A stretch of 62,092 nucleotides of DNA, taken from contig CAKMJZ010000020.1 in NCBI GenBank assembly GCA_927435855.1, forward strand, positions 1 through 62,092, written 5' to 3'. The stretch is from an uncultured Erysipelotrichaceae bacterium. GTDB lineage: Bacteria; Bacillota_I; Bacilli_A; Erysipelotrichales; Erysipelotrichaceae. Below, one piece after another: positions 1 to 62,092 of this stretch (position 1 is its first letter; each line of letters starts with the position of its first letter). The notes under the pieces are model-generated. The model was given only the letters and a program-made list of their open reading frames with translations. It did no database searches and had not been told where the DNA came from. The position numbers and the translations under genes were made by a program.

Positions 1-1
1 A

Positions 2-508
2 CCTGAAGAAGGATTTGTTCAAATCACGACACGGATAGATCCAAAAAAACCAAGTGAGTTTAAAAAAGCTCTGAGCGAAATGATTGTTGGAAATCAGATG
101 AAGATGTATGGGCCAGTCGGGAACATGGTAATAAACAAAAAAAATAAAGTGGTTCTAATTGCTGGTGGAATTGGCATTACACCATTTCGCTCAATCATAG
201 AACATATCAAACGAAACCATGCATCCCCAAAAATGGAAGTGACGTTGATATACATTGATTCAAGCGGGAACTTTCTATTTCATCCGTCAATCGAAGGCGA
301 TTACCTTTCGACATTTCAAATTCGCACAATGACTGATCGTGCTCAGTTCAAAAAAACGCTTGAAACTACTGCTGGCAAATATGGCGATCAAGCAGACTAT
401 CTAATTTCTGGAAGTGCTCCAATGGTGAAAGAGATCATCAATGAACTCAAGAATTTCGGTGTACCTTTGAAAAATATCAAAAATGATTCATTTTACGGAT
501 TAAAGTAG
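2..508 (+). CDS. FNR-like flavin/NAD(P) oxidoreductase, C-terminal part
   Basis: The reading frame is open from the left edge, so the N-terminus (the FAD-binding barrel) lies outside the window. What remains is the end of the flavin domain (a GPVGNMVI stretch, like the GPxGxF loop of ferredoxin-NADP+ reductases) followed by the NAD(P)-binding domain with LIAGGIGITPF, and an aromatic C-terminus (SFYGLK). The family passes electrons between NAD(P)H, flavin and a ferredoxin or oxygenase partner. It ends 14 bases before the next gene, which has its own ribosome binding site, so the two are probably cotranscribed. The precise partner cannot be read from this fragment. Confidence 0.8.
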   Translation, partial: PEEGFVQITTRIDPKKPSEFKKALSEMIVGNQMKMYGPVGNMVINKKNKVVLIAGGIGITPFRSIIEHIKRNHASPKMEVTLIYIDSSGNFLFHPSIEGDYLSTFQIRTMTDRAQFKKTLETTAGKYGDQADYLISGSAPMVKEIINELKNFGVPLKNIKNDSFYGLK

Positions 509-522
509 AAGAGAGGATATTT

Positions 523-1383
523 ATGGGGAAAATACTAATCACCGGTGCACTGGGAAATGTCGGCGGCTATCTAGCAAAGCATTGTCTTCAAGAAAATCTG
601 CCTGTTTTATTGGCGGACATAGATTCGAAAAAACTGAGCGAAAGATATGGTCAAGAAGTAGAGGTTACGAAGTTTGATTTTACAGATCCGACAACGTTTC
701 CATCTGCACTCAATGGAGTTGATCGCGTTTTTATCATGAGACCGCCACACTTAGGAAAACCGGATGACTTAAAACCATTCGTAAACGCACTTTCTCAAAA
801 GAAGGACATTACGTTGATTTGTTTCCTTTCATTGATCGGAATTGAGAATAATCCTGTACCGCCTCACTATCGTATTGAGAAAATGATTGAAAAATCAGGA
901 CATCCATATTGTCACATTCGCCCGAGTTTTTATATGCAAAACATCAGTGGCATTCATGCCTTTGAAATCAAACACTTCAATCGAATCGTAGTTCCAGTGA
1001 AAAAAGCTCTCACCAGCTTTATCGATGCGGAAGACATCGGTAAATTTGCATGTAAAATACTCAACCATCCAATCGCGCATAAGAATAAGGCATATTCCAT
1101 CACCGGACCACGTGCCATCGACTACTATGAAGTTGCAAAAGCACTATCAGAAGAACTTCAACGTAAAATTGAGTATGCAAATCCCGCCCCTTCTTTTGCT
1201 AAAAAATACTGGATAAAAGTTCGAGGGATCGATCGTAAGTATGCGACGATTATGGGATTACTATACATGATGACGAGATTCAATACGGCTAAGAAAGTTA
1301 CAACAGATTATATGGAAATAATGAACGAAAAACCGACAGACATACGTGAATTTATCAGAAAGAACCGAAGTGCTTGGATTTAA
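523..1383 (+). CDS. NmrA-like NAD(P)-binding protein
   Basis: A 286-residue protein starting MGKILITGALGNVGGYL, a Rossmann nucleotide-binding loop (GxxGxxG) at residues 7-14, with the size and domain order of NmrA/quinone-oxidoreductase-like atypical SDRs. The classic SDR YxxxK active site is not evident, as is usual for NmrA-like members, which act as redox sensors or NAD(P)H:quinone reductases. The start follows a GAGAGGA ribosome binding site. It is the last gene of its unit, followed by a hairpin terminator. The substrate is unknown. Confidence 0.75.
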   Translation: MGKILITGALGNVGGYLAKHCLQENLPVLLADIDSKKLSERYGQEVEVTKFDFTDPTTFPSALNGVDRVFIMRPPHLGKPDDLKPFVNALSQKKDITLICFLSLIGIENNPVPPHYRIEKMIEKSGHPYCHIRPSFYMQNISGIHAFEIKHFNRIVVPVKKALTSFIDAEDIGKFACKILNHPIAHKNKAYSITGPRAIDYYEVAKALSEELQRKIEYANPAPSFAKKYWIKVRGIDRKYATIMGLLYMMTRFNTAKKVTTDYMEIMNEKPTDIREFIRKNRSAWI

Positions 1384-1423
1384 ATAGAGAATATCTATTT
1401 ATATTGATAACAATGATTGAAAG

Positions 1424-1451
1424 AAACAAAGCCTCATAGAAGGCTTTGTTT
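1424..1451 (+). terminator. Intrinsic terminator after the NmrA-like gene
   Basis: Arms aaacaaagcct and aggctttgttt form an 11-bp stem around a 6-base loop (cataga), and the downstream arm ends in a T-rich stretch. It ends the transcription unit that enters from the left edge. Confidence 0.75.
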
Positions 1452-1564
1452 GTGCTTAGAATACCGAAACTTGGACAAAACCATAGAAAACAAGTTAAAA
1501 TAATTTTAGTTTTTGATAGTGAAATTCATTCACAAATTTACTAAAATCATGTGAAAGAATTATC

Positions 1565-1593
1565 TTGATTTTTTATGAATTGGGTTATATACT
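1565..1593 (+). promoter_or_regulatory. Promoter of the DtxR-feo operon
   Basis: TTGATT at 1565-1570 and TATACT at 1588-1593 are separated by 17 bases, a good sigma-A promoter. The palindrome at 1597-1618 begins 3 bases after the -10 box, so a bound repressor would cover the start site. Confidence 0.75.
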
Positions 1594-1596
1594 ATT

Positions 1597-1618
1597 ATTG
1601 TTAACCACGGTTAACAAT
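1597..1618 (+). promoter_or_regulatory. Palindromic operator for the DtxR-family regulator
   Basis: Perfect 10-bp inverted arms attgttaacc and ggttaacaat flank a 2-base centre (ac). Size and position (over the predicted start site of the regulator and feo genes) fit a DtxR/MntR-family operator, implying autoregulation and metal-dependent repression. A related 22-bp copy with 17 identical positions lies at 2289-2310 before feoB. Confidence 0.75.
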
Positions 1619-1629
1619 GGAGGCTTTGA

Positions 1630-2019
1630 ATGAAATATCAAGACTCATCTGAAATGTATATTAAAACTATTTATATACTACAGAAAGATCACGGTCATGT
1701 TCATATAACCGATATTTCGAAAGCTCTTAATGTAACCAAACCAAGTGCAACCAAGGCAACTGAACTTTTAAAAAGTCGTCGGTTACTTGATAAAGAAGGG
1801 TATGGTCCAGTCAGACTAACTGATGAAGGAATACTATTGGCGGAGAGAATTTTAAATCGCCACGAAATTATAGCAAGATGCTTAAAAGAAACATTGATGC
1901 TATCACCAGAGGAAGTTGAAGAAAACGCATGTCGTATGGAACATGTCGTTACTGATGCTATGATTGATGCTATGTTGAAAATATCGGAAAGCAGTAAAGA
2001 GGTAGATGAGAATGAGTAA
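1630..2019 (+). CDS. DtxR/MntR-family metal-dependent repressor
   Basis: A 129-residue protein with an N-terminal winged helix (ITDISKALNVTKPSATKAT, recognition helix near residues 25-45) and an all-helical metal-binding and dimerisation domain containing the H-E-x-I...E-E-x-E...C-x-M-E-H series of ligands seen in DtxR/IdeR/MntR. It lacks the C-terminal SH3-like domain of DtxR and IdeR, so it is of the short MntR/TroR type. Its linkage to feoA and feoB argues that iron is the controlled metal. Its stop overlaps the feoA start region, showing translational coupling. Manganese sensing remains possible. Confidence 0.88.
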   Translation: MKYQDSSEMYIKTIYILQKDHGHVHITDISKALNVTKPSATKATELLKSRRLLDKEGYGPVRLTDEGILLAERILNRHEIIARCLKETLMLSPEEVEENACRMEHVVTDAMIDAMLKISESSKEVDENE

Positions 2020-2275
2020 AGCATTTTTAATGAAGGGATTTCAATCACTAAGAGGTAATCCAATGGATGTTACAGCATGTGAAATCAATGAATTGATGAC
2101 CATTAAATCCATCGAAACCATAGATCCAGAGATGCGAGATTTTCTTTTTTCTTTGGGTTGTTTCGAAGGTAGGACGATCACATTAATCTCCATTCTTGGC
2201 TCAACTTATATTGTTAATATTAGCGATGCACGATACAGTATCGACGCACAACTTGCCCAAGCCATTAAAGTTTAA
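2012..2275 (+). CDS. feoA: FeoA ferrous iron transport accessory protein
   Basis: An 87-residue protein with the small SH3-like fold of FeoA (MDVTACEINELMTIKSI..., then FSLGCFEGRTITLI near the middle). FeoA is a cytoplasmic protein that supports FeoB. Of two in-frame ATGs (2006 and 2012), the second is chosen because the AAAGAGGT site at 1996-2003 is 8 bases from it and only 2 from the first. The start lies inside the end of the regulator gene, so the two are coupled. Confidence 0.88.
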   Translation: MSKAFLMKGFQSLRGNPMDVTACEINELMTIKSIETIDPEMRDFLFSLGCFEGRTITLISILGSTYIVNISDARYSIDAQLAQAIKV

Positions 2276-2288
2276 TTTTTTTAATAGA

Positions 2289-2310
2289 ATTGTTAGCCAT
2301 AGTAAACAAA
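2289..2310 (+). promoter_or_regulatory. Second DtxR-type operator, between feoA and feoB
   Basis: This 22-base stretch matches the palindrome at 1597-1618 at 17 positions (half sites attgttagcc and gtaaacaaa), though its symmetry is imperfect. It ends 12 bases before the feoB start. It may be a second binding site letting the metal regulator act on feoB separately, or a roadblock inside the operon. Confidence 0.5.
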
Positions 2311-2322
2311 AGGAGAAGAACT

Positions 2323-4302
2323 ATGAGAATTGCTTTAGCAGGAAATCCCAATAGCGGAAAAACCACCTTGTTCAACGCTATTACAGGGAGTATTGAAAGT
2401 GTTGGCAACTGGCCAGGTGTAACCGTTGCTCGCAAAGAAGGGGAAGTAAAAAGGAATTTATATAAAAAAAATGAAGCCATTCGCATCATTGATCTCCCTG
2501 GAACCTACTCCATGTCACCTTTTACCCTAGAAGAAAGAATAACAAGAGACTTCGTTCGAAATGAAAGCCCCGATGTGATTATCAATATCATCGACGCCAA
2601 CAATCTCAGTCGCAGCTTAGTCTACACAACTCAACTGCTCGAACTTGGCGTTCCGGTTGTCGTAGCGTTAAACAAGTGGGACACAGTCAAACAAAAGCAA
2701 ACGGACATCAATACCGAAACATTGTCCAAACAATTGAACTGTCCGGTGATACCGATTTCTGCTATACAAAATCAAGGACTTCGCATTTTGATTGAAACCT
2801 GCTACCAAATCAAAGGTAAAAAACAGATTGCACCTTATCGTTGTATGATAGTTGAGAATGTTGAACATGTTGCCGAGTCAGATAAAAAGCGATTCGAATT
2901 TGTTAGTGCTATTGTCACCGAAGCTGAAAAACGTAAAGTTACCAGTGATAAACAAACCATCCATGATACTATTGACCGCATCGTAGCCAATCGCTACTTA
3001 GGAATGCCAATCTTTGCAATAATTCTGTATGCAGTATTCTCGATATCTCAAAGCACAATCGGACCGTGGATTGCTGATTATATGGTTGCCGGAATCGACT
3101 CGTTGTACGTATTTGCAGAATCCGCTATGTCAGAAGCTGTTTCACCATTACTAAAAACTTTACTTCTCGATGGAATCATTGGCGGTGTCGGTGCAATCGT
3201 CGGATTCTTACCGCTGATCATGGTTTTGTTCTTTATGCTCGCACTGCTCGAGGACAGTGGCTATATGGCGCGAGTAGCAGTCGTTATGGACCCCATCATG
3301 AAAAAAGTCGGTCTGTCCGGTCGCTCGATCATTCCTATGGTCATCAGTACGGGTTGTGCAATCCCTGGAATAATGTCTACCCGTACCATCAAAAATGAGC
3401 GTGAACGACGTACGACCGCCATGTTAACCTCATTTATGCCATGTGGAGCCAAACTACCTGTTATAGCATTGTTTGCAGGTGTGTTTTTTCAAGAAGCCGC
3501 ATGGGTAGGAACACTCATGTACTTCTTAGGAATTTTGGTCATCATCTTCGGAGCGTATGTCATCCGAAAGATTAATAACGACACATCAAAGAAATCATTC
3601 TTCATTATGGAACTACCGGAATACCGTTGGCCAAGTGTGAAGCGTGCTTTTACATCCATGATCAATCAAGGCAAGGCCTTTGTAACCAAAGCGGTAACCA
3701 TCATTTTGATCAGTAATGTGGTAGTCCAAATCATGCAGACATTCACATGGCAGTTCCAGTTGGTTGAAGAAGGTCTTGAGGCAACAAGTATTCTAGCCAA
3801 TATATCATCACCTATCGCCTTTGCCATGATTCCACTTGGCTTTGGCATTTGGCAACTCACCGCAGCAGCGGTCACCGGTTTTATCGCCAAAGAAAACGTC
3901 GTAGGAACGTTGGCAGTAGTCTTTGGAATTACCAATTTCATTAACACGGAAGAACTAATCTTAGTATCTGGCTCCATTGAAGTCGCCGGAATCTTTGGAT
4001 TGACCAGCGTTGCTGCTTTAGCCTATTTGGTATTCAACTTATTTACACCACCTTGCTTTGCCGCAATTGGCGCAATGAATGCTGAATTGGAAAGCAAGAA
4101 GTGGTTAATCGGTTCAATTGCGTTTCAACTGGGCATGGGATATGTATTGGCATATCTCATATATCAAATCGGAACCTTCGCCACCACCGGACAACTTGGA
4201 AGTGGTGCATTCGCAGGACTGTTTACAGTGCTTGTGCTAATTGGAATCGTGTTGTTAATTATTACGAAAAACAGTGTGGAAACCACATTGAAGGTACAAT
4301 AA
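2323..4302 (+). CDS. feoB: FeoB ferrous iron transporter
   Basis: A 659-residue Fe2+ permease of the inner membrane. The N-terminal G domain has G1 GNPNSGKT (7-14), G3 DLPG (57-60) and G4 NKWD (117-120), with the VGNWPGVTV switch. After a helical spacer the membrane part carries both FeoB gate repeats, each with a conserved Cys (MVISTGCAIPGIMSTR and FNLFTPPCFAAIGAM). The start is set by AAGGAGAAG just upstream; an earlier in-frame codon at 2290 has no ribosome binding site and sits in the putative operator. It follows feoA and precedes a small Cys-rich membrane protein 2 bases after its stop. Length is normal for the family. Confidence 0.96.
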   Translation: MRIALAGNPNSGKTTLFNAITGSIESVGNWPGVTVARKEGEVKRNLYKKNEAIRIIDLPGTYSMSPFTLEERITRDFVRNESPDVIINIIDANNLSRSLVYTTQLLELGVPVVVALNKWDTVKQKQTDINTETLSKQLNCPVIPISAIQNQGLRILIETCYQIKGKKQIAPYRCMIVENVEHVAESDKKRFEFVSAIVTEAEKRKVTSDKQTIHDTIDRIVANRYLGMPIFAIILYAVFSISQSTIGPWIADYMVAGIDSLYVFAESAMSEAVSPLLKTLLLDGIIGGVGAIVGFLPLIMVLFFMLALLEDSGYMARVAVVMDPIMKKVGLSGRSIIPMVISTGCAIPGIMSTRTIKNERERRTTAMLTSFMPCGAKLPVIALFAGVFFQEAAWVGTLMYFLGILVIIFGAYVIRKINNDTSKKSFFIMELPEYRWPSVKRAFTSMINQGKAFVTKAVTIILISNVVVQIMQTFTWQFQLVEEGLEATSILANISSPIAFAMIPLGFGIWQLTAAAVTGFIAKENVVGTLAVVFGITNFINTEELILVSGSIEVAGIFGLTSVAALAYLVFNLFTPPCFAAIGAMNAELESKKWLIGSIAFQLGMGYVLAYLIYQIGTFATTGQLGSGAFAGLFTVLVLIGIVLLIITKNSVETTLKVQ

Positions 4303-4304
4303 AT

Positions 4305-4451
4305 ATGGGAGATTTCATTGTTGCAAGTCTGATTCTCATTATTGTCGGACTAGCCATACTTAAAATAGTGATCGACCGGAAAAGTGGGGTTGTGTGCTCA
4401 TCATGTCCACACGCCAAAAGAAAAACATCGAGCTGTCATAGCGAAAAATAG
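4305..4451 (+). CDS. FeoB-associated Cys-rich membrane protein
   Basis: A 48-residue protein: one N-terminal membrane helix (FIVASLILIIVGLAILKIVI), then a short tail with CSSCPHAKRKTSSC, three Cys and a His. Small proteins of this shape commonly follow feoB in Firmicutes and are thought to assist iron transport, with the Cys cluster perhaps binding the metal. It starts 2 bases after the feoB stop and is likely translated by coupling. It is followed by a shared terminator. Confidence 0.8.
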   Translation: MGDFIVASLILIIVGLAILKIVIDRKSGVVCSSCPHAKRKTSSCHSEK

Positions 4452-4464
4452 GTATTTAATAATC

Positions 4465-4488
4465 AAAGGCGAGAGAATTCTCGCCTTT
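4465..4488. terminator. Bidirectional terminator between the feo locus and the LtaS-like gene
   Basis: Arms aaaggcgaga and tctcgccttt (10 bp, loop gaat) give T-rich tails on both strands. The stem touches the stop codon of the minus-strand gene, so one hairpin serves both convergent units. Confidence 0.85.
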
Positions 4489-6457
4489 ATTGTTTAACTC
4501 TCATTGTATTGGTCTTACCAATGATTTCATTATTTGCACTCACAATCGCAACTCCGATCGTACTTCCCGGATAAACATCATCACTAGAAGCGACCAACAT
4601 ACTCTGACTAATATATTGCGTATCGACTAGAGCACCATTAACCGTGATTTGACTGTACTTAGTAAAGTTATGTCCGGTAACGATCATTTTTTCATGGAAG
4701 ACTTGGGCTTGAGCCAATAACTGAGTACGGTAGCCAATTTGCAATTTCGATGGCACATAAGATTGCATCTGACTGTACGCATACTTCTCACCATAGAGAA
4801 CATCGTACTGAAGCAAATGCAGTATCGTTTCATAGTTTGGATTGTTTTCTTCAAATTGATGAATCTGCGTAAACAAACCTTCATGTATATTCAATTTATT
4901 CAACACATGGGCACCCAACTGATATGTCTCCACGTTTTTATTTAATTTTTCTAAACCGAGATTATCCCAAATAACATAATCCGTTGTGTTTCTGTTACCG
5001 GAAATAAAACTCTCAAAATTCAATCCTGGTAAGTGATCGCCAAAGAAGACGATAACTGTCGGCTCACCGGTTTGTTCGACTCTCGCAATGATTTCAGGAA
5101 TGACAGCATCTGACTGATTAATCTGATCCAAATAGTACTCAAACTGATTTTCATCGCTTTTATTCATAACCCCAAACACTTGGAAAGGGTAATTCGGATT
5201 CTCTATTCTAGGATAATCCCCATGAGACTGAACCGCAATTGTATATACGAAATCCGGTTCATCCGAATAAAGGATTGCTTCCATGATTTCATCAACCAAA
5301 ACCTTATCCTTCGCCCAGCCGATCTCATTAAACTCCACATTACGCATGGTTTCCAGTGTGCTAAAAGCATCAAATCCCAAATTCGAAAATACTAAGTGAC
5401 GTCCATAGAAATTTCCACTGTTATTGTGCATAATCGAAGCGCGATAGCCCAACTTCTTCAAGTTGTAAGCCATACTCTCCGCCGTCTGTTCTAACAATAT
5501 GCTCTTATAAGGATATTCGCCGGTTCCAAAGTAATCTAAACTCATACCCGTTATAACTTCAAACTCCGTATTTGCGGTACCACCGCCAATGGTCGGAACA
5601 TTGAGTAATCCTGAAGAATATTTCTGCTTTAATGCTGTGAAATTTGGGATAGGATTGGCGGAGTAACTAACACCAGAAAGACGAGTCACATCAAAAAAGG
5701 ATTCCAACTGAACAAAAATTATATTAGCCTTAATCGCATTGTGACTATCCTTAGTCAAGTATTTAACGATGCTTTCAATGGACTTCTGCGTGTATATTTC
5801 AGGTTCTTGTATTCCCTTATTTAAAACACTGTTAACAAAGCTATAAACAAAACCAAACTCATCGTAAATCTCGACGAGATTTCCATTGGTATTTTGAAAT
5901 GCGTGAATAGTCGGTGAAACGTTAGGCATCACGTTAAGTAATAAAAAAGATACCGACATCGTCACAAATCCATGTCGAAAAACTACGTTTAGCTTTGTGG
6001 ATTTCAACCAAGATCGAATGATAATCATTAAACTGATACCAATCGCTAGAATGATTAAACTGATTTGGAAAGGATTTAAATATATACCAATGATATTGAA
6101 CATGGAAGTGATTAATAAGAAATCATCGGAAGTCAGTGGTGTACGACGAAAGACTTGAATGATGAAATTACATACGCCCAACACAATCCAACCAAATGAC
6201 ACCATGCCAAACATAAAGTATTTGCGTTTAAAGAACAATGATGCGGATAAGGTAGCAAAGATAATCAGAACATTATAGGCAAAGACCATCGGTTTTGAAA
6301 TTGCAAACGTAAAAACCGCCGTCACTGATTGACGGTGCAATATTTCAAGAATGACCCCCAACACCAGCGAATATACCCAAATTCGCAATATGGTCAATCT
6401 TTTATGTGAGACAGACAATAGGTCCATCCGATTTAAATCCTTCATACGGACAAACAT
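4487..6457 (-). CDS. LTA synthase family membrane phosphoglycerol transferase
   Basis: A 656-residue protein with about five membrane helices in the first 175 residues, then an extracellular sulfatase-type domain. Matching LtaS are metal ligand Glu in VQLESF (E252), the catalytic Thr in GGGTANTEFE (T294), HNNSGNFYGR and FFGDHLPGL. The enzyme would move glycerol phosphate from phosphatidylglycerol onto a glycolipid or glycan on the outer face of the membrane. Beyond the usual end lies an extra tail of about 90 residues (VTGHNFTKYSQITVNG...) that resembles an IPT/TIG-type Ig-like fold, unusual for LtaS. The start has AAAGAGGTG upstream. A homologous sulfatase transferring another polymer unit is possible. 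Confidence 0.85.
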   Translation of the reverse strand: MFVRMKDLNRMDLLSVSHKRLTILRIWVYSLVLGVILEILHRQSVTAVFTFAISKPMVFAYNVLIIFATLSASLFFKRKYFMFGMVSFGWIVLGVCNFIIQVFRRTPLTSDDFLLITSMFNIIGIYLNPFQISLIILAIGISLMIIIRSWLKSTKLNVVFRHGFVTMSVSFLLLNVMPNVSPTIHAFQNTNGNLVEIYDEFGFVYSFVNSVLNKGIQEPEIYTQKSIESIVKYLTKDSHNAIKANIIFVQLESFFDVTRLSGVSYSANPIPNFTALKQKYSSGLLNVPTIGGGTANTEFEVITGMSLDYFGTGEYPYKSILLEQTAESMAYNLKKLGYRASIMHNNSGNFYGRHLVFSNLGFDAFSTLETMRNVEFNEIGWAKDKVLVDEIMEAILYSDEPDFVYTIAVQSHGDYPRIENPNYPFQVFGVMNKSDENQFEYYLDQINQSDAVIPEIIARVEQTGEPTVIVFFGDHLPGLNFESFISGNRNTTDYVIWDNLGLEKLNKNVETYQLGAHVLNKLNIHEGLFTQIHQFEENNPNYETILHLLQYDVLYGEKYAYSQMQSYVPSKLQIGYRTQLLAQAQVFHEKMIVTGHNFTKYSQITVNGALVDTQYISQSMLVASSDDVYPGSTIGVAIVSANNEIIGKTNTMRVKQ

Positions 6458-6486
6458 CGTTTGACACCTCTTTTAAGTACCCACCC

Positions 6487-6495
6487 ATTATAGCA
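6487..6495 (-). promoter_or_regulatory. Extended -10 promoter of the LtaS-like gene
   Basis: On the minus strand TGCTATAAT, an extended -10 element with a perfect TATAAT, lies about 30 bases upstream of the start codon. No convincing -35 box is seen. The same nonamer precedes three other genes in the window (34315, 39691, 56967). Confidence 0.6.
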
Positions 6496-6545
6496 CTCTA
6501 AAAGTTAATTGCATGAAATATGATGGACAAGTTGCATGATTAGTG

Positions 6546-6882
6546 TGATAACTTGATGAAAGATAGTTACTTACACCCAATTTGAGTCAAACAGAAAGCA
6601 ACTCCACAATATCATAGATATAATTAAACAATAATAAAACCCTTCCTCACATTTGCATAATGGCAGGCAGAAATTGATTAGTACTGGCAAAACTATCCCG
6701 CATCCTGATTCGTGGGGATGGTGAAAAGATCGCTTTGAGTGTCTTGGCAAATCACTTCGTCCAACTGGGATGAAGTGTTATTTTAAGGAAGAGAACAGAA
6801 AAAGTCTGAGTAGTCAAAGCATTTCTTCAAATAAAGAAATTTGACTTGGCACAATTAGAACGTGCCAGAAAAGGAGAATAAC
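6546..6882 (+). other. Gene-free stretch with possible structured leader RNA
   Basis: Between the LtaS-like promoter and the SRPBCC gene I find no gene. The right half holds three small inverted repeats on the plus strand: catcc/ggatg near 6700-6720, cacttcgtcc/ggatgaagtg at 6753-6777 followed by TTATTTT, and tggcac/gtgcca at about 6846-6867, right before the ribosome binding site. This could be the 5' leader of the downstream gene. It does not match a riboswitch class I can name. Confidence 0.35.
6753..6784 (+). terminator. Terminator-like hairpin in the leader of the SRPBCC gene
   Basis: Arms cacttcgtcc and ggatgaagtg (10 bp with one G-U pair, loop aactg) followed by TTATTTT. No gene on the plus strand ends nearby (the feo genes ended at 4451), so it may be an attenuator for the gene at 6883. 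Confidence 0.5.
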
Positions 6883-7299
6883 ATGCAAAGAAAAAGTGTG
6901 ATAATACAAACCACAGTGAAAGCCCCAATGAAAACAGTTTGGAAAGGCTGGCTTGACCCCAAACATGTGGAACAATGGAATGCGGCATCGGATGATTGGC
7001 ATACACCAAAAGCCATAAGTGATGTGCGTGAAGGTGGACGATTTGTATATACGATGGCCGCGAAAGACGAAAGTGTTTCATTTGATTTTACCGGATCATT
7101 TATTGAGATTATCGATTACGAAAAAATCGTAACTCAACTTGACGATCATCGCATGGTTTGGGTAATGTTTGAAAACAAAGATGATGAAGTTATTGTTGTC
7201 CAAACCTTTGAGATTGAAGATGAAAACACCGAAGAACTTCAACGTCAAGGATGGCAAGCGATTCTCAACAACTTCAAAAAATACATAGAAACTCTATAA
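6883..7299 (+). CDS. SRPBCC (AHSA1-like) ligand-binding protein
   Basis: A 138-residue START-like protein: VWKGWLDPKHVEQWN and DVREGGRFVYTM are typical of the activator-of-Hsp90 homology 1 subgroup of SRPBCC proteins, as is the closing helix (GWQAILNNFKKYIETL). These cytosolic single-domain proteins have a hydrophobic cavity; substrates are mostly unknown. The start is chosen by AAGGAG at 6871-6876. It has its own terminator and is preceded by a possibly structured leader. Such genes often sit beside an ArsR-family regulator, but none is intact here. Confidence 0.85.
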   Translation: MQRKSVIIQTTVKAPMKTVWKGWLDPKHVEQWNAASDDWHTPKAISDVREGGRFVYTMAAKDESVSFDFTGSFIEIIDYEKIVTQLDDHRMVWVMFENKDDEVIVVQTFEIEDENTEELQRQGWQAILNNFKKYIETL

Positions 7300-7305
7300 A
7301 CAAGC

Positions 7306-7327
7306 AAAACGTCCGATCGGACGTTTT
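7306..7327. terminator. Bidirectional terminator
   Basis: Arms aaaacgtcc and ggacgtttt around GATC form a strong stem with T-rich flanks on both strands, between the converging SRPBCC and SDR genes. Confidence 0.85.
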
Positions 7328-7333
7328 CTTGTT

Positions 7334-8137
7334 TTAACCCATTAATGATTTAAGCTGCTCAGCAATCATCCTGGCGGCTCGCCTCGGACTCAACCGATTC
7401 ATAAAATTCAACATCTTCGAATCACTACCCGCATACACATGATAGAGATTGTTCTCAATCGCATTGACAATGATGTCCGCAGCTTCCTGAGGTGTGAGCA
7501 CCTTGATTCTAGACGTATCGACATCCGCTGAAAAACTCGTTTCCACACCGGAATTCTTCGTGATCTCCGTAGCGACTCCGCCAGGAAATACGACACTGAC
7601 CCCAATATTAGTATCCATAAGCTCTGACTTTAAACCTTCTGTGAGCAGTTTTACGGCTGCCTTAGAAGCTCCATATATCGTCTGACCTGGAACCGGTACA
7701 AAGCCACCCATACTCGACACATTCAAAATATGAGCATCGGTACGTTGAAGTAAGTGTGGGATAAATGCTTTGCACATGTAAAGAGTGCCATAAAAGTTAA
7801 CATTAAAAACTCTTTCAATCCGATCGTATTCCATATCATTGACTGTGACAAATGGTTGAATGATTCCGGCAACATTAACAATTCCATCAACGTATCCAAA
7901 TTCATCAAGAGTGAATTGCGGGATTCTCTCAACCTCTTCACGCACACTGATGTTTGCGGTGTAAACACGCAATTGATTGCCAAATGTAACTGCTAAATGT
8001 TGTGTGTCTTTAAGTGCGTCTGAATTAATATCGACCGCAACAACTTTAGCACCTTTTGCCAATAGGTTCAAAACGACAGCACGACCGATCCCATTACCGC
8101 CTCCGGTTACCACAAAAACTTTTTCGTTTACTTGCAT
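7334..8137 (-). CDS. Short-chain dehydrogenase/reductase
   Basis: A 267-residue classical SDR: nucleotide-binding GGGNGIGRAV (12-21), NVAGI, active-site Ser in NVSSMGG and YGASKAAVK with the catalytic Tyr and Lys. The C-terminal segment (MNRLSPRRAARMIAEQL) has the basic tail seen in several lipid- or steroid-type SDRs of Gram-positive bacteria. It stands alone, with a TAAGGAGG ribosome binding site and no partner genes, so the substrate is unknown. NAD versus NADP preference is not clear, although an acidic residue at the end of strand 2 (VVAVDIN) favours NAD. Confidence 0.85.
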   Translation of the reverse strand: MQVNEKVFVVTGGGNGIGRAVVLNLLAKGAKVVAVDINSDALKDTQHLAVTFGNQLRVYTANISVREEVERIPQFTLDEFGYVDGIVNVAGIIQPFVTVNDMEYDRIERVFNVNFYGTLYMCKAFIPHLLQRTDAHILNVSSMGGFVPVPGQTIYGASKAAVKLLTEGLKSELMDTNIGVSVVFPGGVATEITKNSGVETSFSADVDTSRIKVLTPQEAADIIVNAIENNLYHVYAGSDSKMLNFMNRLSPRRAARMIAEQLKSLMG

Positions 8138-8256
8138 AATTCCTCCTTATTCATTACTTAAATTCATGTTTGTAACTATCGTACCATGACTCACAAGTTA
8201 GAGCAAATTTCATGCCTTTAACAATAGTTCAATGAGTATTCAAGTTGTCGGCGAAA

Positions 8257-8284
8257 ATAAAAAATCGCCGGAATATTCGGCGAT
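8257..8284 (-). terminator. Terminator of the DeoR-FGGY kinase operon
   Basis: Read on the minus strand, atcgccg and cggcgat form a 7-bp GC-rich stem with a 7-base loop followed by TTTTTTATT. It lies about 75 bases after the kinase stop. Confidence 0.75.
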
Positions 8285-8356
8285 GGCGTATACAATATAA
8301 TATCTAAACAGACCAACTGGTTATTACTATTAAAGTGAGAAATATTTGATTGTTTA

Positions 8357-9886
8357 TCAGAAATTAACTAAATCATGACTGATTTCACTGACCAACTCAT
8401 TGGCCTTTACAAAAATTTCGTACAGTTTATCATATTTATTATTCGATTCAGAAATACTACCAATGGTTTTAATAATTCTATAAGTAGCATTGCTTGCATC
8501 CTCGATGGACTTATATGCGCCTACACCAATAGCACCTAACATTGCGGCTCCTAATAGAGTCGCCTCGGTTGCTGCTGGAATATTGATTGCCCGATTATTC
8601 ACCATAGCCTTTATGTTTTGCCAATAAATCAATCTACTACCACCGCCTACTGTATTCAGTGCAGATATTTCTGAGCCAGACGCCTTTTCCATAACATCTA
8701 CAATCATTCTGCTCTGCATTGCTAATCCCTCAAAGATAGCTTTCATCAGCTGTGCACTTGTTGTGTTTGAACTCAGTCCAAAGAAAGCTCCACGAATTGT
8801 AGGATTCCAATAAGGCGCACCCGCACCACGCAAGTGTGGAAGAAAGATCAAATTATCAGATCCGATGGGTAAATCCTGTAGGTGAGTATCAAAGAATAAA
8901 TCATAGCCCAATTTATCGAAAGTTAGCTCACCAAACTCTTTGCCATTACACAAACGCTGGATACCCCACTCAACCGAAGCTCCTGAGCTAATGATTCCAC
9001 CCCAAAGAGCATATTTATCTTTTGTTAAGTACCGACCAACTCTTAACCCCGAAAATTCTTTCGGTAAAGGAGCATTCGATTTTGAGATATAGATAAAACT
9101 CTCGGCAGTGCCAGAACTGTCCAAAACATGCTCTCCATTGATGGCTCCAGAGGGGATCGTGCCACATATATGATCATGCCCTCCGACAACTACTGCGCAA
9201 TTGACTGTCAATCCTGTTAGGTCTGACGTTTCTGAGGAAACAGAGCCTATTCGAGTACCTCCATCAACGATATTTGGTAGGTTAGATTTTATTAAAGAAG
9301 CATAACCTAATAACTCTTCACACCAATCATTGTTGTGAATGTCAAATAACATGGTTCGACTGGCTAGTGAGTAGTCGGTATAGAATTCGCCACTCAATTT
9401 ATAGAGTATAAACTCAGGCATTTGTAACCAGACACTTACTTTCTGGAACTCTTCAGAATTCATCTCCCGAATCAACATTAGTTTTGGTAATGAAAAAATC
9501 GGATTCACATCTAGCCCTGTAATACTAAATATTTTTTCACTGCCTAGATCGTCTTTGATTTGGATTGAGTATTGCTTAGATCTTGTGTCGAACCACGGAA
9601 TCACATAACCCAAACACTTTCCGTTTTCATCAATACCGACCATAGCTTCAGCCATTCCGGTTGTAGATACTGAAACAATACTATCATGTTTTAATTCGCA
9701 ATTGATGTCCCTAATCATAGATACGATTTCATCCCAAAATTCATCAGCATCATAATATGCTAATCCATCAAGTCCAGTAATCGTCGGGGTTGATTTTTTT
9801 CTTAAAGAAACCAATTCTCCATCAATTGTAAAAGCTCCAACTTTGAGATTGGTCGTTCCGACATCTATTCCCAGATAAACATCCAT
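8357..9886 (-). CDS. FGGY-family carbohydrate kinase
   Basis: A 509-residue ATP-dependent sugar or polyol kinase of the xylulokinase/glycerol kinase/EryA superfamily. It opens MDVYLGIDVGTTNLK (phosphate-1 loop); GGHDHICGTI and GTAESF mark the middle and GGGSRLIYWQNIKA the second ATP-binding region. The start at 9886 has GGAGGAG upstream and lies 1 base after the stop of the DeoR regulator, so the pair is one operon, divergent from the 10869-25020 sugar genes. It probably phosphorylates the sugar brought in by the ABC transporter of that run. Its family alone does not fix the substrate: xylulose, apulose, erythritol and erythrulose-type compounds are all possible. Confidence 0.88.
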   Translation of the reverse strand: MDVYLGIDVGTTNLKVGAFTIDGELVSLRKKSTPTITGLDGLAYYDADEFWDEIVSMIRDINCELKHDSIVSVSTTGMAEAMVGIDENGKCLGYVIPWFDTRSKQYSIQIKDDLGSEKIFSITGLDVNPIFSLPKLMLIREMNSEEFQKVSVWLQMPEFILYKLSGEFYTDYSLASRTMLFDIHNNDWCEELLGYASLIKSNLPNIVDGGTRIGSVSSETSDLTGLTVNCAVVVGGHDHICGTIPSGAINGEHVLDSSGTAESFIYISKSNAPLPKEFSGLRVGRYLTKDKYALWGGIISSGASVEWGIQRLCNGKEFGELTFDKLGYDLFFDTHLQDLPIGSDNLIFLPHLRGAGAPYWNPTIRGAFFGLSSNTTSAQLMKAIFEGLAMQSRMIVDVMEKASGSEISALNTVGGGSRLIYWQNIKAMVNNRAINIPAATEATLLGAAMLGAIGVGAYKSIEDASNATYRIIKTIGSISESNNKYDKLYEIFVKANELVSEISHDLVNF

Positions 9887-9887
9887 A

Positions 9888-10691
9888 TCATTTCTCCTCC
9901 GCTTCCACATTATATATAATCTTACAACCGCTTCGATTGATTGCATCTAACAAGCTTCCCGTAGGTCTGGTATCTGTAACTAGGTAATTGAAGTCTGAGA
10001 AATCAGCAAAATGGAATAAATAGACATTGTTGAACTTTGAACTGTCGCAAAGCAGAATTTTCGTTCTCGCGTTCTTCATCATTGTCTTTTTTATTATTGA
10101 CTGATCATGACTGATGACTGTGCATCCAGAACTTGCCGATATCCCTTTACAACCAATAATGGCTAAGTCAGTTTTAAAGTTACTTAGAAATTCAATCGTG
10201 AAGTTTCCGTTAGTGTTATGAAAACTCTTAAATATTTTACCCCCTGCTAAGTATATCTCGGCAGAGTCTATTTCAGTAAGGTCTCCCACAGTCTTAAAAC
10301 TATTGGTGATAAACACCATATTCGAAAACTTCTTAAATACAGGAACTAAATATCGATTCGTTGAGGAGCCGTCAAGAAAAAGAGTTTGGTTACTGGCAAG
10401 ACATTGTTCAACAAGATGAGCGATTACCTTCTTTTTGTCAGAATTCACATACTCCCGAAAGTCCTGGGACATTTCAGTAAAAGAGTTGTCAGCAATTACT
10501 GCGCCTCCATGTACACGATTGAGTAAGCCATTCTTCTCGAGGATTTCTAAATCCCTTCGAATCGTTGTTGGACTTGAGTATAAAGTTTTTACCAAAAATG
10601 CAACTGAAACCGATCGTTTTGATTGTATAATGTCGTAAATCTGTTGATGTCTGACCTCTTTTAGATTGATTGCTGCTTCCTGATTGGTCAT
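9888..10691 (-). CDS. DeoR-family transcriptional regulator
   Basis: A 267-residue regulator with the N-terminal DeoR winged helix (RHQQIYDIIQSKRSVSVAFLV...SPTTIRRDLEILEKNGLLNRVHGGA, residues 14-64) and a C-terminal DeoR sensor domain of the phosphosugar-isomerase type (FLDGSSTNRYLV and ITNSFKTVGDL bind a sugar phosphate). DeoR proteins usually repress sugar operons until a phosphorylated intermediate binds. Four 10-bp phased repeats at 10711-10750, between this gene and the divergent aldolase operon, are the obvious binding site. A GAGCAGGA site precedes the start. Confidence 0.93.
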   Translation of the reverse strand: MTNQEAAINLKEVRHQQIYDIIQSKRSVSVAFLVKTLYSSPTTIRRDLEILEKNGLLNRVHGGAVIADNSFTEMSQDFREYVNSDKKKVIAHLVEQCLASNQTLFLDGSSTNRYLVPVFKKFSNMVFITNSFKTVGDLTEIDSAEIYLAGGKIFKSFHNTNGNFTIEFLSNFKTDLAIIGCKGISASSGCTVISHDQSIIKKTMMKNARTKILLCDSSKFNNVYLFHFADFSDFNYLVTDTRPTGSLLDAINRSGCKIIYNVEAEEK

Positions 10692-10710
10692 AATTTCCTG
10701 CTCTTTCTAA

Positions 10711-10750
10711 TGGTTGATATTGGTTGAAAATGATTGATATTAGTTATTGT
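10711..10750 (+). repeat. Four 10-bp phased direct repeats, likely DeoR operator
   Basis: Units tggttgatat, tggttgaaaa, tgattgatat and a weaker tagttattgt follow each other with exactly one helical turn each. Tandem direct repeats of about this size are known operators of DeoR-family regulators such as IolR. The array sits in the divergent promoter region of the DeoR gene. A matching four-copy array lies at 43634-43673. Confidence 0.7.
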
Positions 10751-10761
10751 AAGCGCTTAAA
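10748..10761 (+). promoter_or_regulatory. CcpA-type cre site
   Basis: tgtaagcgcttaaa fits the cre consensus TGNAANCGNWNNCA at all fixed positions but one and contains the palindrome taagcgctta. It lies 22 bases upstream of the predicted -35 box of the aldolase operon, so carbon catabolite control is likely. Confidence 0.7.
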
Positions 10762-10782
10762 TACCGATATCTACACCATTCA

Positions 10783-10811
10783 TTGACTATTTTGGTTGTT
10801 TTCTATAGTAT
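10783..10811 (+). promoter_or_regulatory. Probable promoter of the sugar operon
   Basis: TTGACT at 10783-10788 and, after 17 bases, TAGTAT at 10806-10811. The -10 box is imperfect; other registers in the same AT-rich stretch are possible. Confidence 0.5.
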
Positions 10812-10868
10812 AACATTGTAAATATGAATGTCAATATAGGCAAAACAAGCCGATAAGAGGAGATAATT

Positions 10869-11714
10869 ATGTCACTAGTAACTCCAAAAGAACTGTATGC
10901 TTTAGTCAAAGAGAAAAAGATGGCAGTAGGAGCATTTAATGTACACAATATGGAGTACACCCAAGCTGTAATTCAAGCTGCGGAATCAGAAAATATGCCG
11001 GTAATTCTAATGCTTGGCGAACCGATTCTTGAATTTGCTAATCTGGAAATGTTATCAACTATTACATTATTTGCTGCTAGAAACGCAAAAGTACCTGTAG
11101 CGGTTACACTGGATCACGGCAAGAAAATGTCAAACATTGTACGTTGTATTGAATTGGGTATATCTGTCATGGTTGATGGATCTGATTTACCTTATAATGA
11201 GAATGTTGAGTTCACACGAAGAGTTGTTGAGTTAGCTCATGAAAGAGGTTTATCTGTTGAAGGTGAACTGGGATCTCTTAGTGGAGTTGAAGATGATGAG
11301 GCAACCTATAACCAACGTTTAACTGATCCTGATTTAGCAAAGGATTTCGCCGAAAAAACTGGAATCGATGCATTGGCAATCTCCATAGGTAATCAACATG
11401 GGAAGTATCTAAAAAAACCTAAAATAGATTTTGACAGGTTAGTCGAAATTTATAAGAAGGTAAATGTCCCACTAGTCATGCATGGTGGTAGCGATTTGCC
11501 TGAAGAAGTCAGTATCCGGTCAATTAACGAAGGCATCAAAAAATTCAATATTGGAACGGACCTAAAATACGCAATGAGCTATAGCCTTAAGGAATCATTA
11601 AACAAAGATCCTATGCCGTTTCAACCACATCAAGTCTTAGCTGATGCAAGAAATGCGATTAAAAAAGTAGCCATCGAAAAGATTCGCTTATTCAAAAATG
11701 GTCTAGAACTATAG
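10869..11714 (+). CDS. Class II ketose-bisphosphate aldolase
   Basis: A 281-residue zinc aldolase of the fructose/tagatose-bisphosphate class II family. Visible are AVGAFNVHNMEY near the start, the zinc ligands in TLDHGKK, EGELGSLSG, ISIGNQHGKY and VMHGGSDLP, and the phosphate loop NIGTDLKYA. The usual IGTAHG is here IGNQHG, a change next to a zinc ligand that may reflect a different aldehyde or ketose phosphate. It makes or splits a ketose phosphate into dihydroxyacetone phosphate and an aldehyde. It is the first gene of the long run, with AAGAGGAG upstream. Substrate is inferred from context only. Confidence 0.9.
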   Translation: MSLVTPKELYALVKEKKMAVGAFNVHNMEYTQAVIQAAESENMPVILMLGEPILEFANLEMLSTITLFAARNAKVPVAVTLDHGKKMSNIVRCIELGISVMVDGSDLPYNENVEFTRRVVELAHERGLSVEGELGSLSGVEDDEATYNQRLTDPDLAKDFAEKTGIDALAISIGNQHGKYLKKPKIDFDRLVEIYKKVNVPLVMHGGSDLPEEVSIRSINEGIKKFNIGTDLKYAMSYSLKESLNKDPMPFQPHQVLADARNAIKKVAIEKIRLFKNGLEL

Positions 11715-11724
11715 GAGGTATACA

Positions 11725-12207
11725 ATGAGAGAACCAAAAGAAATATTCAAGAATTTAATCCAAATAGGATTAATCGTAGAAAATTTGGATACTGCATTAA
11801 ATAACCTAGAAGAAATTATTGGTATGGGACCATTTCGCATTGCCGAATACCCACCAGCCGATGAACCCAATTGTGAACGAACATATTATGAAGGTGATGG
11901 AGACTATAAGGGAAAATTCTGTTTCTTCCATTATGGCAATATCGAATTTGAAGTTATTCAACCAATCGAAGGTGAAAATATCTGGACTGATTACTTAAAA
12001 GAAAATAAAGGTCCGGGTCTGCATCACCTGAAATTCTTAATTGATGACCATCAAGAAGTTAATGAATTTTTCGAATCAAAAGGAATTCATCGCATTCAAA
12101 GTGGAGCAAGTGTAGGTATAAACAAAGGTAAAAGTTGGGCATATTACGATACTAAAGAGAAATTCGGATTTTACATTGAAGTCATGAATGACTTAAAAAA
12201 GGTATGA
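11725..12207 (+). CDS. VOC-superfamily protein
   Basis: A 160-residue protein with two paired beta-alpha-beta-beta-beta modules of the vicinal oxygen chelate fold: the first starts IQIGLIVENLDTALNNLEEIIG, the second GPGLHHLKFLIDDHQEVNEFFESKG. Metal ligands Glu (FEVIQPIEGEN) and His (LHHLKF) are present, resembling methylmalonyl-CoA epimerase and glyoxalase-like members. It starts 10 bases after the aldolase. A role as epimerase or isomerase of a sugar-derived keto compound fits the setting, but no known sugar pathway requires it. Confidence 0.8.
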   Translation: MREPKEIFKNLIQIGLIVENLDTALNNLEEIIGMGPFRIAEYPPADEPNCERTYYEGDGDYKGKFCFFHYGNIEFEVIQPIEGENIWTDYLKENKGPGLHHLKFLIDDHQEVNEFFESKGIHRIQSGASVGINKGKSWAYYDTKEKFGFYIEVMNDLKKV

Positions 12208-12215
12208 ACTAGAAA

Positions 12216-13058
12216 ATGAGTAAAAACATAAAATTAGGATTATCGGTGGCTACATTTGAAACAAATTTCGGACCAATAGTATATGCTACATCCGATTTGG
12301 TAAAACTGAGTGAGATATTTCATAAAGTCCGCAATATTGGATACGAAAGTGTTGATCTGTTTATTGATCAGACATCAGAAGAGAAAGCTTATGCCATTAA
12401 GAAGTTATTGGACGAAAATGAGTTGAAAGTCTCAATGCTCGTTTGTATCTACCTGGCAGAATTAGGCGTGAATTTTGGATCGACAGATGCAAAAGTAAGA
12501 GAGAAATCAATCCAAACTTACATCGATCAAATGAAAATAGCCAAAATCCTTGACGCACCTACGATGCCCGTTGGTTTTATCCGAGGCAGAATTACTGAAA
12601 AAGATAATCTAGGGGATTATTATAAGCGATTAAGTGAGAGTTTAAAAATTCTGGTTGAAGGCGCAAAACAATATTCAGTAGAACTTTGTCTTGAACCGAT
12701 TAACCGCTATGAAGTCAATACGATTTTCAGTCTTGATGATGCAATTGATTTTATTGATCAGTATGAAGTGCAAGGGCTCAAAATTCTTGCAGATTTCTTC
12801 CATATGAATATTGAAGATGCCGATATGGTATCAAGCATAAAAAGAGCAGGGAATAAAATCAGACATGTTCATATTCCGGATAGCAACAGAAAGGCTCCGG
12901 GAATGGGTCATCTGAATTATTATGAGCTACTTGACTCTTTAAATTCAATCGGTTACAACGGATATCTGGTCAGTGAAGCGAACCCCTTTGGACAGTCCGA
13001 TTTATGTGCAACATTTGGATTTGAATACTTAGAGAAAGTCATGAACACAAAAAAGTGA
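12216..13058 (+). CDS. TIM-barrel sugar-phosphate isomerase/epimerase
   Basis: A 280-residue AP-endonuclease-2-type TIM barrel (xylose-isomerase-like superfamily). Motifs include GYESVDLFID near residue 45, CLEPINR around residue 162 with a metal-binding Glu, LADFFHMNIED and IRHVHIPDSNRKAPG with Asp/His ligands, and a closing Glu in YLVSEANPFG. Relatives include tagatose/psicose 3-epimerases and the EryC-type tetrulose-phosphate isomerase. It is sandwiched between the VOC protein and the RpiB-like isomerase, so it should act on the same carbon skeleton. The exact reaction is not determined. Confidence 0.85.
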   Translation: MSKNIKLGLSVATFETNFGPIVYATSDLVKLSEIFHKVRNIGYESVDLFIDQTSEEKAYAIKKLLDENELKVSMLVCIYLAELGVNFGSTDAKVREKSIQTYIDQMKIAKILDAPTMPVGFIRGRITEKDNLGDYYKRLSESLKILVEGAKQYSVELCLEPINRYEVNTIFSLDDAIDFIDQYEVQGLKILADFFHMNIEDADMVSSIKRAGNKIRHVHIPDSNRKAPGMGHLNYYELLDSLNSIGYNGYLVSEANPFGQSDLCATFGFEYLEKVMNTKK

Positions 13059-13080
13059 ACGAAAGCGAAAAGGTAAAATT

Positions 13081-13536
13081 ATGCAAACACAATTTAAGTT
13101 AGTTATTGGATGCGATTTAGCAGCATATGATTTCAAGAATTTGGCTATCAAAGAATTGAAAGCCAGAGGATATGATGTGACCGACGTTGGATGTTGGAGC
13201 GCTCTTGAAGGCGATTATCCACAAGCGGCTGAAGAAGTTGCAAGTAGAGTAGTGAGCGGAGAATTTGACAAGGGCTTGTTAATTTGCGGTACTGGGCAAG
13301 GTATGGCAATGTCAGCCAATAAAGTAAAAGGTGCTAGAGCTGCACTCTGTTACGATATTTTCCCTGCTTTAATGAGTCGTGAGCACAATAACTCCAATGT
13401 ATTATGCTCTGGGGCTTGGATGGTCAGCCTTGAGAAATATTTGGATATCGTTGAAGCTTGGTTGTTTGGAAAGTATAGTCCGGGTAGACATGATGTAAGA
13501 ATCAACGCTATGTTTGATATTGAGAATAAGAGATAA
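13081..13536 (+). CDS. RpiB/LacAB-family phosphosugar isomerase, divergent
   Basis: A 151-residue member of the ribose-5-phosphate isomerase B family. The catalytic Cys and loop CGTGQG are at 69-74, SREHNNSNV holds the His at 102, and the phosphate-binding Arg is in GRH (135-137). Where RpiB has Asp-His near the start, this protein has GCDLAA (D12-L13), so the ring-opening His is missing. Such a change occurs in non-canonical members such as D-erythrulose-4-phosphate isomerases, which act on four-carbon substrates. AAAAGGT precedes the start. Assigned to the island's sugar route, not to the pentose phosphate pathway. Confidence 0.85.
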   Translation: MQTQFKLVIGCDLAAYDFKNLAIKELKARGYDVTDVGCWSALEGDYPQAAEEVASRVVSGEFDKGLLICGTGQGMAMSANKVKGARAALCYDIFPALMSREHNNSNVLCSGAWMVSLEKYLDIVEAWLFGKYSPGRHDVRINAMFDIENKR

Positions 13537-13554
13537 ACCAAAAAGATCATTTTC

Positions 13555-13617
13555 GCAACTTCATGTTGATCATACCATCACTGATCAACATGACCTCCTG
13601 CATATACATGAAGTTGC
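13555..13617 (+). other. Nested, mutually exclusive inverted repeats between rpiB-like and ABC genes
   Basis: Arms gcaacttcatg (13555-13565) and catgaagttgc (13607-13617) pair over 11 bp. Inside, catgttgatca (13562-13572) pairs with tgatcaacatg (13582-13592), also 11 bp. The two stems share catg at 13562-13565, so only one can form completely. An ACCTC at 13593-13597 is complementary to the GAGGT ribosome binding site of the ABC gene at 13637-13641. It could control mRNA stability or translation of the transporter. Confidence 0.55.
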
Positions 13618-13647
13618 TTCTCACATTTTGAAAGTTGAGGTGATTCG

Positions 13648-15132
13648 ATGAAAGAACCAATTCTACAGATTAAGAACATTACAAAAGATTTCCCTGGGGT
13701 CAGAGCACTAAATAATGTAAGCCTTGAGCTGTACGAAGGCGAAGTATTATGTATTGTCGGAGAGAATGGCGCTGGGAAGTCAACGCTTATCAAATGCTTA
13801 TCTGGTGTATACATTCCTGAATCTGGCGAGATTATCCTGGATGGAACACCTATGCATTTCAAAAAGCCTGAAGATTCGATAAAGGCAGGATTTAGTGTAG
13901 TTTATCAAGAGCATAAGTTAATTCTAAACCTAACAGTAGCAGAGAATATCTTCTTTGGCCGATTTCCGCTTTTACCAGGGGGCTTTATTGATTATAAAAA
14001 ATTGAACAGTGATGCGAAAAATATCCTTAATCAGTTTGATATGGATATTAATCCAAAAAAACTTGTTTCAACATTGAACAGTTCACAATCTCAAATGGTT
14101 GAAATTGCCAAAGCATATTCCCGCGGTGCTCGGATCATGATTCTTGACGAACCTTCCGCATCAATTACTGAAAGTGAATTGAAGAAACTCTTCGAAATAA
14201 TTAATGCCCTCAAAAAAGAAGGGAAGTCCTTTATTTACATCTCACACCGACTTGTAGAGCTCTTCGAAATTGGCGATCGTGTTTATGTATTCAAAGATGG
14301 AAACAACGCTGGCAATGATGAGATTAAAAATGTCACAATTGATCGGCTGATTGCAATGATGATTGGACGTGAATTAGGAAAATCATTTAAAGCCAAAGAC
14401 AGACCAATTGGCGAAGAGCTACTAAGAGTTGAAAACTTGTCGAATAAACTAGTGACAGATTGCAGTTTTAACGTAAGAGAGGGAGAAATTGTCGGATTTG
14501 CTGGATTGGTCGGCTCTGGAAGAAGTGAAATGATTGAATCTCTATTCGGCTATAAAAGGAAAACAAGCGGAAAAGTCTTCATTAATGGAAAAGAAGTTCA
14601 CATAAAAAATCCAAGAGATGCTATCAATCACGGATTGGGATTTGTTACCGAGGATCGAAAAACGACAGGTGTTATATTAAATCAAAGTGTTGCGCTGAAT
14701 ATAACATTTGCAATACTTGATAAAATTAGCAAATTTGGACTTATCAATTTTAAGAAGGACAACGCACTAGTAAAAAAATCGATTGAACAACTAAGCATCA
14801 AAACCCCTAGTCCGAAACAGGAGACAATATTTCTATCGGGAGGCAATCAACAAAAAGTCATTTTGAGCAAGTGGTTGCTCACAAACTCCAAGATTCTGAT
14901 TTGTGACGAGCCGACTAAAGGAATTGATGTAGGTACGAAACAAGAATTTTATACAATATTGGACTCTCTAGCAAGACAAGGCAAAGCGATCATTGTTATC
15001 TCATCTGAGTTGCCCGAAGTTATTGGCCTGAGTAATCGTGTATATGTAATGAGACATGGCAAAATTGTAACGGAACTCAATGAGAATGAACTGACTGAAG
15101 AGAGAATTGCTACATTCTCAATGAAATATTAA
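13648..15132 (+). CDS. Sugar ABC transporter ATPase, RbsA type
   Basis: A 494-residue protein made of two fused ABC domains, as in ribose/xylose/galactose importers. The first has a full Walker A GENGAGKST, Walker B MILDEPSASI and a degenerate signature (LNSSQSQMVE). The second has the weakened P-loop GLVGSGRSEM, as is usual in this class, with LSGGNQQKV and ILICDEPTKGIDVG. It powers uptake of the island's sugar with the permease and binding protein downstream. The start has a GAGGTGA site that may pair with the upstream anti-site at 13593. Confidence 0.95.
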   Translation: MKEPILQIKNITKDFPGVRALNNVSLELYEGEVLCIVGENGAGKSTLIKCLSGVYIPESGEIILDGTPMHFKKPEDSIKAGFSVVYQEHKLILNLTVAENIFFGRFPLLPGGFIDYKKLNSDAKNILNQFDMDINPKKLVSTLNSSQSQMVEIAKAYSRGARIMILDEPSASITESELKKLFEIINALKKEGKSFIYISHRLVELFEIGDRVYVFKDGNNAGNDEIKNVTIDRLIAMMIGRELGKSFKAKDRPIGEELLRVENLSNKLVTDCSFNVREGEIVGFAGLVGSGRSEMIESLFGYKRKTSGKVFINGKEVHIKNPRDAINHGLGFVTEDRKTTGVILNQSVALNITFAILDKISKFGLINFKKDNALVKKSIEQLSIKTPSPKQETIFLSGGNQQKVILSKWLLTNSKILICDEPTKGIDVGTKQEFYTILDSLARQGKAIIVISSELPEVIGLSNRVYVMRHGKIVTELNENELTEERIATFSMKY

Positions 15133-15146
15133 GGGGTGATGGAAAT

Positions 15147-16133
15147 ATGAACATAGAAATGAAGAAACTTATAAAAAAGATTAATCTTTCAGCATTTGGA
15201 TCTATCTTCGGTTTAATGATAGTGTTTATTGTCGCAACAACATTAACAAATGGTGACTTCCTGCGTATGCAGAATATGCTTAATGTATTTAGACAAGTCA
15301 CAATCTTGGGGTTTGCAGCATTGGGAATGAGTATTGTCATCATAACAGGAAATATTGACCTCTCAATCATCGGCAATATAAGTATGACAACAGTTATTAC
15401 AGCTGTTTTGATGCAAAGAGGTGTTAGTACACCAATGATTATTATCATTGTACTACTATCGGGCATGCTTGTAGGATTGGTGAACGGTCTTATTTTGAAT
15501 TTTTGGAAAATAGAATCATTTGTCGTCACAATGGGAATGCAAGTTTTGTGTTTCGGGATGGCATTACTAATTTCTGACAGTAGAACAGTAATTGTTGATG
15601 GAATGCAACTATTGAAATACCCGCTATTAACCGGTATATCACAGTGGAGAATTACACTAATACCCAGGGTATTAGTTGTGCCATCCATGTTTGTGATATT
15701 GCTGCTGTTTTACCTAGCGGTATATTTATTTACAACTAGAACAAAAATGGGAAGATACATCTTTGCACTCGGTGGTAATGAAGAAGTTAGTTATATTTCT
15801 GGAGTTAATGTTAATACTGTTCGATTGGTAGCGTATGTTTTGAGTGGTATGATGGCGGCAATTGCTGGAATATTCATGTTCAGTCGATCAGTTGCTGGAG
15901 ATCCAACAGCAGGCAGCGCTTTGGGTATGTATGTAGTCGCAGCCGTCGTTGTAGGTGGCACTAAAATGAGTGGTGGGAAAGGCAGTGTTCTCTTCACTAT
16001 CATTGGTATTTTCATTATCGGCAGCATTAATAACATTTTAAATCTCATTAATGCACCTTATCAGTTCCAACAGATTGTACAAGGAATCATCATTATCACA
16101 GCAGTCGTTATAAGTAGTCCACGAAGGAGATAA
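15147..16133 (+). CDS. Sugar ABC transporter permease, RbsC type
   Basis: A 328-residue integral membrane protein with eight to ten hydrophobic helices and the conserved family stretches TGNIDLSIIGNISM near the start, NGLILNFWKIESFVVTMGM, and ALGGNEEVSYISGVNV near residues 210-225, which contact the ATPase. Only one permease gene is present, as in Rbs systems, so it probably works as a homodimer. A GGGGTGATGG site precedes it, 14 bases after the ATPase gene. Confidence 0.95.
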   Translation: MNIEMKKLIKKINLSAFGSIFGLMIVFIVATTLTNGDFLRMQNMLNVFRQVTILGFAALGMSIVIITGNIDLSIIGNISMTTVITAVLMQRGVSTPMIIIIVLLSGMLVGLVNGLILNFWKIESFVVTMGMQVLCFGMALLISDSRTVIVDGMQLLKYPLLTGISQWRITLIPRVLVVPSMFVILLLFYLAVYLFTTRTKMGRYIFALGGNEEVSYISGVNVNTVRLVAYVLSGMMAAIAGIFMFSRSVAGDPTAGSALGMYVVAAVVVGGTKMSGGKGSVLFTIIGIFIIGSINNILNLINAPYQFQQIVQGIIIITAVVISSPRRR

Positions 16134-16166
16134 TTAGGAAACTAATTCATCATAAAGGAGGAAAAG

Positions 16167-17105
16167 ATGAAGAAATTATTATTATTACTATTATCATTTG
16201 CTTTAGTATTAGGTTTCACAGCATGTGCTCAAGAAGACCCGGGAGAAGAGGAAAAGTATGTAATTGGTATCTCTCAGCCTTTCATGGGTCACCCAGTACG
16301 TAAAGCAGGACAAGTCCTTATCGACAAATGGGCAGCCGAGCATCCGGAAGTTACGGTTATCGTTACTGATGGACAGCTGAATGCACAAAAACAAATCGCA
16401 GATCTTGAAGATTTGATTGTAAAAGGAGCAGATATTATTTTAGTTGCTGCTCATCAGTCTCCCACATTGGTAGGTGTGTTGCGAGAAATCAAAGCTGAAG
16501 GGATTCCAATCTTACCGTTTGACCGAATTCTGACGGATACGAGCGTACAAGTCGGTTCAGTGCTAAATGATGAATTTGCAGGTGGCTTTGCCGCAGGTGA
16601 AATTATGATTGAAGCTATCGGAACTGGAGACATCGTCGTATTAGAAGGGGTTGCTGGTAATACTGGAGCAATCTTGAGAAATAACGGCTTCTTGGCTGCT
16701 ATCAAGGACAAAGGAATCAATATTCTTTCTAGTCAAGTAGCAAACTTCCAACGTGTGCAAGCAGTTGATATTTTCGAAAACATGTTACAAGCCAATCCTA
16801 GTATTAAAGCAGTCTTTGCTCATAACGATGAAATGGCTTTAGGTGCAGTTCAAGTTTTGCAAGCTGCAGGCAGAACCGATGTTCTCGTTATCGGTTATGA
16901 TGGGCAAAAAGATGCTCTTGAAGCAATCATAGATGGAAAAATGTATGGAACCGTTCGTCGTGTTATGGAATTCCCAACTGTATTGGATATGGCATTGGAA
17001 TACCTTAAGACCGGTAATTTGGAAACTCCTAATGTGTTCCTTGAGCCTCTAAAAATCACAAAAGAAAATGTAAACGATGTTTACGATCCTAACGCTGTAT
17101 TCTAG
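16167..17105 (+). CDS. Sugar-binding lipoprotein of the ABC transporter
   Basis: A 312-residue periplasmic-binding-protein type I (RbsB-like) protein. Its lipoprotein signal runs MKKLLLLLLSFALVLGFTAC with the lipidated Cys at 20. Sugar-binding features of the family include GISQPFMGHPVRK, the paired LILVAAHQSPT, ILPFDRILTD and VFAHNDEMALGA. It is tethered outside the membrane and delivers the sugar to the permease. A strong AAGGAGG precedes the start, suiting a protein needed in excess, and a partial terminator follows. Confidence 0.95.
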   Translation: MKKLLLLLLSFALVLGFTACAQEDPGEEEKYVIGISQPFMGHPVRKAGQVLIDKWAAEHPEVTVIVTDGQLNAQKQIADLEDLIVKGADIILVAAHQSPTLVGVLREIKAEGIPILPFDRILTDTSVQVGSVLNDEFAGGFAAGEIMIEAIGTGDIVVLEGVAGNTGAILRNNGFLAAIKDKGINILSSQVANFQRVQAVDIFENMLQANPSIKAVFAHNDEMALGAVQVLQAAGRTDVLVIGYDGQKDALEAIIDGKMYGTVRRVMEFPTVLDMALEYLKTGNLETPNVFLEPLKITKENVNDVYDPNAVF

Positions 17106-17125
17106 AAGAAAACCCAATAATACTC

Positions 17126-17158
17126 GGCACAGTCGTATCACCAAAATATGGCTGTGCC
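17126..17158 (+). terminator. Hairpin after the binding-protein gene
   Basis: ggcacag and ctgtgcc form a 7-bp stem with a large loop, followed by ATTTTACT. Transcription probably continues into the next gene; such a weak hairpin may help raise the level of the binding protein message. Confidence 0.5.
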
Positions 17159-17218
17159 ATTTTACTAATAAACACTAAACGAAAGGAGATTTCCTTTTTG
17201 AAAATTTAGGAAAGAACT

Positions 17219-18310
17219 ATGAGCAATATCAATTTAAGCAATATCCCTATAGTCTTAGAATTAAACCGTGTTGAACGCCTATACACAGGAGGGAAACTAT
17301 TGGACAACTGGCAAGGAATCAATCCTGCCACTGACAGTTCTCTTTCTGAAGAGTTTATAGTCTCAACAGTAGAATATAAAGGACCAGGCAAGCCAGAAAA
17401 TAAAGGCATTAGTCAAACAAAATTACCAGATGGTAGTTATATAGATCTGTTTTCGATAATAAATAGTGATCGAACTGCCTATTTAGGGCAAATGTATGCA
17501 GATATCACGAATCAGCAATCAGGAGTTTTATGTAGAGTAGGCGATAGTAATGTGCGTTTAGTCATTCAATGCCATCCTGACCAACAAAAGGCAAAACATT
17601 TTTTAGACTTTCAATCAGGAAAGACTGAAGCTTGGTATATAGCCGATACAAGAGAAATCGATGGGGTAAAACCTTATATTTATTGTGGATTTAAACAAGG
17701 TGTAACCAAAGAGTTATGGACCGAACTATTCAATAAGCAAGATATCCAAGGTATGCTTAATTGTATGCACCGACTAGAGGTAAAAATTGGAGAAGTATAT
17801 GTGATCGAAGCTGGAATGCCACATGCGATGGGAAGTGGATGTTTGTTTATAGAAGTTCACGAACCTTGTGACTACACGATTCGCGTTGAAAGAAATTATT
17901 CCACCAAAACATTGACAGATGAAGAGATGCACTATGGTTTAGGATTTGAAGCCATGTTGGATTTCTTTAACTATACAACTTATGATGAAAATGAAATCAT
18001 AAATAAGTGCAAATGCAAACCGAATACTATATATAAAAATGAAGATGCATCGGTTACAAGTTTTGTAACCTATAAACATACAGATCGTTTTATCGTTAAT
18101 AAACTTGAGGTAAAGAACAGATACTTATTTGAGAAGTATGACGGACATTACATTTTGATCACTCTCAAAAACGAAGCAAAACTATTATGTTCTGGTGAAG
18201 AGTTTATTGTGCCTCAAGGCCGTGGCATTTTTGTTCCGGCTAATGTAGAACCGCTTACAGTCGTAGGAAATTGCGAAATCATCGTTGCATATCCTTTCAA
18301 TACAGAGTAG
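17219..18310 (+). CDS. Class I mannose-6-phosphate-isomerase-like cupin protein
   Basis: A 363-residue zinc cupin of the PMI class I family. Metal ligands are in QCHPDQQ, the following TEAWY and the PHAMGSG stretch, with the family's TIRVERNYS region where PMI has its TYRVYDYDR. It is longer than the other copies in the window and is divergent in its N-terminal part (LYTGGKLLDNWQG). Family members interconvert aldose and ketose phosphates. It lies between the transporter and the RPE-like gene, so it may act on the island's sugar and not on mannose-6-phosphate. An AGGAAAG site precedes the start. Confidence 0.82.
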   Translation: MSNINLSNIPIVLELNRVERLYTGGKLLDNWQGINPATDSSLSEEFIVSTVEYKGPGKPENKGISQTKLPDGSYIDLFSIINSDRTAYLGQMYADITNQQSGVLCRVGDSNVRLVIQCHPDQQKAKHFLDFQSGKTEAWYIADTREIDGVKPYIYCGFKQGVTKELWTELFNKQDIQGMLNCMHRLEVKIGEVYVIEAGMPHAMGSGCLFIEVHEPCDYTIRVERNYSTKTLTDEEMHYGLGFEAMLDFFNYTTYDENEIINKCKCKPNTIYKNEDASVTSFVTYKHTDRFIVNKLEVKNRYLFEKYDGHYILITLKNEAKLLCSGEEFIVPQGRGIFVPANVEPLTVVGNCEIIVAYPFNTE

Positions 18311-18319
18311 GAGACAAAT

Positions 18320-18988
18320 ATGAAATATACGCCATCAATTGCCTGTGCAAATCAACTTAACTTAGAAAAAGACATTGAAGAAATAATCAGTACTGACATC
18401 CGCAATCTTCATGTTGATATTATGGATGGACATTACGTGCCAAATTTATGTTTAAGTCTAGATACTATCAAGCAAATTTCTCAACGATTCCCATCTATGA
18501 AACTAGATACTCACATTATGGTTACCAACCCTGATGATTATATCGATAGGCTTCAACAATGTGGAATTGAGTCTTTGGCTTTTCATGTAAATGCTACAAA
18601 CTTCTCCTACAGAACGATACAGAAAATCAAGAAACTTTCTATGCGAGCAGGAATTGTGCTAAATCCATCAGAACCAGTTTCGATTTTGTCAGAGATAATT
18701 GATGAAATCGATTATGTTTTGGTTATGAGTATTGAACCTGGATTTGCAGGACAGAAATTTATCGAGAAAACTTACGAAAAAATCAAAGAACTGGCAAAAA
18801 TTAAACAAGATAGACAATTAGCTTTTGAAATTTTTGTTGATGGGGGGATATCACCGCATATTGGCAAACTGTTAAAAGAGATTGGCGCAGACTATTTGAT
18901 ATTAGGTTACCCAGCAATATTTGATCAGCCGGATGGAATCCAGTCTTCGTTCAAGCGATTCAAAGATATTGTCGAAGGAGACAAGTGA
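18320..18988 (+). CDS. Ribulose-phosphate 3-epimerase family protein
   Basis: A 222-residue TIM barrel of the RPE family: LHVDIMDGHYVPNLCLS with metal-binding His and Asp, LDTHIMV, FHVNAT, SIEPGFAGQKFIE and VDGGISPHIG. The opening PSIACAN differs from the PSILSADF of pentose-pathway RPE, and GIVLNPSEPVSIL and FHVN are closer to D-allulose-6-phosphate 3-epimerase (AlsE). It inverts carbon 3 of a ketose phosphate. Its stop TGA shares one base with the next ATG. Either supplies xylulose-5-phosphate to the transketolase or acts on the island's own ketose. Confidence 0.88.
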   Translation: MKYTPSIACANQLNLEKDIEEIISTDIRNLHVDIMDGHYVPNLCLSLDTIKQISQRFPSMKLDTHIMVTNPDDYIDRLQQCGIESLAFHVNATNFSYRTIQKIKKLSMRAGIVLNPSEPVSILSEIIDEIDYVLVMSIEPGFAGQKFIEKTYEKIKELAKIKQDRQLAFEIFVDGGISPHIGKLLKEIGADYLILGYPAIFDQPDGIQSSFKRFKDIVEGDK

Positions 18989-19815
18989 TGAAAAAAATAT
19001 TTATTAATTTGAAGCGATTTGATATACCTCGTTCACTCGGGGGTATAAGTTTTTCAGATTCTATTTTGGATTACGGTAAAAATGTTGTTGACGGTCTTCG
19101 CACAAACTATTCAAAAAACCTCTCGGAGTTGGTCGTTTTCTTTCCTGAAGCACATCTTATAACTGCTACAAAAGCTAAGAAGGATGATGATATTATTGCG
19201 GTTGGGTGTCAAGGAGTTTTTCGAGAGGACGTAGTTTTTAAAGGAAACTTCGGTGCATTCACAACCAATCATACTGCGATCAGTATGAAAGCTATAGGAT
19301 GCCAATATGTTCTTATTGGTCATACAGAAGAACGAAAAGATAAAGCAGGTATACTTATGGCAGCAGGAGTTGAAGATATGGTTGCTGTTTCAAAAATTCT
19401 AAACTCCGAAGTCAAGTGTGCAATCAGTGCAGGACTAAAAATTTTGTTTTGTGTAGGAGAAACAATGGATGAAATGAAGAATCAAGAACAGGTAATCAGT
19501 GATCAACTTAGAGTCGGACTTGAAAACATTGACTTAAGCCAAGTCACAATTGCATATGAGCCAGTGTGGGCTATCGGACCAGGAAAAACTCCTCCCGATA
19601 GAGACTACATTCAGAAGACCGCACAACTTATCAAAAGTTATGTACCATGTGATGTCGTTTACGGAGGCGGGTTGAAATTAGAAAATTCAGAAATGTTGGC
19701 TTCTATCAATGAAATTGACGGTGGTTTGATTGGTTTAACCAGATTTACAGGTGACTTTGGCTTCTATCCCGATGAATGTATAGACATAATTAAGAAATAC
19801 ATAGGAGAGGAGTAA
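18988..19815 (+). CDS. Triose-phosphate-isomerase-like protein
   Basis: A 275-residue TIM-family enzyme. The active-site Asn and Lys are in INLKRFD (N7, K9), the His is in IGHTEER (H112), the Glu in AYEPVWAIGPGKTP (E171) and the phosphate loop in YGGGLKLEN. Canonical TIM has NWKMN and GHSERR, so it is divergent. TIM relatives that isomerise L-erythrulose-1-phosphate (LerI, EryH) occur in tetritol operons together with RpiB-like isomerases, as here. The organism should have a separate glycolytic tpiA elsewhere. Start chosen at the ATG overlapping the RPE-like stop (TGATG). Confidence 0.85.
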   Translation: MKKIFINLKRFDIPRSLGGISFSDSILDYGKNVVDGLRTNYSKNLSELVVFFPEAHLITATKAKKDDDIIAVGCQGVFREDVVFKGNFGAFTTNHTAISMKAIGCQYVLIGHTEERKDKAGILMAAGVEDMVAVSKILNSEVKCAISAGLKILFCVGETMDEMKNQEQVISDQLRVGLENIDLSQVTIAYEPVWAIGPGKTPPDRDYIQKTAQLIKSYVPCDVVYGGGLKLENSEMLASINEIDGGLIGLTRFTGDFGFYPDECIDIIKKYIGEE

Positions 19816-19818
19816 ATT

Positions 19819-21291
19819 ATGAAAGTAAATTTCGAGTACGGACATGGCACTATGTCTGCTGAATTGCCGGAGTATACCGATGTATTCATTCCAGGGCAAA
19901 CTGTTTCAGATCCACCTTTTCTAGAAGATGTGTTTACTGCTACAAAAGATTCAATTCTTAATCCCATAGGAATGGAACCGCTTAGCAAACTAGTAAAAAA
20001 AGGTTCAAAAGCAGTAGTTATCTTCCCGGATCGAGTAAAAGGTGGGGAGCAACCAACTGCGCATCGCAAGGTTTCCATACCAATTGTTCTCGAAGAACTT
20101 TATAAAGCAGGTGTGTTGAAGTCGGATGTATTATTGATTTGTTCAAACGGCCTTCACCGTCGTAGCACAAAGGAAGAATTACTGGCGGTTTTAGGGCAAG
20201 ATCTGTTTGATGATTTTTACTACAGTAACCAAATCATTAATCATGACAGTGAAGATTATGAACACTTAGTCGACTTAGGAAAAACTGCTCATGGTGATCC
20301 AGTCATTATGAATAAATATGTTTTTGATGCAGATATCGCGATATTGATTGGTCATACACAAGGGAATCCCTATGGAGGATACTCAGGAGGCTATAAACAC
20401 GCTGCCACAGGTATTACTCATTGGCGAAGCATTGCATCACACCATGTCCCAGATGTAATGCATAGGAAGGATTTTACTCCTGTAAGTACAAACAGTCTGA
20501 TGAGATCGAAGTTTGATGAAATCGCTATGCACATGGAAGAGAAAATGGGTAAGAAATTCTTTTGCTGCGATGCGGTGTTAGACACCAAAGCTCGTCAAAT
20601 TGCCGTATTTTCGGGTTATGCTAAAGAAATGCAATCTGTCTCATGGGAAGTAGCTGACAAACGGACGTATGTACATTGGGCAGAGAAAAAATATGATGTG
20701 TTATTGTTTGGTATGCCTCTGGCGTTTCATTATGGCGATGGAATGGGAACAAATCCGATCATGCTGATGCAAGCAATATCGGCACAGGTTATCCGACACA
20801 AAAGAGTATTAAGCGACAAATGTGTCATTATTTGCTCATCAATATGTAATGGTTATTTTCATGATGAGTTGTGGCCGTATACACGCAAAATGTATGAAGT
20901 GTTTCAAAAAGATTACATGAACACTTTACCTGATATGCATAGATATGGAGAGTACTTTGCAACCAACGAAGAATACATACGCCAATATCGCTTTTCAAAT
21001 GCGTTTCATCCTTTCCATGGATTTTCCATGATAAGTTGCGGACATTTAGCTGAAAAGCACACGGCAGCCATTTATATTGTTGGAGCTCAAGAACCCGGCA
21101 TTGCTAGACAAATGGGACTGAAGACAAGGGTGTCTTTTGAAGAGGCATTGAAAGATGCAATGGAGAAATACGTTGGCGATAAACCCAATATTCTAGCATT
21201 ACCTTTGGCATTCAAATCTGCTTCAGTTCATTTATGTATGAAAGATGAAACACTGACAGGAAACCTTGATTGCTCACACGGATGCGGATGA
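19819..21291 (+). CDS. LarA-like nickel-pincer hydroxyacid racemase/epimerase family protein
   Basis: A 490-residue protein of the LarA (DUF2088) family. It has VIFPDR (R72), NGLHRRST (H113) and GGYSGGYKHAATG with the Lys at 193 that in LarA carries the nickel-pincer cofactor, and SHH near 208. In LarA a second catalytic His precedes that Lys by ten residues; here the position is Asn (N183) and a His sits four residues earlier (H179). It is longer than LarA (about 425 residues). Family members racemise lactate, malate or sugar acids. The cofactor genes larB, larC and larE are not in the window. The substrate is probably a sugar acid from the island's route. Confidence 0.8.
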   Translation: MKVNFEYGHGTMSAELPEYTDVFIPGQTVSDPPFLEDVFTATKDSILNPIGMEPLSKLVKKGSKAVVIFPDRVKGGEQPTAHRKVSIPIVLEELYKAGVLKSDVLLICSNGLHRRSTKEELLAVLGQDLFDDFYYSNQIINHDSEDYEHLVDLGKTAHGDPVIMNKYVFDADIAILIGHTQGNPYGGYSGGYKHAATGITHWRSIASHHVPDVMHRKDFTPVSTNSLMRSKFDEIAMHMEEKMGKKFFCCDAVLDTKARQIAVFSGYAKEMQSVSWEVADKRTYVHWAEKKYDVLLFGMPLAFHYGDGMGTNPIMLMQAISAQVIRHKRVLSDKCVIICSSICNGYFHDELWPYTRKMYEVFQKDYMNTLPDMHRYGEYFATNEEYIRQYRFSNAFHPFHGFSMISCGHLAEKHTAAIYIVGAQEPGIARQMGLKTRVSFEEALKDAMEKYVGDKPNILALPLAFKSASVHLCMKDETLTGNLDCSHGCG

Positions 21292-21301
21292 TCAACTGAG
21301 C

Positions 21302-22021
21302 ATGGAAATTTATATCATGATTGCAGCAGCTGCCATTGGTGGTTTTCTACAGTCAAGTACTGGTTTTGGATATTCTTTGGTTTGTATGACAATTTACTCA
21401 TATTTCTTACCAATCAAAGAAGCAATCGTACTTCAAGCATTTGTTGCCATGTTTACAATTGCTTATTACACATTCCTTCAGTTCAAACACATAAACTTCA
21501 AACTATTCGTTATTCCTGCACTTTTTTCGATAATAACAACCTATATCGGAACCGAATTAGTATATATAGGCAGTGAAGAAGTTCTTAAAAAAGTATTGGG
21601 TATTACGTTTATATTACTAACCATTGCTTCGATTACTATATTTAAGAAAATTAAGATTTCAAAAGGAATCGGAGGTATGTTTGTTGCTGGTTCTGTAAGT
21701 GGGCTTATTGGCGGTTTGACAAACCTCTCTGGGCCACCCATGGTCATCTATTACCTTCAAGTCACTACAGACAAAAATGAATATAACGGTACAATTCAAG
21801 CATTTTTTCTTGTTAGTACAGTATTTAAAACGATAATAAATCTTTCCAACGGATTAATAACATCTCAAGTTCTATCCATGACGCCATTACTGTTAGCAGG
21901 AACCGCCGTTGGATCCTATTTTGGAATTAAGTTATTTAGAAATATGAACATGGAAATGATTAAAGTCCTTGTCAATTCACTGATGATTCTTGTCGGTCTA
22001 TACTACACTTTCATTGCTTAG
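21302..22021 (+). CDS. TauE/SafE-type membrane permease
   Basis: A 239-residue TSUP-family protein with seven or eight membrane helices. The two signature repeats are IGGFLQSSTGFGYSLV near the start and SGLIGGLTNLSGPPMVIYYL past the middle. Such permeases export or import small organic anions such as sulfonates, sulfite or organic acids. It begins 10 bases after the LarA-like gene with a weak ribosome binding site, so it may be coupled to it. Its place beside an acid epimerase suggests a product or substrate anion. Confidence 0.85.
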   Translation: MEIYIMIAAAAIGGFLQSSTGFGYSLVCMTIYSYFLPIKEAIVLQAFVAMFTIAYYTFLQFKHINFKLFVIPALFSIITTYIGTELVYIGSEEVLKKVLGITFILLTIASITIFKKIKISKGIGGMFVAGSVSGLIGGLTNLSGPPMVIYYLQVTTDKNEYNGTIQAFFLVSTVFKTIINLSNGLITSQVLSMTPLLLAGTAVGSYFGIKLFRNMNMEMIKVLVNSLMILVGLYYTFIA

Positions 22022-22100
22022 TGTGCCTAGTGATATAGCTTTAGTTGTTTCATATGTTTAAGAGAATAAAGCGAATCTGCTTTTTCTAGAAAGGGATAAA

Positions 22101-22946
22101 ATGACACAGAATCTAAAATTATTTTCTGCAGAGATTAGACTTGCTACATGCAAAATGTTATTACACAGAGGATTTGGTCATTTAGGAGGATCATTGTCAA
22201 TAGTAGAGACTTTATCTGTTCTTTTCGGTGAGGTAATGAATGTAAGACCGACAGAACCAAGCTGGCGGGATAGAGATTTTTTTGTTTTGTCCAAAGGTCA
22301 TGCAGCGCCGGCTTACTATAGTACCTTAGCATTAAAAGGTTATTTTCCTATGGAAATGTTAGATACGCTTAATGACAATGGAACAAACCTCCCGTCTCAT
22401 CCAGATCGCTTAAAAGTGCCCGGAGTAGACACGACAACGGGTTCATTAGGACAAGGCATTTCTATGGCCGTTGGAATAGCCAAGTCCTTTAAAATCAGTA
22501 AGAAAGACAACCGAGTTTTCTGCATCGTTGGGGATGGAGAGTGTAATGAAGGTCAAGTTTGGGAAGCCTTTCAGTTTGCTGCCCATAGTAAACTCAATAA
22601 TCTAATAATTTTTATTGATGAAAACTTGAAGCAACTCGATGGATTTACTACTGAAATATTGAATCCGTTTGACCTAAAAGAAAAAGCAGCCGCATTCGGC
22701 TTGTATGCAGTTCGAGCAGATGGATCAAATGAAAAAGAAATATTAGATGCTATTAATGAATGCAAAGAAAAAGATACAACCGGTTGCATAATCCTAAGTA
22801 CTGTTAAGGGGCAAGGCATCAAATATTTCGAGGACATGATGAGTAATCATCATGTAAAACTCATCGGTGAAAGTATAAATGAGATGACTAAAGCAATTGA
22901 AGAGCTCGAGGCTAAAATAGAGCTAATGAAAGGAAAATCTCAATGA
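22101..22946 (+). CDS. Transketolase, N-terminal (thiamine diphosphate-binding) subunit
   Basis: A 281-residue subunit equal to the first half of transketolase: LSKGHAAPAYYSTLA, SLGQGISMAVGIA and the ThDP/Mg2+ motif GDGECNEGQVWEAF...NLIIFIDEN. It pairs with the next gene, which it overlaps by ATGA. It moves two-carbon units between sugar phosphates. Split transketolases occur in archaea, Firmicutes and in special sugar routes (apulose-4-phosphate, sulfofructose). The pair sits inside the sugar operon, so it is likely specialised. Confidence 0.92.
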   Translation: MTQNLKLFSAEIRLATCKMLLHRGFGHLGGSLSIVETLSVLFGEVMNVRPTEPSWRDRDFFVLSKGHAAPAYYSTLALKGYFPMEMLDTLNDNGTNLPSHPDRLKVPGVDTTTGSLGQGISMAVGIAKSFKISKKDNRVFCIVGDGECNEGQVWEAFQFAAHSKLNNLIIFIDENLKQLDGFTTEILNPFDLKEKAAAFGLYAVRADGSNEKEILDAINECKEKDTTGCIILSTVKGQGIKYFEDMMSNHHVKLIGESINEMTKAIEELEAKIELMKGKSQ

Positions 22947-23911
22947 ACATCGTAAGAACAATAGAGCAAAGAAATATTGAGATGAGCAAAGTTTATCAGG
23001 ACACAATGTTAGAGTTGCTTGAAACAAATGGAGAGGTTGTCATATGTGATGCCGATCTAGTTGGAGCGATAGGCATGACAAGTGTATATAATAAGCACAA
23101 AGACAGATGTATAAATATGGGTATATGTGAGGCGAATATGATGAGTGCTGCTGCAGGTATGTCACTAACGGGAAAGATACCATTTGTTCACTCCCTAGCA
23201 CCGTTTGCTGTTCGTCGACTATTTGATCAACTATACTTATCCGGTGCTTATCAAAAAGCAAATGTAAGGGTGTTCGGTTCTGATCCTGGTTTTTGGGCAT
23301 CCTATAATGGTGGTACGCACACATCTGTAGAAGATTTAGCCTTAACTCGTGTCATACCTAATGTTACAGTTCTAGCTCCAGCCGATGCGGTTCAATTCCA
23401 GTGGATACTTAGAGAAATAGCAGGCAAATATGGAATGTTCTATGTACGTGCTGCTAGACACAGAAAGCTTCTAGATCTTTATGCCCCAGGCAGCACATTT
23501 GAAATTGGTAAAGGAGTTGTATTGTGTGAAGGTAAGGATGTTGTGATATTTGCAATCGGAGAGATGATTAAGGAAGCTTTGGATGCAAAAGAGATATTAG
23601 AGAAAAGTTCGCTTTCGGTAACTGTAGTTGATATGTTTACAATCAAACCATTAGACAAAGAACTGGTAAGAAAGGTTATTCAAGGGAAAAAAGTTGTGGT
23701 GACCGCTGAGAATCACTCAATTATCGGAGGATTGGGATCTGCTGTTGCAGAAGTTATGGCTGAAAATGGTTCGCCAGCACTTCTTTCAAGAGTAGGTATT
23801 CAAGACCATTTTGGTGAAGTCGGGACTCCAGAATATTTACAAGCCAAATTTAAACTAAAAGCAGTTGATATAGTAAATGCAGTAATAGCACAGATGGAGA
23901 GAAAAGTATGA
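22943..23911 (+). CDS. Transketolase, C-terminal subunit
   Basis: A 322-residue subunit equal to the pyrimidine-binding and C-terminal domains of transketolase. The activating Glu lies in NMGICEANMMSAAAGMS; HTSVEDLALTRVIPN and VVTAENHSIIGGLGSAVAE are typical. It overlaps the N-terminal subunit gene and the next gene by ATGA each, so the subunits are made in step. The heterodimer would convert the island's phosphorylated product together with a donor ketose into glyceraldehyde-3-phosphate and a larger sugar phosphate. Confidence 0.92.
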   Translation: MNIVRTIEQRNIEMSKVYQDTMLELLETNGEVVICDADLVGAIGMTSVYNKHKDRCINMGICEANMMSAAAGMSLTGKIPFVHSLAPFAVRRLFDQLYLSGAYQKANVRVFGSDPGFWASYNGGTHTSVEDLALTRVIPNVTVLAPADAVQFQWILREIAGKYGMFYVRAARHRKLLDLYAPGSTFEIGKGVVLCEGKDVVIFAIGEMIKEALDAKEILEKSSLSVTVVDMFTIKPLDKELVRKVIQGKKVVVTAENHSIIGGLGSAVAEVMAENGSPALLSRVGIQDHFGEVGTPEYLQAKFKLKAVDIVNAVIAQMERKV

Positions 23912-25020
23912 AACTAAAATTTGGACTCGTCGGTGGTGGAGGAATTTCACATAATCACATCCTCGCAGCTACTTTTGGGAATCTTGCTGAACTTACTTCG
24001 GGATGTTTTTCAAGAAACGAGGAAAAAAACAACAATTTTGCTTCTCAATACAATCTTGATTTTGAACGAATTTACGTAGATTATCAAACTATGGCTGAAA
24101 ATGAATCGATTCGAGAAGATAAGATTGATTTCGTAATCGTTTGTACACCCAATGTAAGCCACTATGAGATCTGTAAAGCATTTCTATCTAAGGGAATTGC
24201 TGTTGTATGTGATAAACCGCTAACTACCTCAGTAGAACAAGCGGAAGAATTAGTGATACTCGCAAACGCAAATTCGTTAACCTGTGCAACAACGTACACG
24301 TTTGGCGGTTTTCCTTATCTGCACCTTGCTAGAGAGTTGTATCTATCGAACGAAATCGGAAAAGCCTATTATATTACAGTGAAATATTTCAGAGGCGCGA
24401 GATTAGCCGAAATATTTGCTGACGATATTAAGACTTGGCGTTTCACAAGAGCTGTCAGTGGGCAAGCCGGAGCAATTGGTGACTTGGGTTCACACCTTGA
24501 ATATATATCACGTTTATTGCTTGACAGTGATTTAAAAAGACTTCTTGCCAATCTGATTAACAAACCAGGCAAAGTTGAACTCGACACTACGGGTACTGTT
24601 TTACTGGAATTTGAGAATGGCGTCAACGGGGTTTTGACTGTTGCTCAAGCAGCATGTGGACATGACAATGACATAGAAGTCGAAATTCTAGGTGAAAAAG
24701 GCACGATTTTTTGGAGCATGAAAAACTTTAGTGAAGTTAAAATTGATTATCTAGATGGGAAAACGGTGATTCACCGTGATCCAGGTGTAAAAAATGCTTC
24801 TGTAAGGCAATTTGACCATCGTAAACCATTACTAGTGAATCCACCAGTCATGGGATTTATTAACATCTACACTGGCTTTTTAAAAAAATTGATTGATGAA
24901 AAGAAAGGGCTAGACAGTAATCAATATTTCCCAACATTGGAAGATGGACTAAAAGGTGTGAAGTTTATAGAATCATGTGTTGAAAGTCATATCAAGAGTA
25001 ACATTTGGATTAACTTGTAG
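23908..25020 (+). CDS. Gfo/Idh/MocA-family oxidoreductase
   Basis: A 370-residue NAD(P)-dependent sugar dehydrogenase family protein. It opens with the Rossmann loop KFGLVGGGGISHNH and has VVCDKPLTT (the EKP-like motif with the catalytic Lys) and DLGSHLEYISRLL with a His of the catalytic region. Members oxidise cyclitols, glucose derivatives or sugar acids. It overlaps the transketolase subunit by ATGA and ends the operon. In a tetritol-like route it could serve as the missing dehydrogenase, but that is a guess. Confidence 0.88.
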   Translation: MKLKFGLVGGGGISHNHILAATFGNLAELTSGCFSRNEEKNNNFASQYNLDFERIYVDYQTMAENESIREDKIDFVIVCTPNVSHYEICKAFLSKGIAVVCDKPLTTSVEQAEELVILANANSLTCATTYTFGGFPYLHLARELYLSNEIGKAYYITVKYFRGARLAEIFADDIKTWRFTRAVSGQAGAIGDLGSHLEYISRLLLDSDLKRLLANLINKPGKVELDTTGTVLLEFENGVNGVLTVAQAACGHDNDIEVEILGEKGTIFWSMKNFSEVKIDYLDGKTVIHRDPGVKNASVRQFDHRKPLLVNPPVMGFINIYTGFLKKLIDEKKGLDSNQYFPTLEDGLKGVKFIESCVESHIKSNIWINL

Positions 25021-25044
25021 AAGTATAATAAAAGTTGTTTCTAT

Positions 25045-25167
25045 ATGAATTTTTACTCTGGATATTCTCAAAGTCAAAATTTCTTCAGATCAGATATTTT
25101 CTATAATGAAAACTATTCTAATCAACAATCTGATCTTACTAGTTCACGTCTCATGGAAAATTCGTAA
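25045..25167 (+). CDS. Possible 40-residue protein
   Basis: An ATG at 25045 opens a 40-codon frame reading MNFYSGYSQSQNFF... with no Lys and many Ser, Asn, Gln, Tyr and Phe, ending in TAA just before a terminator. No good ribosome binding site precedes it (the nearest purines are in aataaaag). It could be a real small polar, aromatic protein or chance. No family is recognised. Confidence 0.2.
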   Translation: MNFYSGYSQSQNFFRSDIFYNENYSNQQSDLTSSRLMENS

Positions 25168-25177
25168 TCTCATATTA

Positions 25178-25204
25178 AAAAATGACGGGGATCCCGTCAT
25201 TTTT
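25178..25204. terminator. Bidirectional terminator at the end of the sugar operon
   Basis: Arms aaaaatgacggg and cccgtcattttt (12 bp) with T-runs on both strands lie between the Gfo/Idh operon and the converging zinc-ribbon gene. Confidence 0.9.
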
Positions 25205-25223
25205 AGTGTTGTCTGACTTCTAA

Positions 25224-25676
25224 CTATATTTTTGCTCCGCATTTCTTACAGTATGAAGCATCTTCATCATTAAGTTCACCACAACTTCGACAGCGCACTT
25301 TGATTACTTCTTTAGTTGTGGATAAGTGCTCTTTAAGTTCTGCTGCTTCCAAAGCATCGCTTAACATACCACCGGCCTGACGAGAGAACGGTTTGAGATC
25401 CTCACGAGCTTGATCAGGATCTAGAACCATTCCTGAACCAGCCTTACCATGAGCACCGACATTAGATATTAATGTTCCGATAAAAAGCATGATAAAGCCA
25501 ATGATGCCAGGGCCCATCGGATTAGAATTACCAAATTCCCATGGATCAAAAAAAGCAAAGATCACAAATGTTGACAGAAATAGGACAAGGCCTACACCCA
25601 TCAAAGCTCTACCTAAGTAAAAAAGTGTTTTACGTTCGCTAGAAATCTTATTCTGAGATTGATTTTTTTCGTTCAT
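25224..25676 (-). CDS. Membrane protein with C-terminal zinc ribbon
   Basis: A 150-residue protein with two membrane helices (ALMGVGLVLFLSTFVIFAFF and GIIGFIMLFIGTLISNVGA), a helical linker, and a C-terminal zinc ribbon CRSCGELNDEDASYCKKCG with four Cys. The architecture is common in Gram-positive bacteria without an assigned job. The start at the ATG after GGGGGT is preferred over an upstream TTG. It stands alone. Confidence 0.75.
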   Translation of the reverse strand: MNEKNQSQNKISSERKTLFYLGRALMGVGLVLFLSTFVIFAFFDPWEFGNSNPMGPGIIGFIMLFIGTLISNVGAHGKAGSGMVLDPDQAREDLKPFSRQAGGMLSDALEAAELKEHLSTTKEVIKVRCRSCGELNDEDASYCKKCGAKI

Positions 25677-25834
25677 ATGTACCCCCAAGTTATTGATTAT
25701 ATTCTAACATATAAACAGTTTTGTGGAAAATTAAAGATAAAAACTTCCTTGGGAATAGCACATTTCACGTAACCGTCATGCAGAGCCTAAATAAAGTGCT
25801 ATACTGAAAGTAACCAGAACCGTGGAGGAATGCA

Positions 25835-26062
25835 ATGAAGAGGCGAGATTTCATGGGTATCGTGGGTGCAGTCTTAGGGGGTTTGATTGGAATATTTATA
25901 GGCGGAATGATTGGCATATTTATCGGTGGCAACTTTTTAAGCAATGTAACCATGTTTGGCGTAACCGGATATGAACTCGGCGCAAACATTGGTTTAATTC
26001 TAGGATTGATCATTTTTATACCCATTGGCATCATCTTGGGAATGAAATCAGTAAGTGAATGA
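25835..26062 (+). CDS. Small glycine-zipper membrane protein
   Basis: A 75-residue hydrophobic protein built of three membrane segments rich in GxxxG steps (GAVLGGLIGIFIGGMIGIFIGG, then LGANIGLILGLIIFIPIGIILG). No domain is recognised beyond a glycine-zipper pattern, and the RR at the N-terminus is not followed by a Tat signature. A GTGGAGGA site and its own terminator support a real gene. Function unknown. Confidence 0.65.
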   Translation: MKRRDFMGIVGAVLGGLIGIFIGGMIGIFIGGNFLSNVTMFGVTGYELGANIGLILGLIIFIPIGIILGMKSVSE

Positions 26063-26065
26063 AAG

Positions 26066-26084
26066 ACCTGCGAAAGCAGGTTTT
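26066..26084 (+). terminator. Terminator of the small membrane protein gene
   Basis: acctgc and gcaggt close a GAAA tetraloop and are followed by TTTTGATTTT. Confidence 0.8.
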
Positions 26085-26166
26085 GATTTTAGTTTTACAA
26101 AAGCAGCGGTGTATGGTAATGTAATTTCATTATTCAATAGTCAAAGTCTATAAAGAGGTGATAAAG

Positions 26167-27246
26167 ATGAACTCTAAGATAATACGTAGTGAACAATTAA
26201 GAGAGTTTTGTGAGGAAGCCTTCTTCAGACTTGGCTTCAATAGAGGGGATAGCACAATTATTACAGACGTGCTTTTGTTATCCGATCTCTTTGGTATTGA
26301 CTCCCATGGCATAAACCGCATCAAAATGTATTATCAACACATAAAAGCAGGTTATATCGACATTTCTGCTCAACCAGAAATCATCATGGAAACCCCTGTA
26401 TCCGCGGTAATCGATGGAAGGAAAGGCATGGGTCAGTTGGTATCTAACGTTGCAATGAAGGTTGCAATTGAGAAAGCTAAGACTTTCGGCGTCGGATTGG
26501 TTACCGTTCGCAACTCTAATCATTATGGAATCGCAGGATATTACTCCTTAATGGCAAGTAATGAAGGACTGATTGGAATCTCCATGACCAACTCATTGGC
26601 CGCCGTTGTTCCGACCTTTTCAAAAACTCCAATGTTAGGAACAAATCCAATTGCTTTCAGTTTTCCCGCAAGCCCTCAACCCTTCCTTTTTGACAGTGCA
26701 ACTTCCGTTGTATCTGTAGGAAAGATCGAAATTTATAACAAACTAGATAAACCCATTCCCCTTGGGTGGGGCTTGAATTCGGATGGCATCGATGAACATG
26801 ATCCCGCAGAAGTGCTAAAAAGTGTTTTTAGCGGCAAGTCAGGATTACATCCCCTAGGTGGAGGAAGTGAGGAATTCGGGGGACACAAAGGCTATGGATT
26901 CTCCATGGTCGTCGAAATATTATCCTCAATCATCTCATTAGGAACAACTTCCAATCACATTGAAAAAGAAAAAAGCACGGCTGGTGTATGCCATTTCTTC
27001 GCGGTTGTTGACCCAAAAATCTTCGGTGACCCGATGACTATTCAAAAACACCTTGAAAATTACCTAGAGGAAATCCGAAGTTCTCATAAAGCAAATGATC
27101 ACGATCGAATATATACTCACGGAGAAAAAGAGGCAGAGATGTTTAACCATCGCAAAGTGCAGGGGATAGTCATCCATGAGAGAACACTGATCGAAATGAA
27201 AGAACTATCTGATGAACTAAGCATGGATTTTGATACTTATTTCTAA
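26167..27246 (+). CDS. Malate/L-lactate dehydrogenase family (Ldh_2) oxidoreductase
   Basis: A 359-residue NAD(P)-dependent enzyme of the MDH2/LDH2 family, which includes malate, sulfolactate, ureidoglycolate and 2,3-diketo-gulonate dehydrogenases. It has the substrate-binding DSHGINRIKMY motif, the catalytic His in NSNHYGIAGYYS, NPIAFSFP and the cofactor loop region GHKGYGFSMVVEI. The start is the ATG 7 bases after AAAGAGGTG. It is a single gene between two terminators, so its substrate cannot be read from context. Confidence 0.9.
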   Translation: MNSKIIRSEQLREFCEEAFFRLGFNRGDSTIITDVLLLSDLFGIDSHGINRIKMYYQHIKAGYIDISAQPEIIMETPVSAVIDGRKGMGQLVSNVAMKVAIEKAKTFGVGLVTVRNSNHYGIAGYYSLMASNEGLIGISMTNSLAAVVPTFSKTPMLGTNPIAFSFPASPQPFLFDSATSVVSVGKIEIYNKLDKPIPLGWGLNSDGIDEHDPAEVLKSVFSGKSGLHPLGGGSEEFGGHKGYGFSMVVEILSSIISLGTTSNHIEKEKSTAGVCHFFAVVDPKIFGDPMTIQKHLENYLEEIRSSHKANDHDRIYTHGEKEAEMFNHRKVQGIVIHERTLIEMKELSDELSMDFDTYF

Positions 27247-27247
27247 A

Positions 27248-27272
27248 AAAGACGACCGATTCGGTCGTCTTT
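27248..27272. terminator. Bidirectional terminator
   Basis: Arms aaagacgacc and ggtcgtcttt with loop gattc sit between the Ldh_2 gene and the converging pyrophosphatase gene. Confidence 0.9.
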
Positions 27273-27293
27273 GACTTTTATAAGCAGATTTGA

Positions 27294-29318
27294 TTACTCA
27301 ATCCCCAATATTTTAAATACGATTGAACCATATTGAAGAATTAGTGGAGCAAATACTAAGGCAACGATCGACATCAGTTTAATCAAAATGTTCATCGCCG
27401 GACCGGCAGTATCCTTAAAGGGATCTCCAACCGTATCCCCGACAATACCAGCATTATGAGCAAAACTGCCCTTACCACCATGTACACCGGATTCAATATA
27501 CTTTTTCGCATTATCCCAAGCACCACCGGCATTTGACATCATAATAGCAAGCAAGACCCCGGTTGTAATCGTTCCGGCAATCATCCCACCCAACGTTTCA
27601 ACCCCAAACAGTAGTCCAACTAAAATCGGTAAAACAATGGCCAATATCCCCGGCAAAACCATTTCTTTAAGTGCAGCTTTCGTTGATATTTGAACACACT
27701 TCTCATAATCGGGTAACGTGGTTCCTTCCATGATTCCCGGAATTTCCTTGAACTGACGACGAACCTCAATAACCATTTCATTAGCTGCTTTAGAAACTGA
27801 TTTAAGCGTTAAAGCACTGAACATAAATGGCAACATACCGCCAATCATCAAACCAATCAAACTTAAAGGATTTAACAGATTGATACTTGTCATTTTGACA
27901 GCTTCAGCGTAAGCCGCAAAGAGTGCTAACGACGTCAGCGCAGCGGAGCCAATCGCAAAGCCCTTACCGATTGCAGCTGTCGTATTGCCAACCGAATCCA
28001 ACTTATCCGTGATTTCTCTTACTTCCGGAGGTAAATCTGCCATCTGAGCGATACCACCGGCATTATCCGCAATCGGCCCATAAGCATCGACCGCAACGGT
28101 AATCCCTGTTGTTGACAACATTCCCACGGCAGATAAGGCAATTCCATATAACCCCATCGTCGGATTTTGTGCTCCACCCATGACATAATAAGAAACGATG
28201 ATTCCAATAACAATGAAAATTGTCGGGGGCATCGTGGAGAACATACCTTCACCTAAACCTGCGATAATATTTGTCGCTGAGCCAGACATTGACTCATAAG
28301 CGATTCGTTGAACCCGCGCAAACTCCGCGGAAGTAAATAACTCAGTAGTTAATCCAATCAAAACCCCAACCAGTAACCCAGCCGCAACCGGATAGAAAGC
28401 CAGTGAGTTACCAAATACCATATCACTTAATATCCAAGTAGCAATCAATACGAATATACCCGCCGCATATGTACCCATGTTCAATACGCGCTGAGCATTG
28501 GGATTATGGGAGGCACGAACGATTATGATGCCTAGGATAGAAGAAACGATACCGATTGCTGCTAAGACCAGTGGGAATAAAGCGCCATTACGACCAAACA
28601 CAATGGATCCTAATGTAATAGCCGAAATAATCGAACCGACATAAGATTCAAATAAGTCAGCACCCATTCCGGCAACATCACCGACATTATCACCGACATT
28701 GTCCGCGATAACCGCTGGATTACGTGGATCATCCTCCGGAATTCCTGCTTCCATCTTACCGACTAAATCCGCACCGACATCCGCTGCTTTAGTATAAATA
28801 CCACCACCGACACGCGCAAACAAAGCGATGGAAGAAGCACCTAAACCAAACCCGGTCATATTTAACACATTACCGCTAAAAAGCATTAATAATACGCCAA
28901 GACCGACAATACCAAGACCAACCACAGCCATCCCCATGACTGCACCGCCTGAAAAGGCTATGGTCAAAGCTTTCTTTTGACTCGTTCTAGCCGCTTGAGC
29001 TGTCTTGACATTAGCCTGAGTTGCAATCTTCATTCCGAAGAACCCAGCCAACATAGATAGCATTGCGCCTAAAACAAAAGCCACAGCTGTCTCAATGTTT
29101 ATAGCAAAAACCAAAGTAACCGTAACTAAAGCCGCAAATATGCTCAGGTACTTGTACTCGCTTTTGAGAAACGCCATGGCTCCATTATGGATAAATCCTG
29201 CAATTTCTTGCATCCTTGGGTTCCCTTCTTCAGCTGACACAACCGTATAACTGAGATAAACCGCAAAGAGCAAAGCTACAATGCCAATAACAATTACTCC
29301 AACAAATAGTAAATCCAT
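27294..29318 (-). CDS. hppA: Membrane-bound ion-pumping pyrophosphatase
   Basis: A 674-residue pump with about 16 membrane helices that uses pyrophosphate to move H+ or Na+ across the membrane. The pyrophosphate-binding signature DVGADLVGK is followed by [20 protein letters not shown]. Near residue 450 [11 protein letters not shown] has Ala at the position that distinguishes K+-dependent enzymes (Lys in K+-independent ones), so it should need K+ and may pump Na+. The start follows GAGGAGG; an upstream in-frame codon at 29345 has none. Single gene. Confidence 0.95.
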
Positions 29319-29642
29319 TTTTCCTCCTCGACAATAAACTGCCATTTCATAATCCGACGAAATCCGCGAGTTCTCTGTAGATCTGCGTCAACGAGATACT
29401 CTCTGATATCTATTTTATCAGAAGTCCATAGACTGTTCTATACAAAAGATGTGAAATTCCACAAGTTTGTGAAACTTCATTCATCTTTGAAACTTTCACT
29501 TTACTTTTGTAGACACCAACTTCAAACTTTGTTACAATGTGTCAGATGATTTATATAACATAACTCGTCAAAAATTATACGTTAGTTGACATAAAATATG
29601 CTAATATGATGTTAGAAATTGACGTCTACCTAAGGAGTACCA
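29319..29642. other. Divergent intergenic region, pyrophosphatase and M23 peptidase genes
   Basis: No gene is seen in these 324 bases. A TTGACA lies at 29586-29591 but no good -10 box follows at the right distance. Between 29450 and 29480 there is an overlapping set of short inverted elements (tgtgaa, ttccacaa, tttgtgaa) that might bind a regulator, but spacing fits no consensus I know. The M23 gene has CTAAGGAG before its start. Confidence 0.4.
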
Positions 29643-30788
29643 ATGAAATTTATTTATAAATACGATAAGCTGATTATTATTGCCTTGACCGTTACTTTAG
29701 GGTTACTCTTAAGTATGACCAATGTTTTAAATCAGCTCTTACCTGAACCAACGATTGGATATGAGTTTAAGGTTGATGGTGAAGTCTGGTTTGTTCTTGA
29801 AAGTAAAGAAGAAATTCACCGCATGCTCGAAGTATATAAGAATAAATACTTAAGAAACATAGATGAAAATGCGAAAATTCGAAGTGTCGATTTTGATCAA
29901 GATATTTTAATCACTGAAATCGAACTTGAAGACGAAGTGTCTGTTTCGGTTAAAGAGGCAGAAGCGATGATCAATGAGAATGAAGATGAAGCCGTGTATT
30001 ATACCGTAGTATCCGGTGACAGCTTCTGGAAAATTGCAGCTGAAAGTGATATCTCCTTATCTAAACTTATTGAGTTTAATCCTGACATGAACCCAGAGCG
30101 GATATGGCCTGGGAATAAAATCATGTTTGAACCTGCGAACCCAAAATTAGACATAACCGTCCGATTCCAAAATACATTGATTGAACCTGTTGAATTTGGT
30201 ACGGAATACATACAAGACAATTCACTATATGCATCACAGCGTGTAACCACTAAAGCTGGGATTGAAGGTGAGGTGCGTGTAACCTATGATATTACGATGA
30301 AAAACGGTTATCCGACCGTAGTTGAAGTTCTAAATGAAGAAATCTTGGTCGAACCGGTTACTCGTGTCGTTCGAGTCGGAACTAAACGGACATTAACACG
30401 TAGTAACTCAATGAACTTCGGGGTTGTCTCAGGGAGGTTGACCAGCGGATTTGGATATCGCAAAGACCCAATTTCCGGTGCTCGTAAGTTCCATAGCGGT
30501 ATCGATATTGCAGCTCCTCGCGGAACACCGGTATATGCATATACCAATGGCAAAGTAGTTACCGCTGGTTGGGGAAATATGACGGGTAATTATGTTGTTA
30601 TTGATCATGGTGGTGGACTAAGAACTCAATATTTACACTTATCCAGCATTTCAGTTAAAGTCGGACAGACGGTCGCGGTCGGACAAAAACTTGGCGGAGT
30701 AGGTTCCACTGGGTATAGCACCGGCAATCATCTAGACTTTAGAGTCACAAAAAACGGAGTAGCCGTTAACCCATTACTCTATCTATAA
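29643..30788 (+). CDS. LysM-G5-M23 cell-wall endopeptidase
   Basis: A 381-residue membrane-anchored wall hydrolase. One helix lies near the N-terminus (LIIIALTVTLGLLLSM). A LysM domain (YYTVVSGDSFWKIAAESD...WPGNKIMF, about 119-160) binds peptidoglycan, a G5 domain follows (ASQRVTTKAGIEGEVRVTYD..., about 195-250), and the C-terminal M23 domain has SGFGYRKDP, HSGIDIAAPRG and YLHLSS with zinc ligands. It cleaves peptide cross-links, probably during growth or division. An own terminator follows. Confidence 0.92.
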   Translation: MKFIYKYDKLIIIALTVTLGLLLSMTNVLNQLLPEPTIGYEFKVDGEVWFVLESKEEIHRMLEVYKNKYLRNIDENAKIRSVDFDQDILITEIELEDEVSVSVKEAEAMINENEDEAVYYTVVSGDSFWKIAAESDISLSKLIEFNPDMNPERIWPGNKIMFEPANPKLDITVRFQNTLIEPVEFGTEYIQDNSLYASQRVTTKAGIEGEVRVTYDITMKNGYPTVVEVLNEEILVEPVTRVVRVGTKRTLTRSNSMNFGVVSGRLTSGFGYRKDPISGARKFHSGIDIAAPRGTPVYAYTNGKVVTAGWGNMTGNYVVIDHGGGLRTQYLHLSSISVKVGQTVAVGQKLGGVGSTGYSTGNHLDFRVTKNGVAVNPLLYL

Positions 30789-30794
30789 AGTACA

Positions 30795-30820
30795 CGCGAG
30801 CATGAAAGTGCTCGCTTTTT
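30795..30820 (+). terminator. Terminator of the M23 peptidase gene
   Basis: gcgagca and tgctcgc form a 7-bp stem followed by TTTTTT. Confidence 0.9.
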
Positions 30821-30872
30821 TGTTGTTTAAAAGAAATCAGAGTATAATGAACTTAAACAGGAGGGATTAATC

Positions 30873-31454
30873 ATGGATATTTTATCGATACTTAATTCGC
30901 TACAAGAAAAACAAACTGTCAACCAATTGACAAAGTCTGTTGGTGGGGACTCTGATCAAGTACGAAAGGCCGTTGCACTGGGATTGCCGATGCTTATGCA
31001 AGCCATGACCAAAAATGCTCAAACTCCACAGGGTGCCGCATCTTTAGCCAAAGCTTTAGATCAACATAAAGAAGACCCCCTGGATGATGTTCTCGGATTT
31101 CTCAAAGGAGCAGATATAAATGACGGAAAGAAGATTCTTGGTCATGTCTTTAACCAAAAAACTCAAAAAGTAGAGAAAAATTTAGCTGCTTCAACCGGCA
31201 TGTCTGAAAATCAAGTGGAAAAACTGCTCGCTCAACTGGCTCCGGTCTTATTAGGTGCGTTGGGAAAAGAAAAGAACCAAAAAGGAGTAGATGCTTCTGG
31301 GCTTGCCTCAATGCTACCCATGATTACCGAGTTTTTAGGATCAGGTTCTAATATAGATACTCTCGGTATGGCCACTAAACTATTGGACACCGACGGAGAT
31401 GGTGACATCATGGACGATGTCTCAAAACTACTCGGCGGATTCCTTAAAAAGTAG
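30873..31454 (+). CDS. DUF937 (YidB-like) protein
   Basis: A 193-residue helical protein with the pattern of DUF937: SVGGDSDQVRKAVALGLPMLMQAMTKNAQTPQGAASLAKAL and a second repeat with GMSENQVEKLLAQLAPVLLGALGK, ending in a calcium-like loop LDTDGDGDIMDDV and GLLGGFLKK-type tail. Cytosolic, function unknown. GGAGGG precedes the start and a terminator follows, so it is monocistronic. Confidence 0.85.
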   Translation: MDILSILNSLQEKQTVNQLTKSVGGDSDQVRKAVALGLPMLMQAMTKNAQTPQGAASLAKALDQHKEDPLDDVLGFLKGADINDGKKILGHVFNQKTQKVEKNLAASTGMSENQVEKLLAQLAPVLLGALGKEKNQKGVDASGLASMLPMITEFLGSGSNIDTLGMATKLLDTDGDGDIMDDVSKLLGGFLKK

Positions 31455-31484
31455 AAAAAAGGGATCTCAGTTATCCCGTTTTTT
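31455..31484 (+). terminator. Terminator of the DUF937 gene
   Basis: gggat and atccc, extended by an A-run and a T-run, flank loop ctcagtt and end in GTTTTTTATTT. Confidence 0.75.
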
Positions 31485-31520
31485 ATTTGATTCAAAAATA
31501 TTTTATGATAGGCATATCGG

Positions 31521-31548
31521 TTGAAACTGATAATTGAATTGTTATACT
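31521..31548 (+). promoter_or_regulatory. Promoter of the 2-oxoacid oxidoreductase operon
   Basis: TTGAAA at 31521-31526 and TATACT at 31543-31548 with a 16-base spacer. The transcript would have a leader of about 100 bases in which I see no clear structure. Confidence 0.65.
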
Positions 31549-31653
31549 TAGGTTGTCAATCATAAATAACAAATATTCATATCCCAATGAATAAGCATAC
31601 TTTTATGTTGAAATTAAGCCCAAAAGAGTTAATTTCAGAAAGGAGATCTCCTT

Positions 31654-33339
31654 ATGAGAGAATCACTATCCATTGTACTCTCCGGTGAAGCAGGTCAAGG
31701 TTTACAAACCATCGAAGAATTCTTGGTAGAAGCCTTATCAAACGAATACTATGTCTTCACTTCCAAAGAAGTTATGTCGCGGGTACGCGGCGGAAACAAC
31801 TCCGTCGAGATCCGTGTAGCTTCCTCACCGGTATACGCCTTGCGCTATACCATTGATTACTTATTCTTATTGAACAATCACTCCTTCTATCGACTGGCTA
31901 AACGTGTCGATAGCGAAACCGTTGTTTTTGGTGAAGCAGGACATTTAAGTGATGAAGAGAAAGCGAAGTACGGCGTTGATTTAACGACCTTCGACTTGTC
32001 CTCACTTGCCAAACAGGCCGGTAGTAAGCTGTACGCCAACACGATACTATTTGGATACATTGCCGGAATGCTTGATTTAAGTAAGAAAGTCGGACACGAC
32101 TTGATTACATCGCGGTTTGAAAGCCGTGGTGAAAAAGTCATACAAGATAACATCAATGCTTATGATATCGGCTACAGCTTAGGTGAGCCCTTTATCGTTA
32201 AAACACCGATTAAAAAGCGCACTGATAACAAATCATATGTCATTATGGACGGAAACAAATCTTTAGGAATCGGTGCTTTAGCTGGCGGTGTCAATTATAT
32301 CGCTTCCTATCCGATGTCACCAGGTACCAGTCTGCTAAGCTTTTTGTCATCCAAAGGTGAAGAATTTGGTGTATTGGCCGAACAAGCTGAAGATGAAATC
32401 GCTGCCCTCAATATGACTATTGGCGCATGGTATGCCGGTGCTCGCGGAATTGTCACCACCTCAGGGGGTGGATTTGCATTAATGACAGAAGCTGTATCTC
32501 TGGCCGGTATTACCGAAAATCCAGCAGTCATCCACGTCGCACAACGACCTGGACCGGCTACCGGTCTTCCTACTCGAACTGAACAAGGCGACCTTAATTT
32601 AGTCGTATATGCCGGACACGGTGAATTTCCAAGAATCGTACTGGCACCTGGTAAGACGGAAGACGGTATCAACCTGGCTCAACAAGCTTTCTGGCTAGCG
32701 GATAAATATCAAGTTCCCGTCTTTATCCTCTCTGATCAATATTGGCTGGAATCGATGAGCCAAATGGAACCTTTCGAATTATCTGATAAATACTTAGAAA
32801 CTTTCATGGTCACCACCGAAAAAGGTTATAAACGTTATAACTGGGATACTACGATTTCCCCACGTGGAGTTCCAGGATTTGGGGAAGGATTTGTTAAAGT
32901 TGACAGTGATGAACATGATGAAGAAGGACAAATCACCGAAGATTTCGATGTTCGCGTCCGCATGCACGAAAAACGCTTAGCAAAACGGGAATTACTATTG
33001 GAAGATTATATAGAACCTGATTTCCTTGGAAATAAAGACAGCAAGAACTTGGTCGTCGGTTGGGGATCAACGTATGGTGTACTTAAAGAACTCGTTGAGA
33101 CATCCGGTTTGGATGTTGCGATGATGTACGTCAAGCAACCATTCCCGTTGCCACTATCTCTAAAAGAGCATTTTAAAGGTAAAAATGTCATCGTTTTAGA
33201 GAATAACGCAACCGGACAATTTGCTAACATCTTAAAATTAGAATTGGATGTAAAAATCGACAGTCGGATTCTTAAGTACAATGGAGAACCGTTCCATATC
33301 GAAGAAGTTGAAACAAAGGTCAAGGAGGTGCTGAAATGA
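31654..33339 (+). CDS. 2-oxoacid:acceptor oxidoreductase, fused gamma-alpha subunit
   Basis: A 561-residue subunit of a ferredoxin-type 2-oxoacid oxidoreductase. The N-terminal third is the gamma domain (LSGEAGQGLQTIEEFLVEAL...SRVRGGNN); the rest is the alpha (pyrimidine-binding) domain beginning at GNKSLGIGALAGGVNYIASYPMSP, with TSGGGFALMTEAVSLAG and PTRTEQGDL. It works with the beta subunit that overlaps it by ATGA. The complex oxidises a 2-oxoacid to acyl-CoA and reduces ferredoxin. No ferredoxin domain (delta) is present. The 2-oxoglutarate type is most similar in layout, pyruvate is possible. Confidence 0.92.
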   Translation: MRESLSIVLSGEAGQGLQTIEEFLVEALSNEYYVFTSKEVMSRVRGGNNSVEIRVASSPVYALRYTIDYLFLLNNHSFYRLAKRVDSETVVFGEAGHLSDEEKAKYGVDLTTFDLSSLAKQAGSKLYANTILFGYIAGMLDLSKKVGHDLITSRFESRGEKVIQDNINAYDIGYSLGEPFIVKTPIKKRTDNKSYVIMDGNKSLGIGALAGGVNYIASYPMSPGTSLLSFLSSKGEEFGVLAEQAEDEIAALNMTIGAWYAGARGIVTTSGGGFALMTEAVSLAGITENPAVIHVAQRPGPATGLPTRTEQGDLNLVVYAGHGEFPRIVLAPGKTEDGINLAQQAFWLADKYQVPVFILSDQYWLESMSQMEPFELSDKYLETFMVTTEKGYKRYNWDTTISPRGVPGFGEGFVKVDSDEHDEEGQITEDFDVRVRMHEKRLAKRELLLEDYIEPDFLGNKDSKNLVVGWGSTYGVLKELVETSGLDVAMMYVKQPFPLPLSLKEHFKGKNVIVLENNATGQFANILKLELDVKIDSRILKYNGEPFHIEEVETKVKEVLK

Positions 33340-34184
33340 GTAAATTTGAATTTGATCGCGAAATAGATATCGCTTGGTGCCCGGGGTGCGGTAACTTTCC
33401 ATTGCGCAACGGCTTAATCAAAGCTCTTAAAGAACTGGATCTCGATCCGACACAAGTAGTATTCTCATCCGGAATCGGTCAAGCAGCCAAAATGCCCCAA
33501 TACATCGATGCCAACTATTTCAATGGTTTGCATGGTCGTGGTTTAAGTGTGGCGCAAGCCATCCAATCCGTAAACCCAAAACTCACCGTAATCGCGGAAG
33601 GTGGGGATGGGGATATGTATGGTGAGGGCGGAAATCACTTGTTACACAACATTCGCCGCAATCCGAATATTGCTCACATCGTCCACAACAATATGGTCTA
33701 CGGTTTGACCAAAGGTCAAGCCTCACCTACCTCACAAAAAGGCATGGAAACCAATGTTCAGGTCAGTGGAGTTTATAATGAACCACTAAATCCGATCGCC
33801 TTGGCACTGGCTCTTGGCGCAACCTTCGTTGCCCGAGCATTTACCGGTGATACCGAGCGGACCAAAGATCTTATCAAAGCAGCCATTCAACACGAAGGTT
33901 ATGCATTGGTAGACATCTTCCATCCGTGTCCGACGTTCAATAAGATTAACACGTTTGCCTGGTATAAAAACAACACATACTGGCTCGATGAAAGTCATGA
34001 TCCCTCAGATTTTAAGAAAGCGATGGATATGGCAATAAGTGATGAGAAGTATGCATTAGGTATTTTGTATAAAAAAGAAGGTCAACCGACCTTTGATCAG
34101 GTACATCCTGTGTATAAAGATAATCAAACACCAATCGTAGAGCGTAAGCGTGATATCAAACAAGTTCAGAAATTAATCCGATAA
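33336..34184 (+). CDS. 2-oxoacid:acceptor oxidoreductase, beta subunit
   Basis: A 282-residue thiamine diphosphate-binding subunit. CPGCGNF near residue 15 provides Cys for an iron-sulfur cluster, with a further Cys in HPCPTFN. The ThDP/Mg2+ motif is GDGDMYGEGGNHLLHNIRRN and the following HNNMVYGLTKGQASPT is diagnostic. It starts inside the stop of the alpha subunit gene. A terminator closes the operon. Confidence 0.94.
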   Translation: MSKFEFDREIDIAWCPGCGNFPLRNGLIKALKELDLDPTQVVFSSGIGQAAKMPQYIDANYFNGLHGRGLSVAQAIQSVNPKLTVIAEGGDGDMYGEGGNHLLHNIRRNPNIAHIVHNNMVYGLTKGQASPTSQKGMETNVQVSGVYNEPLNPIALALALGATFVARAFTGDTERTKDLIKAAIQHEGYALVDIFHPCPTFNKINTFAWYKNNTYWLDESHDPSDFKKAMDMAISDEKYALGILYKKEGQPTFDQVHPVYKDNQTPIVERKRDIKQVQKLIR

Positions 34185-34192
34185 AATACACT

Positions 34193-34216
34193 AGCCGTAG
34201 AATTACGGCTTTTTTT
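34193..34216 (+). terminator. Terminator of the oxidoreductase operon
   Basis: agccgta and tacggct with loop gaat, followed by TTTTTT. Confidence 0.88.
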
Positions 34217-34314
34217 GATGAACTTTATCAAAAAGAACTATATCGTTATACAGCAGTTCTCGATGATTTGGTATAAATTTATATTCTCATTAAACTATAC
34301 CATCTAGGTAAATA

Positions 34315-34323
34315 TGCTATAAT
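34315..34323 (+). promoter_or_regulatory. Extended -10 promoter of the cupin isomerase operon
   Basis: TGCTATAAT with perfect TATAAT at 34318-34323, no clear -35 box, 51 bases before the first start codon. Confidence 0.6.
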
Positions 34324-34374
34324 ACTGATAGAATTTGGAAAGTTATGCAGTTTTTTGATAGAAAGAAGGCAACT

Positions 34375-35148
34375 ATGATCAACAATGGAATGGACCTCAC
34401 CTTTGATCTTGAATCAATGGAATTCATTTATAACCAAGATAACTTTGGACCGAAAACCGAGAAGCGTCATTTGGACGATGTCCGTGCGACTTTGCGCGAC
34501 CCTCAAGCAAGCGGTCCCGATATCCTCTATAGCATCGCAATGGATGTGGGAATGAATCAAGACAAAGAAATGCTTATTAAACAGAATCTACTATACGGAG
34601 CTTGCCTCTATAATAAAGGTCAAGTTGGAGATGAACCTGTCCGTTCTCAAGGGCACATCCACTTTCAATCCCCATCGTGTCAATGTTCGACCGGTGAACT
34701 TTATGAAATCTGGCATGGCAAGGCTATCGTATTTATGCAAGAAAAAGCCACCGATCATCCCGGCCGTATCTTTGCTATTGAGGGCAAGGTGGGGGATGTC
34801 ATCCTGGTACCACCGGAATGGGCTCACTATACGGTCAACGCTGATATTGAACAGCCAATGGCCTTTGGGGCTTGGTGTGTACGGGACTATGGTTTTGATT
34901 ATAAAGAAGTAAAAGAGCATCGCGGTTTGGCCTATTATCCCATTGTCAATGGTTCCGACATCGACTTCATCCCCAATCCACATTACCATCAAGTGGATAT
35001 CATTCGTAAGAGCCCCAGGAAATATACAGAATTCGACTTAGATTATTCTAAATCACTGTATGAACAATTTCAGGATGATCCCACTCGTTTTGACTTTATT
35101 CCCAATCCGAGTTTAGTTGAGGATCTTTGGGAAAACTTTATCCCATAG
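34375..35148 (+). CDS. Cupin-type glucose-6-phosphate isomerase-like protein
   Basis: A 257-residue cupin resembling archaeal-type glucose-6-phosphate isomerase: PVRSQGHIHF and TGELYEIWHGKAIVFMQ supply the His-x-His and Glu ligands, and VILVPPEWAHYTVNADIEQPM the last His. It would interconvert an aldose and ketose phosphate using a bound metal. The start is chosen at the ATG after AGAAGG; an earlier in-frame ATG at 34345 is possible. It heads a three-gene unit with a second such cupin and a PMI. Confidence 0.82.
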   Translation: MINNGMDLTFDLESMEFIYNQDNFGPKTEKRHLDDVRATLRDPQASGPDILYSIAMDVGMNQDKEMLIKQNLLYGACLYNKGQVGDEPVRSQGHIHFQSPSCQCSTGELYEIWHGKAIVFMQEKATDHPGRIFAIEGKVGDVILVPPEWAHYTVNADIEQPMAFGAWCVRDYGFDYKEVKEHRGLAYYPIVNGSDIDFIPNPHYHQVDIIRKSPRKYTEFDLDYSKSLYEQFQDDPTRFDFIPNPSLVEDLWENFIP

Positions 35149-35157
35149 GAGGCAAAA

Positions 35158-35694
35158 ATGGAAATCAGAAAACCTAAAAATATTCAAGCGTATCTTACCG
35201 GAGTGATCGAAGGTGAGAATGTATCTCACTATATCAAACCATATAAAGATGTCGTTCACATTTATAAGAATACGGATGAGAATCTTTCTTTAGATACTGC
35301 AATGTACGAAGTCTATTCGCTTTTTGATCAAGATGATAAATCTCTTCTTTGGGGATTGACCATCATGCATCCGATAACTGTCGCCCAAGAATGTAACATG
35401 ACCCGCGGACATTATCATGCCCAGCAGAGTCAACCGGAGATCTATTTTGGACTTGGAGGGCGCGGATTATTAATGTTTATGCGTGGTGACGAGATATTTG
35501 CGGAGGAAGTATTTGAAGGATCGATTCATTATATCGACGGACAATACGCTCACCGACTCATCAATACCGGCAGTACAGACTTTAAAGTTGGGGCTTGTTG
35601 GCCAAAACTAGCCGGACATGACTATAAAGCGATTGAAGAAAAGCCGTTTTCTGTGCGTGTCTATAAGAAAGATGGTAAAATTGTTTTAGAATGA
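35158..35694 (+). CDS. Second cupin-type glucose-6-phosphate isomerase-like protein
   Basis: A 178-residue single cupin with TRGHYHAQQSQPEIYFGLGGRGLLMFMRG and GQYAHRLINTGSTDFKVGACWP, matching the archaeal-type GPI family: three His and one Glu as metal ligands. It is closer to the typical family length than its neighbour at 34375. It starts 9 bases after that gene with ATAGGAGG. Two members of this family in tandem suggest two substrates or a heteromeric enzyme. Confidence 0.85.
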   Translation: MEIRKPKNIQAYLTGVIEGENVSHYIKPYKDVVHIYKNTDENLSLDTAMYEVYSLFDQDDKSLLWGLTIMHPITVAQECNMTRGHYHAQQSQPEIYFGLGGRGLLMFMRGDEIFAEEVFEGSIHYIDGQYAHRLINTGSTDFKVGACWPKLAGHDYKAIEEKPFSVRVYKKDGKIVLE

Positions 35695-35709
35695 TGCGGA
35701 GGAAATGCT

Positions 35710-36660
35710 ATGCAAACCTGGTTCAAATTTAAACCGACGTTTAAAGAAATGATTTGGGGCGGAAACCGCCTGAAAACCGAATTTGGCTTCGATATTCCCT
35801 CAGATAAAACCGGAGAAGCCTGGATTATCAGTGCTCACCCACAAGGGGAATCTATCGTCGAAAACGGTGATGCGGCTAATGTTCCACTGAGTCAGCTGTA
35901 TAAAATGATTCGATCGTATTTCGGACCGGGTAAAAACGAAGAATTTCCAATCATGGTCAAAATCATCGATGCCAATAAAGACTTAAGCGTTCAAGTGCAT
36001 CCCGATGATGAGTATGCTCGCAGAGTGGAAGACTCACTGGGAAAATCGGAGAGTTGGTATGTCCTGGACTGTCAACCGGATACCCGGATGGTCATGGGTC
36101 ATCATGCCCGCACCAGTGAAGAATTTAATGCTCACTTACTATCCGGAAACTATGATACGCTATTTAGAAATCTGACCGTCAATAAAGGTGATTGTTTCGA
36201 TGTATCCGCCGGAACCATTCATGCCATCTGTGAAGGAACTTTACTGTATGAGGCACAGGAAAACTCCAATGTGACTTACCGAGTTTATGATTACGATCGT
36301 ACCGATGCCAAAGGAAACAAACGTGAATTACATTTGCGTAAAGCTATGGAAGTTACGACGTCGCCATCTAAACCTGATTCAATCAAAACAGAACCGATCG
36401 CCATTGGCAAAAACAATGTTACTTACTTAGTTAAAAACGAGTATTTCCAGATGCGTAAATACGAAGTTATCGATGAACTGACGATGGATTTAAGCGATGT
36501 ATTTATGATTATCAGTGTCATTGAGGGCAATGGCAAAATTAACAATAACATCATTAATAAAGGTGACAGTTTCATTGCTTTACCAAAAGAAGAAAAACTG
36601 CTTATTGAAGGACCTGTTACTTTATTAATTGTAGAACCAAAAGCTGAGAAAATGATGTAG
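35710..36660 (+). CDS. Class I mannose-6-phosphate isomerase
   Basis: A 316-residue type I PMI of the short Firmicute form. It starts FKFKPTFKEMIWGGNRL; zinc ligands are in LSVQVHPDDEY, SESWYVLD and GTIHAICEG, and TYRVYDYDR is present. It converts mannose-6-phosphate to fructose-6-phosphate. Of the PMI-like genes in this window it and the one at 51886 keep the most standard motifs. GCGGAGG precedes the start, terminator after the stop. Confidence 0.9.
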   Translation: MQTWFKFKPTFKEMIWGGNRLKTEFGFDIPSDKTGEAWIISAHPQGESIVENGDAANVPLSQLYKMIRSYFGPGKNEEFPIMVKIIDANKDLSVQVHPDDEYARRVEDSLGKSESWYVLDCQPDTRMVMGHHARTSEEFNAHLLSGNYDTLFRNLTVNKGDCFDVSAGTIHAICEGTLLYEAQENSNVTYRVYDYDRTDAKGNKRELHLRKAMEVTTSPSKPDSIKTEPIAIGKNNVTYLVKNEYFQMRKYEVIDELTMDLSDVFMIISVIEGNGKINNNIINKGDSFIALPKEEKLLIEGPVTLLIVEPKAEKMM

Positions 36661-36682
36661 AGCGGAATTTCCGCTCTTTTTT
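36659..36682 (+). terminator. Terminator after the PMI gene
   Basis: agagcgg and ccgctct, loop aattt, followed by TTTTTT. Confidence 0.85.
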
Positions 36683-36719
36683 AACAGGTTACTATAATAA
36701 CTTGATACAGGGAGGTCTA

Positions 36720-37235
36720 ATGGAAATGAAGATTAAATGCACCTTGGCTATGAGTTTGGATGGTTACATCGCAGATGAACAGGGAGGCTATGATTGGATT
36801 ATGGGTGATGGAAATAAAGTAAATGATACTGAGAAAAAGTGGGACTTTGAATCTTTTATGTACGATGTCGATGTAGTTGTGATGGGTAGAAACTGCTATG
36901 ATTTGAATATGCATAAAGAATTTTTGCATAAAGAAGTTGTGGTGATTACTTCACGGCAAATCGAAGATGATACCGTAACTTTTCTTAACGAAGATATCCT
37001 ATCGAAACTTCTCGAAATAAAGAAAACCAAAAAAATCTATATTTTTGGTGGTGGAATATTGGTTTCACAACTCAGAGAAATTATCGATGAGTATGCTATT
37101 GGCATCATTCCAATCATCTTGGGAAAGGGCATTCCCCTGTTTCATCCCGATGAAAACCGTGTTAAACTAAACCTTAAGGAAATCATTTGTGAAGATGGGA
37201 TAATCGTTCTAACTTATATAAAAAAAGGGGAGTAG
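36720..37235 (+). CDS. Dihydrofolate reductase/RibD C-terminal family protein
   Basis: A 171-residue protein of the DHFR superfamily of the RibD C-terminal type: KCTLAMSLDGYIADEQGGYDWI, VVMGRNCYD and KKIYIFGGGILVSQL with the NADP-binding Gly-rich loop. These act as pterin, pyrimidine or unknown reductases. Start follows GGGAGGT. It forms an apparent unit with the macrodomain and aminotransferase genes downstream (gaps of 1 and 11 bases). Confidence 0.82.
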   Translation: MEMKIKCTLAMSLDGYIADEQGGYDWIMGDGNKVNDTEKKWDFESFMYDVDVVVMGRNCYDLNMHKEFLHKEVVVITSRQIEDDTVTFLNEDILSKLLEIKKTKKIYIFGGGILVSQLREIIDEYAIGIIPIILGKGIPLFHPDENRVKLNLKEIICEDGIIVLTYIKKGE

Positions 37236-37236
37236 C

Positions 37237-37770
37237 ATGGAAATAAAACTGGAAATAACAAAATGCAGTATTTTGGATTGTCCGGTCGAAGTTATCGTCA
37301 ATGCGGCCAATGAAGATTTGATGCGTGGTGGCGGGGTTTGTGGTGTCATCCATAAAGCGGCTGGGATACTGCTTGATGAAGAACTCTTTGGTTTTGGCGG
37401 TTGCAAATCCGGAGAAGCCGTTGTGACCAAAGGCTATAAGACTGGATTCAAACACATCATACACACGGTTGCGCCACGTTGGTACGACAATCCTCCCGAT
37501 AAAGAAACCTTGCTTTTTGGCTGTTATATCAACAGTCTGAAACTTGCAGATTCATTGGGTATCACATCTATCGCCTTTCCAGCCTTGGGTATGGGAATCT
37601 TCCAGGTTCCTTTGGGCATTGGCAGCAAAACAGCCTTAATGGCCGTCAATCAGTATCAGAAAGTGAATAAAAACATTCGAAAGGTCATCTTTGCCTTACC
37701 GGACGAAATCATTTATCGTGAGTTTGACCGAATGCTCGATAAAGACAAAGAATACATACGTTTCAACTAG
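37237..37770 (+). CDS. Macrodomain (ADP-ribose-binding) protein
   Basis: A 177-residue single macrodomain: DCPVEVIVNAANEDLMRGGGVCGVIHKAAG binds ADP-ribose, KSGEAVVTKGYKTG and HIIHTVAPRW follow, and ALGMGIFQVPLGIGSKTAL completes the pocket. It would hydrolyse O-acetyl-ADP-ribose or remove ADP-ribose from targets. Start 1 base after the previous stop, with AAGGGGA upstream. Confidence 0.92.
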   Translation: MEIKLEITKCSILDCPVEVIVNAANEDLMRGGGVCGVIHKAAGILLDEELFGFGGCKSGEAVVTKGYKTGFKHIIHTVAPRWYDNPPDKETLLFGCYINSLKLADSLGITSIAFPALGMGIFQVPLGIGSKTALMAVNQYQKVNKNIRKVIFALPDEIIYREFDRMLDKDKEYIRFN

Positions 37771-37781
37771 GAGAAAAAAAT

Positions 37782-38960
37782 ATGAACTTCAACAAAATCA
37801 ATGATCGCAAAAACACTCATTCCATCAAGTGGGACGGGCATACCAAAATGAACATCCCGGATGACTGTCTTCCCATGTGGGTGGCAGATATGGACTTTCA
37901 AACAGTTCCTGAAGTAATAGAAGCCTTGAACAACTTAGCTCACAGCGGGATATACGGATATGCTTTTGAAAGTGATGAATACTTTCAATCAGTCATTGGT
38001 TGGATGAAACGTCGTCATCAATGGACTATTTTGAAAGAATGGATCAGTACTTCACCTGGTGTCGTATCCGCAATCCATGCCTGCATATTGGCATTTACGC
38101 AATTAGGCGATGCTGTCATGATTCAAAAGCCGGTCTATCATCCGTTTGCCCATTCTATCAATTCGTTAGAACGCAAGCTTATCAACAATGCTTTAGTATA
38201 TAAAGATGATCAATATATAATTGACTTTGTTGATTTTGAAAAGCAAATCATTGATAACAGTATCAAACTTTTTATTCTATGCTCTCCACATAATCCGGTG
38301 GGAAGGGTATGGACCACAGATGAACTAACAATGATGGCTGATATATGTATTAAACATAATGTTCTGATTGTTTCCGATGAAATTCATATGGACTTTGTGT
38401 TTAAACCATATCGCCACCAGATTTTGGTTGATTTGAATGAAAACTTTAAAGATCATGTCATTACCCTGACTGCCCCAAGTAAGACATTCAATTTAGCCGG
38501 ATTGAAATTATCGAACACCATCATTCTTAATCAAAAACTTAAGAAAAAGTATGATAAAGTCTATGATGATTTATCGGTTCATGCCGGACATTCTTTTGGA
38601 TTGATTGCAACACAGGCTGCCTATGAACATGGCGATGCCTACGTCGATGAAATGGTTGATTATCTACATGAAAACCTGATGTTTATGGACGGATTTTTCA
38701 AAGAACATTGTCCGAAGATAAAAATCATCCAACCTCAAGGATTGTATCTGGTGTGGGTCGATTTTCGTGAGTTAGGGATGAAAGATCGCGAACTTAAAAG
38801 TTTTCTACTTACCAAAGCCAAACTATGGTTGAATGATGGTGTGATTTTCGGACGTGAAGGCTCCGGATTTCAACGAATCAATATCGCAACCCCGCGAGCA
38901 ACCATAGAAAAAGCACTGAACCAGTTGCTCAGTGCTCTAAAAGAAGAAAATCTCTGTTAA
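37782..38960 (+). CDS. MalY/PatB-type aminotransferase (C-S lyase)
   Basis: A 392-residue PLP enzyme of fold type I. It opens with the family's DRKNTHSIKWD and LPMWVADMDFQTVPEV, has CSPHNPVGRVW, the PLP Asp region VSDEIHMD and the Lys in APSKTFNLAGLK, and an Arg near the end (RINIATPRATIEKA). MalY/PatB members cleave cystathionine or cysteine, releasing thiol or sulfide. AGGAG precedes the start. No sulfur genes are adjacent. Confidence 0.92.
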   Translation: MNFNKINDRKNTHSIKWDGHTKMNIPDDCLPMWVADMDFQTVPEVIEALNNLAHSGIYGYAFESDEYFQSVIGWMKRRHQWTILKEWISTSPGVVSAIHACILAFTQLGDAVMIQKPVYHPFAHSINSLERKLINNALVYKDDQYIIDFVDFEKQIIDNSIKLFILCSPHNPVGRVWTTDELTMMADICIKHNVLIVSDEIHMDFVFKPYRHQILVDLNENFKDHVITLTAPSKTFNLAGLKLSNTIILNQKLKKKYDKVYDDLSVHAGHSFGLIATQAAYEHGDAYVDEMVDYLHENLMFMDGFFKEHCPKIKIIQPQGLYLVWVDFRELGMKDRELKSFLLTKAKLWLNDGVIFGREGSGFQRINIATPRATIEKALNQLLSALKEENLC

Positions 38961-38978
38961 AAGGCCTATGGGCCTTTT
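38959..38978. terminator. Bidirectional terminator
   Basis: aaaaggcc and ggcctttt with loop tatg lie between the aminotransferase gene and the converging minus-strand gene. Confidence 0.85.
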
Positions 38979-38982
38979 ATAC

Positions 38983-39441
38983 TTATTGCTCGTCGATTTT
39001 GATGACTTCTTCACCTTCCGCACGAATGTTCAGTCCGGAAAGTTTCATGTTATAGGTAATGAATAAAACCGGTTGATCATCACTCAAAAGATTGGCACAA
39101 CCATTATTGATGCCCGATCCATGATTGACGCCATTAGCAATGACTCGCCAATTCTTAGGAACGACGATATCAATTCCAGATAAATTACCGAATATTGCCA
39201 ATTGACCCATATTGTTCTTAAGTGTGGCATTCGTGAAATCCACATGCAATCCAGAATAATTGACCGCATAGGAAGCGTAATCAAACACATTTTCAAATTT
39301 CACGGTTTCGCCTTTAAAACTGACTTTCTTGTCATAACCCTTCATCTGCTTCTGCGTGGTAATTACGTTGTAAGCAATAGCTCCAGCCCCAGCCGCAACC
39401 GTTAGGCCAGCCACGGTTAGAAAAATATACCTTTTTTTCAT
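38983..39441 (-). CDS. LiaF/toast-rack-like membrane-anchored protein
   Basis: A 152-residue protein with one N-terminal helix (YIFLTVAGLTVAAGAGAIAY) and a C-terminal beta domain with repeated short strands (GLHVDFTNATLKNNMGQLAIFGNLSGIDIVVPKNWRVIANGVNHGSG), like the adhesin/LiaF C-terminal fold. Such domains go with PspC, and a PspC gene is directly upstream in the same unit. It likely takes part in envelope stress sensing. Confidence 0.65.
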   Translation of the reverse strand: MKKRYIFLTVAGLTVAAGAGAIAYNVITTQKQMKGYDKKVSFKGETVKFENVFDYASYAVNYSGLHVDFTNATLKNNMGQLAIFGNLSGIDIVVPKNWRVIANGVNHGSGINNGCANLLSDDQPVLFITYNMKLSGLNIRAEGEEVIKIDEQ

Positions 39442-39455
39442 TAAAAATCCTCCTT

Positions 39456-39665
39456 TTATCTGACTGCTGATTTTTCAGGTAAGACAATCCAAAGAACTAC
39501 ATAAATCCAAAATCCTATGGTAACACCAAAAAGTGCCAACAAAAATAAGATTCGAACCAAAGAGACATCAATTTTAAAGCGCTCTGAAATTCCGGAACAA
39601 ACGCCGCCCAAAACAGCGCCATCTTTACTGCGATATAATTGAGTGTCAGGATCATGATAGGCCAT
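39456..39665 (-). CDS. PspC-domain protein
   Basis: A 69-residue PspC-domain protein: LYRSKDGAVLGGVCSGISERFKIDVSLVRILFLLA then a membrane helix and WIVLPEK. This family responds to envelope stress, usually at the membrane. A strong GGGGGTG site precedes the start; it is followed by the toast-rack-like gene 14 bases later. Confidence 0.9.
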   Translation of the reverse strand: MAYHDPDTQLYRSKDGAVLGGVCSGISERFKIDVSLVRILFLLALFGVTIGFWIYVVLWIVLPEKSAVR

Positions 39666-39690
39666 AAAAGCACCCCCTTTAACTGAGTAT

Positions 39691-39699
39691 ATTATAGCA
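39691..39699 (-). promoter_or_regulatory. Extended -10 promoter of the pspC unit
   Basis: On the minus strand TGCTATAAT with a perfect -10 box about 26 bases before the start codon; no clear -35 box. Confidence 0.6.
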
Positions 39700-39750
39700 C
39701 AGATAAAAATAACTAAGGTATAATAATGGAATAAGACGGAGGAAAATCCG

Positions 39751-40668
39751 ATGAAGAAACCGATTTTATTTCAAGGAAATATGAAAATGGACCACTATTT
39801 TGAAGGATGGTATTTTAAGCAGGTATGTGAAAAACATCAACAGACCATTAGCTTTATACCTGGCGTCAGCTTAATAAAAGGGGATGAGCATGCTTTTATT
39901 CAGGTAATCATCGCACCTAAAATCGAAACGCATTATTTCCGCTTTGACATTAAAGAGTTTTCAGCTCTGGATGAACCATTTACGGTTCGTATTGCGAACA
40001 ATATATTCAAAAAAGATGGAATATCAATGAATCTTCAAGATGATAAACTGTCTGTCAAAGGTGACTTAAACTATGGCACATTCAAAATCATCGAAACTTC
40101 ACTTTATTCGCCATCCATCATGGGACCATTTACTTATATTCCCAATATGGAATGTAACCATGGCGTCATCAGTATGGACCACTCTGTCAACGGACAGATA
40201 AACGTCAACGGAAAATCATGGCAGTTTCAAAACGACCGGGGTTACATCGAGAAAGATTGGGGGACGTCTTTTCCCAAACGATACCTCTGGGTACAGGCCA
40301 ATCATTTTGACGATCCCTCCGTTTGTTTGATGGCCAGTGTCGCTAAAGTACCGTTTCTTGGATGTTCGTTCAACGGAGTTATTGCCAATTTGATTATTGA
40401 TGGAAAAGAACACCGCTTTGCGACATACAACGGATATAGAGATAGAAACATTCAAAAGTTTGATGGCGGTTTCTCATTTGAACTGAAAAAAGGGGGCGAT
40501 TTGTGTAAAGTTGTTGTCCACTTTGATGATAGCGGTGAATTAAAAGCACCGCAGTACGGTGCTATGAGTGGTGTGATCAAAGAAGGACTAGGTGCAAAAA
40601 TAACAGTAAGTTATCAAGGAAAAACCTACCTCAGCGAGTATGGCGGTGCAGAACTGGTGGGTTATTGA
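39751..40668 (+). CDS. Tocopherol cyclase family protein
   Basis: A 305-residue protein with motifs of the tocopherol cyclase-like family: DHYFEGWYFKQ near residue 15, GPFTYIPNMECNHGVISM and the central GYIEKDWGTSFPKRYLWVQANHF. Firmicute members cannot make tocopherol and their substrate is unknown; a lipid- or isoprenoid-like ligand is suspected. GGAGGAA precedes the start. Its end overlaps that of the converging lipid kinase gene by 7 bases. Confidence 0.85.
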   Translation: MKKPILFQGNMKMDHYFEGWYFKQVCEKHQQTISFIPGVSLIKGDEHAFIQVIIAPKIETHYFRFDIKEFSALDEPFTVRIANNIFKKDGISMNLQDDKLSVKGDLNYGTFKIIETSLYSPSIMGPFTYIPNMECNHGVISMDHSVNGQINVNGKSWQFQNDRGYIEKDWGTSFPKRYLWVQANHFDDPSVCLMASVAKVPFLGCSFNGVIANLIIDGKEHRFATYNGYRDRNIQKFDGGFSFELKKGGDLCKVVVHFDDSGELKAPQYGAMSGVIKEGLGAKITVSYQGKTYLSEYGGAELVGY

Positions 40669-41561
40669 GTTGTTTTACTTAGAATCAAATTGATTCTCTT
40701 TGGCAGACATTCGATGTGAGCTTTTTTATAGGCTCCTCCGAATTCTCCATCCAGACACCAATTCAAAGCTTCTGATGATTCGATACTCAAGGAAGTTACG
40801 GAACGCATTTCAATCAACGGATGCTGATAATTGCCTTTTGCCAATTCGATAACGATTTCCAACCACTGTAATACATTCTTTGGATAGCGAATAATTAACA
40901 ACTCTAGTAGTCCATCGTCGGTTTTGACTTTTTCTTTTGGATATCTTAGCATACCGGCAACCGATGTAGAATTGGTAATGGCTAAGAAAATGACATCTTC
41001 TGTTACTGATTCTCCGTCAATTTTGATTGTCACACGATGTTTTCGCAAAGATGTAAAGTGATTCAACGAGTAAAGTAAGTAAGCCCCATATCCCAAGGCA
41101 TTTTTTGCTAATTGCGGAGTTTTATATGAAACAGCGGTAAAAGCACCAATCGATGCAATATAGCTAAAGTAACTGTTTTCAAACTGTCCGATGTCCAAAG
41201 GATGCACTTCGCCGGTCATGATATCTTCAGCTGATTGACGAATATTGCGCACCATATGATGACTACGTGCAAAATCGTTGGTGGTTCCAGCTGGAATGAA
41301 TCCCAAAGAAACATCTGAGTTTACATTCATAATGCCGGTAATGACTTCATTCAATGTACCATCACCACCTAAACAGGCGATAATGTCATATTTGCTATGA
41401 TTTTTCTCAACCAATGTCGTAGCATCCGACGGTCGTCGGGTCATTACCATGTTACACACATCAGCACGAAGCGAGATCTGTTTAACTAAGGAAAAAAGGC
41501 GACTACGCGACTTAAGTTTACCGGCTTTAGGATTTACGATTAATAATACTTTTTTCGTCAT
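40662..41561 (-). CDS. Diacylglycerol kinase-family lipid kinase
   Basis: A 299-residue soluble lipid kinase of the DgkB/YegS type: LLIVNPKAGK at the start, CLGGDGTLNEVITGI (the GGDGT motif) near 60-75, PAGTTNDFARSH and the C-terminal CLDGEFGG. It phosphorylates diacylglycerol or similar lipid in recycling from lipoteichoic acid synthesis, which fits the LtaS-like protein in this window. Start chosen at the ATG after GGGGGCG. Confidence 0.9.
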   Translation of the reverse strand: MTKKVLLIVNPKAGKLKSRSRLFSLVKQISLRADVCNMVMTRRPSDATTLVEKNHSKYDIIACLGGDGTLNEVITGIMNVNSDVSLGFIPAGTTNDFARSHHMVRNIRQSAEDIMTGEVHPLDIGQFENSYFSYIASIGAFTAVSYKTPQLAKNALGYGAYLLYSLNHFTSLRKHRVTIKIDGESVTEDVIFLAITNSTSVAGMLRYPKEKVKTDDGLLELLIIRYPKNVLQWLEIVIELAKGNYQHPLIEMRSVTSLSIESSEALNWCLDGEFGGAYKKAHIECLPKRINLILSKTTQ

Positions 41562-41672
41562 TCTGATCGCCCCCAACGTATTATTTCCTACTTACATTAT
41601 ACGGTTTTAACCGACAATATTCAATCAAGCCCCTATATTATGATATACTGATATTGCCTTTAGGGAGGAATT

Positions 41673-42791
41673 ATGGACATAAAACGCAAACAAAAATTTT
41701 TAATTGAAGCCGCGTATGTAATTGTCATGTTAGCTTTGATTTATGTTACATTCAAATATTTCATTCCGCTCATATTTCCATTTGTTTTGGGTTTTATTAT
41801 TGCCTTTGCTTTTAAACCGCTTATCCGTTCAGTAACCAATAAGCTCAAACTTCCCAATAAGCTTTCTGCTTTGGTCGTTATCGGATTTTTTTATTTGATA
41901 TTACTGACGATTACGATATTCTTGGGTATTGAAGTATTCTTGTATCTCAAAGACTTCTTTTTGGGAATCCCTGAGTTGTACAATAATGTACTTGTTCCCT
42001 GGCTTTCAAATGCGTTGATAAATCTGGAGCAAATCGCTTCACAGATTGATCCGATGCTAGTCCAACAAGTCCGCATCTACTCCCAACAAATTCTTGAATC
42101 ATTGGGCAATTTAATCACGTCCATTTCTGTGGGAAGCGTAGGATTTATCACAGGTTTTGCTTCCAAAGTTCCGATGTTTCTGGTCGGATTCTTATTGACC
42201 GTCATTTCCTCTTTCTTTATTGCCATGGATTACCAACTGATCGTAAATTTTTTGCTAGATCAAGTTTCGCCTAACAAGCGCAGTCTGCTTATAGAAGCAC
42301 AGCTATTTCTGGTGTCAACTCTTCATAAATATGCGAAGTCATATTTGATGATCATGTCCATCACATTTGTGGAACTGACGATTGGATTTTCGATCTTGGG
42401 AATTGAATCAGCGATCGTCGTTGCATTTTTGATTGCGATTTTCGATATCTTACCGATAGCTGGTACCGGCGGTGTCATGATACCTTGGATGATCCTTACC
42501 TTTTTAGAAGGTAATTCAAGTTTAGGTCTTGGTTTATTGATCATTTATCTAGTCGTTACCGTCATCCGAAATATCATCGAACCGAAGATCATTGGTGATC
42601 AAGTCGGATTACATCCGTTGTTGACCTTGTTTGCCATGTATATTGGTGTTCAACTCTTCGGCGTTGCGGGACTGTTTGGTTTCCCGATCACTTTAGCCAT
42701 TCTCAACGGATTGCATCGCAGTCATAAAATTGTCTTATATAAACAACCCAAAGAACCTGAAATCGTTCAAGCTGAAGTTGCAAGCGACTAA
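41673..42791 (+). CDS. AI-2E family transporter
   Basis: A 372-residue membrane protein with seven or eight helices of the PerM/YdiK/AI-2E family, including FIPLIFPFVLGFIIAFAFKPLI, the long central amphipathic part and IFDILPIAGTGGVMIPW and ILNGLH near the end. Members include putative autoinducer exporters and Na+/H+ antiporter-like proteins. TAGGGAGG precedes the start. Substrate unknown. Confidence 0.88.
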   Translation: MDIKRKQKFLIEAAYVIVMLALIYVTFKYFIPLIFPFVLGFIIAFAFKPLIRSVTNKLKLPNKLSALVVIGFFYLILLTITIFLGIEVFLYLKDFFLGIPELYNNVLVPWLSNALINLEQIASQIDPMLVQQVRIYSQQILESLGNLITSISVGSVGFITGFASKVPMFLVGFLLTVISSFFIAMDYQLIVNFLLDQVSPNKRSLLIEAQLFLVSTLHKYAKSYLMIMSITFVELTIGFSILGIESAIVVAFLIAIFDILPIAGTGGVMIPWMILTFLEGNSSLGLGLLIIYLVVTVIRNIIEPKIIGDQVGLHPLLTLFAMYIGVQLFGVAGLFGFPITLAILNGLHRSHKIVLYKQPKEPEIVQAEVASD

Positions 42792-42806
42792 TTTGTCCGA
42801 ATGTCA

Positions 42807-42834
42807 TTGAAAAGATGTTGGGATTTGATATACT
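42807..42834 (+). promoter_or_regulatory. Promoter of the rubredoxin gene
   Basis: TTGAAA at 42807-42812 and TATACT at 42829-42834, spacer 16 bases. Confidence 0.65.
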
Positions 42835-42865
42835 TTAGATATAAAATAAGAAAGGAACAAATAAA

Positions 42866-43027
42866 ATGAAATATCAATGTTTAGCATGTGAATACATCTA
42901 TGACCCGGCTATCGGCGATCCGGATAGCGGAATTGCTCCGGGAACATCGTTTGAGGATATTCCTGATGATTGGATGTGCCCACTTTGCGGCGTAAGCAAA
43001 GACATGTTTGAGCCTATCACAGAATAA
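42866..43027 (+). CDS. Rubredoxin
   Basis: A 53-residue rubredoxin: [10 protein letters not shown] and [16 protein letters not shown] supply the two CxxC pairs that hold one iron. It is a small cytoplasmic electron carrier common in anaerobes, often used in oxygen and peroxide defence. AAAGGAAC precedes the start. It has its own promoter and lies 48 bases before the cyclophilin gene. Confidence 0.97.
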
Positions 43028-43075
43028 GCTTGCTGGCACAGTCATCGATTGTGCCTTTCTATAGAAGGAGAACTT

Positions 43076-43588
43076 ATGAACCCTATCATCACATTGACCA
43101 TGGAAAATGGCAATGAAATCAAGATCGAACTTTTCCCCGAAGTGGCACCAAATACCGTCAACAATTTTATTTCCCTTGTATCCAAGAGCTATTATGATGG
43201 ACTTATTTTCCATCGCGTTATTCCCGGATTTATGATTCAAGGCGGATGTCCGACGGGTACCGGGATGGGTAATCCCGGATATTCTATAGCGGGAGAATTT
43301 ACATCCAATGGATTTAAAAACGAACTTAAACACAAACGTGGCATCATCTCGATGGCTCGTTCCTCACTGCCCAACAGTGCCGGATCACAGTTTTTCTTGA
43401 TGGTCGCGGATTCACCACATCTGGATGGCCAGTACGCATCTTTTGGACAGGTTATTTCCGGAATGGAAGAGGCTGATCGGATCGTTAAAGTAAAAAGTTT
43501 CCGTGATCGTCCGACTGAGGATCAACGCATCCTAAAGGCTACCGTTGAAACCTTTGATATCGAATACTCTGAAGTTGTCAAAGTTTAA
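43076..43588 (+). CDS. Cyclophilin-type peptidyl-prolyl isomerase
   Basis: A 170-residue cytoplasmic cyclophilin: PNTVNNFISLV, FHRVIPGFMIQGG with the catalytic Arg and Phe, GTGMGNPGYSIAGEF, RGIISMARSSLPNSAGSQFFLMV and FGQVISGMEEAD. It speeds proline isomerisation in protein folding. Start chosen at the ATG after AGAAGGAG, giving no signal peptide. Confidence 0.95.
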   Translation: MNPIITLTMENGNEIKIELFPEVAPNTVNNFISLVSKSYYDGLIFHRVIPGFMIQGGCPTGTGMGNPGYSIAGEFTSNGFKNELKHKRGIISMARSSLPNSAGSQFFLMVADSPHLDGQYASFGQVISGMEEADRIVKVKSFRDRPTEDQRILKATVETFDIEYSEVVKV

Positions 43589-43608
43589 CCTTCGCAAGAA
43601 GGTTTTTC
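43587..43608 (+). terminator. Weak terminator after the cyclophilin gene
   Basis: aacctt and aaggtt with loop cgcaag, followed by TTTTCTTT. Confidence 0.6.
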
Positions 43609-43633
43609 TTTAGGGTTAAACGGATGACTTTAA

Positions 43634-43673
43634 TGATAGAAAATGATAGAATATGATTGAAAATGATAGTTAA
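43634..43673 (+). repeat. Four 10-bp phased direct repeats upstream of the second sugar island
   Basis: Units tgatagaaaa, tgatagaata, tgattgaaaa and a weaker tgatagttaa follow one another at exactly 10 bp. They lie 29 bases before the first gene of the island and are on the same strand as it. Together with the array at 10711-10750 they give the consensus TGRTWGAWAW, fitting a DeoR-type operator. Confidence 0.7.
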
Positions 43674-43701
43674 GTTCAATTAATTCTCGAAAGGAGTATT
43701 T

Positions 43702-44472
43702 ATGAGCACCGTATATAACGAATACTTATCCGCATCTTATAAAATCATGAAAGACATCACGACTTCTCAAATGGAAACCATTGAGCAGGTCTCCCAAATT
43801 TTCGCCAATTGTATTGCCAATGAGGGCTTAGTTCATGTCTATGGATCAGGTCACTCACGCATGGCCGTTGAAGAAGTGTTCCCGCGTTATGGCAGTTTCC
43901 CGGGATTCCACACGATCGTCGAACTGTCGATGACCTTCCACAATCAAGTCGTTGGGGCTAATGGTCAACGCCAGGCCATGTTTATCGAAAACGTAGAAGG
44001 ACTGGCAGAACAAATTCTCAATAACTTCATATTTAAACCGCAAGATGTCTTTTTGTTATTCTCAACCAGTGGCGTCGGGAATGTCGTCGTCGAAATGGCG
44101 ATGGGAGCTAAAAAGCGCGGGATGAAAGTCATTGCGATCACCGCGGTAGAAAATTGTAAGATGACCCCACATAAGCACTCATCGGGTTCCAAACTGATTG
44201 ATATCGCCGATATTTTGATTGATACCTGTGTTCCCATGGGGGATGCGGTCGTGCATGTCCCTAACCTGATCACTCCGGTCGGACCTACCTCTACCATCGC
44301 AAACACGCTGATCGTCAATTTGATTAAAGTTCGTGTAGCTGAGTTATTAACACAGGCCGGTCAGCCACCATTGGTATTGACCAGTCCGGTGTTCGTTGGA
44401 AAAGAAGCGTCCCGCCAGCTTTTTGAAGACACGTATAACGACTACCGTCGTCGGGTTAACCGAGTATTATGA
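43702..44472 (+). CDS. SIS-domain phosphosugar-binding protein
   Basis: A 256-residue single SIS domain of the UPF0309-like group: VHVYGSGHSRMAVEEVFPRYG (residues 42-62) and FLLFSTSGVGNVVVEMAM form the phosphosugar site, with the later GPTSTIANTLIVNL helix. The family isomerises or hydrolyses phosphosugars, often amino sugars. It is the first gene of the eight-gene run, with AAAGGAG upstream and ATGA overlap into the next. A paralogue is at 59459. Confidence 0.82.
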   Translation: MSTVYNEYLSASYKIMKDITTSQMETIEQVSQIFANCIANEGLVHVYGSGHSRMAVEEVFPRYGSFPGFHTIVELSMTFHNQVVGANGQRQAMFIENVEGLAEQILNNFIFKPQDVFLLFSTSGVGNVVVEMAMGAKKRGMKVIAITAVENCKMTPHKHSSGSKLIDIADILIDTCVPMGDAVVHVPNLITPVGPTSTIANTLIVNLIKVRVAELLTQAGQPPLVLTSPVFVGKEASRQLFEDTYNDYRRRVNRVL

Positions 44473-45248
44473 AAACGCCCAGAATTATAGTCATAACCGG
44501 AGCCTTAGGCGGAATTGGGTTGGCATCAACAGAAGTATTCACTCGTGATCATGACATCGTTGTGGGCATTGATATCAAAGATAAAAATGACAATTTAGTC
44601 TTAGAAACGCAGAATAAATATGGAAAATTATTTTCCTACTATCCAGCGGACTGTACACAGGAAGATCAGGTAAAATCAGTGATAGAAAGCATAGTGTCCG
44701 ACTATGGAAAAATCGATGTTCTATTCAATATTATAGGTGGTAGCGGTCGGCGATTCGGTGATGGACCGATCCATACCGTCTCTTTAGAAGCGTACCACCA
44801 AACCTTAAATCTAAACCTGACATCGCAGTTTCTACTATCGAAATATGTTGTGATTCAGATGCTAAAACAGAACTATGGAAACATCATCAATACCGGATCA
44901 GTTCTTGGCATGGTAGGGGGCAATGAGATGTTTTCAACCGTGACCTATGCGGCCTCAAAAGCTGCGATTATTGGTATGTCTCGATCGATGGCTATGGCTT
45001 ATGCGAAAAATAACATTCGCGTCAACGTCATCTCACCAGGTCTGATTGAATCCAATATGACCCAACGGGCTCAAAACAATGATGAAATCATTGCGTATAT
45101 CGATGAAAAACAACCCATCTATTATGGACGTCATAGACTCGGAAATCCGATGTCCATCGCTTTAGCCGCTCGATTTTTAGCGGATAGTGAAGCCGATTTT
45201 GTAACCGGAATCAATCTTCCGGTCGATGGAGGTTGGACAGCACAATGA
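44469..45248 (+). CDS. SDR-family sugar dehydrogenase
   Basis: A 259-residue classical SDR: ITGALGGIGLAST, DVLFNIIGGSG, NTGSVLGM with the Ser, TYAASKAAIIGM with Tyr and Lys, and FVTGINLPVDGGWTAQ at the end. Start and stop overlap both neighbours by ATGA. As part of the operon it could oxidise a sugar hydroxyl or the anomeric carbon. Cofactor is probably NAD (acidic residue in VVGIDIKD). Confidence 0.88.
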   Translation: MKTPRIIVITGALGGIGLASTEVFTRDHDIVVGIDIKDKNDNLVLETQNKYGKLFSYYPADCTQEDQVKSVIESIVSDYGKIDVLFNIIGGSGRRFGDGPIHTVSLEAYHQTLNLNLTSQFLLSKYVVIQMLKQNYGNIINTGSVLGMVGGNEMFSTVTYAASKAAIIGMSRSMAMAYAKNNIRVNVISPGLIESNMTQRAQNNDEIIAYIDEKQPIYYGRHRLGNPMSIALAARFLADSEADFVTGINLPVDGGWTAQ

Positions 45249-46543
45249 ACTATGAAAAACAAATTAATAACAAAATAAAAACAGAGGTCCTTGTTATCGG
45301 AGGGGGTAGTGCCGGATCAATGGCTGCTATTGCATCAGGTAAAGAAGGACGCAAAACGCTTTTGGTTGAACGGTATGGCTTTCTGGGCGGAACAAGCACC
45401 ACGATTTTAGATACTTTCTATGGATTTTATATTCCAGGAACAAGCAATCGTAAGGTCGTCGGGGGTATCCCGGATATCCTTCTTGAAAAATTACATCAAC
45501 GAAAGGCTATGTTGCTACGACCAAATACTTATGGTGCCGGAACCGGGGTTACCTATGATCCTGAAATATTGAAAGTTGTTTGGGAAGAGCTGGTAAATGA
45601 AGCGAATGTGGATATTCTTTTGCACAGTTTTGTTGCGGATGTCGTGATGGAAGGCAAAAAAATCAGGGGGGTCATTGTTGTTAATAAGTCTGGATTCACA
45701 CTCGTCGAAGCGGATGTTGTTATTGATGCTTCCGGAGACGCCGATGTAACCGCACTTGCCGGCTATCCATATGATGGCATTGGCAGTCACATTCCCGTGC
45801 AATCTTTGACCACAACCTTTAGAGTGGGTAATGTTGATGAGCAACGCACGAAACTATTTAACAAAAATCAAATGTGGGATTGGATGAAGGAAGCCAATCA
45901 AAGCGGGAAGTACTTTTTACCTCGTGAAGAAGGCAGTGTACATATTACGACTTTACCGGGAGTGATGGCGACCAATATGGTTCGCTTAGCAATACCGGAT
46001 CCGACCAATATCATTGAATTATCCAAAGCCGAAATCCTCGGACGCAGACAGGCATTGGAGTATTTTCGCTTTATGAAAGACTATCTGCCAGGCTATGAGA
46101 ATTCTGTTTTCTTAAACTTCTCGACTCAAATCGGCGTTCGTGAAACCCGAAGGATCATCGGTGAGTACACATTAACCAAAGAAGATGTTCTTGAGGCACG
46201 TAAATTTGAGGATGCTATCGTATTATGTGGGGCTCCGATTGAAGATCATCACAATCAGACTGGAACCAAGTGGGAGTATTTACCTGCGGATGAAACGTAT
46301 CAAGTTCCGTATCGATGTCTGATTCCTAAGGACAGCGTCAATCTTTTGGTCGCCGGACGATGCTTATCCGCAACTCATGATGCACATGCTTCAGTTCGAA
46401 GCATGGGTCAGTGCATGGGTATGGGGCAAGCCGCCGGAATTGCCGCAAGTCTGGCTTTTGAAAACAACTGTCGCCCTTTGGATATAAGTATTGAGATGTT
46501 ACAAGATAAACTGCGCAGTTATGGCGCAATTTTGGAGGGATGA
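45245..46543 (+). CDS. FAD-dependent oxidoreductase (FAD_oxidored type)
   Basis: A 432-residue flavoprotein. The FAD-binding loop VLVIGGGSAGSMAAIASGKEG is at about 16-36, YGFLGGTST and VVIDASGDADVTALAGYP and the C-terminal LVAGRCLSATHDAHASVRSMGQCMGMGQAAGIAA are typical of the PF12831-like group. These are poorly known; some oxidise sugar-like or alcohol groups. It overlaps the SDR by ATGA and the PTE-like gene by one base, so it belongs to the same route. No covalent-flavin or membrane signal is seen. Confidence 0.85.
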   Translation: MNYEKQINNKIKTEVLVIGGGSAGSMAAIASGKEGRKTLLVERYGFLGGTSTTILDTFYGFYIPGTSNRKVVGGIPDILLEKLHQRKAMLLRPNTYGAGTGVTYDPEILKVVWEELVNEANVDILLHSFVADVVMEGKKIRGVIVVNKSGFTLVEADVVIDASGDADVTALAGYPYDGIGSHIPVQSLTTTFRVGNVDEQRTKLFNKNQMWDWMKEANQSGKYFLPREEGSVHITTLPGVMATNMVRLAIPDPTNIIELSKAEILGRRQALEYFRFMKDYLPGYENSVFLNFSTQIGVRETRRIIGEYTLTKEDVLEARKFEDAIVLCGAPIEDHHNQTGTKWEYLPADETYQVPYRCLIPKDSVNLLVAGRCLSATHDAHASVRSMGQCMGMGQAAGIAASLAFENNCRPLDISIEMLQDKLRSYGAILEG

Positions 46544-47499
46544 TGAAAAATAAAATAATGACAGTTACAGGACGGATCGCTCCTGAACAATTAAATAAAA
46601 CCTATGGTCACGAACATTTGTATACAACGGCGACCGAAAAAGTCGTAGCTGAAAATGAGAAGATGGCACTAATTGACACCGATAAAATTGCGGTGGATTT
46701 ACGCTTGTTTAAGGAGTTGGGTGGTAACTGTATCGTTGAAGTGACGACGATGGATTATGGAAGAGATGTATTAAAACTTAAAGAATTATCTAAGAAGAGT
46801 GGCGTTTACATCATTGCTTCGGGAGGATTTAATAAAGGAACCTATAATCGACCCTATCTGGAGAATAAAGATGTTACGGTAGTTGCGGATATGCTGATTC
46901 GTGAGATTCGCGAAGGTGTTGGTGATACCGGGATTTCCCCGGGAATATTAAAAATCGGTACAAGCCAGGATGTCATTCACCCTTGGGAGCTTGTTGGTAT
47001 TAAGGCAGTGTCGTTGGCACACAAGGCCACCGGGATTCCCATTACGACTCACACCCAAAGTGGAAGTATGGCCAAAGAACAGTTAGACGAATTTGAAGCG
47101 ATGGGTGTTGATTTATCAAAAGTACTGATCGGACACATGGATCAGTTAGATGATTTTGACTTTCATGTAAGGTGCATCAAGTGCGGTGCTTATCTGGGCT
47201 ATGATTCATTGCCTAAAGAGAAATATGGCACACAAAAACGAGCCATTGACTTTATATGTCGGTTATCACAACAGAACTTACATACCCATATTCTTATCAG
47301 CGGTGATTATGCCCGTCAGGACTATTTTAAAGGATATGGCGGCACACTGGGATTAGACTATATTCTAACGACTTTTCAAGAAAACTTTTTAAGTGAGTGT
47401 ACTGTTCGAGGGCTTGATGGCAAGAAAATCCTTTTTGATCTTCTTATCGAAAATCCTCGTCGACTACTGACATTCAAGGAGGATGAATATGGACATTAA
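46543..47499 (+). CDS. Phosphotriesterase-like lactonase
   Basis: A 318-residue binuclear-metal amidohydrolase of the phosphotriesterase-like group. Metal ligands are YGHEHLY (HxH), the carboxylated Lys in ILKIGTS, His in PITTHTQSG and IGHMDQ, and Asp in LISGDYAR. Relatives in Firmicutes and mycoplasmas hydrolyse phosphorylated sugar lactones. It stands between dehydrogenases and an aldolase, so opening a sugar lactone is the best guess. Start at the ATG overlapping the previous stop, after GGAGGG. Confidence 0.88.
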   Translation: MKNKIMTVTGRIAPEQLNKTYGHEHLYTTATEKVVAENEKMALIDTDKIAVDLRLFKELGGNCIVEVTTMDYGRDVLKLKELSKKSGVYIIASGGFNKGTYNRPYLENKDVTVVADMLIREIREGVGDTGISPGILKIGTSQDVIHPWELVGIKAVSLAHKATGIPITTHTQSGSMAKEQLDEFEAMGVDLSKVLIGHMDQLDDFDFHVRCIKCGAYLGYDSLPKEKYGTQKRAIDFICRLSQQNLHTHILISGDYARQDYFKGYGGTLGLDYILTTFQENFLSECTVRGLDGKKILFDLLIENPRRLLTFKEDEYGH

Positions 47500-48127
47500 A
47501 AAACAACTGCTTGATGGCGGTGTGATTGCGGTCATCCGTCATGCCAATAAAGAAAATATTGTGCCTGTAGTACAAGCGCTACGAGCAGGTGGGATCATCG
47601 GTATTGAAATTACCGTCGAAAACGACGGTGGTTTTGAGGCGATTTCCGCATGTCGGGATGCGTTTGACGACATTGCTCTTGGTGCAGGAACGGTTCTTAC
47701 GGTACAAAGTGCGAAACGTGCAATTGAAAGTGGCGCAACTTTCATTTTTTCGCCGATTCTCAGTGAAGAAGTGGTAAAATATAGTAAAGAACAAGGTGTT
47801 TTATCCATTCCCGGCTGTTATAGTCCAACAGAGATCTTCCATGCCATCCAATGGGGTGCTGATATGGTCAAAATCTTTCCGGCTGTCAATTTGGGCACCT
47901 CTTATATAAAAAACATTCGGGTACCGCTACCCTTTATTCCTATGGTTGTTACCGGAGGAATCGACTTAAATAATTTAGGAGATTTTATTAAAGCTTCAGC
48001 AGATGCGGTTGGCATCGGCAGTCAGTTGGTCGATATGAAGAGATTATCTGAGGAAGGATATCTTGATTTGATTACCGAAAATTCCCGGAAGTTTACGGAG
48101 GCGGTAAGGATGGCAAGAGCAAAATAG
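47489..48127 (+). CDS. KDPG/KHG-type aldolase
   Basis: A 212-residue class I aldolase of the 2-keto-3-deoxy-phosphogluconate type. GGIIGIEITVENDGG has the catalytic Glu, GAGTVLT the phosphate loop and ADMVKIFPA the Schiff-base Lys; TGGIDLNN closes the site. It cleaves a 2-keto-3-deoxy sugar acid (phosphate) to pyruvate and an aldehyde. AAGGAGG at 47476-47482 sets the start at 47489 and not 47483. It overlaps the PTE-like gene. Confidence 0.9.
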   Translation: MDIKKQLLDGGVIAVIRHANKENIVPVVQALRAGGIIGIEITVENDGGFEAISACRDAFDDIALGAGTVLTVQSAKRAIESGATFIFSPILSEEVVKYSKEQGVLSIPGCYSPTEIFHAIQWGADMVKIFPAVNLGTSYIKNIRVPLPFIPMVVTGGIDLNNLGDFIKASADAVGIGSQLVDMKRLSEEGYLDLITENSRKFTEAVRMARAK

Positions 48128-48151
48128 AAAGTACTTCTAGGGAGGTTACTT

Positions 48152-49339
48152 ATGGCTTATACGATCATTAAGGCTAAGCGCATCGTCAGTGGTGATGGAT
48201 TGGATATCTTCGAAGGATATCTGGTTTTAAAAGACGGATTGGTTGAAAAAGTTGCGGATATGGATGATGGAGAAGTGAAAAGTCTGTTTGCTCAGGAAGA
48301 TACGGAAATTATCATTGAAGATGATATGACGATCGTTCCAGGGATGTTTGATATTCACACCCATGGTGCTATGGGCGTTGATTTCATCGATGTCGATGAA
48401 GAGAAACTGAAAATCGTGGGTCAGCGTTACCTTATGGAAGGTGTCACCGGATTTTGTACTTCGACTATGGTTTTGGTGAGAGAAAAGGAAAAAGAACTGC
48501 TTAAGAAGTTTGGAAGTTTACCTCAAATTTCCGCTCCGCGCTGGTTGGGTGTTCACCTAGAAGGCCCGCATATGAATGAGAAATATCATGCGATGATGGA
48601 TCCAAGATATCTGAGAAAACCTTCAATAGAAGAGCTTTTGGAAAATATTGAACTGACCAACCATCGGCTTTTGATGATAACCATGGCACCCGAACTTGAG
48701 GGAGCTAAAGAGTTTATCGAGGCTTGTGTTGAGAATAATGTTGTTGTCATGCTTGCGCATAGTAATGCCACAAGCAAACAAACTACGGAAGCCCTGACTT
48801 GGGGTGTCTCCGGCTTTACGCATTTATATAATGCCATGTCACAACACACCCATCGCAATCCGGGGATGGTCACGGCAGCACTGCTTGACGATAACACATT
48901 TAAGGAACTGATCGTCGATGGTTATCATATCGATGAAGATGTTATAAAACTGACCTATAAGATTTTGGGCAAGGATCAAATCATCCTTGTGACCGATGCC
49001 ATGCCAGGAAAAGGGTTAGGTGATGGGGAATATGAATTTGGCAAGTTGCCGTGTGTTATCAAGGATAATAAAGCCTTTGAGAAAGCATCGGGACGGATCG
49101 CCGGTTCAACCTTAGGAATGAATGATGCCATGCGCAATGTCATGGCGTTTACCGGCTGTTCACTTTCGGATGCCGTGGTTATGGCATGTGTCAATCCGGC
49201 AAAGTTATTGAAACTAGACAATAGATATGGATCACTAAGCAAAGGAAAAGCCGCAGATTTTGTCCTTCTCGACGAAGATTTGAATGTATTTGCTACATTC
49301 ATTGATGCCAACTGCGTCTATCGACAAGCTCATGAGTAA
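48152..49339 (+). CDS. nagA: N-acetylglucosamine-6-phosphate deacetylase
   Basis: A 395-residue amidohydrolase: FDIHTHGAMGVDF (HxH), HLEGPHMN with the metal-binding Glu, MLAHSNAT and FTHLYNAM with His ligands, and LVTDAMPGKG with the catalytic Asp. It removes acetate from GlcNAc-6-phosphate in the cytoplasm, and so fits with NanE downstream. No glucosamine-6-phosphate deaminase (nagB) is in the window. AGGGAGG precedes the start. It overlaps the next gene by 8 bases. Confidence 0.93.
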   Translation: MAYTIIKAKRIVSGDGLDIFEGYLVLKDGLVEKVADMDDGEVKSLFAQEDTEIIIEDDMTIVPGMFDIHTHGAMGVDFIDVDEEKLKIVGQRYLMEGVTGFCTSTMVLVREKEKELLKKFGSLPQISAPRWLGVHLEGPHMNEKYHAMMDPRYLRKPSIEELLENIELTNHRLLMITMAPELEGAKEFIEACVENNVVVMLAHSNATSKQTTEALTWGVSGFTHLYNAMSQHTHRNPGMVTAALLDDNTFKELIVDGYHIDEDVIKLTYKILGKDQIILVTDAMPGKGLGDGEYEFGKLPCVIKDNKAFEKASGRIAGSTLGMNDAMRNVMAFTGCSLSDAVVMACVNPAKLLKLDNRYGSLSKGKAADFVLLDEDLNVFATFIDANCVYRQAHE

Positions 49340-50264
49340 GCTGTATAAAATCGATCCGGTATTCAACTATCGGATATGGGGTGGTAACCGCCTTAAAGAA
49401 AAATATGGATATCAAAGTGATTTACCTAATATTGGTGAGTGTTATCATGTGATCGCTATGCCTGGTCATTTGGATTGTTGGGTGCCGGATGCCGATTTGC
49501 CGTTATCTCAGTTTTATAATGAGAACCGCGATCTTTTCGCTTGTACAAAAGCGGAGATGCCCGTACGAACCGCATCAGCAAATCCAATCGCACCGATGTC
49601 GATCCAACTTCATCCGGACAATGAATATGCAATGAAACATGAAGGCAAAAAAGGCAAGCCGGATGGCGTTTTCTTCATCGAAGGCGAAGGCGAAATGGTT
49701 TTAGGGCATAGTGCCAAAACCAAAGATGAGTTTGTAAGAATGATCAATGAAGGTGAGTGGGACCAACTTGTTCGTAACGTTCGGGTCAAACAGGGGGATT
49801 TCGTGAATGTTCCATTTGGTACATTGCATGCTTTTGGGGCGGGATTTCTGTTGATTGAATTTACTCAAAACGCTGATTTGACGTATCGGTTGTATGATTA
49901 TGATCGAATTGATCCCATTACGAAAAAGTTAAGGACCTTACATACTCAACAAGTGTTGGATAATGTGAAAATCCCCAACGGAGATACCAAAATCGTTGAT
50001 TTGACCAAAGAGATTCTTGGCGGCTATACGTATACTTTATTTCATGATGAGCCCAATGTATACACAGCTGGAAGATATGATGTTTGGCATCAAGCCGATA
50101 TTCAACGCGATGAGTTTTATTTCCTGACTTGCATCGAAGGATCGGGATTTATCGATGGACATCCGCTTTACGGTGGAGATACATGGTTTGTACCGGCAAA
50201 ATTTGGATCGGTCAATGTTTCAGGACCTGTAGATCTGGTTTTTGTGTCTTTGATTGAGAGGTAG
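49332..50264 (+). CDS. Class I PMI-like cupin protein
   Basis: A 310-residue PMI-type protein starting MSKLYKIDPVFNYRIWGGNRL, with MSIQLHPDNEY and GTLHAFGAG (His ligands) and TYRLYDYDR. Where other copies have Glu in EAWY or ESWY, this has GKPDGVFFIE, so the Glu metal ligand appears to be Asp or missing. It may bind sugar phosphate with altered activity. Its start is inside the end of nagA. Confidence 0.85.
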   Translation: MSKLYKIDPVFNYRIWGGNRLKEKYGYQSDLPNIGECYHVIAMPGHLDCWVPDADLPLSQFYNENRDLFACTKAEMPVRTASANPIAPMSIQLHPDNEYAMKHEGKKGKPDGVFFIEGEGEMVLGHSAKTKDEFVRMINEGEWDQLVRNVRVKQGDFVNVPFGTLHAFGAGFLLIEFTQNADLTYRLYDYDRIDPITKKLRTLHTQQVLDNVKIPNGDTKIVDLTKEILGGYTYTLFHDEPNVYTAGRYDVWHQADIQRDEFYFLTCIEGSGFIDGHPLYGGDTWFVPAKFGSVNVSGPVDLVFVSLIER

Positions 50265-50267
50265 ATC

Positions 50268-50969
50268 ATGAAACTTATAAAGCCTTTAAATAAATACTTT
50301 GATCATACGATCCTAAAACCATTTGCATCATCATCGGATATCGACAAAGTCATTGATGAATGTATTCGCTATGATTTTCGGATGATTGCGATCAATTCCG
50401 TTCAAGTTCGTTATTGCAAAGAAAAACTGAAAGATTTTGATGTTCATGTTGGAGCGGCGATCGGGTTTCCTTTAGGTCAAACTACGATTAGAACCAAAGT
50501 TTTTGAAACGCAAAACGCCATTGATGATGGTTGTGATGAGATTGATTATGTCGTAAATTTAACTGAAGTAAAAAATGGAAATTGGAATTATGTCGAGAGA
50601 GAAATGAAGACTATTGTCGAAGTGTGTAAAGAACAAGGTATTATAAGTAAGGTTATTTTTGAAAACTGCTATTTGAATCAACGAGAAATCACGGCATTGG
50701 CTCAAATTGCCCGTGTTGTCGGTCCGGATTATATAAAAACATCCACCGGCTTTGGTACCGGTGGAGCAACTGTAGAAGATGTGCGTTTGATGAAAGAATT
50801 TGCCGGAGACAATGTTAAAGTGAAGGCGGCTGGGGGTATTCGGGATTTGAAAACGGCAATGGCCATGATTGAAGCCGGAGCATCACGCATTGGGTCCAGT
50901 GCCGGATGTTTAATCATGGATGAATATAACGGTTTAAAGCAAAGACTTGAAATAGTCGATACTTACTAA
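50268..50969 (+). CDS. deoC: Deoxyribose-phosphate aldolase
   Basis: A 233-residue class I aldolase: FDHTILKPFAS at the start, GFPLGQTTIRTK, YIKTSTGFGTGGATVEDV with the Schiff-base Lys and VKAAGGIRDLKTA with the second Lys. It splits 2-deoxyribose-5-phosphate into acetaldehyde and glyceraldehyde-3-phosphate, or a related substrate. It ends the operon 3 bases after the PMI-like gene; its last 36 bases overlap the end of the converging TIM-barrel gene. Confidence 0.93.
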   Translation: MKLIKPLNKYFDHTILKPFASSSDIDKVIDECIRYDFRMIAINSVQVRYCKEKLKDFDVHVGAAIGFPLGQTTIRTKVFETQNAIDDGCDEIDYVVNLTEVKNGNWNYVEREMKTIVEVCKEQGIISKVIFENCYLNQREITALAQIARVVGPDYIKTSTGFGTGGATVEDVRLMKEFAGDNVKVKAAGGIRDLKTAMAMIEAGASRIGSSAGCLIMDEYNGLKQRLEIVDTY

Positions 50970-51806
50970 TGTTTCAATATCATCGACTTCGGGTTCAAGT
51001 GAAAACATGGCGGGATGCGAAGTCTTTTTCATGAAATCTACGATTTGAGGATAGGGTAAATCCCCTTTACCGACGGCTACATGTTGATACGGTTTAGCCA
51101 ATCCTTCAACATATCGATAGTCCTTAACGTGTATATGACCAATCAGAGGAGCGATAAATTCCATCTCCTCCAGTATTGAGAGTTTTTTGTACATAGTAGC
51201 TAAACGCTTATGATCCGCACGGACACTGTTGGCAGGATCCCAAAGCAGACCTAACCACGGACTATCGATGGTTTTAACGACAAAGTTCGTCATCTCTCCA
51301 CGAGGTAAGTGAGTATGAGGGCAGTTCTCAATCAAAATCCGCTTGTTCGCGTTCTTTGCGAAAGGTACAAGTCTTGTAAAATGATCGAGGATTTCTCTTT
51401 GATCGTCCAGTACACCGATGATTTGGCGGTTATCGGGAGCACGAAAGGGAAAAGCACGAATCGTAGGACAGTCAAGTGCAACAGCGATTTCCAATGCCCG
51501 CTTGGCTGCGTCCATATGGTCTTTCGTTTTTCCTTTGACCGCATAGAATGAATCACTAAAAGAGGAAATGGTATCGTTGGGATATAACTTAGCCATAAAG
51601 AAAATCGTTGATGCCAGATTTATGACTTTTAAATGATACTTGTTCAAGATTTCGATAACTTTTTTTACTTCAGAAGAACTAAGATCCTCCACAGTTTTAC
51701 CCCAAAGTGAATGGATTTCGACAAATTCAAATCCATGATGTTTGGCTATAGCGCAAGCTTTTTCAAAATCTTGACTTAATTGATCTGTAATAATACTTAT
51801 AGACAT
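50934..51806 (-). CDS. TIM-barrel sugar-phosphate isomerase/epimerase
   Basis: A 290-residue AP-endonuclease-2-type barrel: GFEFVEIHSLWG, RILIENCPHTHLPRG, LLWDPANSVRADH, IGHIHVKDYRYV and MFSLEPEVDDIE hold the metal ligands. Family members isomerise or epimerise ketoses and their phosphates. It is alone on the minus strand, divergent from the PMI gene at 51886. Its end overlaps deoC. Substrate unknown. Confidence 0.85.
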   Translation of the reverse strand: MSISIITDQLSQDFEKACAIAKHHGFEFVEIHSLWGKTVEDLSSSEVKKVIEILNKYHLKVINLASTIFFMAKLYPNDTISSFSDSFYAVKGKTKDHMDAAKRALEIAVALDCPTIRAFPFRAPDNRQIIGVLDDQREILDHFTRLVPFAKNANKRILIENCPHTHLPRGEMTNFVVKTIDSPWLGLLWDPANSVRADHKRLATMYKKLSILEEMEFIAPLIGHIHVKDYRYVEGLAKPYQHVAVGKGDLPYPQIVDFMKKTSHPAMFSLEPEVDDIETLVSIDYFKSLL

Positions 51807-51885
51807 AAAATCACCTCTTACTTCATTATAACTGTTATTTGAGTTAGGTGGTAAAGATTAGCAAATACATCAGAAAGGAATTATT

Positions 51886-52821
51886 ATGAAAAAACAAATC
51901 CTAGAAGTATTGCCGGTATTCAAAGAACGTATATGGGGAGGAAATAAGATTAAGAGTACTTACCATGGGAATACCGACATTGAACCGGTAGGTGAGATGT
52001 GGAATGTCAGTGCACTACCTTCCGGAGATTGTGCAATTCCGCAACTAAGTACAACGCTTTCTCAACTGTATAGCAATTATCCGGATTGGTTCAAATGTGA
52101 AAGTTCACAGTTACCTTTGCACTGTACGCTCATTGATCCGATCGCAGACTTATCAGTTCAGGTCCATCCTACAGAAGAATATGCCAATATTCATGAAAAT
52201 TCTGTTGGCAAACCCGAGGCGTGGTATATTATCGATGCTCCACAAAATGCTAGAATCCAATTTGGTCATACGGCGAAAACGAAAGAAGAAGTTATTAAGC
52301 TTATTTCAAATTTAAAGTGGGATCAATTGCTCAGCTATGTTAAGGCAAAGAAAAAGGACTTTCTATTTGTTGGGGATGGTCATGTTCATGCCATCGGGAA
52401 GAATGTCCTTTGTTTTGAGATAGCGCGCAATGCGGATGTTACTTATCGCTTATATGACTACGATCGAATCGATAAGAAAACCGGGAAGAAACGGGATTTG
52501 CATGTTGAGAAAAGTTTGGATGTACTTGCGATTCCACATAATGCCCCAGGACCCTATACAGTACCGGAGATTTTGGTAAATGGGTGTCGAATTCGGGATT
52601 ATTTCGATCAACCCAAAGTGTTTACCTTTAAGTCGATTGAAGTAGATAAACAGGGTACATTCAATTTTGATCGATTCTACTTTCTGACGTGTATCGAAGG
52701 TGAGGGTAATGTCAGTGAACATTCGATACATCCGGGAACCACATTACTAATTCCAGATGGATTCGGTAAGATCGATATCAAGGGTAACATTACCTTGCTA
52801 TTATCAAGTTATCGGGACTGA
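51886..52821 (+). CDS. Class I mannose-6-phosphate isomerase-like protein
   Basis: A 311-residue PMI: VFKERIWGGNKI, LSVQVHPTEEY, GKPEAWYIID and GHVHAIGKNVLCFEIARN supply all four expected metal ligands, with TYRLYDYDRID. It is the third short PMI in the window and differs from 35710 throughout, so they are not recent duplicates. GAAAGGAA precedes the start. It ends at 52821, directly against the last base of the converging GntR gene. Confidence 0.88.
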   Translation: MKKQILEVLPVFKERIWGGNKIKSTYHGNTDIEPVGEMWNVSALPSGDCAIPQLSTTLSQLYSNYPDWFKCESSQLPLHCTLIDPIADLSVQVHPTEEYANIHENSVGKPEAWYIIDAPQNARIQFGHTAKTKEEVIKLISNLKWDQLLSYVKAKKKDFLFVGDGHVHAIGKNVLCFEIARNADVTYRLYDYDRIDKKTGKKRDLHVEKSLDVLAIPHNAPGPYTVPEILVNGCRIRDYFDQPKVFTFKSIEVDKQGTFNFDRFYFLTCIEGEGNVSEHSIHPGTTLLIPDGFGKIDIKGNITLLLSSYRD

Positions 52822-53505
52822 TTAGCGAATGGAAAGTGCACTGAGCTGATTGTCTGCTTGGGTTTCAATGGTGTATTGAGCCAAAACCGACTTCAATAAG
52901 TATACTTTATGGATGATCTGAAGGGAGAGCGAATGCTCTTCTTTTCTTAAGTGACGAGCAGCCTCACTATTCAACTGTACAGCCTGAATTTTCTTGAAAT
53001 CGTGACTGATGACATAATTGCGATTTTCGATGTATTTCATGACTGAACCATACAAGTCCGATTCATTAAAGTCCTCAAACAAACTGACGGGCATCCAAGT
53101 TTCTTCCAGTGCGACGGGGATATCGTCAACCAATCGGATACGACGGAAATGATATAATTTTTGACCTTCGAAAAGATGAAACATTCTTCTCATTTCATCA
53201 CTACCTTCGACGATGTCAAATGCCAAAACTATTGAAGACAAGTTTTTGTTGGCGTAGCGATCGGAAAGGGTTGTCAGGTGTTGTTCTTTATAGAATTCAG
53301 GAGGATTGACATAGTAACCTGATCCTTGTCGGGAGTGTATATAACCTTTGTCTTTAAGTAGTGATAATGCTTTACGAATGGTAACGCGAGACGCTGAAAA
53401 CAGGCGAGTTAAGTACAATTCGCCTTCAAGCACACCCCATGACCGGTATTCACCGGCTTCTATCATAGCAATCAACTGTTGAGCAATATCCACATATTTT
53501 GACAT
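52822..53505 (-). CDS. GntR/HutC-family transcriptional regulator
   Basis: A 227-residue regulator: the GntR winged helix (EGELYLTRLFSASRVTIRKALSLLKDKGYIHSRQGSGYYV, about 27-66) and the C-terminal UTRA ligand domain (FHLFEGQKLYHFRRIRLVDDIPVALEETWMP...). HutC-type proteins answer to phosphosugars, glucosamine-6-phosphate and the like. It is the last gene of the minus-strand run with the glycyl radical enzyme. The inverted repeats at 56771-56856 are possible binding sites. Confidence 0.9.
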   Translation of the reverse strand: MSKYVDIAQQLIAMIEAGEYRSWGVLEGELYLTRLFSASRVTIRKALSLLKDKGYIHSRQGSGYYVNPPEFYKEQHLTTLSDRYANKNLSSIVLAFDIVEGSDEMRRMFHLFEGQKLYHFRRIRLVDDIPVALEETWMPVSLFEDFNESDLYGSVMKYIENRNYVISHDFKKIQAVQLNSEAARHLRKEEHSLSLQIIHKVYLLKSVLAQYTIETQADNQLSALSIR

Positions 53506-53512
53506 GTTTACC

Positions 53513-54421
53513 TCAAATGAAGATTAGTTCATTTTCCATGGTTACATTGCGAATCTGTCTGATTCGAATTTCATTTCTCCACTGCTCTTTTTTTAAAAAA
53601 TCCGCAACCGTGAAGAACTCACGGTCATTGAGTAATTTGAATTGTTGTTTTTTACGTAATTTATGATAGGATAACAGATTCGTTTCAATAATATTATCAT
53701 ACTCATTAACCAGATTTGCAAGCATGTCAAATAAAGCGGAGTCATCATTTATGTCTTCAATTAATGGAACACGCAAGATGACCGGTTTATTTCTTAGAAG
53801 TTCAAGCATGACCTTTGGATCAAGGGTCTGACGGATATACTTTTGATAGATCTCATCCTTGGCGGCTTTGATATCGAGAAGATAGAGATCGATTAAGTCA
53901 AATGTCTTGGGTAACAATCCACCTGGGTCATATCCGGAAATATCCAAGGTCAGATGAAGATGGTATTCTTTTAGTTTTTTTGCCAAAGGCTCAATAAATG
54001 ACCACTGATTTAATGCTTCACCTCCGGAAAATGTTACACCGCCACCAGACTCGCGATAATAATCTATATCTTTTAGAATGATAGATACGATCTCATCTAC
54101 ACTTTTCTCTTCGCCCAATACACTAAAACAGCCCTGAGGACAAACAGAAACTAAATCCACACTCTGATCGTGGATATTCATATCAACTTCGGCTTTATTG
54201 TTTATCATTGAAATGCCAGTTCCGTTAACATGATCAAAACACTTTCGACAGCCGTCACAACGAGTTGGATCGTAGCTCAACTGACGATAGCTTGCGATCG
54301 ATTCCGGATTATGGCACCATGCGCATCTTAGCCCGCAGCCTTTGAAAAATACGGTTGTCCGGATACCGGGTCCGTCGTTGACTGAAAAGCGTTGAATGTC
54401 AAATATCAGTCCTTTAGTCAT
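53513..54421 (-). CDS. Glycyl radical enzyme activase
   Basis: A 302-residue radical SAM protein that would install the glycyl radical on the enzyme encoded upstream. It has GPGIRTTVFFKGCG, CxxxCxxC at 29/33/36 for the SAM cluster, and SGGEALNQ. Between them is a ferredoxin-like insertion with CDGCRKC (55, 58, 61) and CPQGC (94, 98), five Cys where two-cluster relatives have eight, so probably only one extra cluster. It overlaps the end of the enzyme gene by 8 bases, so it is translationally coupled. Confidence 0.92.
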   Translation of the reverse strand: MTKGLIFDIQRFSVNDGPGIRTTVFFKGCGLRCAWCHNPESIASYRQLSYDPTRCDGCRKCFDHVNGTGISMINNKAEVDMNIHDQSVDLVSVCPQGCFSVLGEEKSVDEIVSIILKDIDYYRESGGGVTFSGGEALNQWSFIEPLAKKLKEYHLHLTLDISGYDPGGLLPKTFDLIDLYLLDIKAAKDEIYQKYIRQTLDPKVMLELLRNKPVILRVPLIEDINDDSALFDMLANLVNEYDNIIETNLLSYHKLRKKQQFKLLNDREFFTVADFLKKEQWRNEIRIRQIRNVTMENELIFI

Positions 54422-56699
54422 TGCATGTTCTTTCCATGATTTCTTTTTGAACGTCTTTATCCAAATTAACAAAGCGCGCACTGAAACCGCCGACCCGCAC
54501 AATCAAATCGCGATGTCTTTCGGGATGATGATAAGCATCGATTAGGTCGGCTTGATTGACGATGTTGACCATTAGTTGTGGCCCGCCTTTTTTGAAATAG
54601 GTTTTAAATAGAGCTTTGATTTTTACTCTTTCCTGATTAAACATCCGGCCAGAGAACTTGATGTTTTGTACAGTGCCGGCATTAATATCGGCACGTATTT
54701 TACACAGTGAGTTCAACATGGCCGTTGGTCCGTTGATGTCCGCACCGCTTTGTGGGTTGTTGGCATTGGACATATACATTCCGGCAATTCGGCCATCCGG
54801 TGAACTGGCGGTTGCTCGTCCCCATTCGGTATTGACTTGATTGTTGATCACGACGACCAACCAACTGTCCAATCCGACTTTCTCAGCCTGGTCAGCCACA
54901 TGTTGACAAGTAAATTCGTGCAACCAGATCGCCAGATTATCGACTTCTTCGATATCATTACCAAATTTCGGTAAATCAATCATCTTTTGACGTAAATCTT
55001 CGTGTCCATCGAAGTCGTGAGCAAGAATGTCCTGTAGCTGAGGCATGGTCAATACGTTGTCATCGAACACGAGTTTCTTAATAGCATATAGCGAATCCGC
55101 CGCATTGATATTGCCATACATTTCATTGGTTCCACCCAAATGGAAGACACCGCCATCCAACACCATTTTTCCGCGATTGATACAATCGTCGGTTAGGATA
55201 CTGGTATAAATGAATCCGACTTGTTGGTTCATGACTTGGTATGATTGAGCATGAGAGTGAGCACCGGATTCTATGTAGTAGGAAAGCTGTTGTTTATACT
55301 GATCAAGAAATTCCTCAAAAGTAGAAATTTCATTCATTTTTTTTAGTTTTAGTGGCCCAAGTTTATATTGATAATCCCATTGATCGACTCCGTCATGTAT
55401 CAACAATGTTAAACTTTTTAGCAGATTGATACAAACGTTGGGAGTTCCGACGCCTTTACCGGCAAGAACAAACTCACCACAGCCAAATGGAACGTAGTTG
55501 CAAGCTGTATTATAGTCTACATGCATCATTTTCATGACCGCATCAATATTGACATCATCATTATATAGAATAGGATAAGTGATTCCGGTGGAAATACTGT
55601 CCATAGCCTTTTCGAATATTTCCGGATCCATTCCATCGTAAAAGCGTAAGGTAAACTGCGGTTCAACCATTTGAGCGCGTTTGGTAGCTTCAATGGCTAA
55701 CTTACAGAAGACATCCGCATTTTTCTCATTGCGTCTGCCTCTTCCACCGACAATGACACGACCGTTAACATTGGTGCGCTTGACTTCAATCAGTCGCCAC
55801 TGCGAAAGTATAAGCTCAATGGCTTCTTCTTCACTTAAATGACCGGAAGTTAAGTCATTGACCAGGTAGTCACCTAAATAGTCATCCATACGACCGTAAT
55901 TGACGACACCGGCCATGGATGAATACAACCATGACAATTGCATCGCGCCAAGCATTGTTGAAGGTCGTTCACTACGGATTTCCCTAAGAGCATCAAGCAA
56001 ATTAACAAGCTGTTGTTTTCTCTTTTTACTCATTGACGTGGTCAACTTTGTTTCAACTTCATCAATATGATGATCGACAACTTTTTGAAGTAATTTCAGT
56101 GCTTCGATCATACTTTCATATTCAACAACAGATGAAGGGTTTATAGTTAACTTGGATTCAATAAGATTGATCAATCCAACGATTCCATGATCTAGTAATT
56201 TATTATAGTCCAGATACATCCCGCTGAAACGAGCGGTAATGATGACCGGATAGTGCACATCCACAAATGGTCCACATACGTTTTCTAGAAGGTTATCCTT
56301 ATAGAAAATCTCACGGGTATCATGTTGTTTCCAGTATCCAATTAACTCATCGATCGTGACATAATATTTTTCATCCATACGACTTTTCATTTTTGCCATT
56401 TGATCAAATCGACAGTAGTGTCCTGGAGCACCAACGGAAGTTACCGACCCAAAGCCGATGGGTAAGGCATCATATCTGCCAACCATCAAGTCACCTTCGT
56501 ACATCGGGCGAAACACAGCTGGAAATAACACGTTCAAACAAGCGATCTCTCGCTCCAATCTCTGTGAATTGCTAAATCGTTTGTGCGTATCGGTATAACG
56601 AACCATGATTTCCAATTGTTCTACATCTTTTTTATGTAGTGGTTCCTTGGGTGCCACGGCTACATTCTGTTCATTTTTCTTAAGAGTTCGTTCGATCAT
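54414..56699 (-). CDS. Glycyl radical enzyme of unknown substrate
   Basis: A 761-residue glycyl radical enzyme of the pyruvate formate-lyase/diol dehydratase superfamily. The radical site RVGGFSARF has the Gly at 738, 24 residues from the end. The active Cys is C407 in PFGCGEF, where lyases such as choline TMA-lyase and glycerol dehydratase have GCVE, while PFL has a Cys pair. The following Glu (E409) is retained, so a dehydratase or lyase type is likely. It is the first gene of the unit with activase and GntR. Neighbours are sugar-phosphate genes, so the substrate may be a sugar or sugar acid. Confidence 0.93.
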   Translation of the reverse strand: MIERTLKKNEQNVAVAPKEPLHKKDVEQLEIMVRYTDTHKRFSNSQRLEREIACLNVLFPAVFRPMYEGDLMVGRYDALPIGFGSVTSVGAPGHYCRFDQMAKMKSRMDEKYYVTIDELIGYWKQHDTREIFYKDNLLENVCGPFVDVHYPVIITARFSGMYLDYNKLLDHGIVGLINLIESKLTINPSSVVEYESMIEALKLLQKVVDHHIDEVETKLTTSMSKKRKQQLVNLLDALREIRSERPSTMLGAMQLSWLYSSMAGVVNYGRMDDYLGDYLVNDLTSGHLSEEEAIELILSQWRLIEVKRTNVNGRVIVGGRGRRNEKNADVFCKLAIEATKRAQMVEPQFTLRFYDGMDPEIFEKAMDSISTGITYPILYNDDVNIDAVMKMMHVDYNTACNYVPFGCGEFVLAGKGVGTPNVCINLLKSLTLLIHDGVDQWDYQYKLGPLKLKKMNEISTFEEFLDQYKQQLSYYIESGAHSHAQSYQVMNQQVGFIYTSILTDDCINRGKMVLDGGVFHLGGTNEMYGNINAADSLYAIKKLVFDDNVLTMPQLQDILAHDFDGHEDLRQKMIDLPKFGNDIEEVDNLAIWLHEFTCQHVADQAEKVGLDSWLVVVINNQVNTEWGRATASSPDGRIAGMYMSNANNPQSGADINGPTAMLNSLCKIRADINAGTVQNIKFSGRMFNQERVKIKALFKTYFKKGGPQLMVNIVNQADLIDAYHHPERHRDLIVRVGGFSARFVNLDKDVQKEIMERTCND

Positions 56700-56727
56700 A
56701 AGTACTCCTTTATAGCTCTACATGGAA

Positions 56728-56756
56728 ATTATAGGGCTGTTCACACAGTGAGTCAA
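56728..56756 (-). promoter_or_regulatory. Promoter of the glycyl radical enzyme operon
   Basis: On the minus strand TTGACT (56756-56751) and TATAAT (56733-56728) are separated by 17 bases, a near-ideal promoter 29 bases before the start codon. Confidence 0.8.
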
Positions 56757-56770
56757 CGAAATATTGCAAA

Positions 56771-56784
56771 TTTGTTAATACAAA
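56771..56784. promoter_or_regulatory. Palindromic operator candidate for the GntR regulator
   Basis: tttgttaatacaaa is a palindrome (half sites TTTGT and ACAAA) resembling HutC/TreR-type operators. It is 15 bases upstream of the minus-strand -35 box. A related inverted repeat is at 56839-56856. Confidence 0.5.
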
Positions 56785-56838
56785 TATCTAAAGTGTGAAA
56801 ATCGTCTATCAAAACATGCTTTTTTCTGATATTTTTTA

Positions 56839-56856
56839 ATACAAAGGGGATTGTAT
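56839..56856. promoter_or_regulatory. Second inverted repeat in the divergent region
   Basis: atacaa and ttgtat flank six bases (aggggа-type purine spacer). The half sites match those at 56771-56784 with a wider spacer. The rest of 56700-57003 shows no gene. Confidence 0.4.
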
Positions 56857-56947
56857 GCAAGAAAATGTTTGATTTAATACTTTTTGTGTTATTAATATGT
56901 GTTTTGTGCGATATAAAATGACATATTCTGATAATTTATGAAAGTAT

Positions 56948-56975
56948 TTGCAACCATGTTTTTCTATGCTATAAT
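56948..56975 (+). promoter_or_regulatory. Promoter of the PMI-like/NanE/PTS run
   Basis: TTGCAA at 56948-56953, 16 bases, and TATAAT at 56970-56975 preceded by TGC (extended -10). It lies 28 bases before the start codon at 57004. Confidence 0.75.
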
Positions 56976-57003
56976 GACTTTAGGCATAAAACGGAGGGCT
57001 ATC

Positions 57004-58749
57004 ATGAACGATAATAAGTACAGACCCAACCCGCTAATTGAAATCCAATCCGTCACTTCCGGTATCACCGAAGGTTTTGATGAGATTATAAAAGTAATAA
57101 AAAATGAATTAAGAAATCATCGTTTCGTTGCGATTGAGACATATCCGGGAACTGATAAAAAATCATTGATCACCGGACTGGGACAGCTGTTTGAACATGT
57201 TGTTGACACGGATGAAGTGATGTTTTCTAGCCAACAACTCAATGAGATACTGTTTAATGATTTGACAGATGACCGGGTTTTCGGGCGTTTGACTCATAAG
57301 AAAATAGAACATATTACGGATTCCATGAAATTTTCTCAACTTGTAGAAAAACTCAGTGCCATGGAGGGGAAAATTCTTCTTATCGGTTTTGGTTCAAGTC
57401 GTTTGGTCGATAAGGCGTGTGTAATTTTTACCAGCGTGACTCGTTGGGAAATTCAAATGCGATTTAGAAATAAGTCGATGGACAATTATAATGCAGGAAA
57501 TTTCGGCGAAGATCCGTTGCGCATGTTTAAACGTGGATATTTCGTAGATTGGCGTATTGCGGATAATTACAAAGATTCCATCTGGCATAAAGTTGATTAT
57601 GTGATGGATACCGATAAGATCGATCAGCCAAAAATGTTGGCTAAAGACAGTTTTATGAAAGCTTTAAAAGAAATCGTCAGTAAGCCGTTTTCAATGGTTC
57701 CGTATTTCGATATAGGACTTTGGGGCGGACAATGGATGAAGGAAAAGTGTAATCTGAATCCGGATAAGGCGAATTACGCCTGGTCGTTTAACGGAGTTCC
57801 GGAAGAAAATGCCTTAACGATTCGCATTGGTAATCGCTATATGACTTTTCAGGCGATGGATGCGGTTATGCGCTTCCCTAATCAATTGATGGGCGAGCTG
57901 AATGTTGCTCGTTTCGGACGTGAATTCCCAATTAGATTTGACTTTCTCGACACGATGGATGGTGGGCATTTGTCCCTTCAAGTCCATCCAGTGACAGATT
58001 ATATCCAACGTCAGTTTGGTATGCATTATACTCAGGATGAATCATATTACATCCTTGATGCTAAAGAGGATGCCCATGTATATCTCGGGGTTAAAAACGG
58101 TGTTAAACTCGATAACTTAATGGAAGATTTACAACAGGCAAACTCTGGTGAGAAGTTCTTCGATGATGAAGTCTATATCAATAAGATTCCGGCGAAGAAG
58201 CACGATCACTTTTTGATTCCTGCAGGCACGATTCACTGTTCCGGTCGCAATTCAATGGTATTGGAAATCAGTGCAACGCCATATATTTTTACCTTTAAGA
58301 TGTGGGACTGGGGACGCATAGGGTTGGATGGCATGCCTAGACCGGTTCATTTGGCACATGCTGAAAAAGTAGTGGATATCCAACGAGATACCGATTGGGT
58401 GTACGATCATCTGGTCAATGATTTTACCTTATTGAATGAGGAAGAAGATATAAAGCAAGAGCGAACCGGATTACATGAGTTGGAGTTTATCGACACGGTA
58501 AGAACTTGGTTTACAAAGCCGTTTAATATACCGATTCAACATACAGTACATTCGCTGATGTTGGTGGAAGGTGATATGGCGACTATTAAGAGTAAAAAGA
58601 ATGCCTTTGCTCCATTTGATATTTATTATGCGGAATGTGTGATAATTCCGGCATCACTTGACGAAATTACAATCATACCGCAAAATAGTAATAAGCATGC
58701 TTTAATCCACGCGTTTGTGCGTGGGTCTAAAAAGAATAAAAAGAAATAA
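57004..58749 (+). CDS. Two-domain class I PMI-like protein
   Basis: A 581-residue protein. Residues 1 to about 215 form an N-terminal domain with a degenerate P-loop-like stretch (AIETYPGTDKKSLITGL), resembling uridine-kinase-like folds but without the standard Walker lysine context. The rest is PMI class I: LSLQVHPVTDY, DESYYILD and GTIHCSGRN supply metal ligands, and FDIGLWGGQW replaces the usual IWGGNRL. Start chosen by the GGAGGG before 57004; the upstream frame from 56938 crosses the promoter. Function and the role of the first domain are unknown. Confidence 0.75.
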   Translation: MNDNKYRPNPLIEIQSVTSGITEGFDEIIKVIKNELRNHRFVAIETYPGTDKKSLITGLGQLFEHVVDTDEVMFSSQQLNEILFNDLTDDRVFGRLTHKKIEHITDSMKFSQLVEKLSAMEGKILLIGFGSSRLVDKACVIFTSVTRWEIQMRFRNKSMDNYNAGNFGEDPLRMFKRGYFVDWRIADNYKDSIWHKVDYVMDTDKIDQPKMLAKDSFMKALKEIVSKPFSMVPYFDIGLWGGQWMKEKCNLNPDKANYAWSFNGVPEENALTIRIGNRYMTFQAMDAVMRFPNQLMGELNVARFGREFPIRFDFLDTMDGGHLSLQVHPVTDYIQRQFGMHYTQDESYYILDAKEDAHVYLGVKNGVKLDNLMEDLQQANSGEKFFDDEVYINKIPAKKHDHFLIPAGTIHCSGRNSMVLEISATPYIFTFKMWDWGRIGLDGMPRPVHLAHAEKVVDIQRDTDWVYDHLVNDFTLLNEEEDIKQERTGLHELEFIDTVRTWFTKPFNIPIQHTVHSLMLVEGDMATIKSKKNAFAPFDIYYAECVIIPASLDEITIIPQNSNKHALIHAFVRGSKKNKKK

Positions 58750-58764
58750 TCTGTGGGGGATTAT

Positions 58765-59469
58765 ATGAACATTGATGCTCTTAAGCAACAACTCAAAGGA
58801 AAACTGATTGTATCTTGTCAGACTTTTGAGGGTGAACCCATTCACGGTGAGGGTATCGTTGTAAAAATGGCGCTATCTGCGAAATGGGCAGATGCAGCTG
58901 GTATACGTGCTAATGAACCACAAAATGTCGCAGATATTAAAGCGGCTGTAAACCTTCCGGTTATTGGCATTTGGAAAGTCGTGAAAACTGGATGTGATGT
59001 GTATATCACTCCGACGATGGAAGCGGTAGATGCATTAGTTGAAGCCGGAAGTGATATCGTAGCACTTGATGCGACCGATCGGATATCTCATGATGGACGC
59101 AAGGCGTATGAATTGATTAGAGATATTAAGGTGAAATATCCTTTGTTGCCAGTTATGGCCGATATATCGACTTTTGAAGAAGGAGTCAATGCCATTGATT
59201 ATGGTGCGGATTTCGTCGGTACGACATTGAGTGGTTATACCACGCATTCTAAAAAGACCGATGGACCGAATTTTGATTTGATTGAAAAACTGTGCGAACG
59301 CTTTGAGGACAAAGTCATTGCCGAGGGCAAGGTTAACTGTCCCCAAGAGGCGGTTCGCTGTATAAAACTGGGTGCATTGTGTGTCGTGGTTGGCGGTGCC
59401 ATCACGCGTCCGCACTTGACTGCCCAACGCTTTGTTTCATTTTTGAAAGAGGTGGAAGATGATGCATGA
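58765..59469 (+). CDS. nanE: N-acetylmannosamine-6-phosphate 2-epimerase
   Basis: A 234-residue TIM barrel: LKGKLIVSCQTFEGEPIH at the start, AAGIRANEP, GIWKV, DATDR, MADIS and VIAEGKVNCPQEAVR and VVVGGAITRP at the end. It turns ManNAc-6-phosphate into GlcNAc-6-phosphate for NagA (48152). GGGGGA precedes the start. With the PTS at 60609 this points to N-acetylmannosamine or a similar amino sugar as carbon source. No sialic acid lyase is seen. Confidence 0.93.
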   Translation: MNIDALKQQLKGKLIVSCQTFEGEPIHGEGIVVKMALSAKWADAAGIRANEPQNVADIKAAVNLPVIGIWKVVKTGCDVYITPTMEAVDALVEAGSDIVALDATDRISHDGRKAYELIRDIKVKYPLLPVMADISTFEEGVNAIDYGADFVGTTLSGYTTHSKKTDGPNFDLIEKLCERFEDKVIAEGKVNCPQEAVRCIKLGALCVVVGGAITRPHLTAQRFVSFLKEVEDDA

Positions 59470-60181
59470 TGTAAAAAAGTATGTTCAATCGACGATTGAT
59501 GGAATTTATACCACTCAAATCGATAATATCGCATTGGCTGCTCAGTTGACTGCGGATGCTTTTGAAAAGGGAAGTAAGATATTTGTGACTGGCAGCGGAC
59601 ATTCACATACATTCAGTGAAGAACTGTATGGTCGTGCCGGCGGATTGGCTTTCTTTGTGCCCATTCTTACCAGTGAATTAACGTTGGTCGAACATCCGAC
59701 TAAAAGTACATTTGTTGAACGGTTACCTGGTTATGCCGCAATCTTATTTGAATTATATGGTTGTAAAAAAGATGATGTCATCTTAATCGCATCGAATTCG
59801 GGGCGTAATGCCTATCCGGTAGAAATGGCGTTATGTGCCAAGGAAGCCGGCTTAAAAGTTATTGCTGTGACCAATGTAAAGCATTCGATGGCAACGGCAT
59901 CCCGTCATCCTAGCGGTAAACGCTTGCTTGAGTTGGCTGATGTCGTGATTGATAACTGTGGAGATTTGGGTGATGCCGCTTATCATTTGGATGGTGTTGA
60001 AGCAGCGGTAGGCCCGACTTCATCGGTGTCTAATTCGATCATTGCCTTACTTTATACGGTGGAGGTTGCGCGCTTGTTACAACAGCGCGGAGTCGAAGCG
60101 CCGGTATTTGTCAGTGCCAATGTCGATGGTGGTTTTGAGAAAAACGAGAAATACATGCGTCAGTATGCGCGCTTGTATTAA
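59459..60181 (+). CDS. SIS-domain phosphosugar-binding protein, second copy
   Basis: A 240-residue SIS domain protein: IFVTGSGHSHTFSEELYGRAGG and VILIASNSGRNAYPVEMAL form the phosphosugar site, and VGPTSSVSNSIIALL matches the GPTSTIANTLIV of the protein at 43702. It overlaps the end of nanE by 11 bases and GAGGTGG precedes the start; ATG at 59462 is an alternative. The two paralogues lie at opposite ends of the island. It may isomerise or hydrolyse a phosphosugar. Confidence 0.82.
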   Translation: MMHDVKKYVQSTIDGIYTTQIDNIALAAQLTADAFEKGSKIFVTGSGHSHTFSEELYGRAGGLAFFVPILTSELTLVEHPTKSTFVERLPGYAAILFELYGCKKDDVILIASNSGRNAYPVEMALCAKEAGLKVIAVTNVKHSMATASRHPSGKRLLELADVVIDNCGDLGDAAYHLDGVEAAVGPTSSVSNSIIALLYTVEVARLLQQRGVEAPVFVSANVDGGFEKNEKYMRQYARLY

Positions 60182-60195
60182 ATAGGAGGGTTGTC

Positions 60196-60525
60196 GTGGC
60201 TACGAAAAAGCGGGTAAATCCGAGAAAGACAGCAGGAAGACTGGTCATCGATACGTTTAAAAATGCGAAGGCATTTAGTGAAAAGACGGCTCAACCTGCG
60301 GAGATTTGTAAAGATTTGCCGTTGGCGAGTTCGGTAATCGCCTATACGATCACCAATATGATGGAAGATGATATATTTATTAAGACAGAGGATAACCGCT
60401 TTTATTTCAGTCAAGAAAACTGGGATAAATTTGAAAAGCGTTTTAATCGAATCTATTGGATTCTCTTGGGAATCCCCATTGGATTAACTATTTTATTCTT
60501 TATTATCGATATATTCTTAAAGTAA
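60196..60525 (+). CDS. Small protein with C-terminal membrane helix
   Basis: A 109-residue protein starting with GTG after AGGAGGG. The first 80 residues are soluble and helical (Lys/Arg-rich start KKRVNPRKTAGRLV); the end is a single helix (IYWILLGIPIGLTILFFIIDIFL). No family recognised. It lies between the SIS gene (14 bases before) and the PTS operon. Confidence 0.6.
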   Translation: MATKKRVNPRKTAGRLVIDTFKNAKAFSEKTAQPAEICKDLPLASSVIAYTITNMMEDDIFIKTEDNRFYFSQENWDKFEKRFNRIYWILLGIPIGLTILFFIIDIFLK

Positions 60526-60579
60526 TAAACGCGAAACGGTTGAGTTATAAAGTGGTTGAGGTTATTATTTGTATATGAG

Positions 60580-60593
60580 TGTAAGCGATTACA
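60580..60593 (+). promoter_or_regulatory. CcpA-type cre site before the PTS operon
   Basis: tgtaagcgattaca matches the cre consensus TGNAANCGNWNNCA fully. It is 15 bases upstream of the EIIA start codon, so it would block or halt transcription there when glucose is present. Confidence 0.8.
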
Positions 60594-60608
60594 AAAAGGA
60601 GAATCATT

Positions 60609-61037
60609 ATGAAATATGTGGTTATGGTCAGTCATGGCGAATTCGCTCATGGATTACGCTCGGCTATACGCATGATGACCGGTGAGCGAGATGATATGTT
60701 CAGTGTCTGCTTAAAAGAGGACATGGGCACCAATCAATTCGCAGAAGAATTTACAAAGCTTGTCGAACCGTTTAACAGTGATGACGAAGTGTTGCTGTTC
60801 AGTGACATTCTAAGCGGTTCCCCATTTACGACATCGTTGGATATTCTCAATCAAAAAGGTTTATTGGATAAGTCCATGGTCTTTACCGGTATGAATATGC
60901 CTATGGTATTGACGGCTGTTTTGATGAAGGACAACATCGAGGGGGAAGACTTAAAGGAAGCAATCTTAAGTGAAGGCAAACTGGCTGTAACATTCTTTGA
61001 CATAAATGCTGTCAAAGAAACCGAAGAAATTATCTAG
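60609..61037 (+). CDS. PTS mannose-family EIIA component
   Basis: A 142-residue EIIA of the mannose/sorbose/N-acetylgalactosamine family: VVMVSHGEFAHGLRSAI with the phosphorylated His9, then LLFSDILSGSPFTTSL. It accepts phosphate from HPr and passes it to EIIB. AAAGGAG precedes the start. Confidence 0.93.
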   Translation: MKYVVMVSHGEFAHGLRSAIRMMTGERDDMFSVCLKEDMGTNQFAEEFTKLVEPFNSDDEVLLFSDILSGSPFTTSLDILNQKGLLDKSMVFTGMNMPMVLTAVLMKDNIEGEDLKEAILSEGKLAVTFFDINAVKETEEII

Positions 61038-61047
61038 GAGGAAAAAC

Positions 61048-61542
61048 ATGGCAATTTCATTTATTCGAGTCGATGACCGTATCGTTCATGGACAAATCAC
61101 GACCCGCTGGTCACAGGAGTATCCGTGTGATGCTATCGTGGCAGTCAATGACTTGGCGGCTACCAATCCAGTTATTAAGGCGGCTTTCTTGTCGTCCATC
61201 AACAAACCTTTGTACATTTGGACGTATGCCGAATGGAAAGAAAAATGTGACAAAGTTCTTCAAAGCCAAAAGAATTATTTCTTGATTACTAAAGATCCGA
61301 TATTGATGGCTAAAATATTAGTCGATGATGGTTTTGATTCAGGTAGACGTGAAGTATGTGTCGGTCCGGCGAATGATCGTCCGGGTGCCGTAAAATTGGG
61401 TAATAATCAGTCGCTGATGCAAAATGAGGCAGAAGCTTTTGAGAAGATTCATCAGGCTGGTTATAAGATTTTGTTTGCATTGGTCAGGGAAGATGCCATT
61501 GGCTACTGGCCGAAATTCCGTGGATTGTTCGGATACAAATAG
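61048..61542 (+). CDS. PTS mannose-family EIIB component
   Basis: A 164-residue EIIB: ISFIRVDDRIVHGQITTRW with the phosphorylated His15, and VGPANDRPGAVKLGNN in the middle. It passes phosphate to the sugar during entry. It starts 10 bases after the EIIA stop with AGGAGG. Confidence 0.94.
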   Translation: MAISFIRVDDRIVHGQITTRWSQEYPCDAIVAVNDLAATNPVIKAAFLSSINKPLYIWTYAEWKEKCDKVLQSQKNYFLITKDPILMAKILVDDGFDSGRREVCVGPANDRPGAVKLGNNQSLMQNEAEAFEKIHQAGYKILFALVREDAIGYWPKFRGLFGYK

Positions 61543-61594
61543 GAGTAATTTGTAACCGTTCATCATAAAAAAACCTAAGGAAAGGGAGGATTTT

Positions 61595-62092
61595 ATGACT
61601 ATCAATATTTTTCAGGCCGTTCTTCTAGCATTTATGGCCTCAATGACGTCGGTAATCGGTGCTTTAGGTACTACGTATTCGTGGTATACATTGAGCCGTC
61701 CGTTAGTCGCGTCATTGTTCGTCGGTATCATTCTTGGTGACATTTCGACATCAATTATGGTCGGTGCAGCTATTCAGATCGTTTACATTGCTTTGGTTAC
61801 TCCGGGCGGAACCGTTTCGGCTGACTTACGTGCTGTCAGTTACATCGGTATTCCTTTAGCAGTTATCGCTGTTAACGGCGCTGGGCTTGATCCTGCTTCG
61901 GTACAAGGTGCAGGGCTTGCAGTTTCTATCGGTGCTTTAGTTGGTACAGTCGGAACCGTTATGTTCTACTCTACCGCTACGATGAACCTTATTTGGCAAC
62001 AATGGGGTTGGAAATCGATCGACAGTCTTGGATACAAGAACATTTACTTAACGAACTTCGTACTCCCGTTAATTTCTCACTTCTTGATCGCA
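61595..62092 (+). CDS. PTS mannose-family EIIC component, N-terminal part
   Basis: The first 166 residues of a mannose-family EIIC permease: FQAVLLAFMASMTSVIGAL, WYTLSRPLVASLFVGIILGD, MVGAAIQIVYIALVTPGGTVSADL with GAAIQ and PGG motifs. It is cut by the window end, and EIID should follow. GGGAGG precedes the start. It forms the sugar channel; the specificity is not visible, but NanE and NagA nearby favour an N-acetyl amino sugar. Confidence 0.93.
   Translation, partial: MTINIFQAVLLAFMASMTSVIGALGTTYSWYTLSRPLVASLFVGIILGDISTSIMVGAAIQIVYIALVTPGGTVSADLRAVSYIGIPLAVIAVNGAGLDPASVQGAGLAVSIGALVGTVGTVMFYSTATMNLIWQQWGWKSIDSLGYKNIYLTNFVLPLISHFLIA

Follow-up and report, generated by a model that had tools for sequence, protein, structure and literature searches.

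The closest described counterpart of the catabolic route considered here is the Entner-Doudoroff pathway (Zwf, Pgl, Edd, and Eda), whose C1 oxidation, lactone hydrolysis, loss of water, and class I KDPG-type cleavage are all represented in the operon we describe. Here, however, Edd is missing, a PTE-family protein takes the place of Pgl, an SDR and a flavoprotein take that of Zwf, and a SIS gene comes first. The product of that first gene, SIS1, shares the UPF0309 family with NagS (SCO4393), a Streptomyces GlcNAc-6P dehydratase described in 2025, in which H53, R64, E94, and D179 are essential (PMC12680351). NagS uses GlcNAc-6P and ManNAc-6P as substrates, and 6P-chromogen I is deacetylated by NagA; 6-phosphogluconate is bound by NagS and inhibits it (PMC12680351), and thus the NagS pocket can accept C6 acid phosphates. 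NagS serves a toxicity checkpoint, whereas SIS1 is located in a catabolic operon. For the hydrolase, the relevant comparison is with 3pnz from Listeria and MS53_0025/MAG_6390 from Mycoplasma, which we take to be PTE-family phospho-lactonases, and for a glycyl radical enzyme in the vicinity it is with diol-dehydratase-like enzymes (glycerol dehydratase 1r8w, YbiW, and PflD).

The window analyzed is a stretch of 62,092 nucleotides from an uncultured Erysipelotrichaceae bacterium. Its operon is a run of eight forward-strand genes at 43702-50969, and the ORF listing and family profile searches bear out the gene order and few-base overlaps given in the first-pass annotation. SIS1, a UPF0309 or "sugar isomerase domain" protein (43702-44472; NF002805, 270 bits, cut-off 135), is joined by overlaps of 4-17 bases to the SDR, an NAD(P)-dependent oxidoreductase (44469-45248; PF13561, with TGALGGIG and YAASK motifs), an FAD_oxidored flavoprotein (45233-46543; PF12831, 392 bits, with a GGGSAG motif), a PTE-family metal-dependent hydrolase that we propose to be a phospho-lactonase (46540-47499; PF02126, 170 bits), and a KDPG/KHG-type class I aldolase (47483-48127; TIGR01182, 168.2 bits, cut-off 156). 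There follow the GlcNAc-6P deacetylase NagA (48152-49339; TIGR00221, 281 bits, cut-off 226), a type I PMI-like isomerase (49332-50264; TIGR00218, 97 bits, below the cut-off of 116), and DeoC, a deoxyribose-phosphate aldolase-like protein (50268-50969; TIGR00126, 230 bits). Successive spacings from SIS to DeoC are -4, -16, -4, -17, +24, -56, and +3. The FAD gene more likely starts at ATG 45245 than at 45233, because the former shares an ATGA with the stop codon of the SDR gene and is where a Paenibacillus homologue begins, and the PMI-like gene more likely starts at ATG 49332 than at 49284, where its listed ORF opens; with these starts, the SDR/FAD overlap would be 4 bases and the NagA/PMI overlap 8. 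Scans for promoters and terminators returned only chance-level signals. Downstream lie a TIM-barrel gene (50937-51806) with only a weak match, to L-ribulose-5P 3-epimerase; a GntR-family regulator (52822-53505, reverse strand), which is kept in the L055 and L056 clusters; the glycyl radical enzyme (54414-56699, reverse strand); and, on the forward strand, the putative ManNAc-6P 2-epimerase NanE (58753-59469; NF002231, 271 bits, over the cut-off), a second UPF0309 protein, SIS2 (59459-60181), and the IIA, IIB, and IIC components of a mannose-family (Aga-like) PTS recognized by family profiles (60609-62092), with IID coming next after IIC in a sister genome (L040).

The gene run is a genuine operon. 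Its core, a sugar-phosphate-binding SIS protein, two oxidoreductases, and a lactonase, is found again in three bacterial phyla, in many cases together with a KDPG aldolase. Six genomes of the genus share the whole block in synteny, with gene order and strand unchanged in every same-genus contig that reaches the region. The FAD protein is 73-94% identical to its homologues in five Bacillota relatives, and across Bacillota, Deinococcota, and Bacteroidota its close homologues (46-94% identity) adjoin SIS, SDR, and either PTE or a hydrolase of the creatininase family at all 15 loci with flanks. Beside FAD homologues of at least 46% identity, SIS was found at 16 of 16 loci and SDR and PTE or creatininase at 15 of 16 each, the single shortfall being a 3.4-kb contig; beside weaker paralogues (34-39% identity), neither SIS nor PTE was found at any of 13 loci. 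This distribution is a lower bound, since the scan of genome contigs used strict peptide patterns and yielded 13 loci. Lineages of all three phyla (Erysipelotrichaceae, Deinococcus, and Persicobacter) carry the KDPG aldolase in the operon, while the operons of Paenibacillus, Spirosoma, and Haliscomenobacter are without it, and in Persicobacter the creatininase-family hydrolase takes the place of PTE. This recurrence supports the oxidation, lactone hydrolysis, and aldol cleavage proposed in the first-pass annotation. The comparison of neighborhoods that the first-pass annotation had suggested thus upholds co-conservation for the core but not for NagA, PMI, and DeoC, which stand beside it in Erysipelotrichaceae only. 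Even there these genes vary: NagA and the PMI-like protein are fused in L055, the same 710-aa ORF occurs in L056, and DeoC was not seen in either operon. NagA, NanE, and the Aga-like PTS are neighbors of the core in two genera, SIS2 in one. NagA is therefore a lineage-specific addition, and deacetylation, which the first-pass annotation had included in the route, is doubtful as a core step. Literature searches for this gene set found nothing relevant.

The earlier remark that the run lacks a dehydratase is correct for the classical families. Edd/IlvD (PF00920) was absent genome-wide from all eight core-carrying Erysipelotrichaceae genomes, two of them at least 98% complete, in a search that detected the family in 14 of 14 control genomes; the operon aldolase thus cannot be fed by the classical Entner-Doudoroff route. 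Matches to the enolase superfamily (PF13378) in these genomes are weak (45 bits or less), and the frames of about 430 aa that make up most of them look like enolase itself. The dehydratase that seemed to be missing is probably encoded by the first gene of the operon itself. SIS1 matches 3cvj and 9eol (SCO4393) among PDB sequences, the alignment with NagS having an E value of 2e-27, and SIS1, like all the other SIS proteins aligned, has the four residues essential in NagS unchanged; its phosphate serines are retained as well, and the aligned core SIS proteins have Ser or Thr at those positions. SIS1 nevertheless differs from NagS in being only about 26% identical, in a short insertion (the VVGANGQRQAM region), and in replacing S91 with M and N228 with V, and for these two changes we do not file it as NagS. 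SIS2, in contrast, is closer than SIS1 to NagS at the active site, keeping N228 and every other catalytic residue with S91 changed to T.

Published assays bear on the substrate. In the work of Li et al., a UPF0309 protein of Paenibacillus selenitireducens that shares 25.7% identity with NagS was inactive on GlcNAc-6P, and activity was negligible for a homologue from C. amylolyticum (33% identity to NagS). P. selenitireducens has three UPF0309 paralogues over the cut-off; BLAST places the FAD-operon copy at 25.2% identity to NagS and the others at 33.2 and 31.1%. To judge from these identities, the protein without activity is almost certainly that species' core SIS, the counterpart of SIS1 with 73% identity to it. 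This negative result, together with the absence of S91 and N228, lowers the case for SIS1 as a true NagS, and GlcNAc-6P is probably not its substrate.

The best PDB sequence match of the PTE protein is 3pnz (199 bits), and it belongs to the same fold family as the presumed phospho-lactonases. Its metal ligands are kept, as are four of the five phosphate-pocket positions that we presume from the Mycoplasma structure, with fewer in some relatives, but it falls below the cut-off of NF045706, the PTE-family phospho-furanose lactonase profile (106.9 bits against 630). The aldolase, with KDPG aldolase 1wa3 among its PDB matches, has the catalytic Glu in IEIT at 41 and the Schiff-base Lys in VKIFP at 129. 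Its Asn at position R49 was dropped as a substrate marker because functional KDPG aldolases vary at this position as well. In each of the 10 core SDRs aligned, a GDGP motif follows a conserved Arg. For the PF12831 flavoprotein, a PDB sequence search found no near solved relative, and literature searches linking the family with sugars found nothing relevant. A first structure model was too poor to use (pLDDT 50); a second, from 13 sequences (pLDDT 70, pTM 0.76), resembles only generic FAD flavoproteins at low TM-score, and its fold thus gives no functional clue.

We tentatively favor, at somewhat under an even chance, a reading of the SIS1-SDR-FAD-PTE-KDPG aldolase core as a previously undescribed, Entner-Doudoroff-like catabolic pathway spanning three phyla, in which dehydration comes first and a NagS-like SIS enzyme would replace the iron-sulfur or enolase-type sugar-acid dehydratase and feed a PTE or creatininase lactonase. 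Hexose-6-phosphate would be supplied by the PTS here and by ROK or FGGY kinases elsewhere. SIS1 would open a hexose-6-phosphate, probably one other than GlcNAc-6P, and dehydrate it at C2/C3; the resulting 3-deoxy-2-oxo (or 2,3-ene) hexose-6-phosphate would be oxidized at C1 by the SDR, the flavoprotein, or both, yielding a phospho-lactone. Ring opening by the PTE-family hydrolase, or by the creatininase-family enzyme in Persicobacter, would turn this lactone into KDPG or a stereoisomer, from which the aldolase would release pyruvate and glyceraldehyde-3-phosphate. In Erysipelotrichaceae, a group of amino-sugar genes (for NagA, PMI-like proteins, NanE, SIS2, and the Aga-like PTS) is joined to this core. 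We infer the SIS1 dehydration from homology, and the step order and substrate are inferred as well.

This explanation leaves the two oxidoreductases unexplained, as one oxidation is enough and both are always kept. Their retention, like the lack of a classical dehydratase, would be accounted for if SIS1 were an isomerase, as most SIS domains are, with SDR and FAD protein oxidizing C1 and C2, PTE opening the lactone, and the aldolase cleaving a 2-keto-aldonate-6-phosphate to hydroxypyruvate and GAP; yet KDPG-type aldolases normally use 3-deoxy substrates, and neither a hydroxypyruvate isomerase nor a reductase was recognized in the operon, which makes this version quite improbable. It is unlikely, though less so, that a phosphosugar is metabolized by steps outside the family names, such as FAD-driven epimerization or elimination, with the aldolase acting on another 2-keto-4-hydroxy acid. 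The generic fold of the PF12831 protein leaves room for such chemistry, and the Persicobacter creatininase suggests that the bond hydrolyzed may not be a simple lactone, but the best PTE relative and the metal-site residues fit lactone hydrolysis and the aldolase exceeds its KDPG/KHG family cut-off. An amino-sugar version, in which SIS2 or SIS1 converts GlcNAc-6P or ManNAc-6P to 6P-chromogen I, followed by C1 oxidation, PTE opening, NagA deacetylation to an enamine, loss of ammonia to KDPG, and cleavage, would suit the flanking genes, the NagS-like active site of SIS2, and the known activities of NagS and NagA. We consider it rather unlikely, given that Paenibacillus, Deinococcus, and Bacteroidota have the core without NagA or NanE, that the assayed homologues were inactive or nearly so on GlcNAc-6P, and that NagB is present, so the usual amino-sugar route exists.

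The suggestion that the nearby glycyl radical enzyme supplies the dehydration now seems very improbable. This TIGR01774-family protein has both motifs of the eliminase type, C-x-E (GCGE at 406) and glycyl (RVGGF at 735), shares them and a family match of about 600 aa with the diol-dehydratase-like enzymes, and has a close homologue in all seven family genomes carrying the FAD core. However, it scores far below every equivalog cut-off, is absent from the core-bearing P. selenitireducens, occurs in 28 genomes of the family that lack the core, and in a second genus lies about 33 kb from it. NanE adjoins it in 18 of 20 loci of relatives. Given its distribution and NanE linkage, we reject it as the missing dehydratase; it belongs with NanE, outside the operon core.

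Our findings set this NanE-linked glycyl radical enzyme apart as a separate entity, for which literature searches found nothing relevant and no characterized equivalent. They also offer a concrete, testable role for three poorly named families: the UPF0309 SIS proteins, the PF12831 flavoproteins, and the PTE homologues. If the proposed route is true, the dehydration chemistry of NagS, which the 2025 description confined to Streptomycetaceae, would reach into catabolism in other phyla.

The SIS, SDR, FAD and PTE genes (encoding a UPF0309 SIS-domain protein, an SDR, a PF12831 flavoprotein and a PTE-family hydrolase) that open the operon at 43702-50969 almost certainly form a core module conserved across phyla. 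The first-pass annotation's view of these genes as a coupled unit was upheld by comparing neighbourhoods in other genomes, where SIS, SDR, FAD and PTE or creatininase genes are co-conserved. By a uniform count, SIS lies beside FAD homologues of at least 46% identity at 16 of 16 loci, which include five from a single genus and represent about eleven independent lineages in three phyla. SDR, and PTE or creatininase, accompany such homologues at all 15 loci with flanks. Beside FAD paralogues of 34-39% identity, SIS and PTE were each found at none of 13 loci, four of which have only ~1.5 kb per side.

Gene orders in the distant carriers are GntR-SIS-FAD-PTE-TIM-GFO/IDH-SDR-ROK in Paenibacillus selenitireducens, FGGY-SDR-FAD-PTE-KDPG-SIS in Deinococcus aetherius and GntR-SIS-SDR-FAD-ROK-creatininase-KDPG in Persicobacter, with SDR, SIS, FAD, PTE and GFO/IDH in Spirosoma and Haliscomenobacter. 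Three further genomes of the P. selenitireducens order have SIS, PTE, SDR and FAD grouped with a GH94-like gene close by. At three Paenibacillaceae core operons (L105-L107) the GH94-like gene in the vicinity encodes 743-771 aa, and in this family it might point to a glycoside that feeds the core operons. Several kb downstream, Persicobacter also carries mannonate dehydratase genes, which seem to belong to a distinct glucuronate cluster. Another Erysipelotrichaceae genus (L055, L056) has PHP and C_GCAxxG genes after the core, then an NagA-PMI2 fusion, the PMI-like gene PMI3, GntR, PMI4, NanE (a putative ManNAc-6P 2-epimerase) and a PTS; neither a glycyl radical enzyme (GRE) nor DeoC was found in this core-to-PTS run.

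The window is one contig (G000:C20) of an Erysipelotrichaceae metagenome-assembled genome. ORFs and family matches bear out all eight genes annotated at 43702-50969, and the first five, beginning with SIS1 (43702-44472, plus strand), do overlap as described, by 4-17 bases each. The most likely starts of FAD and PMI2 are at 45245 and 49332. A terminator-like hairpin at 43587-43604, 3' of a cyclophilin gene, and an extended -10-like site at 43624-43652 both lie 5' of SIS1; in our promoter and terminator scan such sites occurred at chance frequency and no more commonly. DeoC faces a convergent TIM-barrel gene. The FAD gene is present in six of seven same-genus genomes, and the contigs that reach it share the identical order SIS-SDR-FAD-PTE-KDPG-NagA-PMI2-DeoC. 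Where contigs are long enough, TIM, PMI3, GntR, GRE activase, GRE, PMI4, NanE, a second UPF0309 gene (SIS2) and a four-subunit Aga-like PTS follow DeoC.

A search covering Edd/IlvD and the enolase superfamily found no Edd/IlvD in eight Erysipelotrichaceae genomes with the core and only weak enolase-superfamily matches in them. We judge the chances to be evenly balanced that SIS1 is itself the missing dehydratase. Its closest relatives of solved structure are 3cvj and SCO4393, the latter being the Streptomyces enzyme NagS. A 2025 study showed that NagS converts GlcNAc-6P by dehydration into 6P-chromogen I, which NagA then deacetylates (PMC12680351). Four residues that are essential in NagS, H53, R64, E94 and D179 (PMC12680351), are invariant in every core SIS protein, unlike S91 and N228. 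The same study reports no activity on GlcNAc-6P for a P. selenitireducens homologue that is 25.7% identical to NagS (PMC12680351). Of the three paralogues in P. selenitireducens, the FAD-operon copy is 25.2% identical to NagS and the other two 33.2 and 31.1%. Because only the FAD-operon paralogue has a matching identity, the inactive protein is probably the core SIS, and the published negative would apply to it. Core SIS proteins share family and catalytic residues with NagS but would act on a different substrate.

The first-pass annotation had named the nearby GRE (54414-56699, minus strand) as a candidate for this dehydratase. GRE has C-x-E and glycyl motifs and is distant from every named family; each of the seven core-carrying family genomes has it too, but they represent only two genera. 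Of 146 family genomes, 35 have a GRE homologue and 28 of these lack the FAD core; no homologue was found in P. selenitireducens, a core carrier. In addition, NanE lies within 2.5 kb of GRE on the same strand at 18 of 20 relatives' loci with enough flank. Therefore, GRE belongs with NanE (58753-59469, plus strand), and this linkage and distribution make it a very improbable dehydratase for the core pathway. The NanE-adjacent GRE subfamily (window 54414-56699, L111-L133) shows 42-51% identity between genera, usually with an activase and often with a regulator-like gene at the locus, and is a candidate uncharacterised enzyme with ManNAc-6P or GlcNAc-6P as its substrate.

Related genes occur elsewhere in this genome and others. 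On contig C29, one operon (L152, 8939-17950) combines a core-clade UPF0309 SIS gene with a second glycyl radical enzyme and its activase, DeoC, URO-D methyltransferase-like genes and a RACo corrinoid activator; L103 and L104 carry a similar set plus a B12-binding protein. On contig C70 (L153, 7890-10748), a further UPF0309 SIS gene adjoins an apparently ascorbate-type PTS. A PTS of similar kind at L047 is flanked by the gene run PTE-creatininase-SIS-KDPG aldolase, with no oxidoreductase. The 62-kb window itself holds five type I PMI-like genes (17219, 35710, 49284, 51886 and 56938), and the 603-aa protein encoded at 56938 matched no Pfam or NCBIfam model. Reading of translations also points to a second sugar cluster at 8357-25020, with an FGGY-like kinase, a DeoR-type regulator, an aldolase, a sugar ABC transporter, a LarA-like 490-aa protein, a split transketolase and GFO/IDH.

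With SIS1 as the dehydratase, a hexose-6-phosphate would be dehydrated, C1 would then be oxidised, the lactone would be opened by PTE, and the KDPG-type aldolase would cleave the product to pyruvate and GAP. We hold this route as a whole tentatively, at a little under even odds. PTE, whose top PDB relative is 3pnz, keeps its metal ligands and most of what we take to be the phosphate-binding positions, and the aldolase scores above its family cut-off with Lys and Glu present. The route requires one oxidation, whereas every core keeps two oxidoreductases, a surplus that this route does not account for, and the structure model of the flavoprotein gives a generic fold only. Overall, the gene-level observation in the first-pass annotation was confirmed, and its reading as an oxidation, lactone-opening and aldol-cleavage pathway is supported in part, without the GRE. 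Because NagB is present, the operon is more than a simple stand-in for the standard amino-sugar route.
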